Shown here: piece after piece, positions 1 through 64,000 of the stretch
Layout: every line of letters begins with the position of its first letter
Position numbering within the stretch: the stretch's first letter is position 1
Source: Ananas comosus
Taxonomy: Eukaryota > Streptophyta > Magnoliopsida > Poales > Bromeliaceae
NCBI RefSeq assembly: GCF_001540865.1
Contig: NC_033627.1
Span: 10,269,267 to 10,333,266 of the forward strand
Reading direction: 5' to 3'
DNA length: 64,000 bases
Translations under genes and position numbers: made by a program
Notes under the pieces: model-generated
The model's database searches: none
What the model was told of the DNA's origin: nothing
Seen by the model: only the letters and a program-made list of their open reading frames with translations

Positions 1-469
1 TCCTGAGCCGTTTTCGATGATGGAATTTTCAAATCGACGATCGGCTCCGTTAGACTTGATCTAGCGTATTTGAAGTTTCTAGAAAATAATTTTTGCGATT
101 TTTTGATATCATTTACCAAGTGATCGAAACGATTCAAAATCCATAATTTTTAATGGTTGATATCTGCCGTTTTCAAGTTTAACGGTGTAAAAGTATTCAA
201 ATCAAATGAAATTTTGATACAAAATTCTTTATACTATCTACAACAAGATCAATATTTCTGATCGAAAATTTTAGTGCTATATCACCATTTTTTATAGGAT
301 TTTTATTTTCAGCCGTTAAAAATTATTGATTTTGAATCATTTCAATTGCTAGGTAAATGATATCGAAAAATCGCAAAAAATTATTTTCTAGAAACTTTAA
401 ATACGTTAGATAAAGTTTAACGGAGCCGATCGTCGATTCGGAAACTCCATCATCGAAAACGGCTCAGGA
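1..469. mobile_element. Foldback MITE (long hairpin), left end may lie outside the window
   Basis: Bases 1-160 are nearly the reverse complement of 310-469, so almost the whole unit folds into one long hairpin with a loop of about 150 bases. The outer arm holds CGACGATCGGCTCCGTTAG and its complement at about 418-437. No coding potential is visible. It is followed by a GC-rich partial palindrome (466-495, core GGCCTCCGTGC). Relatives lie at 841-968 (partial) and, in mirrored text, at 5255-5815. The structure fits a non-autonomous foldback or Mutator-type MITE; superfamily assignment is uncertain. Confidence 0.75.
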
Positions 470-538
470 GCATAGAGGCCTCCGTGCTCCTGAGAGCACA
501 GCAGCCCTGCTCTCTCTCTCTCTCTATATATATATATA

Positions 539-786
539 GTAGAACTACTATGCTATCGGAAGTATAGAAGATCTGGTGCTTTCGATTTTTTGATTCTTAG
601 ATCAACCTCTTTAATTATTTCTTATCTTTGGATTAATACTATTATTGCCTTGTAGGGACCACTCAATCCTAGGGGTATTATTTAATCCTAGGAGGGACCG
701 CAATCATCCCAACCATACAATTCTTACTCAAAGTCAAAAATTCGAAAACATCAATCCTCTATATTTTCGATAGCATAGTAGTTCTA

Positions 787-787
<1 letters not shown>
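539..787. mobile_element. Small MITE with perfect 20-bp terminal inverted repeats
   Basis: GTAGAACTACTATGCTATCG at 539-558 is exactly the reverse complement of 768-787. The 249-bp unit is non-coding and sits inside a (CT)n(TA)n tract, with TA repeats on both sides (about 510-538 and 789-820). Flanking TA could be a Tc1/mariner-type TA duplication or simply the microsatellite. Its interior has two CAATCCTAGG/AATCCTAGG direct repeats. Confidence 0.65.

Positions 788-788
<1 letters not shown>

Positions 789-820
<32 letters not shown>
789..820. repeat. (AT)n microsatellite
   Basis: A pure alternating AT run directly follows the small MITE. Similar AT or CT runs lie at about 510-538, 5203-5265, 8229-8265, 13715-13790, 45425-45448 and 54508-54541. 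Confidence 0.9.
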
Positions 821-822
<2 letters not shown>

Positions 823-840
823 CTAGGCTGGTATACTATC

Positions 841-968
841 GGTAGCACGGAGGCCTCCGTGCTACCAAGTTGATTTCAATGATGCAGCTTCTATATCGAC
901 GATCGGCTCCGTTAGACTTGATCTACACTATTAAAAGTATTTGGAAACTAAATTTCATAATTTTTCGA
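841..968 (+). mobile_element. Truncated copy of the foldback MITE family
   Basis: It opens with a perfect 26-bp palindrome (841-866, core GCACGGAGGCCTCCGTGC), then repeats the outer arm of the element at 1-469, including CGACGATCGGCTCCGTTAG and ACTTGATCTA. Similarity stops at 968, where MULE-1 sequence begins. The second arm is missing. Confidence 0.65.
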
Positions 969-1200
969 CAGTGAGAAGCCACTGTGAGGCTTCTCACTGT
1001 GAGGCGCGGGGGGGCTTCTCACAGTGTGAAGCCACTGTGAGGCACGGGGGGTTGAGGCTTCTCACAGTGAGAATCCCCCCCGCCAGCACTCTCACAGTGA
1101 CTTCTCACCGTGAGAAGCCATTGTGAGGCTTCCCACAGTGAGAAGCCCCCACCCCGCACCTGTGAGAAGACTCTGTAGCTTCTCACAGTGAGAAGCCTTT
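969..1200. repeat. Array of CACAGTGAG/CTCACTGTG palindromic motifs
   Basis: At least ten copies of TTCTCACAGTGAGAAGCC-like half-sites or full palindromes occur in both orientations within 230 bases, separated by G- or C-rich runs. The same array occurs at 13930-14290 in MULE-2, just upstream of the transposase gene. It may bind transposase or form cruciforms; neither is shown. Confidence 0.7.
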
Positions 1201-1439
1201 CCCACTGCCCCTCCCCCCACCCAAACTCTCTGCAACCCCCCACCCCCTCTCTTTCACTGATTGTTCTCTGTCTCTTTGTCACAGGTTATTCCTGCGTTCT
1301 TAATTGGCAAAGTAGTCGCGCCCGCCGACCGTGCTTGTACAATGGTAATACCATCTTTTTACCCTCTTTTTTGTTGTATGTTAGAAATGTGATATGTCTT
1401 GAGTTTAATAATTTTTTACATGTTAATATATAAATTTAG

Positions 1440-2025
1440 AACTCTATATCTGGCGACATTGTTCCTTTCTATATCCATTGGGACGGAAATTTTGTCGAGA
1501 ACAATAATGTACCACGATATATTGGTGGCCGTAAAGAATTGATTGCGGTCCGACGCAATATCTCATTTCGGGATTTAGAGATGGAAATATACAATGTTAC
1601 TAATTATGATCGAGTGGAAGACCGTCTACGCATCACGGTGAAATGTCCAATGGGAGGCGAATGGGAATTTGTTAACGTATCAAATGACAATACACTATCT
1701 GGCGTGATGAGTATATTTCCGTTCCATGGATGTATAAAATTATACGTGGAGAAAGATGGGTCGACGGCACACGACCGTCCAAATACCGTTCATCAAACGG
1801 AAATGTGTCGTACCCGCAATGATCAAAGGAATTACGTCAATCGCGAACGAGGTCGTACATCAAGGTATAAAGTAATGATCTTTATAAATCTTTTTCGTGA
1901 TTTCTCAATTAGTTTAGGTGCGCGAAATAAATAACTTTGTCTTGTAAGTGTTTCAGAGAGTTTGGAGTTCCATCTCAGCCAGTTAGTGCAGTATTGCCAT
2001 CACCCACATTACATTTGTTATCTCC
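1440..2025 (+). pseudogene. MULE-1 transposase gene, N-terminal exons
   Basis: The exon 1440-1864 starts after an AG acceptor and stays open to a GT donor at 1865. It encodes the N-terminal domain typical of plant MuDR-type transposases: FYIHWDGNFVEN, YIGGRKELIAVRRNISFRD, then WEFVNVSNDNTLSGVMSIF. A second exon starts at 1957 (REFGVPSQPV) and runs to the N at 2026. The rest of the protein is found only by reading 12964 to 10328 backwards. An in-frame ATG exists at 1539, but the open frame begins earlier, so the true start is probably in an upstream exon. MULE-2 holds a frameshifted copy at 14575-15150. Confidence 0.8.
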
Positions 2026-2026
2026 N
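2026..2026. other. Single N, left edge of the mirrored segment
   Basis: Normal sequence lies to its left and reversed, uncomplemented sequence to its right. The partner N is at 12965. Confidence 0.95.
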
Positions 2027-4789
2027 CGTTTCGAGTTGTATATTATATTCGTACCTATTATTGTTTTCTCGTTCCCATTCTTTGGTAGTGGCTCGCACGT
2101 GGTGACATGGTTGTAGCCTAGCTTCATGGGTGGACATGTTGACAGCGCGAACAGAGGACTGACGTTTTCTTACAGTTGGCCTGGATTCCTCCCAGGTGAC
2201 CCAATCACAGATTGGGTGTCGATTCTTTGGGATTTTCGTATTGGGTGTTTGTTAGGGTGTCTTTAGCCAAAGGATTATGGCTAATGGCATTGAGCGGCCT
2301 TCAGGGCTTTTAGCGTGGCACTGAGGCGGCCCTGGGTGATTGATAGGGCTTTCCGTGGTTGAGTACGGTGCTCAGTAAGCGACGGTGATTTGTGAATAAA
2401 ATCACACTGTACCGTCGTTTGTGTTCCTATGTGTTGGTTTGTTGATAACCACTTATTAACAACCCTAGGCCTAAAGGCCTTCACAGATAAAGCTGTGGCC
2501 TTGGGTGGCAGCGAGTGGGCAGTAAAGACTTGAGAGCTTTACTGCGCTCACTGCTCGGTTGTTCCGAGTCGCTGATGTGTTATCGAGTGCTTCGTGGCAG
2601 CCTTATTAAGACTTGGTTTTGGCGCAAAGCAGCCGCCTAAAACGGCTGTTTGCGTGGCTTTTATGTAAAGGCTAGAAGCGTTTCCAGATCCCGGAACCTG
2701 TTAGTCAGGTCTCTAGTGGGTGTCGGATGGATACGACGGTTATCGTCGGCGTTGTTGGCCTTAACGTATTTTCGGGTAAGCTTATGGGCTTTAGCGTAAT
2801 AAAGTACGCTAAAGCCGCGAAAATACCAAGCAGACGTGTTTGGTCTTCACTTAGTCGGCTCGGTTATATGGGTAACTGTCCAAAGCTGCACGGCCTCCGG
2901 CACGAGTGGAAAACCTCGTTAAAGCCGGTGATGCCTCTCCCGCCCTCACTGCGCTTTTAGACGCTTGTCGCGCGTGTCGTACTTTTTGCACGAATAGAGC
3001 GATTGGTCCCCGAGCGACTGGGATTAACTCTACTCGTGACGCTAGTCCTGACTGTCTTATAGTGACACGAGTGGGGGCCTCCGTAGCCTTGTCGGAGCCC
3101 AGCGACCTTGTCACTGATCTTGTCCTTTAGTACACGTCCTGTCGTTGTTGTTACGAATGGCCGGTCCCGTTTCGATCCCGACCGGCGGCCGCCGGCCTGC
3201 CGTTCGCGAAACCGGCTTCCACCCTCGTCTACCAGGTTCCCCAGGCCCCTTGGACGACCGGCCGCCGCCCTCCGCCGGCCACCGCGCCGCCTTCTCTAGT
3301 TAAGGAGGTTCACCGAGACCCCAAGTTGCGAAGGGCCGCCGCGCCGCCGCCGGCCTCCTCCAGCCCCGCTGCCGCTAGGCAGCGGCCTCCGGCACCCTTC
3401 CCACCACGAGGGGCGACACCCGCCGCCGCTGCGTGCCTAACCTCCCTTCGGGTCGGAGCCGGGCGTGGTTCAGACCCGTCGACGTCCTGGAAGTCCGCCG
3501 CCGGCCGCCACCAGCCCCCGCGGCCCTTTGTGCGCGCACTCCAGCGGCTGTCTTCTCCTTCCGCCCCGGCTGGTGGAGCTCCGTCGACGTAAAGCGCCGG
3601 TGCTCGACTGAGCTCGAGCCGGGCTCGACGTCGTCTAACGGCGTCTACCAGGGCTGCCGCGGCCGCCGCGCACGCCTGCCGCTGCCGACCGTCCCTGCCG
3701 CGACCCCTCTAGCTCTTCCCACCAAGTAGGTTAGGGCTCGCCGTCATCCTGCTCCTCCTCCTCTAGAGTGTTGGAGCCGGTCTAGACAGGTCCAACCGGC
3801 GTAGGACGGTCCCGCCGCCACCGCCGCGAGGCCCCGCCGGCCGCCGCTACTACGATCTCTTCCCAGAGCCGGTCTCCCACATCATAGCTGCACCTACCAG
3901 TGGGGAGCTCGAGTTTCTGGTTTCTTCTTCCACCGATCCACCTCTACTACCATCTCCTCTCCGGCTAGGACCAAAGGCCGCCGGCCCCTTCGAGCGGCCG
4001 CCGGCCCTGCGCGCGGGACGATCCCGTACCTGGACGTCTACCGCCGATCCCGTGTCGACCCGCGACCCAACTCATCTAGATCCCAAAGCACGTATCTTTG
4101 GGATCTACGTGTAACATATGTTTCACGTTAAAACGTGTTTTCAGGTGGCTTGATGTTTAAACTTGGGATCAGGAAGTGTTACCCATTGAGAGCGCGAAAA
4201 CGTGGAGGTGTTAGCTAGAGCGCGCTAAGCCATGTATTTTATAATGCTGAAACCCTTAAAGGGCTAAAAGGTGAGAACTGGGGAATCGCTGGAATAACGT
4301 TAAGGGTTTCTAGGCAGGTAGCCTAAAGGCTAGCCTAGTGCGGTTGCGCAAGTCGTGCAGCTCCGTAGCTTAGATCGTAAAGCAAAGCAAGCTAAACTAG
4401 AGGCTAAGTGCTGCTTTAGGTAAGAGAGAGGTTTTCCGGTTTTACTACGTGTTAATGTATTCTTTGTACATAAAAGTCTAAAAGAGCTTTTGACACGTAG
4501 TCTAGATTTTAGGCAGTCACGGTAACCAAGGTCTTATCGACTTGACAAGTTTTGCTCGATAACCTAGCGTTACTTGCCTCAGGCTATGCGCGGCTTTCGG
4601 TTGAGATGTTGCACCGAAGAGGCCTTTTGGCCTCAATGATAAGTGAATTCACTTTTGATTATTAGCGCATTGAAGAGGTAAAATCGAGTAAAAGAGGACT
4701 TTGAACTGCTCACGAATACATTAATTTAATGTGTGTATTTGTAGTAGTTGTCTCTCAAATCAACGTGACATTTTTAGAGTTAGGAATGT
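2027..4789. mobile_element. LTR of the 4-kb family, partial (mirrored)
   Basis: Read right to left, it starts at 4789 with TGTAAGGATTGAGATTTTT, as the LTR at 22562 does. It then has the AT-rich promoter region, a GC-rich island (about 4080 down to 3165), a CCGGTAAGC donor-like junction near 3160, and the block GTGAGCAC...GTGCTCATCTCA. It stops at 2027, a point equivalent to 29655 in the copy at 26769-33999. The unusual base composition in the forward text is a consequence of the reversal. Confidence 0.85.
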
Positions 4790-5088
4790 GGTGATTCGTA
4801 GGAACCAGCTCGACCCCAGTTTATCTATTCGTAGTTCACACTTTAATGGTTTAATCGGAACGACGGTGCAAAAATGGTAACACATGGTCATGTGGTACTA
4901 CCGACATGACCATGTGGTTCGTCTTTTATGACTAAAGCGGTCTAGTTATGTGAAAGAACGAAAATCGAAAGGTCAGTGGGAGATTGAACAGGTTTTTGAA
5001 TAGGTTCGGAAAATCTTATACATCCTATCAAGGTGTAACGTAAGGTGTGTGAGCTTGAGGCGTTAAACGTGTTCAAGTCACATAATGT
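4790..5088. mobile_element. First 300 bases of a second LTR family (mirrored)
   Basis: Read right to left from 5088 it begins TGTAATACACTGAAC, the sense-strand start of the LTR family represented by 29784-32425 (minus strand there). It includes TGTACCAGTACA-type motifs near 4920-4875. It is cut at 4790 by the start of the 4-kb LTR. Confidence 0.7.
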
Positions 5089-5197
5089 AAAACTAGGGAT
5101 TATAAAAGAAAACGTTAGTTTAAAAATTTAGAGATAAAACTAAAGCTTACGGAAAACTAATCAAAATAAAAACCACGATAGCTATCATAGGGTCCGC

Positions 5198-5254
<57 letters not shown>

Positions 5255-5272
<18 letters not shown>

Positions 5273-5815
5273 TTCAGAGGACATGAAAGCTTTCATGCCT
5301 CTGGAGACACGAATATTCAACAAAAGCTACTATCCTTTAGGCTAAGCTGCTAGCCGAGGCAATTTATATTAGATGGGATAAACTTGATAAATCTTTGGTT
5401 TAAAATATTAAAAAAATTGTAGTAAATGGTTCGCTAGTTTTCCAGAGTTTTTACTGATCAAATTACCGGCTACACCGTGCAAAAATTCAAGTTGCCACAT
5501 TTTTATAGGTTAAATCTACTTTTAAATTATCTTTTAAGATGAATTGTAATTATCGTTCTGGTTATGAAGGCTAAACTTTAAACTCAGGAAATAGTGACAA
5601 AAAATACTCTAAAAATAAAAGTCGGCAAGTAAAACTCCGATGAACAAATGATCTGTTTGCTTTATTTTTTAAATACTTTAAACCAAAGATACATCAAGAT
5701 TATCGCATCTAGTACAGATTGTCTTGGCTAGCGGCTTAGCCTACAGGGTAATAACTTTTGTTGAATGTTCATGCCCCCGAAGGCATGAAAGCTTTCATAT
5801 ACTCGGATTGAGAGA
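5255..5815. mobile_element. Foldback MITE, full-length copy (mirrored)
   Basis: An inverted-repeat unit bounded by palindromes (ATGAAAGCTTTCAT near 5283 and 5783). Read backwards it contains GATCGGTTCTGTTAGAC and GGAGCCGATCGTCGAATCGG, the arm sequences of the element at 1-469. It is flanked by AT and CT microsatellite runs at 5203-5265. Confidence 0.7.
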
Positions 5816-5819
5816 TATA

Positions 5820-6014
5820 TATATATCCGACCCCGATGATATGAGAATACTCATATTTTAGGGAACATGAGTATTTAAAAATTGGCAACTAACTACCCTA
5901 TGTACCAATCCTACTACCACCAGGGATGAATCTTACTATCACTAGGGGGATCCCAACTCATCTATCAACCAATTTATCATACTAGATTGCCCACTTTTAC
6001 TAGTTACCTTATTT
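5820..6014. mobile_element. MITE-like remnant beside MULE-1 (mirrored)
   Basis: Read backwards it carries AACCCTAGGGGGATCA and TAGTAGCCCCAGCCTATATA, similar to the interior and end of the small MITE at 539-787. Bases 6014-6006, read backwards, give TTTATTCCA, which would be the 9-bp target duplication next to the MULE-1 right end. No matching copy is seen at its left end, which is truncated. Confidence 0.45.
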
Positions 6015-6560
6015 CCCGAAAAAAACGTTTATCGGGGGACTGTTTAAAATAAACGTTTTTATCGGTACAGGTTTTAAATAAACGTTTTTATCGGGACCGG
6101 GACGGTGCGGTCGCGGTGCAGTCGCGGTGCGCCCGTCCCAGACCCGGTCCATAAGTTCAACTTGTGCCACTAACCAAGTGGCACAGATTTGTGCCACTTG
6201 GTTAGTGGCACAAGTATCACAATGAGTGTGGCGCGGGCCCCACAATCATAACGTAATCTGTGCCACTAAACAAGTGGCACAGATTTGTGCCACTTGACAA
6301 GTGGCGCAAATCTGTGCCACTTGGTAAATGACACAGGAAGTGAAGGTATAAACCGGTTTATGCCGGACCGATCAACATAACCTGTGCTTGAATCGGTAAA
6401 AGCCCCTACAAATTATGTAAACATAACCTGTGCATCTAAACATAACCTGTGCCACTTACCAAGTGGTACAGGTTATTTAAAGATAGCCTGTGCCAATTAC
6501 CAAGTGGCACAGATTATATAAACATAACCTGTGCCACTAGGTAAGTGGCACAGGTTATGT
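6015..6560. mobile_element. MULE-1 right terminal inverted repeat with palindrome array (mirrored)
   Basis: Read backwards it ends GCAAAAAAAGCCC, the same terminus as MULE-2 at 18571, preceded by the same block containing CCTGGCCCAG. Before that lie many CACGGTGAA...TTCACCGTG palindromes separated by TCCAATACAAAT. The forward text shows these as TGTGCCACTT/AAGTGGCACA motifs, which is an artefact of the reversal. Confidence 0.85.
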
Positions 6561-6799
6561 TGACGGACGGGTCGATTATCAAACGGCGTCTTTTTAGTTA
6601 ATGTTCTAAATTATGTTCTTATGTTATGTCTATGGATAGTTATGTGTAGTGTTGTGTAGTGTTGTAGTGTTTTTATTATGTGTAGTGTTGTAGTGTTTTA
6701 ATTATGTGTAATGTTGTAGTGTTGGTTATCTTATAGTTATTATATTAGTTATGGTTTATTAGTTTTGTCTTATATCTTTTATTTACGTTCAATATGTTA

Positions 6800-8225
6800 T
6801 TATATATTTATATTATAGTACAAGAGGAGGGAGCTGGAGGAGCTGGTGCAGCGGATGGTGCAGGCGCTGGTGCTGGTTGTAGTACGAGTAGTTTTCCGAG
6901 GTTCTAGAGGTTGACCAGATCTACGAGATATCGTCGTGGGAGTTATTGGCCGAGTTAGTGTCGTCATCGTACACGACCATCATACAGACCGGCACCTCCT
7001 CGACTTCTCCTCCCGACTAGACCGGCACCTTCTCGACTTCTACTCCCGACTAGACATGCCTACCTGGAACTAGCGGCAGCTGCGGATTTTATTTGTTATA
7101 GTGGACGAGCTCGACCTAGGACGCCATGACCACGATCACGGCCCAGGCATTGTAGTCGTATTCCACCGAGGGGATAGCTACTACTACCGTAGCCACCTGA
7201 TATATGCCCACGTACCGGCCTACAGCTACGAGGTGGTATCAGACGACCAGGACCTGCATGTATCACACCTTCGCATCCATTTCAGAGGTCTTGACGGAGG
7301 TAGACTAGCCGCTGGACACTATCCCCCATCGATTCTGAGGTGGAGGACTTTATAGCCTATCCTGTGCAGACTAGCATATTACATTAGAGATGTGCTATAG
7401 TTGGACTTTATTTTCATGTTAGGTTTTTCTAATATGCTTTGAAAGAACATATATATTTTTAATTATATTTTTCTATAAACGTTAATGTTAGTATGGTTAT
7501 GAGAGAGCTGCACAGGTGCACCGACTATCCGCTCACCACCGGCGACATGTCCAGATCTATAGGTGGAGGACCACTAGCAGGTTATGGTGACGTACATTTG
7601 TCACCATCGAGCATAGCCTAGACCTAGACAGAATCCCCGGTGGAGACGATATAGATGATTAGATAGTAAGGTTGCGAGTTACATACTCCGCACCATACGG
7701 CGGGTTAGGAGTAGACGAGACGGAACACTTAACTACGCTCCATACCGTTCGTGTCCAAGTCCATATATGACATCATCGGGTTTGACCGCTTCGTGTGCTA
7801 GCCCTACTACCTCGAGTTATTACACCTTCGTCTGATTCCATCAGGAGCTAGCGGTTTGGACCCTGGGGCGATCTGTTTTTCCACCCTCGCAGAGATTGTG
7901 ACGCAGCAGTATTCCGGAGGTATATTAGATAACACTTTTTATGTATACTAATCGATAGTTTTAATTTGATATAACTAGAGTCACCCAATTTTTTACTTGA
8001 TAACACTTTTATCTGCTACTTTTAACTTATTAGAAATTTTAAACTCGTATCCTGAAAATTTAAGTTCTAGTTATTACAATTAGAATTAAATATATCAAAT
8101 TTCATAAAAGATAGTTTTAAACTTCTTTAAATCTAAGAAGATATATCATCGGATGGAGATATATATCATATCTATCATATCATCGGATCGAGATATATAT
8201 CATATCTATCATATCATCGGATCGA

Positions 8226-8271
<46 letters not shown>

Positions 8272-10186
8272 TATATCATATAACCGGATCAAGCTATTAC
8301 GTGAATACGTCCTCTCTGAGATTGAACTTTAACTAGTGGATGTTTGGATTAACTCCCATTTCGCTTGTGCAACCGCTTCAGCCAAGCCGTTAGGCAGCTC
8401 GGATGCGCTTCTATAGTGGTTTTCCTACAAAAGTCGAAGTTTTACCTTACTATTAGCTTTAGGCAGCTCGGATCGAGATATATATCATATCTATAACATA
8501 ACATCTATCATATCATCGGATTGAGATATATATCATATCTATCATATCATCGGATCGCGATATATATCATATCTATCATATCATCGGATTGAGATATATA
8601 TCCTAAAAATTTAAGTTCTAGTTCTTACAATTAGAATTAGATATATCAAATTTCATAAAAGATAGTCTTAAACTTCTTTAAATCTAAGAAGATATATCAT
8701 CGGATCGAGATATATATCATATCTATCATATCATCGGATCGAAGATATGTGCGTAATAAGTAAGTAGGAATGTAATGTAACCCTACCAAACAAACACATG
8801 AACTTGTGTGAATAATCACAATATCGAAAAATAAACAAGCTATGTGTGGTAAATATAGAAGTACAACGTTTCCTCTACAAAAAATAACCCAAAACCATAC
8901 AAGATATGTAACCGGACTCCGTACGTCGATCTCATTTTGAACTGTACGTTGTTTCACAAGGATTACCCTTCTATGACTATTTAGTGTAATAACTTATGTT
9001 TTAAGCTGTCTAACTCATTGAACATATATGGACTCTGAGATTGACGACTAGGTCGACTAGTGCTATTTTGAGTTACAGTCATCAGGACTATAACAGGGCT
9101 TTACGATTATATCACAAGGTGGACTAAGTAAATATAGTATAATCAATACTTTTTAATCATATATCTTTTGAATTTTACTTTTTTATGAATGGCTGTGGGA
9201 TTACCGTATAGCTGTTCGAGTCCGACGCCCGGATGATGGAGTCCCGCCGGTTATACGTCCACCAGAGTACGGGTATAGATATGTTTTTTTTTGTAAGAAC
9301 AATCTTTACCTTTGTTTTTGGTACTGAATTGATCTTCATAATATTCCCAGAAGAACAATCTTCATGACATGGACTTGATTACAGGGTTTTGTTGTTGTGA
9401 GCTGGAAAGGGGAATACGTTCGTAAAAGATCCCGCGCTATTTCTACACGATCGCGCCGACGTGGGGTACGATTACGTGGTGTTTCCAGTTTTAAGAGATT
9501 TTCACCGTTGGTAAAGTTTATGTGGTACAAGGGCAAACCTAAACCTTTGTTTGATGTAGGATAGACTTTATCATATATACGAGAGCGGCATCGAGATTGT
9601 TATCGTCCTCCACGCAGATTCCCCTATAGTACCTTGACGACTATATTGGTTAGATAGAACTAGAGTGGTGGGGACTATAGGAGGCCTTGATGGGGCTCTT
9701 CATTGGGCGTCTCGAGACGGGTGACTATCCTAGGGGGAGGTCAGTGACGGGGTGGTAGCTGCCCCTCAGGGGATTATTGACGTTGCAGATAGTTACATTA
9801 TGAGTAGAGAGGTATAGCGTTTACCTTTGAGACACAGAGGGCGGCGGTGGAGAGCTGATTACGAGGGTTATTACTGACTAGCTCGACATCCGCCGCGTTA
9901 GCACTTTGCATTATTTTAGGACGAGCAGCGTTATTCAGGTTGTGGCGTCCTACGAGCGTGACGGTAGACAAGTTAAATGCCGGTATGAGGCATTTAACTT
10001 GTCCTCTTATAGGGATGTACTAACACTTACGGTCGTGCATTTAATCATATATTCAATTTCTTCTAGATGCATTTAAACTTTACAAAACTTTTTTAAATGG
10101 AGTAGAGACTAGTTTCATTTAGATACAGCACCGACGAGTCAGTCGTGTCTACATAGTTATCCAGGGCCGAGCAGTACTAGTAGGTA
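6800..10186. pseudogene. Plant mobile domain (PMD) gene of MULE-1 (mirrored)
   Basis: Read right to left, an ATG at 10186 opens MDDHDEPGPIDTSV. It is followed by plant-mobile-domain exons: LVERWRRETQSFHL, YGEMSITLIDVAVIRGLP, WLPLLENFDLCGALAWGAAA (about 9860-9370), then IWAWDHLHIGRPEVVG (about 9270-9190) and FRDNIRTTDIEFYRDQL (about 9045-8980). A nested insertion occupies about 8970-7925. The domain resumes with YDDAVLETLPPFC (7908) and NDRLVDIAEVAP, then a proline/serine-rich tail ending in GRGRGRGRRRGRGG near 6800. Introns use GT-AG in the backward reading. One stop lies near 9975. PMD genes are known passengers of plant MULEs; their function in transposition is unclear. Confidence 0.82.
7925..8970. 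mobile_element. Nested AT-rich insertion with about 50-bp tandem repeats inside the PMD gene (mirrored)
   Basis: It splits the PMD coding sequence between ...DQLDQQLESQ and RPYDDAV. Read backwards it has repeated units of TATATATAGAGCTAGGCTAC TATACTATC type at 8740-8460 and 8240-8160. This resembles the GAGCTAGGCTGGTATACTATC sequence at 821-841. One block (8350-8325 backwards) matches GCCGAACCGACTTCGCCAAC at 62414-62433, an independent sign of the reversal. Confidence 0.6.
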
Positions 10187-10327
10187 GACTTTAACCGTTT
10201 TTTTTTTTTTTTTTTTGAATCAATTTATGTTGTACTACATTTTAATCACGCATTCATATTTTCTAATTTCTTCAATTCACAGTATAAGTATATCTTTTTA
10301 GATAGCTGCTGCGGAGAGCCAAGAAGA

Positions 10328-12964
10328 AATGACTAAAAGTCCTGTTCACGAAAATATTACAGGTCCGACAAATGTGTATGATGTGAACGGGGAGGATAAG
10401 GGTGACTGAAGCAGGTATTGTAATGCCTATGCGCATCTAGATCCAGCAGGGAAAAAAGAAGAGGGCGCACCACCGTGATATCCCCTTAGTATACTGCGCT
10501 AGGTTATTGCTGCTAGCTCATGCCCCATCTTAACGCCAAGTATTCGGAATGTTATACTAAGTTGTCATATGGTTCCTCTTATATTCGGTATTATTAGATA
10601 CAAGTACACACTACTTGATGTTGTACTGTTTTACACACTTGTTCCCTAAGGACACTCAATGTTTGTGTTTGTACTTGTACATCTTGACGAAGGTAACTAT
10701 CAGTGAACCATAACTAGTAGGGGCGGTTATTCATACAACTTGTATACTTTACGTTTAGCAACTTGCCATATAGGAGAGCGTGAAGAGTAGGCCGATAACT
10801 ACCAAAAAAGTTGTCAGCACTGTTTGACGCACCTGTAACGTCGCGGAAGACAGGCTACAAAATCTTTTTTAAGTTGGTGAGCTACTTTACAACGGTAGTG
10901 TTTTCGACATTAACCATTCCGCGTTTGAGGGGAGTTGTGGGGTAAATTTGAAAGGCTAGCCAATCAACAGTATTATGGTTTAGCAGCTGGTGGTAGTTTT
11001 CGAAATTGGGTCATACAGGATAGCAATACTTCTAACAGTTGGGTTGCAGTTCGAAGAAGTAGGTATCGGAAGTTAAGAAGGAAATTACGCATTATAACGG
11101 TAAGAAGACTTCGTGAGGATTAAGCTATTTTTTAAAATTCATTCACAAAAAGAAACTTTACTTATAAGTATAACCGGAAGTATACAGCGTTTGTGGTAGC
11201 TACTCGTACTGGAAGTCTACCACCCTTATGTTCACGTTGCTCGAAGCGATTCGGAAATTTTGCTAGACTTTAATCACATTATTGAACTCTAGAACAATAT
11301 GTGGAAGAATCCGTTGAATTTTTGGTGAGGGTTGAGCTCAGTAAGAAGGGGAGTGTTTAACTCTTTCGATCGCCTTTATTTGGTGGTAAGCGTAGCTGTG
11401 GACACCGTTAATTACGCACCGGAGGCATAAAGGGTATGTCTACTCATCGAAGCTATGATTCATTACCGGCCGTTATGAGGGTTGGTACTTAGCTTCCAGG
11501 TTTTCGGGTTTTCCGAGCACTTTTGTAAGAGCATAACGAGCGGTGTGATTATATGAGTTAGAAACATTATCAAAGACCTAAACAACTAAGGTTGTATCTC
11601 TTTATAGCTCCTTCCAGCGTCATACTAACGAGGGTTAACGGCATATATTAAACATTACGAAATAAGACACGGGCGGTTCGGAACGATATACTATACGATT
11701 GTACATTGAGCGAGACTTGAGTTCGAACTTAAAGGTAGCCTGAGTAACATTCGGAACGGAAATCACATCCATCATATTTAACTGTATACTTTCTACTACA
11801 CGTCAAAGTTACAGAACATAAATCTTAACCTTGGTTTGTTCACACGCCTGGAAATATTCAGAAATGAAATTTTTTACTTGATGGAAAGCCAACTCTCCGT
11901 ACATTAGAGGTTCCCGTTCTTAGTTGGTGTGTAGCGTGTCATATAGATCAACATAAACTGAATTGTTGAAATTCGACGTGTAATACACGTTACACGGTTC
12001 GCAGGTTCCGGGAATGATCGCTACTAAATAGTCTTTTTCAGGCTAATCGGGTACGAAGTAGTGAACCTCCTGGGACTAGTTATAAAACAAGTGATATACG
12101 TAGTTGTTGCGAAACTAATTAATTAAGTAATGGGTCCTGTTTGGCAACAGCAACTAGAAGTTTAAGGTGCTTAAGGTGGCCTAGGCCATGTAGAAGTAAC
12201 AACCGTAAACTCAAAAATTAGGTAAGTTGTGGAAGTAGAGCTTACCGCGTACGCTCCCGTAAGTTCGGTGGCAGTACTAGTCCTAGGTTTCTTGTGCGTT
12301 GTTTCCTGAGGAGCAGTAGTGATCTTAGTCGTAGTTAAGCGGGAACTAGGAGAAGTAGTCAAAGTGATTGTATGAGGAGTAGTGAAGATGAATGCAGGTT
12401 ATCTAGTCAACATCAGTGAGGGGCTAACCAGGTAAGTGCTACTCATGTACTACCTAGAAGTAAAACTATTCCTCCCTATCATAAAGAATGACCGGTTCGG
12501 CTGGTAACTACTTGTGATCTACCAGGACCTGGACGTAGATGTATTCCTCCCAATCATAAAGAATGAAGGGTTCGGCCAGTAAGTACTTGTGATCTACTAG
12601 GACCTGGAAGTAGATGTATCCCTCCCGATCATAAAGAAAGAAGGGTTCGGCCGGTAAGTACTTGTGATCTACTAGGACCTGAAGTAGATGTATCCCTCCC
12701 GATCATAAAGAAAGTAACGTTCGGCCGGTAACTACTTGTGATGTACTACCTGGAAATAAAACTATTCCTCCCTATCACCAAGACTGAAGGGTTAGGCAGG
12801 TAAGCACTTGTATTCTACTACCAGCACCTGAAACTATTCCTCCCTGTCATCTGGACGTCTCTATATATTCTAATTGATAAGTGTAACTAAAAAATGCATT
12901 GATTTAGTATGTTAGTGGATGGTGAGTAAAATTAGTTGGTTGCCTCTGCCTAGGTAGTGTCGTC
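10328..12964. pseudogene. MULE-1 transposase, MuDR type (mirrored)
   Basis: Read right to left, the domains in order are: 25-residue tandem repeats (12860-12420); an acidic stretch; a CxxxxxCxW...HxC domain (VRCVVDSCPWRLHAS, near 11940); the DDE-type core (FSRAFWAFGPS, SIEATHLYGKYGG near 11460-11395, LISDRFKGLAKLV near 11210, HRWCLRHMK near 11140); NRSESLNGVLRG; a SWIM zinc finger (CSCLCL and TGIPCSHIL, 10620-10575); and a C-terminal CCHC knuckle (CSMCKQPGHYKSTC). The frame ends at a stop at 10330-10328. Two in-frame stops occur, TGA near 10987 and TAA near 10600. Where MULEs usually have the first catalytic Asp, this copy reads Glu. The gene is otherwise remarkably complete. Confidence 0.9.
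12420..12860. repeat. About six 75-bp coding tandem repeats in the MULE-1 transposase (mirrored)
   Basis: Read backwards, units of about 75 bases encode GPGSSSVHEWPAWEERNTSP, followed by PYVDE. The outer units are more divergent. MULE-2 has a decayed equivalent at 15236-15640. They lie between the N-terminal domain and the acidic linker. Confidence 0.75.
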
Positions 12965-12965
12965 N
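12965..12965. other. Single N, right edge of the mirrored segment
   Basis: To its right the sequence is normal: 12966-13190 matches the LTR interior near 30610-30850. Confidence 0.95.
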
Positions 12966-13190
12966 CGACCCCGTAGGCTTCTCTATACCGCACGAGCGGG
13001 CATAAGTCGCGTAGGCCAACTCCGGAGTGCCGGCTTGTAGGGAGCGACCCTCACAAGCATGTGCGAATGAGCACAAATGGCAAGCAAGCAAAGTCACCGT
13101 CTCAAGTATCCAATCCTCATGTCTATAACATGGTAATAGTCACTAGTAACCCAACGGTCTAGTTCTATATCTCAATGTGATGTTCTAACA
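12966..13190 (-). mobile_element. LTR fragment, part 1, interrupted by MULE-2
   Basis: The block containing AACTCCGGAGTGCCGGCTTG and ATGGCAAGCAAGCAAAGTC is shared with 30660-30740 of the solo LTR 29784-32425. The LTR resumes at 18581 after MULE-2. Its TGTCA end would lie left of the N at 12965 and is missing. Confidence 0.8.
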
Positions 13191-13199
13191 CTCACTATG
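13191..13199 (+). repeat. 9-bp target-site duplication of MULE-2, left copy
   Basis: CTCACTATG here is repeated exactly at 18572-18580. A 9-bp duplication is diagnostic of the Mutator superfamily. Confidence 0.93.
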
Positions 13200-13690
13200 G
13201 GGCTTTTTTTGCAAATAGCCCCCTAACAAATTTTATTTGCAAAAATAGCCCTGTCCAAAATTTATTTGCAAAAATGGCCCTGGCCCTGCCACGCCAGCGC
13301 CACGTCAGCGCCACGCGGGCAGGGCCTGGGCCAGGTATTCAAGCTGAACACGGTGATTCGTTCACCGTGTTTAAACACGGTGAACCAATCACCGTGTTCA
13401 ATAGGAATCGTTATTTCTATTGAACACGGTGAACCAATCACCGTGTCTAGCACAGTAATTGGTTCACCGTGTTCGATAGAAAATGGTATTTCTATTAGAC
13501 ACGGTGAACTATTCACCGTGTCTAGACACGGTGAACCATTCACCGTGTTCTCTTTGAATACACACCCCGTCTCGATCTCTGTCTCTGAGTGCAATTCTAT
13601 TGGACACGGTGAATGGTTCACCGTGTCCAGCAGACCACTCTAGACACGGTGAACCATTCACCGTGTTCTCTTTGAATACACACCCCCCCC
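13200..13690. repeat. MULE-2 left TIR with CACGGTGA palindrome array
   Basis: The first 200 bases match the reverse complement of 18371-18571 with few changes. From about 13350 to 13670 there are more than ten CACGGTGAAC/GTTCACCGTG palindromes, each able to form a small hairpin. A 45-base unit ending CACCGTGTTCTCTTTGAATA is repeated at 13536 and 13655. Confidence 0.85.
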
Positions 13691-13699
13691 TCCCACCCC

Positions 13700-13786
13700 C
13701 GAACTCTGTCTCGATCTCTCTCTCTCTCTCTCTCGATCTCGATCTCTCTCTCTCTCGCTCTCTTCCTCTTTCTCTCTCTCTCTCTG

Positions 13787-13818
<32 letters not shown>

Positions 13819-13930
13819 CCTTTGTTGCCCGAGGTAGCTTCATTCCTCGTTCTCCCTAGCCCTAGAAGCTTCTCTCCTCCCCCACTCTCTCTCTCTCTCT
13901 CTCTCTCCCTCTGTGCGCTCACTGTGATAA
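13700..13930 (+). repeat. CT-rich microsatellites and a (CCG)n run
   Basis: TCTCTCTC tracts at about 13717-13785 and 13885-13910 flank a run of GCC triplets at 13791-13818. It lies between the TIR and the transposase leader; any open frame through it is low complexity. Confidence 0.85.
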
Positions 13931-14290
13931 GCCCACCCACCCGCCTCTGTGAGGATTCTCACAGTGAGATACGGGCTTCTCACTGTGAGAAAGTCCACCC
14001 CCCTACAGTGCTGGGAGTGCTGGGGGGTGGTTCACTGTGCGGGCGGGGGGGGGGCCCAGTGAGAAGCCTCGACACGTGTGAAGAATCGCCTCCCCCACCA
14101 GCACTCTCTCACAAGTGTTGAGAAGCACACTGTGAGGATTCTCACTGTGAGGCGCGGGGGGCGGGGGGGGGGCGGTTTCACAGGTGAGAAGCCACTGTGA
14201 GCACTCCCCCCTAGCAGTCGTCCACAGTGGTTCTCACTGTGAGAAGCCACTGTGAGCACTTCCCACAATGAGAGCCACCCCCACCTGTGA
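13930..14290. repeat. CACAGTGAG palindrome array of MULE-2
   Basis: Repeats of TTCTCACAGTGAG and CACTGTGAGAAGCC in both orientations, interspersed with G/C runs, match the array at 969-1200. Confidence 0.75.
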
Positions 14291-14574
14291 AGAAAGACTC
14301 TTAGCCTTCCTCACATGAGAAGCCTGTTCCCACTGCCCCTCCTCCCACCCAAACTCTCTGCAACCCCCGCACCCCCCTTACTTTCCTGATTGGTTCTCTG
14401 TTCCTTTGTCACAGGTTATTCCGCGTTCTTAATTGCCAAGTAGTCGCGCCCGCCGACCGTCGCTTGTACAATGGGTAATACCATCTTTTTACCCTCTTTT
14501 TTGTTGATATGTTAGAATGTGATATGTCTTGAGTTTAATAATTTTTACTGTTAATATATAAACTTTAGCTCTAT

Positions 14575-15150
14575 ATCTTGGCAACATTGTTTCCTTTTCT
14601 TATCCATTAGGACGGAAATTTTCAGACATAATGTACACGAGTATAATTGGTGGCCGTAAAGAATTGATTGCGGTCCACACGCAATATCTCATTTGGATTT
14701 AGAGATGGCAAATAAATACAATTGTGTACTATTATGATCAAGTGAAGACCGTCTACGATCACGGTGAAATGTCAATCGGGAGGCGAATGGGAATTTGTTA
14801 ATCTCAAATGACAATACACTATCTGGCGTGAGAGTATATTTCCGTTCATGGATGTATAAAATAACTGATAAACGATGGTCGACGAGCAGCGACGTCCAAA
14901 TTACCGTTCATCAAACGGGAAATGTGTCGATACCCGATGATTCAAGAGGAATTCAGTCAATCGCACGACGAGGTCGTAACAAGTAAAAGTAATGATCTTT
15001 ATAAATCTTTTTCGTGATTTCTCAATTAGTTTTAGGTGCGCAGAAATAAATAACTTTTGTCTTGTAGGTGTTTCAGAGACGTTTGGAGTTCCATCTCAGC
15101 CCAGTTGTGCAGCAATTGCCAATCTGTTGTGATGGATCGTCTCCGTGGTT
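14575..15150 (+). pseudogene. MULE-2 transposase, N-terminal exons (frameshifted)
   Basis: It is collinear with 1440-2025: GGCCGTAAAGAATTGATTGC, then the WEFVN and NDNTLSGV regions, then the exon starting after TGTTTCAG (15075) encoding FGVPSQP. Many single-base gains and losses break the frame. Confidence 0.85.
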
Positions 15151-15235
15151 GAATCAAAATGAGTGGTAGGTCGGATTGTATGATTGTGTTACATTAAAAA
15201 ATCAATGTGAATAGTTAATCTTATATATCTCTTAC

Positions 15236-15640
15236 AGTCTTACCTGCTCCCTCTATATTAAGGTCCAGACCATCACTCTATGTTCACGAATGAGCATTGA
15301 AAGTCAGAACCACCTATCCCTCCTCCATCAAAATGAATGGTCATGCTGGTAGTGTTCATCAATGCCGGCATTGGAAGAAAGAAATACTAGCACCTCCCTC
15401 ATGTAGATAAGTCAGGATCATCTAGTGTTCATGTACACTCGCGCTTGGGAAGAAAGAATACTAGCCTCCCTATGTAGATGAAGGTCAGGATCAATCATGT
15501 GTTCATAATGGCCGCTTCGGAAGTAAGAAATACTAACCTACTTATGTAGCATCGAAGGTCAGACCATCTAGTATTTCAATGTTCCGGCTCTGGTCCTCCT
15601 TATCAAATGAAGGATCATCATGTACTCATCGGAAGGACCA
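15236..15640 (+). pseudogene. MULE-2 degenerate 75-bp repeat region
   Basis: Decayed units of GATCATCTAGTGTTCATG...GGAAGAAAGAAATACTAG correspond to the transposase tandem repeats read backwards at 12860-12420. Confidence 0.7.
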
Positions 15641-16650
15641 ATCGGGAGTGACTACAACTGATCAGTTGACGTAAAGTAGAAGTGATAGGATATGTTAGTG
15701 TAAACGATGAAGAGGAGTCAAGGGCGAATTGATGCTGATTCTAGTGATGACGAGGAGTTTCCGTTTAATGGTGTTCTTTGGATCCTGATCATTGACGGTG
15801 GCTGGAATTGCCTTTGAATCGCGCCATTCGAGATGAAGGTTTGAATGATTGAAAACTCAAATGCCAACAACGAAGATGTACCCGGACCGGTGAATTGTGG
15901 AATTTGAAGCATCAACGACAACGTTTGTCCTGGGTAATGAATAATTAATCAAAGCGTTGGTTGATGGCATATAGTGAAAAAATATTGATCAGGCGTCCGT
16001 CCAAGCTGATGAAGCATGGCTGAATCGGACTTTTTCTGATAAGCATCTATCGCTAGTAAGGGCTGGACGCTTGACACATTCACAATACTGTGCGCTAAAG
16101 TTGTTATAGTCAAAACAATAGATATCTGTGCGATGTCTGTGGTGATTCTGCCCTGGAGATTACATTGCCTCTCAACCGAAAGGTAGTTATTTTTAAAGTA
16201 AAGACTGTATAAAGGTCTCGCACACTTGTTTTGGCTTCCGATCTCTAAATACAGAGACATCGAAACTGCACATACATCTTTCATAGCGTCAATTTATACA
16301 TACATGAGGCAAGGCTTACAATGATCGATGAAATCAAGCTCTGAGTTCAGAGGATTACACGTTAGCATATCATATAGCAAGGTTGCGGCACAGAATAAAG
16401 CACTGACAAAATTATTATTACGAGTATGGAGCAATCAATACGTGCGACCTTTCCTCGATATTCTCTATGGTTGAATCAACAAATCCAGGAACTATTACAA
16501 ATTGAGTATATAGGTGTGGGAGCATACAGAATGTTTTCACGAGCCTTTTGGGCTTTTTGGGACCGTCGATTCATGGTTGGAGATTGCGCCATTACTTAGT
16601 ATCGATGCTGACTCTCATGTATGGGAAGTGCCTATGCTCAAATTTAAAAG
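15640..16650 (+). pseudogene. MULE-2 transposase, central part, truncated
   Basis: The acidic linker (near 15700) is followed by a frameshifted CxW...HxC domain (near 16130-16215) and then FSRAFWAFG with LLSIDADSHVW near 16530-16625. Here the first catalytic position is Asp. Similarity to MULE-1 then stops, and PMD sequence follows from about 16745. The two remaining DDE residues, the SWIM finger and the CCHC knuckle are deleted. Confidence 0.82.
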
Positions 16651-16744
16651 ATTATTCAATTTTTACACCGCGTTATTTTCACAATAGTTCAATATATGAT
16701 TTGAAACGCTAATCATATGTAGTTTTCACCAGAAGTTAGTATAG

Positions 16745-17800
16745 AGGGCTTTGACGGCGCAGTGTTAAGAGACGTTCCCACTTTTGTTTGCGCGGAGTCG
16801 CCAGGTTGGCGATCGAGACTACCTTAGTTCTGCTTCCAGCATTATTGAGCATCCATCATCCGGATCGTGTCGCTTCGCCCAGTTTTAGGCTACTACAGCA
16901 TATACCAACGCCTGGCTGTGCCATAAGCCTCGCGATCAATTCAGAGGCCAGAGCAGATGAGGGATTGGGCGGCAATACAGCTCATAATTGCCGTTGTGAA
17001 TGATAGATTAGTAGATATAGCAGAGGTGGCCCTGAGACAGATCAGATCGGATACGAATAACACTATTGTTACAGCAGTGGTATTGGATCGATCACCGGAG
17101 GTGGATTCTAGACCTGTCAGCGGCCACCACATCGCCTATCAGGCCACGTGACACCTCGAGCAGAGTATTTGGTATTGATTATAATTGCAATATCTTTTTA
17201 TATTAATTTTAATATATACAATGAATTTCGTATAATCTTTTTTGATTGTCTTTTATTCTCAGGTTGATATCGTGCAGAGATCACATTATACGATCAGACC
17301 GTGTCCTACCGCATATTGTCACGAGGTGGAGTCTTAGCTACGCTTCCACCATGTACCTCCAGGACCAGCAGACTATGGTGGAGCATCGACGTCCGGCCAT
17401 GCACCCGATATAGTCCACTGGATGCCATCATCACCGATGGGACCACCTTATGCTGATGTTCGGACCCGGCACCAGCACTAGTAACAGGATCCAGCTCCGA
17501 GCAGGTGATTATTGTTTATTTTAGGCGTCGACGGTGATCGAGTCTATCCGTACAAGATCAGCCTTCCTCTTCCAGCTCCTCCACGGCAAATCAGCCCTCC
17601 TCTTCAGCTCCTCCAACGGCCAGACATACTACGGCACGGGCTACTGCTGTGATTGAGCCGTTATTGAGGGTGCTGCTATAGAGCATCTAGACCAGTTGGA
17701 GATCTTGGAGCTTATGATGAGCATGATGTTGGTCGTGGTCGCGGACGTGGTAGGCGACGTGGTCGAGGAGGTCGAGGAGGAGAACATGATATTATATTTA
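16745..17800 (+). pseudogene. MULE-2 PMD gene, C-terminal part
   Basis: It matches the mirrored PMD gene from YDDAVLETLPPF onward: a decayed block at 16745-16950, then NDRLVDIAEVAL (16998-17033), an intron (about 17150-17262), and an exon starting VDIVQRSHYTIRPC-like. The serine/proline tail and GRGRGRGRRRGRGG (17735-17785) close it. Frameshifts are present, and the N-terminal two-thirds of the domain are missing. Confidence 0.78.
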
Positions 17801-18059
17801 TATATTATTGTATAACTTGCATTTATTTTGTATATCTGTTTTTGATTATTTGGTATTTATTATATTATTGAGATTCTAATTGGTTTGTGATGTTGTAATG
17901 TGTATTAATTTTGTGATGTTGTGATGTGTATTACTTTTGTGATATTGCTGATGTGTTGTGATGTGTTGTGATGTGTTTTGATAGGTATCTGTATTGTATT
18001 CTTGTATTGAATCTTGTAATTGATTTTTCTGCGGCAAATTTTTAGTTGTGTGGGTAGTT

Positions 18060-18571
18060 GTATTGAGACACGGTGAATGGATCACCGTGTCCAATACAAA
18101 TGTATTGGACACGGTGATCCATTCACCGTGCCCATTGACACGGTGAATGGTTCACCGTGTCCAATACAAATGTATTATGCACCCCCGAAAATGGCTAAGT
18201 CCGTGTCCAATACAACTAGCCAGGCCGTATTTGGCCAAGTATGGAAGTGATGGACACGGTAAATGGTTCACCGCGTCTAAACGCGGTGAACAGTTCACCG
18301 TGTTTAGACACGGTGAATGAATCACCGTGTCTAATGCAAACTAAACCCCGGCGGGGCGTGAGTAACACTGTGAACACGGTGATTGGTTCACCGTGTTTAG
18401 ACACGGTAAACGAATCACCGTGTTCAACTTAACTACCTGGCCCAGGCCCTGCCCGCGTGGCGCTAACGTGGCGCTGGCGTGGCAGGACCAGGGCCATTTT
18501 TGCAAATAAATTTTAGACAGGGCTATTTTTGCAAATAAAATTTATTAGGGGGCTATTTGCAAAAAAAGCCC
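18060..18571. repeat. MULE-2 right TIR with palindrome array
   Basis: CACGGTGAATGG...CCATTCACCGTG palindromes at 18065-18160 and 18255-18425 lead into the outer TIR (about 18430-18571). It is the inverted counterpart of 13200-13690. Confidence 0.85.
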
Positions 18572-18580
18572 CTCACTATG
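18572..18580 (+). repeat. 9-bp target-site duplication of MULE-2, right copy
   Basis: CTCACTATG, identical to 13191-13199. Confidence 0.93.
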
Positions 18581-20030
18581 CTTAGTGCCTCTTTATGACA
18601 CTTAAGCCTTGCTATAAGCTAAGCACATTTCATATTCCATGTTCTATTTATGACATTAGTACTAGGTTCACATATAACCCGAGCTCAATGCCCCTTTATG
18701 ACATTAGCCCAATCATACTCAAGTAGTACAAGTCCCCAAGCCTCTTAATGCTTACTAAAATCCCTTGTGTCGTAATTAGGCACAGGTTTAAATGCATGAA
18801 ACAATGCTCATTTTCATTGTAAGAAAAATGGTCCCAAGCCCAACATAAGAACGCCAAATGCTAGTACAAGCCTCACATGCAACTCTCTACTACATAGAGA
18901 TCTGAAAATTCATTATACATGACATAGGGATGTCATGCCTTCTAAAATTCACAATAAATACATCTAGCCTGAAAATGCATGAATTTCCACTTTACGAAGC
19001 ATAAATCACCAAATATGAGCATTTCTCATATTGTAGGCTAGGTCAAATCCACCAAAACTTGCGCAACCCTTCGTAAGCTCCGACGAAGATGCCCACTAGC
19101 CTCCTAGTACCCTAGAGGTATAAAAACAAAGGTTAAACGAACCTTATGAACAACTACAAAAGCAAACATTATCCATCTATGCCAAAGAGGCTAAAATCTC
19201 ACCTATAGTGTAGAAATCCCTCTTCAAAGCTCAAATGGAAGCTAAATCCCTTCCGAAGCAATCTAAACCAAGGTTCTAATCCAATTAGATTAGCTCAAAA
19301 AACCTCTAATCAAAAAGCCCCAAATAAACCCTAGATTTTCCATTCTAGGGTTTCATCTCCCAAAAACTATCAAAACTAGATCTAGAGGGGAGAAATGGGC
19401 AACTAACCTCTTTAGAAGCTCCAATCTAAGCTCCAAGAGTGAAGATCTCCTCTCTAGTAAGCTCCAAGTCCAAGCCTTCAAGCACCAACAAGGTGGGAAT
19501 AGAGGGAGAGGGAAAAGCTCCAAGTCCTCAAGCTTGGTCTTCTTCTTCTCCTTCTTCTTCTCCTTTTTCTTCTTCTTCTTCTTGAGAGAGAAAGAGAGAA
19601 AGAGATGAGAGGGAGTGAGGGAAATGAGAGAGGTAGAGAGCCCTGCCCCCTCTATACCCTCTAAGAGATGTAACAATAGCAGAAAAACCCCTCAACAAAT
19701 CAACCAAAGTATCAGCCTGGACTGGGCAATTTTCGCCCAGAGGGACCAGTCTCTCCCAGCTGGGACCAGTCCCTCGGGACCCTCCCGCAAAACCAGCTCT
19801 CGGAAACCGGTCTCCCCAGCCCGGGACCGGTTGCCTTGCCGTGGGGGACCGGTCTCTCTCACCAGGGACCGGTCCTCGGGAGTAAAAATCTCAGGACTTG
19901 TCCAGAAACTCAGATTTCGAACTTTTTGGTCGGAATACAGTCTACGACCCTCCACCATGTGTGGGAAAAGCTCGGAACACCAAACCCAAACACTCGAACC
20001 TTGCAATTTGCGAAAGTCCAGCGTGTTACA
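18581..20030 (-). mobile_element. LTR fragment, part 2, ending GTGTTACA
   Basis: It continues 12966-13190 after MULE-2. The right end (TTGCAATTTGCGAAAGTCCA then GTGTTACA) matches the end of the solo LTR at 32425, so on the minus strand the LTR starts TGTAACAC. A cluster of GGGACCGGT motifs at 19735-19885 occupies the place where sister LTRs carry TGTACCGGTACA. A GAAGAAG/CTTCTTC-rich tract lies at 19540-19610. No real gene is seen. Confidence 0.8.
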
Positions 20031-20264
20031 GTCTCACCCTATAATGTCGACCTATCTAGGTCAAGTCATTCCTCAACCTAAGTTTAAAAACATTAGGTCC
20101 AATGCCACTATACTCATAGCCTAGGTTCTACAACACTAGGTCCGTTGTTCTTTACTACCTAGGTTCATTTGACTCTAGGTTCATTGTCACTATATTCATA
20201 ACCTAGGTTTACTTGACTCTAGGTTCAATTCTCAACCTATGTTCCATAACACTAGGTTTAATAC
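20031..20264 (-). mobile_element. Outer LTR (level 1), left piece
   Basis: Short degenerate repeats around ACACTAGGTTCAATGCCACT and CCTAGGTTCA continue at 34229-34380, on the far side of the nested insertions. The same type of sequence precedes the conserved block in the LTR 60429-63500. Confidence 0.6.
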
Positions 20265-22561
20265 TGTAATATATCAAAACCTCGATAGAGATTATTAGAC
20301 TTTAGCCAAATTGACTAAAGCATCCAAGAGAAATAGTTGGACAAGTTCCATTTAGCATTCCAACAAGGTTGGAAGGGCTAAAAGTGAGTTTAGAGGAGTA
20401 GGAAAGATTTTAGCGTTGTTCGGTGCGAAATAGAATCGAAACAACGCGAAAATCTGAAGTCTGGAACTTGTATCGGTACAACATCAATACTGTACCGGTG
20501 CATTATGGTAAATCGAAGGGAAGCTGCTCTTGAGTTTGAGAAAAACTGGTTTTGTACCGGTACAAAATGGTCTGTACCGGTACAAATACAGTTAACCCGA
20601 GAAAGCTACTCTCGGGTTTGCACTCTGCGAAGTTGTGTTACCGGTGACAGAGGAGCCTGTACCGGTACACTTTGGGTATGGCAGCAACTTGAGGTCTACT
20701 GCAAATATGAAGTTTGGGAGGGCCTTTTTGCAAATGTAGCAGCTTATAAAAGACCCCAACACCCTCTCCCCTTCACAGCACACAGTAAACTCCTCTCTCC
20801 TTCTCATTTTCCTCATTCTCTCTCTAGATATCATCTCCAAGAACAAGAAGGAGAAGAAGGAGAAGGTTTTGGAGGAGATTTTAGAGGTTTAGAAGGTCAA
20901 GAAGCTCTCCTACAAGGTGGACCTTGGAGTGCTTTGGGGGAAGGTGAGGTTTTCTTGTAAGATTAAGATTAGGGCTTGGATTTTATGCCCTAAATCTTTG
21001 GTTTTGATTTTCTTACAAGTTTAGAAACCTCCTTGAGGCATGAAACCCATGAAATCTATGGTTTCCTCAAGAGCTCTTATAGTGAACTTCTAGAGTTCAT
21101 GTTAGATGCCCTAGAAATGGTTCAAATGGCTTAGAAATGATATTAGAGAAGTTTCTAGAGGTTAAACAAGCTTGCATTTGCTTGTTCTAGAGATCAAACC
21201 AAGAGATTGCTAAGATGTTATTGTTAGGGCGCCAAATTTGGGGCCTTTGTCCTAGGTTGTTTTCGAGGTAAATTGACCTTGTGGAAATCTAATTAGGGGT
21301 ATTTCCAGCGCATTGGAAGACTCGGTTCGATGAAACGAAGAGTCTATGTAAAGATGTTAAGTAAAAAGCCTAATTTGGCGTCGTTTTGGTACAGATCGCC
21401 GTAGCACGCGGGATAGGCTTCCAAAAATCACCAAATTCGAACCCCAACTCCCTTACAACCATAAGAGGTGGGGGGTGCCTTCCGGAATCATCGGATTCCC
21501 TTCTATGTCTATGTTATCTCTTATTCAGTATATATGTGAATAATGTCATTCATACATGATAGGGTAGTTGGCATGTGAATAATGGTTAGAATTTCAATAT
21601 TGTGCTTCTAACGTAGATGAACATAGTGATTGACAAAAGCCATATGAGACATGTGTTTGAAACCCTATGCTTGTGTGAATGTGACTTCGGACTATGATAA
21701 TAGTAAACAAAGGTGACATTGACAATAGAGACAAGATTGGCAATGAGATATGGTTTGTTAAACATGGTTTAAACCATAGTGACATTATGGCAAAAGTAGC
21801 CTAGAGAGTGGCAAATATGATAAGGTAGAAACTTATCATTGATATAGTGGCATCGTGGCTATGGCTATGCGTCCTCAAGTTGAGGATTGGATCGATACTC
21901 ACATTGAGTCTTGGCTTGAGGGAGGTAGCTCCCCCTCAAGCGATGCGCTCCGGAGTTGGTCACCACTGGGCGAGGTAAAGTCCCCCCCCCAGAAGATGGT
22001 CCCTAGGGTAGTTCGAGTCCCCCGTTATTAAGGGATTTTGGGTTGTGAGTTATTGGGGTTAACAGGGTTAACTGGTATGATTGGGTAAAAGCCAAGGTAT
22101 ATTGTGAACAAAGCATGCATGCATATTCATCATTACATGATTATATATCTATTCGTTGACAATTTTCCTGCAGGCATAGTGTTAGCATTAGTATGATTAC
22201 TATTTCTTTCCTTTGAAATACTTATGCCTAAATAGACCTAGTGGGTAAGTCGGCGAGGTCGGTGGCCGAACCCACTGAAAACTTCGTTGTAGTTCTCACA
22301 CCACTAACCCTACAAATCCGAGTGTGAGCAGGGCGGCGGAGGATCGAGGCAAGGGTCTTGCGCCATAGATAGTGGCCACCGGAGTATTTGCATTATAGTT
22401 GTTCCTTTTTGTTTGTTCATGTATCAACTTTTATTTTGTTGATCAAGAAATGTAAAAGTTGTAAATAATCATATATTTTGAGTTGGATGATTATAATGTA
22501 AAAAAATTATGGATGAAAGGAAAATGAATGTAACAGTTTTAGTTTACTTGTATTTGGTTAA
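20265..22561 (+). mobile_element. Solo LTR (level 2), 5' piece, interrupted
   Basis: It starts TGTAATATATC. Its 3' piece is 34005-34228, ending GGGGCGTGACA. Flanking 5-mers are AATAC (20260-20264) and AATGC (34229-34233), a target duplication with one change. Combined length is about 2.5 kb. The promoter region contains several TGTACCGGTACA motifs (20470-20680). No gag or pol sequence is seen. Confidence 0.8.
20745..20750 (+). promoter_or_regulatory. TATA box of the level-2 LTR
   Basis: TATAAA in GCAGCTTATAAAAGACCCC, preceded by the ACCGGTAC cluster and followed by a pyrimidine-rich leader. This is the expected U3/R layout. Confidence 0.6.
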
Positions 22562-25500
22562 TGTAAGGACTGAGATTTTTTATAGTGCAACTGAACTCTC
22601 TGTTGATGTAAGGACCGAGATTTTGGCAGTATAGCTAAACTCTCAGTTGATGATGTTTTTGTGTGTAATTTAATTATAAAAGCACTCATCAAGTTTCAGG
22701 AGAAAACGAGTTAAAACGGAGATTCTACGCGATTTCCAAGTTTCACTTAAAGTGAATAGTAACTCGGTTTTCCGGAAAAGTCAAGGTGGGAACTTGGCTT
22801 CTAGCGTGTATCGGACTCCGTTCATAGCAATCCAATAGCTCGTTTCGAATGATTCAGCTATTCTGGGACTATTGGCGCTGACGGATTTTGAGTTTGACCA
22901 ACGGATTTCGAGAAAATCTGAAAATAAGTGTTTTATATGTATTTGTGCGTAGTTCTTCTGTTGGAGAGATGGATCGAATTTTGTCGTGAATCCGCGATGG
23001 ATCGAGGCGAAACAAATGATAGCTTTGTTGTCTTCGTCGTGCTAATCGCACTAGTGTGATCCGTTCGCAAATCTGACGGACGGATCTGCGGAGATTGCGC
23101 GTTGATCGAGGAGAGGTAGGTGATGGCAAAACGGTATTTTCGCAAAAGTTGCGATATTTTATGTATCGTTTCGCGTGAAACCGGGCGTGAAGGTGTGTTC
23201 GCGCGTTTTACACGCGCTGAGAAGGACTCAGTATAAAATACTGAGGTTTGGGGGGCTAACTCGCAAAGTTGCACCTTGATATATATATATATATATGTAT
23301 TCTAGGGTTTTCTACCTTGGAACCCTAACCCTAGCTCAAGCTAACCCCCAGCCACCTTCATCCCTCTTCCCTGCCCTAACCGCACACCCCTGGCCGCCGC
23401 CGACTGAGCCCCGGCAAGCCTCCCCGCCGACCGCCGTCACCTCCGCGCGTCGCTGCTGACGCTGCTGCACCCTGCGCCCGGCTTGGCCTAGGACAGGCCA
23501 AGCTGACTGTGCGGCCTTCCCCTCGCGCCGCCGTCGCTCGGGGCCGCACCCGANCGCCGCTGCCGCTACTGCACCCTGCAGCTAGCTAGGCCGAGCCCAG
23601 GCTGAGGCAAGCATGCGGCTTCTCCCCCGCCCTAACGCTACCTGAGACCACTGCGGCCACCTTCCTGGGAGCCTAGGCAACCATCCTGGCCGGTTGCCGC
23701 CGCCCCGAGCCGTCCCGAGCGTCACCGCCGCGCTGCAGCCGCCTGGCGGGTTCCTTGGGCAAGCTCGGTCCGAGCCGAGCTCGCGACTCCTTCCCTACGT
23801 CGCCGCTGCTCGGGGCCGCACCTGAGGCACCCCTCCGGCCTCCTGAAACCCGCCGCCGCCGTCCCGGAGCTTCCCGGCCGCCGTCGTGGCCGCCACTGCT
23901 GTGGAACCCGAGCTTTAGCTTGTGCGGGCTAGGGCATCACCGCCCATTTCTTCGGCTGCTTCTCGCCGGCTTCTCTCGTGAGCAGCAGCCTTCCCCCACC
24001 TACCGCACCCTCCTGCCACCGGCGCTCCCACCACCGAGTCGCCGCCGGCCGGATCCTAGCTACTCTACTCCGGTAAGCTTAGTTAAGAGCTTTTCTTGAG
24101 TAGTTTACTGTTCCGGGCAATCCGATGCTCTCCGATCCTTGCGGAAGGGAGCATGGTGATCATGACTCTTTTCTGATAATCGTACTCACCTTAGTTTCTG
24201 TCGGGGAGACTCCTTTCCGCTGTTTCGGCGGTGTCGCTCCGTTAGAGCCTTTTTGGCTGCTGTTTCAGGATTATGCGCATTTTTATGGCGATTCAAGGCT
24301 GTTCCGATGCCTCTGGAGGTGAGCACGGTGATCGTGGATCAGTGCTGATCACAGTGCTCGCCTTATTTTGGATCAGCGGATGTCGTATCGTTCTGTTTGG
24401 TGCGTTTTTCCCCGACTGTGCGCTGTTCACAGAATTTTCGGGTTGCTCCCGCACTTCCCACAGTGAGCTGTTGCACTCCAGACCATGAGCACGGCCTCCG
24501 GCACGTCGAGACTTGTTAGTACGTGTCTCGGCGGAACTTAGAAGTCCTCGGTTTGTGAGAACGAGCCATAGAAGTTGCCCGATTTACATAAAATGATGGA
24601 TTTTATGTAAACATAGGGACTTTTATGCATTTGTACACCTTGTGGCTACTGTGGGCAGTGCGTTGGTGTGTGTGGTGACCTTCGGACTGATTGTCCATGA
24701 TCTAATAGCTTTTGCGAAAATCGAAAAGTCGATTCCGGCGCGTTTTTCGGCGAAATTCGCCGAAAGAACGCGGTTTCGGTTCTGATTTCTTCCGACGTGG
24801 TTTGGTTATCCTGTAAATTATCACTGAGCCTTGTTGGCTGGTCACCATCATCATTTTGAAGGTTCGGTGATGATGGGTGAGCGACGGTGGGTTCCGGTGT
24901 CGAAATAGACACTTTCGGGAACCCAGATTCGTACAATTATCCGGCAATAATTGTGTAGTGGTGTTATCTTGTGTTTGTTGCCAAAACATCCAAATCGGAG
25001 TGTTTTGGGGCAGCAGGTGACTCGTGACACGAGTCGGTGAGTTTCGGGATACTTAGTGGGTCCCGACGGCGTCCCGGTGTGGTTTTTGGGACTTTCGGTG
25101 AGTTCCGGTGATCGGTTTTGGGAAACCGATTACGGGGATCTTGTGTGGGGGGTTTGTGAGTCTCGTGCTTTGGGTTAGTGGTTTGGATACTGACCTGGTG
25201 GATCTTCTTAGGTCCGGTAGACTCTGTGCGTACCCAGTGTTCCGACGCGACAGTGACAGGTAGGTGCTTCGAGCTGGTAGTCGGTGAGAGCGTTTCACCT
25301 CCTTCTGTTTTTCTATTCCAGCATTATAGTCTCTACATGTCGTTGTTTGTTTATCGTTCGGTTATCCTATCTCGTTGATTGCATTTGGATAGTTGTGGAT
25401 AGACATGTAGAGCAGGCTGCATTCGTATTTCAGTATCTCTGTGGACCTTGGGTCCAGGTAACACATTGACTCTCTTGTCATGTGTTTTGATCTGGTTGAT

Positions 25501-26768
25501 CGTGGCTCGGCGTTGTACGCCCTTGTATCTATCGTGGTTCGACGTTGTACGCCCTTGTTTCTGGCTTCGGCTTAGGCATCGACTTTAGCCAGTTTTTGTT
25601 TGAGCATACCAGTATGACTTAGTCACAGCACTTGAGGGTATTTATGACACCGGATCGGTTTGGCCACCGATCGGAGGTGTACTTATCCGGATGGGTCGTC
25701 CTGTGGGGCGGATGGATCAGGTTGGTGCAGATAGTGACAGGCAGCGCTTGAGGTCTGCGGACCAATATAGCAGGCACAGATTGGGTACAGTTACAGGTTT
25801 ATTACATTGAGGCATACTTGCATTGTTTCTATACAGTAGCAGTTTTAGTTCTTGCTTCTTATATACCTGTTATAGCTACTGTAGTTTCCTTTTCGCATCA
25901 CAGTATATATATATATATCTTGTTTATCTATCTCCTTTGGTTTTCGGTGATTACGGCTTGCCTTCGTGGCTCTGTCGTACCCACTGGGAAACCATGGTTG
26001 CGGTTTCTCACCCCCCATTCCCCCAGGTATTTCAGGAAAGGAGTTGGCTTTTGGGCACGACGAGAGGACGATCTAGCTAGCTTGCCGTAGCGACCGTCAC
26101 TCGGGTTACTTTTATTTCCGCATTTAGTAGTTTATTAATAAATGGTTCAGTTAGATAATCTCTATGATTGTTTGCCTGTTCGTGGATTGGTTTTGTGGAT
26201 ATTTTCGTTATTCATGCATGTGAACGGATAATTGTGGATCTGTGGTTTTTGGTTCTTGCATTTATGGATTTACGCATCGTAGTTTTCTACCCCTCGAGGT
26301 AGCTGGTTTTTAAAATAGAGTTCCCGCGTGGGAAACAATTTTAAAAAGATTTTCGAATGGTTTTCATGGATGATTGAATTAGAGTTTAAAAACAAAGCTT
26401 CCGGGTGGGGAGCACTTTTAAATAGGATGATTATTGTACTGTGCATTGCATCATCCAGCGCCTAAGGAGTGTTTAGAGGGATACATCATCTCTAAGGATC
26501 GTTAGCTGTATGAAAATGCATATCATGAAATAGTTGTTTGTTTGTAATTGTAGATTGTAGTTGAGATTCTGATGTAACTATTGGTACGCCGTGCAAATAC
26601 AAGGAGACTCTGTCTGAGCGGACAGATGAACTTTGTATTTGTGGCGGGTCTGTACGTCACGTGGGCCAGGTTGAAAAAAAAATTAAAAAAGGCACGTTTT
26701 CCACAACTCTGATTTCAAAATGGTAATAGTTCTAAAAAGGCTTTTAAAATCGGCCCCGGGGAGTGACA
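22562..26768 (+). mobile_element. 4.2-kb LTR, copy A (level 3)
   Basis: It starts TGTAAGGAC and ends CCCGGGGAGTGACA. The left flank GTTAA (22557-22561) is repeated at 34000-34004, after copy B, so A and B inserted together. Inside: a 46-bp tandem duplication at the start, an AT-rich promoter region, a GC-rich island (23340-24075), a GGTAAGCTTAG donor-like junction at 24073, an acceptor-like TTCTTAGGTCCGG near 25210, and a 3' part up to GAGTGACA. No protein family is recognised in any frame. Confidence 0.8.
23554..23554. other. Single N in a GC-rich stretch
   Basis: Sequence on both sides is in normal orientation, judged against copy B. Confidence 0.9.
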
Positions 26769-29700
26769 GTTGACGATGTTTTTATGTGTAATTTAATTAC
26801 ATAAGTACTTGTCAAGTTTCAAGAGAAAACGAGTTAGAATGGAGAAGTTACGCGATTATTAGTTTTCACTTAAAGTGAATACTAACTCCGATTTTTCGGA
26901 GAGGCCACGGAGTAGAGTTGGGTTTCGGTGCGTATCAGACTCTGTTCATAGCGATCCAATAGCTCGTTTCGACCGGTTCAACTATTCTGGAACCAATGGC
27001 ACTGACGGATTTCAGATCTGATGCATGGTTTTCGAGAAAAAGAGGTTTCATGGGATTATATATATGGTATATATATGTGTTATATGGTGGAATGAAGAGA
27101 GGATGAGTTTTGTCACAAATCGGCGACCAAATAAAATGAAACAAAATTGTAGATGTGATGCTGCAGTCGTGCTGAACGCGCTGGTGTGATCCGATCGAAA
27201 ATTCGACTGACGGATCCTCGGGAAACGTGAGAAGTTCATCGAGGGGTCTAAGGTGACAAATCGGAATTTTCACAAATGTCCCTATATTTTATGTACCAAA
27301 TCGCGCGAAATCGGACGTGGAGGTGCGGGCACGCGATTTACTCGCACTGTAAAGGGCTCGGTTGCAAATTTTCAGTTTCGGAGGACTTTAGTGCAAAGTG
27401 GCCATTTATATATATTGAACATCTAGGGTTTCAGCCATGGAAACCCTAGACCTAGCCAACCCTACCTCCTCAGCTAACCCTAGCCGACACCACAGCACCT
27501 CTACCCATGTCGTGCTAGCGCCCCGGCCGCCGGCGAGCATTCCCGGCCGCCGGAAAACCATCCATCGGCCTTCCCTCAGCTCTTTCTCTCCACCTAGCCT
27601 CTATCATATCTCTCCAAGATCAATCCTGAGTGAACTTCACCCTCGAGCGCCCTCTCCTGGCCGTAGCCCAGCCTCCGGCGACTCCCCTCGTCGCCGCCGT
27701 CATCGCCTAAGCCCCTTATGGCCGAGCTGAGTCAACTAAGGCCGAGCCCAACTGAGCTAGAAATCGGTGTGCTGCCGCCGCCCCAATCGGCAGCATGGCT
27801 TCCCCCTGATCTTCGACGACCCCCGCGCGCCGTCGCCGTAGCCTCAATTGGCCGCCGTCGCTGCCCTGGCCGTTCACGGCCACCCTTTGTCAGGCCAGAC
27901 CGAGAATGGGTGGGCTCGAGGCCTGCGCGTCGCCGCCACTCCAGGTTGGTCGCGCCGCCCTCCTAGGACTCCGGCGATCCCCTCACCGTTGTCGCCGTCG
28001 TCCCTGTAGCCACCGGCCGCCGTTCCAACTCCCTGCGGCCACCCAGAGGTTGGGCTGGCCGAGCCGAGGTCAACTGGGCCTCCGAGCGCCGCCGCTGCCT
28101 TAAGCCGGCCTCGCCGCCTTCCTCGGCCTCCGGTGACCCACCGCTGCCACCCTGGAGCTTCCCTAATCGCCGCCGTGGCCGCCGCTGCCTTGGAAGCTCG
28201 ACTCGAGCCCATGCGCGCTCGAGATGTTCCAGCGCCACCACCGCCGCCCTCCGCCGTCAGATGGTGTGAGCGTCGGCCTCTCCTGGTCGGCCGCGGCCGG
28301 TTGCTGCCGGCGCCCCGCCGCCGGAGCCCCCCCTTCTGGCTAGACTTTGAGCCGAGCTCCCCTACCACGTGGCGGCTAGGGCATCATGGCCCGTCGCCTC
28401 CGCCGCCTCCCATTGCCGGCCGACACGCGCCCCAGCCTTCCTCCGTCGTCAGCAACCTCCCCCTGCCGGCGCGCCCGCCGTCCGGCAGCCGTCGGCCAAC
28501 CTTGCTCCACCAAGCTCCGGTAAGCTTAGTTTGAGGTTTCCTGTGCACTGTTTGAGTTTTCGATCACTTTTTCGGTGATTCTAGGGCACCCCGATGACCG
28601 TGGAAGTGAGCACGATCATCGTTACTTCATGCTGAACAACGTGCTCATCTCCGCTGAGGTCAACGGTGCCCTGATTTGTGTGTTAGAAGCGTTTTATGTA
28701 CTATGCGCGCAGTCCGCTGAAGTTCGTGTCGCTCCCGCGCTCGCCACAGTGGCCGGCCATGCTCCGAAGTGTGAGCACGGCCTCCGGCATGTCGAGACCT
28801 ATCAGCGAGTGTCTCGACTCGACTCGAATGTCCTCGGTTTGCGCTATCGGACCGTAAAGTCCCGTAAATAACATGAAATAATGTAATTTTACGTATTATA
28901 GGGGACTTTTGTGCAATTATACACTTCATGGCTGCTGTAGGTAGTGTGTAAGGACAGCGGGTGACCTCTGGACTAGTTGTCCAAGGCCCCAGGTTTTTTG
29001 AAAATCAAATGTTGATTTCCGGCACGTTTTTCGGCAAAATCCGCTGACGGAACGCGGGTTCAGTTCGGAATTAATCCGACGGTGCTTCGTGATGGATCGT
29101 TTAGTCGCTGAGCCTTGTTGGCTGGTCACTCGCGTCATTTTGAGGGTTCGAAAATGACGGGTGAGCCACGGTGGGTTCCGATGTCGAAATTGACACTTCC
29201 GAGAACCCGGATCCGAACAATTATCCGGCGATAGTTGTTTGGTTATGTATCCTTGTGTTTGCTGCCAAATCCCATGATTAATGGTGTTTAGTGGCAGCGG
29301 GTGACTGGTAGCATGAGTCGGTGCGTTCCGGGACAGTTCGTGGGTCCCGACAGAGTCCCGGTGCGATTTTTGTGACATCCGGCGAGTTACGGTAATCGAT
29401 TTTAGGAAACCGATCTTCGTGGGATTGTTTGTGGGGTTATGGATTCAGTGGTTATTAGTTGTGGGTTAGACACTAACCCGGTGGACCTTTCTTAGGTCCG
29501 GGTGACTTTCTTCCGCAGTCAGGAGACAGATGCGACATTCGTACAGGTGGATACTTCGATCCGAAGTCCGTACAGTGGTGCACGCTCGGTGATATCCTCT
29601 TGCCTTTGTTCTTCTGCTGTTATTATTGCATATATATATTGAGCCTTGCATCGATATTGTTTCCATTTTACTCTACTCAGATATTTTCGTACTTAGTATC

Positions 29701-29783
29701 ATGTGTAGGAGTAGAGTAGTTTATCTATATATGATACCTGTGACCTGGTTGGTCAGTTTTCGTACTTCGTACCAGTGACCTGG

Positions 29784-32425
29784 TGTCACGCCCGGGTACC
29801 AGCGGAAGCATATCCGGCACGTGCACAGACCCGCCATACACCTGCAGTATATAAGGCGTCTACAAGTAACAAGTCGATAGGAAGTAAAACAAAGAAAGTC
29901 CTATCCTGATATCAGAGCAATGTACAGGTCGATATATATCAACAAAAGAACAAAAAGTGTACAAACCCAAAATCTCGACAGAAGAGAAGTGTCACAACTG
30001 TAGTTCACGGTCCAAGTGGTACATATACATCACGAGTATACAAAAATAGGATAGATACAATGGTGGTTTCTCTATACAAAGGGACATCACCCTCGGCCGT
30101 AGTCCGAGTAGCAAGGTGATCGACTAGCACGCTCCTAGTAGTCCCTAGTTAGGCGCGACTCCCTTGCCATGATCCCTAGCCTCTCCTGTAACAGGCTCTG
30201 TAAAAACAACCACCAAAAGGGCGTGAGAACTATTAACAATAGTTCCCAGTGGGTAAGCCGCCAGCCTCGGCGAATTACACCACTAGGCTCATGATGTACT
30301 AAATGAAAATAAAAGCAGTAATTTGCATGATATATACATATGCAATGCTACCAGTAACAAGCATGTATTCAACATGTAAACATGATTGCTGCAGTAATGA
30401 ATCAACTGAATAGTAGAAGTATCGAAACTACTATAAACATGAACATAAACATAATCATAGGAGTGTAAGTACTACTGTACATTACAACTGGTACTCATTC
30501 ATTACTATCATTATCGTTTTCACTTTCATTTTCATTTACCAGGATCTACTCAAGGTAGTCCAGCTTGCGCCGCGCCTAATGGCCCCGTGGTAGTATACAC
30601 TCCCCACAGCAATCCACTTCGGCACCCAATCCCGCACGGGCGAGCAACTGTCGCGTAGGCCAACTCCGGAGTGCCGGCTTGTAGGGAGCTACCCTCACAA
30701 GCGTGTGCGAATGAGCACGATGGCAAGCAAGCAAAGTCCATTGTCCACATGTCACAATTTTCATAATTTCAATGCAAAGATCTTACCCTCGATCCTCTGA
30801 TCAGAATTTCAATACACAAATAGTAACAAGAGCTAGTAATCACTAGATTGTAACATGTAAGGGTAAAGCTAAATCATATAGCATTATAATCTTTTCACTA
30901 GTATGGCACTATCAACATAGTCCAGAGCATGTCATAGTTCTCTATGTGAGAGTCAAGAGAATGTCAGTGTTCTCTACAAGGTCACGAGAATATCATTGTT
31001 CTCTACTTTACCAAAGCATCATTAGTATGTCCGTTAGTTCACTTAACTAAATATAAACATAACATGGGCATAAAGACACTTATGCATGAGTACTCTCTAC
31101 TTCATAGAGGTTCTATTCAAACACTATAATATAGTGACTTGTCTCAAATTCTGTATCAATCACAAAAGCATACAACTGTATCAATTCTATAGTACATATA
31201 GAACATAGGGGAGCTCCACTTGCTCTGGTTAGGTCAAACCCACCTAGTACTAAGCTCCAATAGTCACAAGAAGTTCCAAAGATCAGCTCCACTAGGTCTC
31301 AAACCTGCTGAACACAAACATCAATACCGCGTCAAAATTACGACCGGAATATCCGATTTCGGTCTAAATTACACTTAGTACAAAGTAACCCCTTAAATCC
31401 CTGTTTTGGGACTAGTGTAATACCTCAGGATAAGTCTCCAAGAGCTCTCACAAGTCAACTAACGCTGATCCAAGGCTCGATCGCACTCTCGCTGCGAACA
31501 AGATCGAAACGGCATCAAACTCATCATATAGTAGCAATTAGAATCGGAATCTTGCAATTTCAGCTTCCTAACTGAAATTCTTACTTACCTCAGGGTAGAA
31601 TCGCTTCCAAACCAACTTCACAGTGTACAAGTTCAGCTGAACAAGGCTCGAAGACCTGCTGCGAAGAGGTAATTCCTAATTTGCATCAATTCGCGCAAAT
31701 AAGTGCAATTAGTTCTAATTCAACTTCAAAAATGGCTAATAATTCCAATTAAGCTTTAAAGTAGCTTATCCCTGGTCTAAGGAGGTTAATTCACATCTAT
31801 TTAACTCATCTTTAATGGCTGAAATCTCAGCCTAGCACAGCAAGAATCAAAAACCCGAAATCATTACTCAAATCGGCAAATAGGACGTCGATAACACTAG
31901 GGATAGATAATCTGGGGTCGAGCTGGACCCTACAAGTCTATACGTACAAACTCGAGTCTCTTCACGAGAAAGAAGAGAGAAAGAGAGAGAGAGATCCCAA
32001 AGAGAGAGAGATGCTTCTTTAGCAACTAAAGCGAGCAAAAGCAGCGGCGCGAATAAGGAGCGACAAACGCTCGCAGCGTCTCGGGAATACCTGCACACTC
32101 CCTCACAAAACCTACCCAAAAGCGTCGGGACCTGGTCGTCCAGTGACCAACCTTCGAACTCTTCCATTAGTGGAGTGAAAGCGGNAAACAGCCCTGCTGC
32201 CACGAATCTGCCAATGCTGTACCGGTACAAGGTGATGGCTGTACCGGTACAGCAAGCAGAAAACCCTGATTTTCGCCAGATCAATGCAATTTCTCACTTT
32301 TAACCCTCCAATCACTCTCTAACTTACTCAAACACTTGTCCAAGTCATTTAGAACATGTAGAATAGTTCCACACTTCATTCCACACACTCGAACTCTGCA
32401 ATTTGCGAAAGTCCAGTGTATTACA
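29784..32425 (-). mobile_element. Solo LTR (level 4), 2642 bp
   Basis: The unit runs TGTCACGCCCGGG to GTGTATTACA and is flanked by CCTGG at 29779-29783 and 32426-32430, a perfect 5-bp target duplication. On the minus strand it starts TGTAATACACTGGAC. Two TGTACCGGTACA-type motifs lie at about 32216-32255. There is no internal region or second LTR, so it is a solo LTR formed by recombination. Confidence 0.88.
32185..32185. other. Single N inside the solo LTR
   Basis: The LTR is continuous and in the same orientation on both sides. Confidence 0.9.
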
Positions 32426-34004
32426 CCTGGTTGGTGGGTTCTCATACTTCGTATCAGTGACCTGGTTGGTCGGTTCTCGTACTTCGTATCAGTGACCTGG
32501 TTGGTCAGTTCTTGTATCTCGTATCTGTGACCTATTCAGTTGGTTCCTTGACTTCTGTCGTTCGATGACCGTTGAGGTCGGTATACCCTGAGGGGTTGGA
32601 TTGTCGGCTAGTGGCTGACGGTAGTTCTGGATTTCAGTGATACATGATGTGACATTCGTGTGACCTATTGGTCGGTTCTTGAGTATACAGTTAGTTGACA
32701 TTGAGCAGTACTTGCATACATTTGAGAGGATGTTGAGTTGTTCCATCCTAGTTGACCTGAGTGGTCGGTTCTAGTGCTTCCTTACAGTTTGATGACCTAT
32801 TGGTCGGTTTGCCCTGAGGGGCAGTGATTGTCGGCTGGTTGCCGACGGTTGGCTTTTGAGCATATCAGCATTGATCGCCCGAAACTCGTACGCATTTCAC
32901 GAACACTAGCGGTATGATCCACCGCAAGAGGGTGTTCTTTTCCGGAAAAGTGGTTCGGTATGCCAACCCGTGAGCCCATAGGCTACCTTGGGTTATATGC
33001 AGCCTGTGAGCCCATAGGCTACCTTGGGTTATACACAGGTAGAGTGGCAGTGGCATAGGCTTGAGGTCTGCCGTACAGACCAACAGGGCCAAGTTTTCAG
33101 ATTGGGTATATTTGGACTTCTTGTCCGGTTGACGCATATAACTATAGTAGCGGTTGTTGCACGTATACTTACAGTCTTTCTTTACAGTTGTCTTGCTACT
33201 ATAGTTTTGATATCCTCGTATGCTTTCAGTTCTTCGTTACAGTAGCGGTAGTTGTTCTTTCATATATATATCTCATTCGTTCATTATCGTTGCTACTGTA
33301 TTTCACTTACCAATGTTATTTATCTCTTCCTGATCCGGTGAGTACTCCTCGCCTTCTTCGATTTGCGGTACCCACTGGGAGGGGAGACATGTTTACATGT
33401 TCTCACCTCCCCCACCATTTTTCAGGTATTGCGGGCGGTGAGGTTGAGACGAGACGTGAGACACGTTCGTAGCGGTCGTTAGAGCTTCCGACCCGGTTTG
33501 TTCGGTTTAGTCGTCATCCTCTTTATTTTTGTTGGTATAACTTAGACATATCATGGTTCAGTATTTGGTATTTCAGTTAATTATTATATTTGGATTTGAC
33601 TTTGTGAATGTAATAAAAAGGATTCATGGTTTTCGTAAATAAAAGATTTTCTACCCCTCGTGATAGCTTTTTTTAAAAGATAAAAGTTTCCGTGTAGGGA
33701 ACAGTTTTCAAAAGGTTTTTCGTGGATTTATGTTTAGACATTGAATGTAAATCTGTGATGTGAATGGTGAATGTATGAATGTATAGTTATCTCTATATTC
33801 ATTTAGTCGTGGTTGTATCCGGTTTACTTGTTGTACTTGTGCGACGCCGTGCAAATACAGGGAAGATTTTGTCCGTGTGAACAGTGGATTTTCTGTATTT
33901 GTGGAGGATCTGGCATACCTTGGGGTCAAGTTTTCAAAAAAAAAAAATTAGATGCTTTTCCGCTGTGTTTCAAACTAAAAGGGACCCCGGGGCGTGACAG
34001 TTAA

Positions 34005-34228
34005 AATGTAATCAAATATTATGTATGTGGTTATATGCAGTAGCTTAGATCTTTCGTTCTTGTTGTTGCTTGCCCTCGTGCAAGCCTTGTATAATTGCAA
34101 ATCTCGTTGTTTGATTGCTTAATTATATTTGTTGTTGGAGCCTTGGGCGAACATGGGAGATGCTGTCCGTTCGGCGTCTGTTAGCGTGGCCCGAATCCGA
34201 CCAAATAAGCGGAGCCTGGGGCGTGACA
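34005..34228 (+). mobile_element. Solo LTR (level 2), 3' piece
   Basis: It resumes the LTR begun at 20265 after the copy A/B insertion, and contains GAGCCTTGGGCGAAC and GCTGTCCGTTCGGCGTCTGTT. It ends GGAGCCTGGGGCGTGACA at 34228. The reverse complement of 36973-37200 is a close relative. Confidence 0.8.
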
Positions 34229-36391
34229 AATGCCACTCATGATTCACCTATGTTCAATAACACTAGGTTTCAATGCCATTCATGATTCTTGTCATCCTAG
34301 TTATTCACACTTAGGATTCTTAATTGACATGCCACTCAATGTTCTTATTTTCCTAGTTATCCATACCTAGGATGTAGTTTACATGAATCAAGCATCCATC
34401 TCATGCATTCGTTTATTAGCATATACCCGATGCATTCATTTAGCATACATCATGCATACCCAATTAGCATATATCTTATACATTCACTTAGCATATATTC
34501 CATGCATTCACTTAGCATACATCACGTATTCACTTAGAACACACCTTATGCATTTATCATTAGCATCTATCTCAATCATACATTCTTTTAGCATATATGC
34601 CACGTATTCTTTAGCATTTCTCACTTGCATATTTTAGTATCTAAATCATACATTCGTTTAGCATATAGCTTATGCATTCTTTATTAGCATCTCAGTCATG
34701 CATTCTTTTACTAGCATACATCTTTTGTATTTACAATTAGAATTTAACTCATGCATTCACCTTAACATTTAACTCATGCATCTAGCTCATGTAATTTAGT
34801 ATCTAGCTCATGCATTCATTCACTTAGCAATTTACTACACTTCATGCATCAATAATGAAACACACTTCACTTTGGCATGGAAGCGACCTAATCGATTCGG
34901 TAGAGCACAACCCACCTCGAAACGCTCTCCGATTGCTTGTAGTCATTTGCAATCGGCCTCCCGCGGCATACGTGGTCCGGTTCAACCCGAGCTTGCAACC
35001 GACCACCAACCGCAAGCTGATCCGCGACCTAGGGTCTTCAAGGTCTCCTCTCTAACCTTCAATTAGAGAGCTAAAGGGTTAAATAAGATCAAAACCCCCA
35101 TTTGCTACAAAACCCCATTCTAAACCTAGCATGAGCATATTCCCCAAATAACCCAAAACTAATGGAGAAAACATGCTAGAGACACCTTAGAGACTACTAG
35201 AACATCAAGCATTAAGGATTAAACCAAATCCCAAACACTTACTGTAACGACCCAGCCCACTAGCAATAATAACTCGTTGGGCCCAGTCAACAGCCCAAAA
35301 TGCTTAAGCCCAGTTATTATTACTAGTGTCTAAGTCTCTTATAAACCCAATGACAACCCCATTCTCATCCGATGTGGGACTAAATCACAACATTCAAACA
35401 TCTAACTGAACCATTTATTTAAATGACTACCAAAGGCGGGAAAGAAATACAACCAGGGTGGCGATCGCTATACCAGACTAGCTAGATCGTCCAGCCCACT
35501 ACCAACAATAACTCGTTGGGCCCAGCCAACAGCCCAAAATGCTAAAGCCCAGTTATTATTACTAGTGTCTAAGTCTCTTATAAACCCAATGACAACCCGA
35601 TTCTCATCCGATGTGGGACTATTGGGGTGTCACACTTACCAAAATATGAATGCCGAGTTGAAAGCACTCCGCTCAACCGAGTGCACAAAGGCTCGATCCG
35701 TCGCTCCACACGCGTTCCCAAGCCCGCTCTCTGCCAAGCCTCCGAATTTGGGAGAGAAATATAGAGAGAGGAGGGAGATATCTAGAGAGAGAAAGGGAAG
35801 GTTTCTCTCTCCCTCACCATGAACGTGGGTGTGGTGGTGGTGCTGGCTGCGGCTGAGGAGGAAGAGGAAAAAGGATCAAAACCCCTTTTATAAGCAACCC
35901 CTCAACATACATTAAACTTCAGTTTAGCAGCTCAGAATCTGTTCCTTTTCGCCGGAGCCCTTCTGAATGTCCGTTTGTACTCAAATTTGACAGTCAAGCT
36001 CAGTTTAAGCTAATAAAAAGAAATATATCTTAACTTTTCAGTTTGGACCATTTTTGGTCACCGAAAGCTCTACCGAACTGAAATCTCTAGTATATAGCAG
36101 TCAGATTTTATTTTTCACTTTTTGGGTGTCGGAATGACATGAAACTTTAAATCTATCCTCATAAAAATAATTTTGACATATTTTCAAGTTTTCATAATTT
36201 TCTGACACTATGAATTTTCTGCTAAAATATCAGTCCCGTTTCTCACAGAAAATTCTAAATCTTCTGTTTCCGTTCCGATTGTAGCACAAGTCGTTTCCGA
36301 CTTATGTTTTACTTCTTTAAGTCCAATAAAAATAGTATCTCACAGTATTTTTATTTATATTTACTTTTATATTAAAATTCGGTACATTACA
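34229..36391 (-). mobile_element. Outer LTR (level 1), right piece
   Basis: Repeats of TAGCATA and CATGCATTC (34380-34850) lead into a block starting TGGAAGCGACCTAATCG that matches 62124 onward in the solo LTR 60429-63500. The end, GGTACATTACA at 36391, corresponds to the end at 63500. A minus-strand TATA box (GCTTATAAAAGG) lies at about 35884-35895. A TRIM is inserted at 35243-35634. Confidence 0.8.
35243..35634 (+). mobile_element. TRIM-like mini-retrotransposon (392 bp)
   Basis: It starts TGTAACGACCCAGCCCAC and ends GGGGTGTCACA, flanked by CTTAC at 35238-35242 and 35635-35639. Two direct repeats of about 140 bp (35253-35390 and 35491-35624), each with AACTCGTTGGGCCCAG and CATCCGATGTGGGACT, flank about 100 bp. 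The layout fits a terminal-repeat retrotransposon in miniature. A short internal stretch (35458-35481, GCGATCGCTATACCAGACTA) resembles the 5' end of 5S rRNA, as in Cassandra TRIMs, but is too short to rely on. Confidence 0.75.
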
Positions 36392-36619
36392 TTGCTCGAC
36401 ACCCACTTGAGCCAACGTCGCCTGCTGTTGCGTACAAGCGTCCTGGAGTCACTTGATTTGCTCCTCCTAACGTTGCACCGACTCCACCTGCTGTCGCACT
36501 ATTTCTTTAAGTGCGGACACCTGCTCTCGAAGCTCCCCATCGCCACTCGCTCTGGATTGCTCGGAAGCCGAACTCGATTCCTCGGGCATGGACCTTGTTC
36601 GAGGTTTACCACGAGGCAT
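36392..36619 (-). pseudogene. Gypsy-type gag, N-terminal fragment
   Basis: On the minus strand an ATG at 36619 opens MPRGKPRTRSMPEESSSASE, then a Glu/Gln-rich probable coiled coil (EEQIK, LQDACTQQQATLAQVGVEQ) with two in-frame stops. It lies just inside an LTR and primer-binding site (36954-36973), where gag of an LTR element begins. It is cut at 36391 by the end of the level-1 LTR. Confidence 0.65.
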
Positions 36620-36953
36620 CGCTTCTTGAAACGTAACAATCACATTAGTTACTTAACCCACGACTTTAACATGTCGCTACAACATACATAAACAAAACCA
36701 AATCAGTCGAAAGCATACAAGTGAATCCATTCTCATTCCTAGGCATCATGTTGTCGGCCGCCCAACACAACCCTTGGAGTAGAGAACAAAGATCAACTTG
36801 GATTAGTCCCTACTCACCATTAGAGACGTACTAACACTAACCCAATCCACATGGCTTTCGCTATAAATCGATTCCACGTCGCTCACGTCCCTAGATCCTT
36901 AAGGTTTCCATCCTAAGGGTTTCTAGGTCCATCCTAATCTTTCGCTTTTCTAG

Positions 36954-36965
36954 GCTCTGATACCA
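36954..36965 (-). promoter_or_regulatory. Retrotransposon primer-binding site for initiator Met tRNA
   Basis: The minus strand reads TGGTATCAGAGC, complementary to the 3' end of plant initiator methionine tRNA, seven bases downstream of the LTR end (ATGACA at 36973). Confidence 0.88.
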
Positions 36966-36972
36966 TTATATC

Positions 36973-37490
36973 TGTCATGCCCCGGGACCACCGATTTGGT
37001 CGTTTCGAGCACGTCAACAGATGCTAAACGGACAGCATCTCTCCTGTTCGCCCAAGGCTCAACACTAGTATCAACATGTATATAATTTTGCACAAGTGAA
37101 AACATGAATATGCATGGCTTGCACGAAGGCAAGCAACAACCAAAGTGAAAGTTCTACAACTATTACATCCATACAAGTATCTTGATTACATTTAATCAAA
37201 TACATGACAGTGGGTTCGGCCGCCGACCCACCGACTTTTCCACTAGGTCTAAACCAGGCAAATGTAGAAGAAAACAGATAGATAGATAGTCATTCTAAAC
37301 AAATGCAGCTACTATATCTGAACAAGAATGCTAACAAATATATGATGCTCATGATGCATGCCGATTGCCATTCTCAATACCCAATCCTCTCGGCTAACCC
37401 GTAGATTTTGTCCCAAAACTCACCAACTTAATCCCAACTATCGGAGAAATACTCGCTACAACCCAACGGGTCCTCTGGGGAGATACTCGC
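36973..37490 (-). mobile_element. Gypsy 5' LTR, 3' portion (truncated)
   Basis: It begins (plus strand) TGTCATGCCCCGGGACC and matches the reverse complement of 34005-34228, including AACGGACAGCATC and GCACGAAGGCAAGCAACAAC. The open-text end near 37490 (CCCGCTACAACCCA-like repeats) runs into AT-rich sequence, so the LTR start is lost. Confidence 0.72.
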
Positions 37491-37965
37491 TACAACCCAG
37501 GAAATTTTCAAAACTTTCATTTTAAATGTAAATTGAAATATCAAAATCAAAATCAAAATTTTAAGTTTGCATTCAAAATTTAGATTCAATTAAAAATTTA
37601 AATTTCAAATTTGAATTTCAATTCAAAATTTTAATTCAGCTTTAAATTCAAATTCACAATTCTAATTTCTCGTTAGTTTAAAATTTTAATTTTAATATTA
37701 TTTTTGAATTTAAATTTAAAATTTTGAATTTTTTTTAGGGACTAAAATAAAAAATGTGCAAAGTTTAGGGACCAAAATTGACATGCAAAAAGTTGCCAAA
37801 TAGACGCTGACGTGGCGATTTCGTTAATTTTAACAGTTTTTTTAATGGTTGGGACCTAATTGCAATAAAATCAAGAGATTAGGGACTCAATTGCAAAAAA
37901 AAAAAGATTAGGGATTCAAGTGAAAATTGGTGGGAAGGTTAGGGACTACCAGTGTAATTAACCCC
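37491..37965. repeat. AT-rich low-complexity stretch and GGGACTAA-type repeat
   Basis: 37500-37735 is built of AAATTTAAATTC-like words. 37735-37960 repeats short units such as TTAGGGACTAAA, GGGACCAAAATTG and TTAGGGACTCAATTGCAA, of the kind seen in non-coding plant transposon ends. No gene is visible. Confidence 0.5.
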
Positions 37966-40900
37966 TTTTCCGGCAATCCGAGGGTGTCCCGATGCCCCCG
38001 GGAGTGAGCATGGTGATCGCTGGTCAGTGCTGATCACAGTGCTCACCTCACTTAGGATCAGCGGGTTCCAAATTTGCGTTTTTGATGCGGTTTACCCCGA
38101 GTGCGTACAATTTGCAGATCATCAAGTCGCTACCACGCTTTCCACAGTGGGCGGCTGTGCTCCGGATCGTGAGCACGGCCTCCGACACATTGAGACCTGT
38201 CAGTACGTGTCTCGGTTGACCTCGAAAATCCTCGGTTTGCGGTAACGAACCACAAAACCTCCTTATTTACATAAAATAATAGAATTTTATGTAAATGTAG
38301 GGACTTTTATGCAATTTTGCATCTTGTGGCTACTGTGGGCAGTTTGTATGTGTGGGTGGTGACCTCTGGATTGATCGTCCATGGTTCGAAGCCCTTCACT
38401 GAAATCGAATATCAATTTCGATGTGTTTTTCGGCGAAATTTGCCGGCGGAACGGGGTTTCGGTTCGGATTTCTTCCGGCGTTGTGAGTTTTGTCGCTGAG
38501 CCTTGTCGGCTGGTCACTATCGTTATATCGAGAGTTCGGAGATGACGGGTGAGCGACGATGGGTTCCGGTGTCGACATTGACACTTCCGGAAATCCGGAT
38601 CCGAATAATTATCCGGCGATAGTTGTTTTGTTGTGTGACCTTGTGTTTGCTGCCAAGACATCCAAAACGATGTGTTTTGTGGTAGCGGTGACTCATGGCA
38701 CGAGTCGGTGAGTTTCTGGACACTTAGTGGGTCCCGACGGCGTCCAGGTGTAATTTTCGGGACTTCTGGCAAATTACGGTGATCGGTTTTAGGAAACCGA
38801 TTTCGTGGATTTGTGTGGGGTTCGTAAGTTGGGTATTTTGGATTGGATTGGATACTGACCCGGTGTGTCACTCCCCGCAACAGCCAATTTGGTTGGTTCG
38901 GGCACGTACACAGATGCCGAATGGACAGAGCCTCCCCTGTCCGTCCAAGGTTCCACAACCACCAACATGTATAAGGAAATGCCTAGAAAAAATTTCAATA
39001 CACATGACTTGCACGAGGGCAAGAAACACGAGAAAGTGAAAGTTAACTAGCTATTACATCCATACATTGTATCTTGATTACTTTAAACAAAATACAAAGC
39101 TTACCAATTCCATTTACATTCATTTTTCGATACATACTCATCTTTCAATTACAACTATTATATATTCCTTTCATCAATTACAAAAGATGAAATATACAAG
39201 GTACATCTATACTCGAGGAAGCCCACTATCTAGTGCGCGATATCCATGCCGCGATCCTCAACCGCCCCGCTCGCGCTAGAATCTGCATGGTTAGTGGGGT
39301 AAGAACTACTGAAAGTTCTCGGTGGGTTCGGCCGCCAACCTCGCCGACTCACCCACTAGGTCTGCTTAGGCATATGTAGAAAGAAAGGAATGATAGGTAA
39401 CCATACTAATGCTATTACAATGCATGTACAAGAACTGAACAACAGGTAATATGCTCATAATGTATGCATTTTACTTTTACCTGTACCTTTACCCAATCCG
39501 CTTGGTTAACCATTTGGTTAAACCCAACTCACCAAACCAAATCCCTTTTGTCGGGGAGAATACCGCTACAACCCGACGGGACCGTCTGCTGGGGAGAATT
39601 CCGCTACCGCCCAGTTGATGACACTCTGGAGCTCACCGCTTAAGGTAGAGCGACCACCCTCAAGCATTCAGACTACCTATGAGTACGATCCAATCCTCGA
39701 CTTCGAGGATTCCATGTCACTAATGCCACAATGTTCATAAGATCTATTCAATCCTCAACTTTGAGGATACCATGTCACCATTGTTCACAAAGTTTTCCTT
39801 GTCTAGCATTCCATATTTCTAGGTGCTAACCAATCATCTAGTCACAATGTCACCCTGTTTACTATTGTTATAGTCCAACACAAGATCATACATCATAGGG
39901 TTTCTATGTCCATATCATGATTTTACATGTACTTTTACATGGATAACATACAAGATGTTTAGCCATATATCAGCATTATCCTACAATGCATGATTTCCAC
40001 ACTATACATATATATGTATGCTCAAGAAAGTGACAAAGACATAATAGGTCATTTGAAGATTTCGGATAGCACCACCCACCTCGTAAGGATGCCAAGACAC
40101 GAGAATCCAAGTCCCACGATTTTTGGATGTCTATTTCTCTCGACCCACGGCTAACGAAGGCAAATGAAGCTTTTCCTCAATATCTTGCCATAGACTCGTC
40201 GAAACGTCGATCCGAGCCTCCCAACGCGTCGAATTTACGTTCAATTAGGATTACAAGAGATCAATTCCATGCTAGATCTCTATTCCTACAAATCCTATTT
40301 CCATGTCTAGGTTTCACATAACCTCAACAAACATAAATTTCTTAGGAATTTATGGAGTAATCCAAACCTACAAAACCCAGGAGCCTCAAAGACCAACAAT
40401 TTAGGGTATTTAGATCAAACCCTAGCAAGTAGGAGCACGAGAACTTACTTTAACTCCGTTGCTACCCAAGCTCTCCTTTTTATAGAGCTTCTTCAACACC
40501 AAAGTCATCAATTTCCCCTTCAATTCCCCTCCAAAATCTGTTGTTGGAGAGATCCTACAGAGAGAAGAAGAAGGAAACAAGAAGGCGAAGAAAACGAAGT
40601 CTTCTCTTACATGAGGAGTACAGGTGTAGTGTCGGGGTTATTTATAGACCCCATCATTTACAAATAAGCCCCTCACAAATCCTCACTTTCTGCCTTACAA
40701 TTTAGTCCTCACAGGCTGAGTATCGGTACTCGGGCTGGAGTACCGGTACGCGGTGCTCCCAGTACCGGTACAGCCACCCAGTACCGGTACCGGCCACTCA
40801 ACCCGAGGCTACGCACTTCTGGTCCAAGGCGTAGTACTGGTACTCAACACCAGTACCGGTACCCGACCAATCCAGTACCAGTACCAGCCTCAGGTACCAG

Positions 40901-42755
40901 TACACAGCTTACCAAAATCCTGATCCTGAGAGCTGGCCAACTGCACTCCTGCTGGGTACCGGTACAGCATTGGCTTAGTACCGGTACTGCATATCCCTTG
41001 TGCAATTTAGCAACTACAGTGTTTCGAATTCCATTTCTGTGCCCGGTTTGCGCCAAGAACACCCAAACACCTCCGAAACTCACTTTTAGCCATCCCAATG
41101 CCTTTAAGGCCATTTGGGAACCTCGCTTATCACTCCCATACCTCACTTTGATTAATTCGATCAAAGTTAGTGTTACAATTCGGGGATTTGGTATATTACA
41201 TAGTGGGCCCTTCGTAGGTCTGGTTGACTTTTTGCACATCCAGGACTCCGACGCGACTGTGACAGGTGGGTGCTTCGAGCTGATAGTCGGTGAGATCGTT
41301 TCACTTTCATTTTCCTTACTATTGCACTTGCATATCAGTACTTTAGTCTCTACATGTCGGTTGCTTTTGTTTATCATTCGTTCATCTATATCATAATAGT
41401 TGCATGGTGACAGTCATTATTAGACATGTAGAGCAGGCTTGCATATATTGTATATCTGTGGACCTTGGGTTCAGGCAACATATCGACTCCTTTGTCGTGT
41501 GTTTCGATCTGGTTGATAATGGTTCGACGTTGTACGCCCTTAAATCTGGCTTCGATCAAGGCACCGGCTTCCTGCCGGTTTTTGCATTGAGCATATCAGC
41601 ATGATTTAGTCACAGCACTTGAGTGTATTCATTGACATCAGGTCGGTTTGGCCACCGACCAGGGGTGTACTTATCCGGATGGGTCGTCCAATGGACGCGT
41701 GAATCAGGTCGGTGTATGCAATGTGACAGGCAACGCTTGCGGTCCGCGGACTAATATAGCAAGCATCAGATTGGGTTTGATATTGGATTACTTACCCTTG
41801 AGGCATCATTTCAATTGTGAGTTGTTAAAATAGTAGTTGGTTCTTGCTCATTTACTATCTTGTTTCTATTACTACTATAGTTGCTTTATATTATGACATA
41901 TACCTATCTGTTGTTCTATCTTCTTTATTTTTCAGTGAATACGATTTGCATTCGTGGCTCTGTTCGTACCCATTGGGAAATCTTATTTGCGGTTTCTCAC
42001 CCCCCATTTCCCCAGGTGACACGAGCAAGGAGTTGGTTCTTGATGCGACGGGAGGACGTCCTAGCTAAGCTGCATTAGCGGTCATCACGCTGGTTATTTT
42101 CCCTTTCCATATTTAGTAGTTTAAATAATGAATGATTCAGTTAGAGGATCACTATTATTGTTTGAATATTCGTGAATTTGTATGAGTTGATATTTTCCTA
42201 TTATGCATGCAATCGAAATTTTATGAATATTGGTTCTTAGATTTATGTATTAATGCATTGTGGTTGACTACCCCTCGAGTTAGTCAGTTTTCAAAAATAG
42301 AGTTTCCGAGTGGAAAACAGTTTTAAAAGATTTTCGAATGATTTTTATGGATAATCAAATAGAGTTTAAAAACAAAGCTTCTGGGTGGGAAGCACTTTTA
42401 AATAGGATGATTGTTGTATCGTGCATCGCATCATCCAGCGCCTAAGAAATATTTAGAGGCATGCATCATCTCTAAGGATCGCTAGCTGTATGAAAATACA
42501 TTGCATTAATTACTTGTGGATTGGTAAGTGTAGCTTGTGGTTGTGATCTTGTTGTTGTTATCGTTGGGTGCGCCGTGCAAATAGAAGGGAGACTCTATTC
42601 GTGTGAACAGAAGAACTTTATGTTTGTGGCGGGTCTATACGCCACATGGGCCAGGTTGAGTTCAAAAAAAAATAATGGCACGTTTTCCGCAACTCTGGTT
42701 TCTAAAATAGTATTCATTATAAAAAGGCTTTTAAAATCGGCCCTGGGGTGTAACA
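37966..42755 (+). mobile_element. 4-kb-family LTR, copy C, 5' truncated
   Basis: It opens inside the family at TTCCGGCAATCCGAGGGTG (equivalent to about 24110). It carries the GAGCACGGCCTCCG block (38171), the acceptor-like TTCGTAGGTCTGG (41211) and the 3' part (TACCCCTCGAG near 42270), ending CCCTGGGGTGTAACA. A solo LTR (38866-41200) interrupts it near the acceptor-like site. Confidence 0.78.
38866..41200 (-). mobile_element. Solo LTR inside copy C, 2335 bp
   Basis: It runs TGTCACTCCCCGC to GGTATATTACA. Flanking 5-mers are CGGTG (38861-38865) and TAGTG (41201-41205); the uninterrupted copy A reads TGGTG here, so both have drifted by one base. On the minus strand there is a TATA box (TCTATAAATA, 40640-40649), preceded by about a dozen AGTACCGGTAC motifs (40715-40990). 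Confidence 0.82.
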
Positions 42756-43360
42756 TATGCGGAACGCAATATTACGTACGGAAACAAATAGGGTTTTTTT
42801 TTCATCGTACTTTCTCACTGCACATAACGCAATCTCTTGGCAATCCTAAACAAAGCCTCAGTCAAAAGCTCTATAGTTTTAACCAAAATCAATTCTCCAA
42901 ACCAAAATTTATTATACAAAAATTATTTTTTTAGAATTTAGGCCAAACGGACCCCTCGAGATTAATTAGTATAAAATGCCACCAGAGCCTCTCAATTTTT
43001 ATTATTCACAGCCAAAATAAAAAAATCAAAAGTATGGCCGTTACAACTATAGTACGCACACAAAACAGGGAGAGGGAGAGAGGGAGTTAGAGATTAATGC
43101 ATGCAAGTCGGATGCAAGACGGAAAAAAAAAGAAAGAAAAAAGAAGCAACACAAATACTTGAAGTCGTTATGCATTCATGTTGTAATGCATTCATGTTAA
43201 ATTAGCATGTAATGCATGCAAGTTGGATGCGAGAGGGGCCAAAAAAAAAAAATAGTAACACAGATACTTGAAGTTTCTGCTTTTTTATTGCCAAACAAAA
43301 AGGCTAGAAGTGATTTTCTCTTAATATTGTCCTCTTACGAGACTGCACCAGCATAGAATT
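42756..43360. other. AT-rich intergenic DNA with a diverged tandem duplication
   Basis: No gene is seen. A segment of about 70 bases with AATGCATGCAAGT(C/T)GGATGC and ACA(A/C)A(A/G)ATACTTGAAGT occurs at about 43096-43165 and again at 43211-43277. Confidence 0.6.
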
Positions 43361-43549
43361 AACTATCTAATCCACCAAATCAACCGTCCCTAGAGCAAGT
43401 GGCAAAGGGCTTGGTGGTTGTACCCGAGACCCAAGTTCGAATCCTAGTTAATTCACATTTCCAGCTAAGTTTATTTCTAAATGAAATAAACGAAGCGGGT
43501 AGCGTGCTACTTATCTCCAAAAAAAAAAAAAAAACTATCTAATCCACCA
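43361..43549 (+). mobile_element. tRNA-derived SINE with 17-bp target duplication
   Basis: A 155-bp unit (43378-43532) has an A-box-like TAGAGCAAGTGGCAAAGG, a B-box AGTTCGAATCC (43434-43444), and a terminal A run (43519-43532). It is flanked by AACTATCTAATCCACCA at 43361-43377 and 43533-43549. The exact long duplication plus pol III boxes and poly(A) is the SINE signature. Confidence 0.88.
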
Positions 43550-44890
43550 CAAAAAATTTTGATGCATTAAATTAATATGAAATTGTTTAGATTATGGTCA
43601 ATTTTGACCATAAAGAAATGCAAAAATTTTTATTTTTTAGTACATTATCTTTAATTTTCTTGCTGAGAGCCATTTTTTGGCTATTCTATTGCAAAATTTT
43701 GACACACCTCTTATGCTAATAGGATTATTTTGAATTACATATGTATAGTCAATTTTTAAACATCAACAATGATTTCACATTAAGATATAATAACATATTA
43801 ACGTATAAAATTTATTTGCTTTAGTATTTTCTTCTTTTCAAATTATACGAAAAATATTTTCAGACAAGGAAAATGTGGAACAATAATTTTAATATTGTTT
43901 TTTCAAAAAATGGCAGTAGGCAAAGCCATAACATTAGATTGTGAAATTCTTTTGTTTAACTGTATTGATTCATAGATCATTTCTCTATCAATCATTTCTA
44001 ACTAACAAGTAATAATAGAATACCTAATTCATTATTTATTATAAAATTGATTTTTTTTTGTTGATCATTCAAAACAAGTAACAATCTATTCCTAATTTGT
44101 CAATACTTATATTAAATTGTGTTTGCCTAAAAGCATTGCACTGAGTGGTACAATTTCAAAATTATATTTTTCTTGTATTTAATCCACATATTATTTTCTT
44201 TAAATTTAAATTCTCAGTTATAAACTTATTCTAGTAAAATTCTATGACATAGATTAGTTATTCTAAATTTGAAATTTATGGTACCAATTTATTCAAGTCT
44301 ACAATCTAGATTTATTGTTTTAAAATTTAAATTCTAAAGCCTATAGATCTATTCTAATCGATAATAAAATTATTCTATATATACTCTCAAAATATTATTT
44401 TAAAATTTCGTACTAATGGATTAAATTATATTTTATAAAAACTAAATTAGTTAAAAAATATATATTCTATTTATTACATTTTTAATATCATAAACGTTAA
44501 TATTTATTATTATAATTTGAAGTTAATATATTTCACATATTGGAATAAATGGAATATAAAATCCAACGATTGTTTCAAATAATAGCTCAAGTTCTGAACC
44601 ATAATGTATTTATCTTTCCATTTTATGTTATTATCCTTTTGAAGGGTTTATAAAATCCAGCGACCTATGAGCATAAGTCTAATTCTAAGTTTAATCATTA
44701 TTTGAAACTAAAATAGTTTAACATTATTGATTTTATTTTTAAATTAGTAAAATTAAAATTAGCAACAACGGCATGATATGGAAGTAGGAACGTCATTATA
44801 AATGACACTTTTATTTTTTAAAATTTTTTTATTTAAACTGTAATAATTAAATTGCTAACATAACACATATTTGCTTATTGTCACCCTTAT
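43550..44890. other. AT-rich non-coding DNA
   Basis: Very AT-rich with no frame longer than chance and no recognised motif. It may include the degraded 5' part of the protease pseudogene or its promoter. Confidence 0.5.
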
Positions 44891-44921
44891 ACATTAGTTG
44901 TTAATATAGCAAGAATCATTT

Positions 44922-45417
44922 GATTTACGGCAGCATGGTATACTTCCTCATGAGGTTGGACATCAACGAGAATGTCGTGAGTATATTCAATAGTGTAATT
45001 ATTGGAATATCTACTAGATTATAAACTTTTTTTTTATTTATTATTTGAAGAATGCTGCTATGCATTTTCGTCCACTACCTTAGTGGAAGCCGAATATGCA
45101 AGAAGATATGGTGAACTTATTAAGTTTTCGAAACAAGAGCTGGTGATGTAAGTTTACATACACCTTAATATTAGTTTAGTGTTAAAATATAATTATTTTT
45201 TTTATAAATGTCAAAATATAATTATAAACTTTTTTTTTTTTTTGTAGAAAGGAGAGTGAAAATTGAAAATTTTCAAACAAATTTAGAAAGAACACATAAT
45301 GAAGAAGAAATTTTGAATATTTTGAGAGAACGTCCAATTGCTGCATGCATAACTATGGTTGATAGTTTTGAAAACTTACGAAGCGAGGTTAGTTTTACTA
45401 ATACACAATAATTGATA

Positions 45418-45455
<38 letters not shown>

Positions 45456-45684
45456 TATACCCGCTTGATAATATTTATTATTTTAGGTTATCTATATCGG
45501 ACCTCAACCTGGAGAGAGTGAGAAAGGTGTGCATTCCGTGGCTATGATTGGATTTGGTGTCGAAAATGGCACCAAATATTATCTAATCAAAAACTCTTGG
45601 GGGAGTAATTGAGGAACTGAAGGTTACGCTAAAGTAAAACGTGACCTTTTGAGGCGCTGTACTATTGCAATCGGTCCATACATA
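44922..45684 (+). pseudogene. Papain-family (C1A) cysteine protease pseudogene, mature-domain exons
   Basis: Four exon pieces fit the mature papain domain. 44922-44976 encodes DLRQHGILPHEVGHQREC. 45051-45147 encodes CCYAFSSTTLVEAEYA through SKQELV and includes the catalytic Cys. 45249-45387 encodes NEEEILNILRERPIAACI. 45487-45684 encodes HSVAMIGFGVENGTKYYLIK (catalytic His) and KNSWGSN (catalytic Asn), then GTEGYAKVKRDL. Donors GTGAG, GTAAG and GTTAG and AG acceptors are present. A TGA replaces the usual Trp after KNSWGSN, and the exon 2/3 junction is out of frame. The prodomain is not seen. A CACTA element splits the last exon at 45685, and about 30 bases up to a stop remain at 58228-58257. 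Confidence 0.85.
45682..45684 (+). repeat. 3-bp target duplication of the CACTA element, left
   Basis: ATA, repeated at 58228-58230. Confidence 0.85.
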
Positions 45685-45822
45685 CACTACACCAAAAAGG
45701 TTATTTAGTGGCACTTTTTTAGTAGCTTTTTCGTAAAATGCCACCACTAATCAGTTTTTAATGGCACTTTTAGATAACTGCCTGTAGTTAATTAATTTAT
45801 AAATTTTTTTTTTTTTTTTTAG

Positions 45823-46330
45823 TTGGTGGGATGTCGCATCAAAAATCAGGCCCCAAAAAAAGCCAGCAAATATACAGGCGGGAATTTTTCATCACTTCGC
45901 GCGCGAGGGGAAAAAAAAATCCCTCTTCTCAGAAAACCCTACGCGCGCGCACCACCGCCATCAAAAAAACCTTCTTTGCTTCGTACAGTCTTTCTCCACT
46001 CCAACCAGAGCACCACCATCCCACCATATATCCCTCCGCCGCGGGTCATACACCACGCAGCTCCTCTGCCACCGCCTCCCTCCGTCGCGGGTCGTACACC
46101 ACTCAGCTTCGCCGCGCGTACGAACCCTCAATCTCGAACGCCGCGTGGCCGCCGCTGTTGCCGCCGCCGAAGGGGGTCACGTGCGCTAGGGCTTTGGAGT
46201 GGCGGAGGTTCATGTGCCGCTTCACGGAGTAGAGAGGGCGAATCGTCTCCTCCCCGTCGTAGATCACCCAAACTCAGCTTCTGCATCGCAAAATCCACAG
46301 AGATCGGGTTAGGTTCCCTTCCTTCCGCCG
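45823..46330 (+). other. GC-rich leader-like segment in the CACTA element
   Basis: It has AAACCCTACGCGCGCGCAC and a Pro/Arg/Ser-rich open frame (to about 46349) of the kind found in first exons or 5' leaders of plant genes. A donor-like GGGTTAGGTTCC follows near 46307. No protein family is recognised. It may be the promoter/leader of a transposon gene or a captured host fragment. Confidence 0.35.
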
Positions 46331-49300
46331 CATCCCTCACGTTTAACAACTGATTAATCACAACATTTAAACAATTTATGTGAACATTTAAACAATTTAT
46401 GTTTCTGAATCTTCTGATTAACATCAACGCATATATGAAGTTTATATGCATTTTTGCTTGGATGCTTTGTTTCCCTCTTCTTTCTATTGGACTTTTACAG
46501 CTACGAGTATTTAACGAACTTTAAGTAATTTGGGCCTAATAAGCTTCTTATCACTTTTTTTTTTTTTTTTCGAGTTAACGGGAAAAGATTGGCAACAGAT
46601 TCTAGAGGTTCGTGTTTCCGAGTACTTTGAAAAGTTTATATATCTTGAATGTCCTGCTTATGCATTTGTTCTTCCACTTAATATGACATACCAAGCTTTA
46701 AATATATATTACTATGATATGATTGCTAGGTCTCTGCCAAAGGATGGTCAATTATGATCTGGCTTTAAGCATTACCTTCAGAATGCTTTGTATAATTATC
46801 TTAATATACTGTGTAATTATCTCATTTTACCCTGCAGAGTTCCTTGGATTTGGTACAGAAAATAAACAGAAATGGCTGCTAAATCTATTTTCAGTTTTGG
46901 TGCAGGCAAAAGCTAAACAGGTTTATGTCACTTTACACGCGCAAAAAAAAGGGCAAAAAAAAGGGACCTTGTTTTTCTGGTGATCTCTTTATAATGTCTT
47001 TATTTCAAATCGTGATGCATGATGCTGGCATTCTTGCCACCTAAGTTCCTTTTGTGGTTGACTTTGTTCTGCAGTATTGTTTGTCTATTTTTTTCATAAG
47101 ATTTTTCACTTAACCGTAAATTGCATTAAATATAGGACAAGAACTAAGCAGTCCATTCGATATGTACCTGCTCTTTGATGCCATAGTAATGCGAGGCATT
47201 TAGTTTATATTAATTTTCTGATGTTAATTCTTTCTTACTAAACCTTTTTCATAGGTTAAAACATTCCGTGTGGCCCTTTTGCCAAGGAGAAGCTGGTTGA
47301 TACTAAACGAAGAAGGTACTTTTCTGAATTTTTAGATGCATAAACTCCTATATTGATTTTCACTACCATAGTTCATTTAGGAGAAGAGCACAGCTGACTG
47401 CGTCCAGCTGGTAATTATGCGGGCAAATGTCATAATCCAACGATCGGTTGCACGTACCCGGAGAAACCCGATTTAACTAAATCATTAAACAGTACTTAGC
47501 GGGGGATAAATCTGAGGCAACTTATCCATGGTAGTATTTCTGAGTTTTTTCCCATTGGAACCGCTATTTTCTTTTCCATAAAGCCATATAAATGGCTCCA
47601 TCCTCTTTATCTTTGGCTGTCACATTTTTCTCCTAAAGCGAATGTTTCTCAAATTGTAGGGAATTACGCGCTGTATTCTTATCTTTGTACCAATTGGATT
47701 TTCATATTTATTTGCTTGCCCTTTTGATTGAGCATAAGAGGTGGAATCTTTGCATTCAATAGATGGCTGTAATTTTTTGTTTCTTTTTATGGTTCTCTCT
47801 TGAAATTGAGATTCTAGATGATCCAATTGATATAACCGAATTTTAGTAGTTGTTTGCATTTGTGGATACTTGACGGTAATTTGATGCCAGATCTGAATTT
47901 GAGATGTGATTCACAGATTTTTGATAGAACCTCGGCTTCTTGTTACTTCGCTGCACTTGAAATGCAAGAGCAAAAAATTTGATGCTATCTACTTTGCAAA
48001 TTTATAACTTGATGTGGCTAGGTACACGGCAATCATTGTTGCCAATGAACCTGAAGTTTATATGATCTGATTGATGCAAGTTTGGCTCCTATTCTTTATT
48101 AATTCACTATAAGAATTGTTTCTTCATTGTTTGAATAATACTTGTTCCGGTTATGTAATGAAACCTAATTTTCCTTTTTGAAACATTAAAATCTGTAATC
48201 GTTTGCTCAGGCTCAATAGTAGCAAAGTGAGACCACATTCTAAATTAAACTTTTGGTGTATCAGTCTAATGTTTCTTTGTTAGATACATCAGCGCGTCCT
48301 ATGTGAGCAGTACGAAGATAAAATTCAGATTAAGATAATGACAGTCTTTAGCTTTTTCACTATATGTTCTTGCATTTTTTTTTAGATATTTTTTTGGGAT
48401 TGTTTGAGTTGATTTCTTTAATAGGCTTGTCATAAGTTTTAATGCATCTTTTTGTGTGGGAATCACAAGTTTTTCCTTTTTCTTGAGACACTTCTTTATG
48501 GTAGTGTAATAATAGTCAATCAAAAGCATGCTATATATATATTCTTGAACAACCTCTGTTTTTGGTTTTAATGGAATGGGAATGATAGAGTTATCTTGTT
48601 GAGTCATTTGATACAAAATTTTTGGAATGTTGAGTGGATTTATGTGATTTGAGCTTGTGTAATTTATTCTTTTACGTGTAACTTAAGTCAAAAGCATAGG
48701 TTTAAACCTAACTATTTTATAGGGTTTAAACCTAATCTATTTACTAATTATCTTTTTTGTTCACCTAGTAGAAAAGTGATAAGAACTTTAGATTTGCACA
48801 ATTTTTAAAGAGCATGTTTAACTATTAACTATGCTGATAAAAAAAGATCAAGAGATATTTTTAAGAAGGCTAGTTTGGACAATAAGTTTATTGGCAAATC
48901 AGTTCCATTACCACTAAGCTGCTTACTTAATTTGATTTAATTTGATTTAAATATATTATGACTTTATCAGTTCATTATTGAGGTGTGTTTTCTTGCTTGT
49001 CCTAATAGAGGTAATGCCAAGCTATAGTAGCTAAGGGCAGCTTTTTGGGGTTGTTCCCTGATTATAGCGCAAGTGCATATAGTTTTGTTTTGTTTTCTTT
49101 TAATAGATTGCTTTCTTGAGATCTTGAGTAGCCATGAGCACAAAAACTGATTAAAAAAATCAGGAAAGAATTGTCATTTTTTCTAGTGGCTGAGCAAGAT
49201 CTTGTGCGATGAATTTAATTAGGATTGAAGTGTGGCTTAAACCTCATTGCTAGTTGAAGAAAAACTAGCATTTAACATTGATTTTGATTTGCTTCTAATC

Positions 49301-49355
49301 TAAGCCATGCAATAAGGGGAAAAGAGAGGGCACCAACATTGGTTTGTCTCAATGA
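46331..49355 (+). other. Unassigned interior of the CACTA element, left part
   Basis: AT-rich, intron-like sequence with short possible exons: 46585-46730 (EVRVSEYFEKFIYLECPAYA) and 46838-46920 (FLGFGTENKQKWLLN). I cannot assign them to a family. The N-terminal part of TNP2 is expected here but was not found. Confidence 0.35.
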
Positions 49356-49380
49356 NNNNNNNNNNNNNNNNNNNNNNNNN
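49356..49380. other. 25-N gap
   Basis: The gap size is probably nominal. It lies just before the TNP2 remnant, so some transposase exons may be lost in it. Confidence 0.95.
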
Positions 49381-49479
49381 CAAAGAGAGAATTTTTTTGG
49401 AAAAGATGGCTAAAGTTGACAAACCTCTTCTAGTACGTCATAACCTTATGTATGCATATTGAAAAACGTTACTGGAAAT

Positions 49480-51480
49480 GTACTTATACATTACTAAATT
49501 CAGAAGGAAGATCAAAAGATAATTCTCAAGTCTCCGTCTGACGCCTTACGAGACATGGATAGATATGTGACGTCATCCAGTGTCAAGTGGAAGAACCAAA
49601 ACTATATCTACCCCCTGTCATGGCTTCTATATGAGTGGACGAAGGAAAAGGAAGATTCTGTAAATTATTAAGGGAGTTAATTTCCTAGACCGGTTAGGTG
49701 CATAATATCTCAAATCTTAGTACATGTTAAAGATAGAAAAATCGGGCTTAAAGTCAATGATAGGTCATGTACTTGATGGCAACATTGGCCCATTAGCTGT
49801 AGAAGAATCTTTCCGTGATGAAATGTAGCCAAGCTTGATCAGAACTAGAGTAACTTTTTAGGGAATTTATGCGCTGGAATCTCTTTGGGTGAAGATTACA
49901 ACAATTAGAAGATGAATAGTTGACATTATGCATCTTGAGAGAATATTTCCTGCCGTCCGTTTTTTGAATAGTTATGGTTCATCTTGCGCAATTCTACCTT
50001 GCTGGGAGCCAAATTGCTGGTCCAGGTGCAATCCGTTGGATTGTTATCAATTGAGGTAGCATATGATATTAATTGGGTAACAGATCGGTTTAAAAAAATT
50101 ACTACTTTATGTAGTTTTTTTTTTTCACTTATATATATTTTATTTATTTAGGTTTCATTTGAGACCGTAAAGTCATATGTAGAATGTAGAAACATCCAGA
50201 AGGTTTCATTGCAAAGGTTATCTTAAGTTGAGGAGAGCGCTTAACAATTTTGCATCTACGCATTACATTGGTGTTGAATCTAAGGGCTCAACGCGTCCAG
50301 TAAGAAAGTGATGACGTAATCCTAAATGATTTTATCCTAAACAGAGGCCTATTTTTCCTATATTGGTCGTGCACCTAGAGATGGCGAAATGTAACATTTG
50401 GATATACAACATTGGTACAGCACATCGATAATGTCTATTAATATTTGATCCTATAAGCTCTATTTTGAGTAATTCTTAAACTTAAATTATTAATTAAGAG
50501 TTTATATCCTATAATTTAATTTTAATAGTGTATTTAGTTAGGCTATTTATTTAGCAGAAATTTAAGGAATCAAGGAAAAATAATACGCAGACTCAGAAGG
50601 CGTGATGTCGAGTGTATTCATAAATATAACTTTTCCATGATAATGGTTTAAATTCGCATGTAAGTCTGAGATCACCTTTGAACTTAATCTGTTGAATATT
50701 ATATGGGTAATTAAGACACTGAATTGGCTTGTCATGTTTAATAGGTTCGTAGTTTGAGTAAAGAAAGAAGTGGAGTTATGGAGGAAAATTCAGTGTTGGC
50801 AGCGTCCTCCTAAATGACAGCAAGAAGATATGAAAGATATAGTTTTAATTGGATTTCGTTTCATACGTAATGTTGAGGAGAGACAGAACACATAAAATAC
50901 GGCGTTGTTGTTGTTGGCATTACACCTCTAGTTCTTTCAAGTCAAAGATCAAAATCCTATCAAAGGAGATAGTGCATACTATGGAGTTCTAAAAGAGATA
51001 TTGAAACTATATATAATGAAAGGCAAAGGTTGTGTTGTTTAAATGCGATTGGTTGAGTGCGTTCTGAAGGCAGAGGGATAAGAAGGACAAATTTGGATTC
51101 ACACTTGTTAACTTCAATCGATTGTTATATAGTAATGAGAATATAGCAAATGAATACTTTTGTACAGATCACAAGTTGAACAAGTGTTTATATATCAAGA
51201 CCCTTAGAGGAAGATGCAGTTGTAGTTGGTCACCTAGGACTTGTTTGATATGTCTGCAAAAGAGGAAGAGTGTGGAGATGATATGGAGATTATACTATCC
51301 CGAATGGTTTTAAGAGATAATTTAAATCAGACAGCACTAGTAGTAATAATATTGACAATGGTAACTGGGCAAGGACAATTACCGGGAACAACTTTAATAC
51401 ACCTTTATATTTACTCATCCAAAAGATGTATACATAAAGTGACTGAATCAGAGGATATGATGATATGATGTGATTGATTT
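49480..51480 (+). pseudogene. TNP2-like CACTA transposase, C-terminal half, decayed
   Basis: Fragments in order match the TNP2 C-terminal domains: GLKSMIGHVLDGNIGPLAV (near 49750; family GLKSHDCHVLMQ), ILREYFLPSVF and IVMVHLAQFYLAGSQIAGP (near 49930-50020), VKSYVEC (50170), then SFHT and YGVL blocks (50860-50990) and FGFTLVNFNRLLYSNENIAN (51088-51150) with YIKT near 51200. These correspond to the regions catalogued as DUF4218 and DUF4216. Several stops and frameshifts make it non-functional. Confidence 0.78.
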
Positions 51481-51720
51481 TCAGTTATAAGGTTGATTCA
51501 TTACTTTGTCTTACTTCTGTGTAATTTAATTTTAGTTTCAATGATTCTAACTTTATTTGCTTTAGGACTAGATAATTATCTGTTCATATTTCTATTATTT
51601 ACTGTTCTTGTTTACTTAGATAACAAGTTACAAATGATATTGAAAATTCACGTACGTAGTATCTAAGAATTTCACTATTCATAAAGATTTAGTATTATTG
51701 TTTCTTAAACTATTTTCAAG

Positions 51721-54502
51721 GAGGCCGGCTTAGTATTGGCTAATGGCACGTACAAGATTTCATCCAGACGTTCTATAATTGGTCCTTCAAATGCAACAAC
51801 ACCTAGGTGGTCTATTCAAGAAGATATACCATCAGATAATCACTCGCAAGGCAATCTGGGAGGTCACGATTCAGGAGAACCTTTGATTTGGGTATTGATG
51901 ATGACAATCAATTTAGTTGTGATATGAACAACCTGAAGAAAATATGGGTATTAATTATTAATCCCTCAAAGATATGCATATTCATCAAACTTAGGAATGT
52001 AATTAAGAAATCAATTGATCACTATCAGATATTTATTTTTTAACATATCTTTTTTAATTATTTGGAAAACAGATTCTTCTAAGAAGTCAAAGGAATGGGA
52101 AGAGGTCCTACCGCATGCATAAGATATGGGCTAGCGTGATGGTGATCATTGGCACTAACTTTTAATGAATTTGTAGCCTATTGGCGATGAAGCTGCACAA
52201 TTCACAAACTTCTTAGGCACTATTGGTCGAAGTGGAAACGAAAGCCATTGACATATAAGGATTGGAGGCACATGCCTTTGGACAATAAAAAGATCATGTG
52301 GAATATTGTTAAGTAGTTAATATTAGCTGGTTATTCTCTACATCTTTAATATTGAATCATGTTTAATCAATTAAATAATGTGTGAATTTCTTACAGTTGA
52401 TAGTTAATCTTGGAGATGATAATTGGCCATGGGTTATGAAAGCTCTTGGAAAAAAATGGAAGGACTTCAAATCTGGTCTAAAAGAAAAAGCACTACGATG
52501 CTCATAATATTATGAAGATCGTCTAGTGATCGCGATTCAATAGTCCTCCCAGAGCAGTGGAGACAATTGTTGAATACTGGATAGTGAAGAAGGACAGGTT
52601 CTTCAACAATTTTTCATTCTCAATCATATTCACTCTTTGCTTCTTTTAGTGTTGCTATATAATGCATTTTTTAACCAAGTTGATGTTGTATATAGACGCG
52701 TAGTTTTCGAAGCAAAAGTAACCGTTCTCAAACAATTACTACTCACACTGCTGGGCTCGAGAAGTTTTGGCTCGTATTCGTGAAGAAAAGGTAAATCACT
52801 AAATTCACCTATCCTTCTAAGTTGATTATATACTACGACACGAATTCATTGAATTAATAATTTTTTTTTATTTACAGCGAAAGGAAAAAGGATTAGTCCA
52901 ACTAGGGCCGAACTATTTAAGATTACTCATGTTCACAAAAATGGGACCCGATGAATGAAAGAATGTGCCAAAAAAATTGTAATTAAACTAATGTTTTACT
53001 TTTTGTTGTAAAATTTCTACTTTGACGGCTTTTGTTTTGGCGGCCATGCGGAAACCCAGTCGACTTGCATACTCATGGAGCAGTCCATAATGTACCAATT
53101 GAAATTTTGACCCATCTAATTGCTGTTCAAAGTGTAATGAGAATCAAAATTCTTTACATAATGATGCCATTATCTTCTTTTTAATTTTTGAAAACAGGTG
53201 GTGTTCTTTCTGTTAATGGAAACTTTAGTTTCCACTCATCAGAAAAACTAAACAAATAGCTGAGGTTTTCTCCATAGGCATTCCTCCCATGCTTTTCCCT
53301 TTGCAAGTATCTAGCTTTATTACAGAAAAATGGAGCTTGATATAACGCAATTAACCTCCTGTAGTCAAAAGACACCATGCCTAGGTACCAAAGATGCCAG
53401 ATGAATTGCTAATGCTCAAGTACAAGTGTCACTATCCTTCAACTAGTATTTGTGTGGATTAGGTTCTGATTTTCTTTAGTGATTTGCTTTTCTCTATGGA
53501 ATTTGTTGTTCCTTTGTATGTACAAATCTCAACTTATTCTGCTTCCAAAGACTTGCTACTAAGCAGAGTGTTTTTTCTTCCTTGTTTCTTTTGCAAAAAT
53601 AAATAGCAATTGAGACCTTTTCAATAGCTGTCAAATGACTAAGCAAGAAGTAGGCACCTATGTACTAAAGAAGTATGCTATACATTTCCCTTGTATGTAC
53701 AAATCTCATTTCCTTGCTTCCAAAGACTTGTTACTGAAGTAAGTGTTTTTTCTTTCTTGTTTCTTTTGCAAAAATAAATAGAAATTGAGACCTTTTCAGT
53801 AGCTGTCAAATGACTAAGCAAGAGTAGGTACCTATTTACTAAAGAAGTAAGCTATACATTTCTATCTACTCTTGACGTTGTGATATACATGACCTGTTAT
53901 AGAGAGAGATTGATATGAAGACCAAGAATCAACCAGATATTGCCAAAAAAGGAGCCAAAGAAGTAAATGATTTATTTTCGGAGATATTTGGAAAAGAAAA
54001 ACATGGTCGTGTGCGTGGTCTTGGTTTGGGCCCTGCTCCTACTCATATTTGGACCGACGCACCTTCACCTGCAACATGTATAAGAATGGCAACTGAGGCT
54101 AGAAAGAAAGCAGAGGAGGAAACAAAAGAGATGAAGGAAAGAATGATGGTTATGGAGACCCAGTTGGCTGAAATGAAAGCGATGATGACAACTATGTTGC
54201 AACATAAGTCTACTGATTTCCACCATTCTAATTATACACCTACTAATCCAATGGATGGTCGACAGGTTTACTAATTAAGCATTTCTTAGGGAATTTATTA
54301 AAGTCTTTTATTAAAATTTTAGTATTAATTACATCGTGTTATTTCTTATATAGAATATTGTTGATGCGAATAATCCTAAAGATGCATTGGAGAGAGAAGC
54401 ACGATCGTCATCATCCAGCCATGAGTTTCAGTCTTATCAGGTAAATATTTTGCCTAGATGGAAATATATGTTATATTTTTTTATTAGAAAACCATTTAGT
54501 TC

Positions 54503-54543
<41 letters not shown>

Positions 54544-55140
54544 GGTCCATCAAGCAAAGAAAAAAAGAGTGCGATATGAACCTGAAACTGAGGTAACATC
54601 TATATTGAAAATTTGATAGTGAAATATATGCTCCTCTATTTACTAAAAATGTTGGACAGGGTGCACAAGAAGTGCTCTTAATGTCTGTTGGACAACCTCA
54701 TCGTCCCGTTGCACGAGGACTTCTGTTTAGCAAAGATCCTTCTACTATCGTAGGAGGCGACAAATTAGGTCAACAATATTGGGAGATTTATATTGAGGTA
54801 GTAATGATACCTACAGAAAGTTTGATTAGGAGTTATCATGGTATGACGAGGAGTTATCATGGTATGACGAAGATACGTGATGCTGCAAGAAAATCTATTG
54901 CTTGGCCATCCTATCTTGTAAGTATAATACACATATACATTCAAAATGACATGTATTAAATAATTTTGTATATATTGAAAATTATTGGCCTCAATATTTT
55001 TTTTTATTATAAACAAAACATCTATGTTTAGTTACCAAAATTCAATAATTATTTTCCTTTGATACATTGGAACATAATGCTTGACCTTATATCTAGTACT
55101 CTTTTTTTTTTCTAATACAGGTTAAGCCAGTGAAAAGGTG
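51721..55140 (+). pseudogene. TNPA-like (Ptta/En/Spm plant transposase) gene of the CACTA element
   Basis: Exons show the usual order of this family. A leader: GTYKISSRRSIIGP (51740). A DNA-binding-like part: YKDWRHMPLDNKKIMWNIVK (about 52240-52315), WPWVMKALGKKWKDFK (52420-52470), ARIREEK (52770-52792), LFKITHVHKNGTR (52910-52950). A coiled-coil exon 53915-54271: HGRVRGLGLGPAPTHIW, then EARKKAEEETKEMKERMMVM. A C-terminal exon 54660-54917: GLLFSKDPSTIVGGDKLGQQ and IAWPSYL. Some exons are intact, but there are stops near 52500 and 52950. Such proteins bind subterminal repeats in En/Spm. Confidence 0.75.
53513..53864 (+). repeat. Tandem duplication, two units of about 175 bp
   Basis: 53513-53691 and 53692-53864 share TTGTATGTACAAATCTCA, GTGTTTTTTCTT, CAAATGACTAAGCAAGA and GCTATACATTTC with scattered differences. 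It lies in an intron-like stretch of the TNPA-like gene. Confidence 0.8.
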
Positions 55141-57345
55141 AAGACAGCTATCCGGGGATCTGGGTAAGACGGTGGGATCTCTCTCTTTCACTATAATTCT
55201 TGCACCTTTAATGGTAAGATTACTCTTTTTTTCTATTGGAGAAATCTTTGTGGGTTCCTAAGACCCTAAGAATCGATGACCCAGACGATGCTGCAAAGAG
55301 TTCTATATGGACTACTCTTGGGATTAAGCCAGATGAGGGAGGTATATTTAAGTCTTTCAAGTCCAAAGCCGAAGCTAAGAAATCAGATGCCTCTCACGTA
55401 TTATAGGCAATATCACGCTCTCAATCCTTTCAGGAGAGCACATGATAGGACCTTTTGGGTTACCTGGAGTATATAATTTTTTTTTTCCTTATATTTATAC
55501 AGTACAAGCTAAATGGTTGTTTATAGGATTTGGTGCTGCTAATGTCTTGTTACTCCAATAGAAGCACTGTGTATGTACCTAAAGCAGTAGATTGTTTGAA
55601 GAAAAGCCGGTAGTAGAGCTTGTTAGTGCTTTTGCTTCAAAGCTGCAATGACTAATGGTCAGGCTTGTCAATATGTCTTTGATTGATTAAGAATTGGAAC
55701 TGCAAATATCATTATTCCAATATTGGGGATGTTTTTATAGTAATAGGCGCATTATTCCACTTATATTATTGTGTATAAAGAGTAATGATAGGGATTTTTA
55801 ATTGCAGGAGGTGGAGCACTATGAGATTCGAGAAGTTTTGCGATGTGAGTATACTTCTTTTAGTTGTTTTTCATTTCATAATTTTTTTTTTTTTTGAACT
55901 GAAATTAGAAGAATATATAGGTGCTTTTCATATTTCTTCTGCAATGAAGGGGCATTACAAGATGTTCTACTTAAGAATTTTCCTGCAGAGATAAATCGAT
56001 TTCCGGAGAATGATATCAACATAACTTGAAAAGTAAATAAAAACATCGAATTTGATATCCGCAAAAAGTATAAGACTATAGAAAATGAAATTGTATGGTG
56101 TGTACCCTGAAGCTTTATTGAACTTCCCTGTTTGGAGCTCTTCATTAGGCCTCAAAAATGGACTACGAAATTAAATGGGTTAATTTGGTTCTGGGATGTT
56201 TGCTTTGCACTGGTGTTGTGTTAATTACTGGATTTTCTTACAAAGGCTCCGGCTTTGGTAAAATTGGCTTATGTTTCATATGAAATGCGACTCATTTTCT
56301 CTGATGTTGGGTGGTTAGTAATTTTAATGTGCGGTTTTGCCATTTGCTAGTTTCACACCTATCTGAAGTTCTTAGTTAACATTGTTACAGAATTTTGTAG
56401 TTGTACGGGCCAATCTTGCATTTCAGATGCAGTTTCTAAGTACCAAGTCATCTCAAAGTATTCAAACAGCAGCCCCGAGAGATTAATCATATGGATACAC
56501 GTCCAATACCCGTAGTATAGATTCAGATATAGCATGAGAAATCTGATTTAATTACATGTTTTAATCAGATCTTTTTTGTGCTCTTGATTGACATTTGGAA
56601 AAAAAATTCACGTCCTTACACCCTAAGATATCGAGTGTATAAAGAGAGTAAATTGGAAAGAAGAGGGTAAAAGAACTTCTCGTTCTACTTCCTGCTCTAA
56701 TTAGGTTAATTGTCATGCCTATATCCGTGTCTACTATTGGCTAGTTTGTTGACAATTGAAATCACTTTTTAACACTTAGCTAGCTGAGGAAAAGCGTAAT
56801 CTTACCAGTAAAACTTGTATTAGATTTGAGGTTCTTTATAGATTAGGTTGCACTTCACTTTTCGTCGAATGTTGAGAACTATCAATCATGTTAATTATTG
56901 CATTAAATTTGAAGGATATGAATTGAATAACTTTGATCTTATGATACTAAAAACTGCTTGTATTCTGTATAGGTTTCTTATTACCCAACAAACTTTGTAC
57001 CCTTGTTGTAGATGTTGCTTAACAGGGTTTGACATGTTATCTTGATCTGCTTTTTGTATTTTCTGGATCTTGTTTGGAAGTCATTATTTTCATGTTCAAT
57101 CTCCTTTTATTTCAAATATGTTTTCCTTTGGAGGTCGTTTGGATGAATCATTTTGTTGCTTAATTTCTTCTTGTCTTTACCAAATAGGTTGCTAAGGACC
57201 CATCTGGCAAAGATATCAATGCTCTTAAGCAGCACATAAAGAACCTCCTCATCCAGCCCCGTCCACGCCTCACTTCAACATTTTGTATGATCCCCGCAGA
57301 GAAGGAGCCAACTTTTCCTGTGGACCAATAGAAGGCTTCATTTTG
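55141..57345 (+). other. Unassigned interior of the CACTA element, right part
   Basis: Mostly AT-rich and non-coding. A short open exon at about 57188-57331 follows an AG acceptor and encodes VAKDPSGKDINALKQHIKNL, ending PVDQ-stop. It looks like the last exon of a gene, perhaps captured host sequence, but I do not recognise it. 55210-55480 has a broken frame with RVLYGLLLGLSQMREV. Confidence 0.35.
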
Positions 57346-57659
57346 TTTCATTTTGTCTATAACGAAAATATATATTTGGAGTACTGTTACTATTTGGTTG
57401 TTGGGATTAAACTCATAGTTTTTTTGGTTTAATATGGATGCCGAATATATGATATATACAATTTGAAAGTTTATGAAGTTAACTTTTTGTTCTCTAATTT
57501 TTTTATGCAAAACTTATTGTGATTGAAGTTACTTGCATGCGTATACATATTTGTCATAATCTTTTGTATTTACATGTATGATATATTTATTGGTTAATTG
57601 TTAATTGTTGTTTCGTCGTGGATGCATAAATTTCTATTCAAAACATGCATAATAATGCA

Positions 57660-58227
57660 TTACAAATGCATCTTTTTGCCGAAATTTTGAATAAATGGCA
57701 GTTTTGATTGCCAAAATATATATCTTAGCCGGCACTTTTGACTACCACTATAGATATGTATAGTGGCAGTTTTGATTGCCGAAATAGATATCTTAGCCGG
57801 CACTTTTGACTGCCACTATAGATATATATAGTGGCAGTTGTGAATGCCGAAATAGATAGATTAGCCGGCACTTTTTACCGCCGAAATAGATATGTATAGT
57901 GGCAGTTGTGAATGCCGAAATAGATATTTTAGCGGGCTCTTTTAAGTGCCACTATAGATTCTTTTGAAGGCACTTTTGAGTGCCGAAATAGACATTTTAT
58001 CTGGCCGTTTTAAGTGCCAGCACTTGTATATATACTGGCAATTTAAAGTGCCGGCTATTTAATATTTACTGGCAGTTGTGAAGAAGTGCCAGCAAAAGAA
58101 TTGCCGACTGAGTTTTAGCCGGCATTTGTGAGTGCCACAAAGAACTGCCGGAAAAAATCTTTCCCGGCACTTTTGTTATCTTTCCTGGCAGTTTAAATTG
58201 CCTCTAAAAGCCCCTTTTGGTGTAGTG
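57660..58227 (+). repeat. CACTA right subterminal repeats
   Basis: More than ten copies of TGCCGAAATAGATAT, AGCCGGCACTTTTGA and TAGTGGCAGTTGTGAATGCC occur in both orientations, ending at CCTTTTGGTGTAGTG. Such clusters are the usual transposase-binding regions of CACTA elements. Confidence 0.85.
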
Positions 58228-58257
58228 ATAATAGAAAATTATCTTTTTTGTCTGTAA
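58228..58257 (+). pseudogene. Last codons of the protease pseudogene after the CACTA element
   Basis: With the duplicated ATA counted once, the protease frame continues as IENYLFCL and reaches TAA at 58255-58257, so the transposon landed about 30 bases before the stop. Confidence 0.55.
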
Positions 58258-58822
58258 AATTATAAACTTCAGACTTGATTTGGCATTGTTGTTATTTTTT
58301 TTTATTTTTTTAAACATTATTTCCACATAATTTGATACAAGTGATCATTTTTTTCCTTTAATGATTGCTCAGCTTTCAATACACTCCAGCAAAGTCATGA
58401 ATTAACTAATTTAGAAAAATTTTGGAAGTGAAAAAAAAATTAATTTTTGAGTTTCTTACTTTTTATATTTATTATTTTTGTTATTAAACAAAACGTAAAG
58501 TTTGTGAACATACTTCCATCCCTTCCTATACTATTTGATAAAAGAATGATAATAATAACATACGTGGCTTTAGTATAGTATTTATTTTGTATAAAATTTA
58601 TCTATAAATATATAAACTTTACCACATTATTATATAAATTACAATATTAATTTCGTCTAAAGCAATTATGTGAAAGACATATTTGTGTGACAATATTTGT
58701 TCTTATACTATTTCAAAAAATATGTATATGTGTGAATTGTACATTGATTTGTCATCAGACACATCAAATTTTGAATTTACTTTAATTAAATATTAATCAA
58801 TATTCACAGAAATGTAATTATA
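58258..58822. other. AT-rich intergenic DNA
   Basis: It is the former 3' flank of the protease pseudogene. I see no gene, RNA or repeat structure beyond A/T runs. Confidence 0.5.
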
Positions 58823-59021
58823 TGTAACGACCCAGCCCACTAGCAATAATAACTCGTTGGGCCCAACAACCGGCCCAAAATGCTTAAGCCCAGTTAAGAG
58901 TTTAGCCCTATTTTATCTTATATATAGGACTATCTGGGGTCTCACAATCTCCCCTCCTTTAAGCCCTGACGTCCTCGTCAGGCTCAGACTCACAAGTACC
59001 AGGCGATGTGAGACTCATCTC
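58823..59021 (+). mobile_element. TRIM-family fragment, cut at an N
   Basis: It starts TGTAACGACCCAGCCCACTA, identical to the first 38 bases of the TRIM at 35243, and has AACTCGTTGGGCC and AATGCTTAAGCCCAG. It diverges after about 80 bases and breaks off at the N at 59022. Confidence 0.7.
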
Positions 59022-59022
59022 N
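59022..59022. other. Single N before a duplicated CACTA end
   Basis: The TRIM fragment stops here and a second copy of the CACTA right end begins on the next base. Confidence 0.9.
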
Positions 59023-59501
59023 TATAGATATGTATAGTGGCAGTTTTGATTGCCGAAATAGATATCTTAGCCGGCACTTTTGACTGCCACTATAGATATA
59101 TATAGTGGCAGTTGTGAATGCCGAAATAGATAGATTAGCCGGCACTTTTTACCGCCGAAATAGATATGTATAGTGGCAGTTGTGAATGCCGAAATAGATA
59201 TTTTAGCGGGCTCTTTTAAGTGCCACTATAGATTCTTTTGAAGGCACTTTTGAGTGCCGAAATAGACATTTTATCTGGCCGTTTTAAGTGCCAGCACTTG
59301 TATATATACTGGCAATTTAAAGTGCCGGCTATTTAATATTTACTGGCAGTTGTGAAGAAGTGCCAGCAAAAGAATTGCCGACTGAGTTTTAGCCGGCATT
59401 TGTGAGTGCCACAAAGAACTGCCGGAAAAAATCTTTCCCGGCACTTTTGTTATCTTTCCTGGCAGTTTAAATTGCCTCTAAAAGCCCCTTTTGGTGTAGT
59501 G
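59023..59501 (+). mobile_element. Second copy of the CACTA right end (479 bp)
   Basis: The same length as, and by eye identical to, 57749-58227, ending at the same GGTGTAGTG terminus. Its right flank is TAACTAGATC rather than ATA. Either a second, very similar CACTA insertion was truncated here, or the assembler used the same sequence twice. Confidence 0.85.
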
Positions 59502-59537
59502 TAACTAGATCAAAATGGGCTATGAATTCATAACAAA

Positions 59538-60010
59538 TTGGTATTAAAGCCAATTTATTTATTTGGGTGATGAAGATGTCGAGAAATTTGAGATCGAGAA
59601 GTTTGATCACTCAAGAAGCTTCACTATGTGGGATCTTAAGTTGCATGCACATCGTTTTGACAAGGGTTTTAAAATAGTTGTTGAGGAAAAAGAATATATT
59701 TAGTACTTTGACGAAGAGGCAGAAAATGGATAAGGAGGCTCTATAATGAGGTTCTAAGGAAAGTTCTTAGTGAGAAAATTATTGCGGCTAAAACTCGAGT
59801 TTCCTGACATGATGAATTCTCTCATGAATAAGCTTTATTTAAAGCACCAGTTATTCATACTAGGCATGTTAGAAGATACATCTATTAAATCTCATCTTGA
59901 TAAATGTAATTCCATTATTAGAGATTTATGATTAATAGATGTAAAAATTGAGTAGACAGATTAGAATATTTTATTATTTACGTTCTTTACCTCGCTCAAA
60001 TAAGCCCTTC
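59538..60010 (+). pseudogene. Copia-type gag remnant with primer-binding site
   Basis: TTGGTATTAAAGCC at 59538-59551 is a slightly decayed Met-tRNA primer-binding site. The downstream frame reads VEKFEIEKFDHSRSFTMWDL, then LKLHAHRFDKGF. After stops and frame changes it gives LMNKLYLKHQLFILGM and SIKSHLDKCNSIIRDL, the conserved gag pattern of Tnt1-like Copia elements. The LTR that should precede it is missing, cut by the CACTA end. Confidence 0.8.
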
Positions 60011-60114
60011 AAATTAACCTCATCTTAGGTAGGAAATTCTTTCTATTGCAGAATTCAGATTATCTCTACATTTTAGAGAAGAGATCGATAAGAAAGTAAA
60101 ATTTGTAATGTGAG

Positions 60115-60345
60115 TAAAGGTACTGAAGACGGAGTAATAATTTGGAGGTTGAGGTGGGCACGGGGCCCGCAAAGGATGAGGGCGGCACGGTCGAAGGCAC
60201 GGGCGGCATCCTCGGTGGTAGTGAAGGTGGCAAGCGACATGCGCTATGCTTCCACAACTCCCGAATCTCCACCACCTACTTCCCCCAACTCTTTTGCCCT
60301 CCCTTCTGTCGGATCGTTGGTGCTAACCATTAATCCTAAAAGCTC
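60115..60345 (-). pseudogene. AP2/ERF-domain transcription factor pseudogene
   Basis: On the minus strand 60299-60243 reads QKSWGK-stop-VVEIRELWKHSA, matching the AP2 core WGKWVAEIRE with Trp changed to TAG. After a frameshift, 60240-60130 reads MSLATFTTTEDAARAFDRAA then LILCGPRAHLNL, matching the second half of the AP2 domain (TAEDAARAYDRAA...GPRAHLNL). The GPRAHLNL ending recalls DREB/ABI4-like proteins. No other domain is seen around it. It is a short relic, not a functional gene. Confidence 0.8.
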
Positions 60346-60428
60346 GAACTGTTAGAAATATGCAACCAATTCACGTAAAGCGTACGGATACAGCGGAGCA
60401 CCTAGCCTCATGCCACTTCGAACATAAC

Positions 60429-63400
60429 TGTCATGCCCCGAGCCTGCCTATTTGGTCGGTTTCGGGTACGCCAACAGACAGTCAAACGGACAGGGTTTCC
60501 CCTGTACCGCAGACAGAGTCTCCTTTGTACGTCAATGCGTCACAATCCAAACAATGCAATACACAAGGTTCCAACCAGGAACAGTATTCAAACAAGAATT
60601 GCATAAGGAAGCATCGAAAACATAAATACAAGCATTCATCTCAAATTTTACATATTACATGCATCTTACATTTTAGTCTTCCAAATACAATCCAAATTAT
60701 TACAAATTATTACAATCTTATTCTTTCCATTACTAAACCCCTAAGCTAAGCCGACTTAGGGTACCGCTATCTCTGGTTTCGGTGGTAGGGCGCTAACTAT
60801 GGAGCTACACCCTCGCCTCGCGCCGCCGCGCCGCTCACGTGTGAACCTGTACCCCAAAAAACAACACGGATGTGAGAACTATTGTCTATAGTTCCCAGTG
60901 GGTACGGCCACCCAAGGGAAAAGCTCGACCCACTAGGTCCAAAGGAGGCACTGCAAACATGTTAGACCAACAGATATCCACAGATAATATTTATGCAAAT
61001 ATTGAATACATGTTTATGCCTCAAGACAAGCAATATGTAAATCATGCAACTAATGCAAGTAGATTAATTGATTCTACACTCTATCATTTACCATTCTTTA
61101 TATTATTAGCAATTCTTTATCACTTGCCATTCTTATTCTTAGCCATACTTTACTAAATTGTCATTCTTTTCTAAGGTTACATTTACCTTAGCCAACTATG
61201 CCACTCGGCTCGGGCTTGAGTCAATTCATGATGAATGCAAGATTTCATTGCCCAATCTCTTGGCTAACTCATAGGTTTCGCCCTCAACAAACTTACCAAC
61301 CCAAATCTCTACTATCGGGGAGATACCCGCTACAACCTAACGGGATCGTCCTCTGGGAAGATACTCGCTACGACCCAGTGATGACTACTCCGGAGCTCAT
61401 CGCCCGAGGGGGATCTACCGCCCTTGAGCCAAGACTAATGGGTGAGGACAATCAATCCTTAACTTTAAGGATTTCAAGTTCAATCCATTCCTTAACTTTA
61501 AGGAAGCAATGCTTATATGACCCTTAACTATAAGGTGGTTATGTCATAATGTCACTAACTCTCGTTACTTGCATTCTTTAACTTTTACTAGTGTCATATA
61601 CACTACTTTGTTCTTTGTACTCATTTACTAATGCCACACTTGTTCTCTAAGTGTTCAACTCTAGCATTCTTGTCCCATTAATGTCACTATTGTAACACTA
61701 GTATTCAAGACTCATCAATTCCACTCTCTACATTTATGTCAACATGTCACTTTGTCACAATTGCACATGCATATACTTTTTAGCACATTTTACAACTTGT
61801 CAACATGCATAATTTCATCTAGCATATTCCACAATGTCAACATGCATATTCTTTCACCCAACATATTTCATAATATGTCAATATACATATACTTGTCATC
61901 CAAGGTAGTTAATACTTAGCATCTCATGCATTCTTTAACCTCTACCACATGCATTCTTGATTAATATAAATCTCATGCATTCATTAGTATTTATTACATT
62001 CATTCATTATTAGCATATACCTTTCACATTCATTTAATATTTAGCTCATGCCATTATTTACTTTGCAATCAACTACCATTATGTATATATGCATCAATTA
62101 GAAAACCATACTCCACTTTGACATGGAAGCGATCTAATCGCTTCGGTAGAGCACAACCCACCTAGCATCGCTCTCCGATTGCTTGTAGTCACTTGCAATC
62201 GTGCTCCCGCGGCACCCGCCGCCCGGTTCGGCTCGAACTCGCACTCGACCACCAAACGGCCACCAATTCACAATCCGAAAATTTAAGGTCTATAACTTGA
62301 TGCCACGATGCTCCGGGTCCGTTCTTGTGATTTTTGGACGTCGCCTCGACCCTCCAGGCGGAAACGATGCCGAAACGTCCGTTTCTTTAATATCTTCGCA
62401 CCGGCTCGACGAATCGCCGAACCGACTTCGCCAACGCGTTCGTATACCTAGCAATTTGGTTTACATAGGGTTAATTTAGAACCCTAGATGCACTATTGTA
62501 AGAAATCATCACATAATCTCTTAATTCATGCAATAGTCATCAATTTAGCATCTAAGGGTTCGTCTAAATCCAATTCTAGAGCAAATAATTCAAACCCTAG
62601 AAATCCACCATTTTAAACCTAGCCTCTACACATGCTCCAAATAACCCAAATTAAATGAAAAAAAATATGCTAACATTACATTAGAGGCTACTAGAACACT
62701 TAAGCATAAGGATTAATCCAAATCCCAAAAGCTTACCAAAGTGTGAACGCCGAGACGGAAGCACGCTGCTTAACCGGGCGCACAAAGCTAAGGCCCGATC
62801 CGACGCTCCCAACGCGTTCCCAAGCTCGCTCTCCGCCAACGCCGCGAATTTGAGAGAGAGATCTAGAGAGAGAAGGGAGCTATCTAGAGAGAGGGAGAGG
62901 TGTTTCTCTCGTGTTTCTCTCTCTATCTCTATGAGTGTGCGTGTGTGTGCTGCTCGGGCTGAGGGAGGAGAAGAAGAAAGGGATTAATCCCTTTTTACAA
63001 ATTAGCCTCTCAACATTAACACAATTGCATTCATTTTAGCAGCTCAGGTACAGATATTTTTCGCCTGCCCTTCTGAATGTCCGTTTGAGCTCAAATTGAC
63101 AGTCATGCTCGGTTTTACTTAACTTGACGAAAGAAATTTTAATCTTTCAGTTTTGACCATATTTGGTCACCAAAAGCTCTACCGAACTGTAATCGCTAGC
63201 AGATAACAGTCGAATTTTATTTTCCACCTTTCGGGTGTCGGATTGACATGAAACTTTAAATCTAGTATCATAAAAATAATTCCGACATATTCCCAAGTTT
63301 TCATAATTTTCTGACACTGTGCATTTTCTGCTAAAATATAAGCTCCGTTTCTCACAGAAAATTCTAAATCTTCTGTTTTTATTCGGATTTCAGCACAAGT

Positions 63401-63500
63401 CATTTCTGACTTATATTTTACTTCTCTAAATCTAATAAAAATAGTATCTTATACTATTTTTATTTATTTTTATTTTTATATCAAAATCTGGTATGTTACA
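60429..63500 (-). mobile_element. Solo LTR, 3072 bp
   Basis: It runs TGTCATGCCCCGAGCC to GGTATGTTACA, flanked by ATAAC at 60424-60428 and 63501-63505, a perfect 5-bp target duplication. It belongs to the same family as the level-1 LTR (34229-36391), sharing TGGAAGCGA(C/T)CTAATCG and the last 500 bases. It contains microsatellite-like CATGCATTC repeats (61800-62050) and a GAGAGAGA tract (62845-62925). Open frames inside it are not conserved. Confidence 0.88.
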
Positions 63501-63596
63501 ATAACTCGGCCCACCTAGCCTCACGCCATTTTAAACATGACTCGGTCCAACATAGCCTCCCGCCACAAGGCAGGATGCTGGCCTATTTAATCCAAC

Positions 63597-64000
63597 TGTC
63601 ATGCCCCGGCCCAGCGGAAGCCGCCCGACACGTGCACAGACCCGCCGTGTACACCAACCAACCAGGATGCACACAAGACGTCTATTAACACAAGAATGAA
63701 CAAGATCAAGTCCTAACAAGGCTATCAGAGCAAGTAATATAAAATCACTAATGTTCTATTACAAAGAGATCCACAAGATATACAAAATGTATACAACTAA
63801 ATCCAAAAGTCTAACAATATCTCTAAATCTAATACATAACACATCTTTCCACAAATACAAAAAGAAAGATGACGTCGGGTTCATCTAAATATCTCCGTAG
63901 GGGCTCTAGCTAGTCGCTAACCCCTTGCCACGATCCCTAGCCTCTCCCACTGCGGAAGGCTCTGAAATAAAAACCAACAACAAATAGGGGTGAGAACTAT
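63597..64000 (-). mobile_element. LTR start, continuing beyond the window
   Basis: It begins TGTCATGCCCCGGCCCAGCG and matches the first 400 bases of the solo LTR at 29784 (CAGCGGAAGC, CACGTGCACAGACCCGCC, ATCCCTAGCCTCTCC). The other end lies outside the window. Confidence 0.8.

Follow-up and report, generated by a model that had tools for sequence, protein, structure and literature searches.

The segment at positions 2002-12964 of the 64,000-nucleotide stretch of Ananas comosus DNA analysed here (the window) is written end for end without being complemented, which we call mirrored. It is almost certainly one of a class of contig-end extensions that carry true sequence of the same genome stored backwards, an artefact of assembly and not a product of biology. 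Such segments recur across the source assembly, mostly beside gaps, and, where their junctions could be tested, the end that belongs at the contig lies at the gap.

Sequence reversal within the window

A sequence-only reading had held that the block 2027-12964 is written backwards and uncomplemented, and this observation proved real. When the string was reversed, it aligned with forward copies in the window from its base 1 to its base 10938 (Table 1). At E ≤ 1e-5 the alignments to the rest of the window covered 6,667 of 10,938 bases of the reversed block, compared with 38 of 10,938 for the block as given on both strands; the best of 100 resampled-sequence controls reached 36.5 bits. Four of the five match sites that the reading had listed fall inside these alignments, and the fifth, 29577-29655, is overlapped by an alignment ending at 29649. 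A leave-one-out Markov model preferred the reversed reading in 10/10 kb of the block, against 7/50 kb elsewhere. None of the other six N-delimited segments, when reversed, matched the window at E ≤ 1e-5 except to this block. One contrary match is unexplained: 4798-4835 as given aligns with 31896-31933 on the opposite strand (33/38, 47.3 bits).

These coverage figures also bear on an ordinary inversion, inverted repeat or mirror repeat. Inversions are common and can have repeat boundaries, but an inversion would yield the reverse complement. Since the block has next to no forward or reverse-complement match in the remainder of the window, we reject inversion and inverted repeat, and consider this whole group of explanations as good as impossible.

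Table 1 Features of the window and of the mirrored segment
Feature	Coordinates	Strand or reading	Evidence or remark
Single Ns	2026, 12965, 23554, 32185, 59022
25-N run	49356-49380
Contig in correct orientation, joined to mirrored segment	1-2001	+	972-1999 matches 14119-15121 (84.6%)
Mirrored segment (string reversed, uncomplemented)	2002-12964	.	Alignment and composition; one N inside at 2026
Single N within mirrored segment, not its edge	2026	.	Mirrored match to closest relative crosses in phase
Single-N gap	12965	.	Neighbouring base 12964 is the true continuation of the contig ending at 2001
Dispersed repeat family, mirrored part	2002-4792	.	Mirrored and normal copies elsewhere in assembly
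Right-hand part of MULE DNA transposon, visible only reversed	6015-12964	.	End at ~6015-6065 is a terminal inverted repeat
145-aa ORF, last part of plant mobile domain	7493-7927	Reversed	PF10536, 2.3e-24
218-aa ORF, first part of plant mobile domain	9360-10013	Reversed	PF10536, 2.9e-44
223-aa ORF, MULE transposase domain	11051-11719	Reversed	PF10551, 5.8e-14
256-aa ORF, MuDR-family transposase DNA-binding domain	11810-12577	Reversed	PF03108, 2.9e-12
Related MULE copy, correct orientation	13200-18571	+	Terminal inverted repeats; 9-bp target-site duplication 13191-13199, 18572-18580
Forward match of reversed block	15124-16627		84.6%
Forward match of reversed block (best)	16626-18571		84.8%, 2,146 bits
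Forward paralogue of reversed-block 9757-10938	28471-29649	+	Forward match, 76.1%; the sequence that follows it is similar to the 24 mirrored bases on the left side of the N
Further forward matches of reversed block	26769-27599, 22604-23195, 24288-25222, 37965-38822, 62390-62462

Coding content of the reversed reading

We picked six of the 27 ORFs of at least 85 aa in the reversed block and four of the 13 in the block as given. Four of the six reversed ORFs matched Pfam above its cut-offs (PF03108; PF10551 with PF00872; PF10536 twice); of the other two, one has a zinc knuckle below the cut-off and one no domain, and no Pfam domain was found in the four as-given ORFs. The PF10536 scores of 152.1 and 86.7 bits compare with a curated cut-off of 34.9 and identify a plant mobile domain (PMD). 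In a tblastn search bearing on the ORF at 11051-11719, a homologue aligned to the reversed block at 49.8% over 271/271 residues (6e-88), and the same homologue gave no alignment with the block as given. The reading's statement that reversal restores a MULE transposase and a PMD holds. ORFs of at least 90 aa number 23 in the reversed block and 10 as given.

Of the MULE hallmarks, the reversed block shows the transposase domain and a single terminal repeat; within 1-2025 no left end of the element was found. The related copy at 13200-18571 has no stretch equivalent to 1536-4908 of the reversed block. MULE alignments of the reversed block contain many indels, which we infer to reside in the copy 14119-18571. 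Against the 1.18 kb of 28471-29649, the reversed block shows three gaps in MAFFT, and BLAST opened 17. Uncorrected long-read noise was rejected as the source of the block, at least for that part, given its 256-aa open frame and few gaps relative to 28471-29649. Elements that combine a MULE transposase with a plant mobile domain are described in passages of PMC5418596, and the reversed block likewise encodes both in one element. Those passages concern fusion proteins, whereas here the domains lie in separate ORFs ~320 bp apart.

Edges of the mirrored segment

The block had been described as lying exactly between two single Ns. That is correct on the right, where the mirrored segment ends at N 12965, an assembly gap, but the left N is internal and the edge stands at 2002. 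Reversed, bases 2002-2025 match the closest relative (L013; such labels denote places elsewhere in the assembly) at 23 of 24 bases and in phase across N 2026, a score that 0/500 shuffles equalled; more distant relatives are not decisive for the orientation of these bases. It follows from this match that the segment comprises 2002-12964 with an N inside. The gene was also said to continue across the left N from 2025; with 2002-2025 mirrored too, the continuation of the transposon starts from 2001 instead. At the junction, 2001 and 12964 align with one base of the paralogue or with two neighbouring ones (15123-15124).

Recurrence across the assembly

From the window alone, an alteration of the string during window preparation, absent from the public assembly, could not be excluded. 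The source assembly (381,958,007 bases), however, contains an identical string (100%) at C7:10271293-10273293, and at least 39 other places in it match 2027-4027 as given (51 pieces; 40 of 65 candidates scored), which makes such an alteration very unlikely.

We took 20 of the 39 places for close reading; their mirrored content is by construction. Correctly written sequence is present besides the mirrored sequence in 16 of the 20, and 14 run from a gap through a mirrored segment into a correct contig. Among the remaining six, one gap side is visible in L017 and L026, the contig side only in L011, and no edge in L012, L019 and L024, where no N occurs within the 10 kb shown. Both edges are visible in those 14, and 13 have no N at the switch between mirrored and correct sequence; the exception, L020, has one N inside its mirrored end. 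L020 is also exceptional in that a 219-base piece (659-877) is mirrored between correct pieces with no adjoining gap. In six of the 14 (L009, L014, L016, L018, L022, L025), 200 to 1,900 unlabelled bases lie between mirrored and correct sequence. At 12 loci (11 sites) cut around a mirrored 24-mer, mirrored matches extend beyond the 24-mer in 12/12, and an N run lies at most 3,024 bases away in 10/12; L029 and L040 have no N in 3 kb. Composition outside the window is weak on its own, with 8 of 10 alignment-called mirrored pieces scoring positive.

The expectation that the same error is hidden elsewhere in the assembly is therefore borne out by mirrored copies on many contigs, but the form predicted for it, further blocks bounded by single Ns, is right only in that mirrored segments recur: where both edges are visible, they have a gap on one side and, in 13 of 14, run into contig without an N on the other. 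A scan for N-to-N blocks would consequently miss them. The same observations weigh on an isolated accident, in which one scaffold piece between two single Ns was given the wrong strand operation. Such an accident would fit the apparent bounding of the block by Ns and the single handedness of the other six segments of the window, but the left N lies inside mirrored sequence, and the recurrence of mirrored segments across the assembly, typically beside gaps, refutes it; we grant it hardly any probability.

Order of sequence at the junctions

If these segments are reversed extensions, the base at the gap side of a mirrored segment should continue the contig on its other side. The junction in the window obeys this rule to within a base. 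Offsets at the six located junctions elsewhere are 0 (L028), +1 (L013), +1 (L021), -4 (L015), +7 (L027) and +30 (L023) bp, all within 30 bp of the rule and four within 4 bp, with a second alignment of L027 giving an offset of ~+190. The offset in L022 is +2, but 516 unlabelled bases intervene and the switch is not located. The other seven two-edged stretches (L009, L010, L014, L016, L018, L020, L025) offered no flush junction to compare. Since its gap-side end continues the contig, the most fitting reading of the block is a contig-end extension that was reversed. By the same rule no overlap is expected on the right, between the end of the reversed block and the sequence from 12966 onward, and none was found there.

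Share of the assembly

The repeat 24-mer around which the 12 loci were cut occurs in the assembly 1,424 times in normal and 42 times in mirrored form (2.9%; 42/1,466), and a 24-mer of the MULE terminal repeat 64 times and twice (2/66). A tRNA 24-mer occurs 11 times in normal and 0 times in mirrored form (upper 95% limit 28%). Pooling the two repeats gives a predicted mirrored fraction of ~2.9% (95% interval 2.1 to 3.8), an estimate based on two repeats whose copies are partly paired and so not independent. Mirrored sequence perhaps makes up ~3% of the assembly, or ~11 Mb.

Discussion

The sequence-only reading had suspected an assembly or gap-patch bug, and the mirrored copies on many contigs, their positions at gaps and the junction offsets of 0-30 bp all support it. 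During assembly, contig ends would have been extended into gaps using real sequence of the same genome, and the extension strings would have been stored end for end or, equivalently, as minus-strand pieces complemented but never reversed. The far end of each extension would thus abut the contig, and the end belonging at the contig would lie at the gap. For the window, this means that ~10.96 kb would have been added to the contig that stops at 2001; the addition is stored backwards at 2002-12964 and includes one N. Most likely a program or script for extending contigs or filling gaps was responsible.

Flank extension and 'overfilled' gaps are described in passages of the PBJelly paper (PMC3504050). 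Contig-end extension and gap filling of this kind, with long sequences, adds sequence into gaps and leaves unclosed gaps as Ns, as here. According to a passage of PMC6733440, PBJelly enlarges any gap of less than 25 bp to 25 bp; one run of 25 Ns lies in the window. In contrast to what we find, the PBJelly-type passages of these two papers describe no extensions written backwards, and the single-N gaps, the internal N and the ~11 kb segment indicate no one gap-filling tool.

The same relation between strings, in which either complementing or reversal is applied without the other, with sharp switches within database records, appears in passages on 'swinger DNA' of the A<->T + C<->G type (Seligmann; PMC4942731, PMC7027195), which invoke altered polymerisation. 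On that account the segment would be real DNA from a polymerase that exchanged bases or copied in the wrong direction (3'-to-5' polymerisation), and the switches without an N in 13 of 14 stretches do resemble the sharp switches in passages of PMC4942731. The mirrored segments, however, sit at assembly gaps, the gap-side end continues the neighbouring contig within 0-30 bp where testable, and transposon domains and long frames emerge in the reversed reading. Biology cannot know where assembly gaps are, so the association with gaps, of which the positions of swinger DNA should be independent, counts against a polymerase origin, which we regard as extremely improbable. Gap position and junction order indicate instead an error of writing.

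Among the literature matches listed, with subscription papers and supplements outside the scope, there was no earlier report of assembly segments reversed but not complemented. We lean, with some reservation, towards the joint view that a systematic error of reversed contig-end extension, amounting to ~3% (~11 Mb) of a chromosome-scale crop reference and usually without an N at the join, has gone unreported and could account for 'swinger DNA' in databases. A writing error offers one possible, quite ordinary origin for A<->T + C<->G swinger DNA and a plain alternative to claims of unusual polymerases. The false joins mostly lack an N, and gap-aware checks would miss them. As a general test, usable on any assembly, the sequence flanking gaps can be reversed without complementing and aligned to the rest of the assembly. 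Genes within mirrored segments become unreadable, as the ORF counts of the block illustrate, and gene, repeat, marker, regulatory-motif or variant calls made inside them are wrong, the order of their letters being absent from the plant.

Comparison of the block with the rest of the window

The window was split at its Ns (single Ns at 2026, 12965, 23554, 32185 and 59022, and a run of 25 Ns at 49356-49380), and each of the resulting seven segments was compared with all the others, both as given (letters in the order of the window) and mirrored (string reversed, not complemented). Reversed, the block at 2027-12964 matched forward sequence in 1-2025, 12966-23553, 23555-32184, 32186-49355 and 59023-64000, with the top match at 16626-18571 (84.8% over 2,093 columns, 2,146 bits). 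At E<=1e-5, 6,667 of its 10,938 bases were covered by the rest of the window, versus 38 as given, which confirms the sequence-only reading on this point. The alignments place the first reversed base (window 12964) at 15124 and put the last (window 2027) opposite 29649; the mirror sense thus reaches both ends of the block. When reversed, none of the other six segments had a match outside the block at E<=1e-5 in this all-versus-all comparison within the window. Among 100 resampled sequences with matching dinucleotide composition, the maximum was 36.5 bits. A contrary match in the given sense, between 4798-4835 and 31896-31933 on the other strand (33/38, 47.3 bits), exceeds that maximum; by eye, 4798-4835 holds several short mirror-symmetric words, which may be its origin.

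Separately, 57749-58235 and 59023-59509 (487 bases, 99.4% identical, about 1.27 kb apart) flank the single N at 59022; the pair is either a duplicated contig end or a tandem repeat.

Coding content of the reversed block

With training on the other segments, a strand-symmetric Markov model favored the reversed reading in every one of the block's 10 kb versus 7 of 50 kb elsewhere, and the block was the only segment with a positive whole-segment score at each of four model orders. Open reading frames (ORFs) of at least 85 amino acids numbered 27 in the reversed block and 13 as given, from which six and four, respectively, were chosen for a Pfam test. Four of the six reversed ORFs had matches above cut-off (MuDR DNA-binding, MULE with Transposase_mut, and the plant mobile domain, PMD, in two pieces), another had a sub-cut-off zinc knuckle and the last no domain; none of the four ORFs as given had a Pfam domain. 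Reversal thus restores a MULE transposase and a PMD, as had been proposed from the sequence, and the two lie in separate ORFs. A homologue found via one reversed ORF aligned with the reversed block in a single frame across 271 of 271 residues (6e-88) and, weakly, with 12966-23553 as given; it had no alignment with the block as given. MULEs carrying a PMD are already known, according to passages of PMC5418596.

Features of the reversed block and related elements in the window
Feature	Position	Remarks
MULE transposon, right-hand part	reversed 1-6950 (window 6015-12964)	terminal inverted repeat at end
Further part of the same MULE element	972-2001	
Related MULE copy	13200-18571	both inverted repeats and 9-bp target-site duplication CTCACTATG
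Different dispersed repeat	reversed 8173 onward	several forward copies within window

The left terminal repeat of the block's MULE was not found in 1-2025. The related copy has no counterpart of reversed 1536-4908, the stretch that holds much of the transposase together with the PMD's first part; with its middle absent, the copy resembles an internal-deletion derivative. Over 14119-18571, many small insertions and deletions set it apart from both the reversed block and 972-1999; they may stem from uncorrected long-read sequence in one or other of the copies.

Mirrored segments elsewhere in the assembly

We searched the assembly (381,958,007 bases in 3,128 contigs; the window is 10269267-10333266 of its contig C7) with 2027-4027 as given, and obtained at least 51 matched pieces at at least 40 places including itself (40 of 65 candidates scored). 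Twenty of the other 39 places were examined as 10-kb stretches (L009-L028), in which mirrored sequence is present by construction and the surroundings are informative. Correctly written sequence was also present in 16 of the 20, and 14 showed the order gap, mirrored segment, correct contig. Together with the mirrored 24-mers counted below, these bear out the expectation of further mirrored errors in the same assembly. The adjoining gaps measured 1, 18, 23, 24, 25, 106, 382 and over 1,000 bases. No N separated mirrored from correct sequence in 13 of the 14; the exception, L020, has a single N at 5369, 281 bases inside the mirrored end, resembling the window's N at 2026, and these internal Ns hint that Ns were already present in the pieces that were added. 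The exact switch was not located in six of the 14, where 200 to 1,900 unlabelled bases intervene, and one or both edges fell outside the stretch in L011, L012, L017, L019, L024 and L026. On the contrary side, L020 has a mirrored match at 659-877 (219 bases) amid correct pieces with no adjoining gap.

Orientation at the junctions

For stretches in which one paralogue is matched by both the contig and the mirrored segment, we asked which mirrored end continues the contig, and it was the end next to the gap. Measured from the last base of the contig to the gap-side base, the offsets were 0 (L028), +1 (L013), +1 (L021) and -4 (L015), with +7 (L027) and +30 (L023) at further located switches. They were taken from the pairs nearest the junction; many non-adjacent pairs exist, one of them small by coincidence (L022, contig piece 8748), and a longer alignment puts L027 at about +190 instead of +7. 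L022 gave +2 for its nearest pair, the switch not being located; L010 and L016 gave 142 to 375, with alignments that end before the junction; and L009, L014, L018, L020 and L025 held no usable pair for this test. The same rule appeared in right-hand (L015, L021) and left-hand extensions (L013, L023, L027, L028). Because the gap-side end continues the contig, each such segment reads as a true extension of its contig, which would have been written end for end and joined by its far end. Equivalently, a minus-strand piece may have been complemented and never reversed; both routes yield an identical string, and the data fit either. Judged by internal evidence only, the mirroring is shown to be an artefact.

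In the window, the left contig follows the related MULE as far as 1999 in the alignment, or 2001 on visual inspection, and reversed base 1 picks up at 15123-15124 of that paralogue, either at the same position or at the next. Nothing in the MULE copy corresponds to the 24 bases at 2002-2025. When reversed, these bases line up, across the N, with the continuation of the paralogue at 29649 (score reached by 12 of 5,000 shuffles) and agree in phase at 23 of 24 bases with the mirrored segment of L013, their closest relative (0 of 500 shuffles). In the other 18 relatives compared, the score was reached by 7 of 500 shuffles for the window's own paralogue and by 17 to 401 for the rest; unreversed, the 24 bases score higher in three of these 18 and equally in one. 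The case for the left edge leans mainly on L013, as the only close match among the relatives compared. On these alignments we place the mirrored segment at 2002-12964: it meets the correct contig without an intervening N and encloses the one at 2026. Of the block's proposed placement exactly between two single Ns, the right edge at 12965 therefore stands and the left is displaced; nor does the transposon continue across the left N from 2025, since the contig's match to the MULE ends at 2001 and 2002-2025 appear mirrored too.

Extent of mirrored sequence

Across the whole assembly we counted 24-mers, with the backwards reading of each as an internal control. A dispersed-repeat 24-mer had 709+715 normal and 23+19 mirrored copies, or 42/1,466 (2.9%; 95% interval 2.1 to 3.9, too narrow since copies are partly paired), where about 3e-6 mirrored copies are expected by chance. 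A MULE terminal-repeat 24-mer had 64 normal and two mirrored copies; a tRNA 24-mer had 11 and none, a result of little weight on its own. Should the repeats be a fair sample of the assembly, about 11 Mb would be mirrored; repeats may adjoin gaps more often, so the effect on genes may be smaller. Around the mirrored 24-mer, twelve loci (11 sites) were examined as a set independent of the first repeat: mirrored matches extended past the 24-mer in all 12, and 10 had an N run within 3,024 bases, against about a quarter expected by our own arithmetic from the window's density (6 runs per 64 kb).

The window also opens with a long imperfect palindrome at 1-469 (76% self-inverted over 483 columns), which contains the dispersed-repeat 24-mer with 1,424 normal copies in the assembly.

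Origin and known comparisons

Passages of the PBJelly paper (PMC3504050) describe the extension of flanks and the overfilling of gaps, but here the N inside the segment and its open frames suggest that the added sequence had already been assembled and did not consist of raw reads. In the portions of PMC4942731 and PMC7027195 drawn on here, one author describes "A<->T + C<->G swinger" sequences with sharp switches in nuclear and mitochondrial GenBank records. The swinger rule, as worded there, is the identical string relation to that of the mirrored segments; those records are read as altered polymerisation, whereas here the cause would be record keeping, marked by position at gaps. The present case shows that a swinger-like picture can arise from record keeping, and that it is recognizable by its position at gaps.
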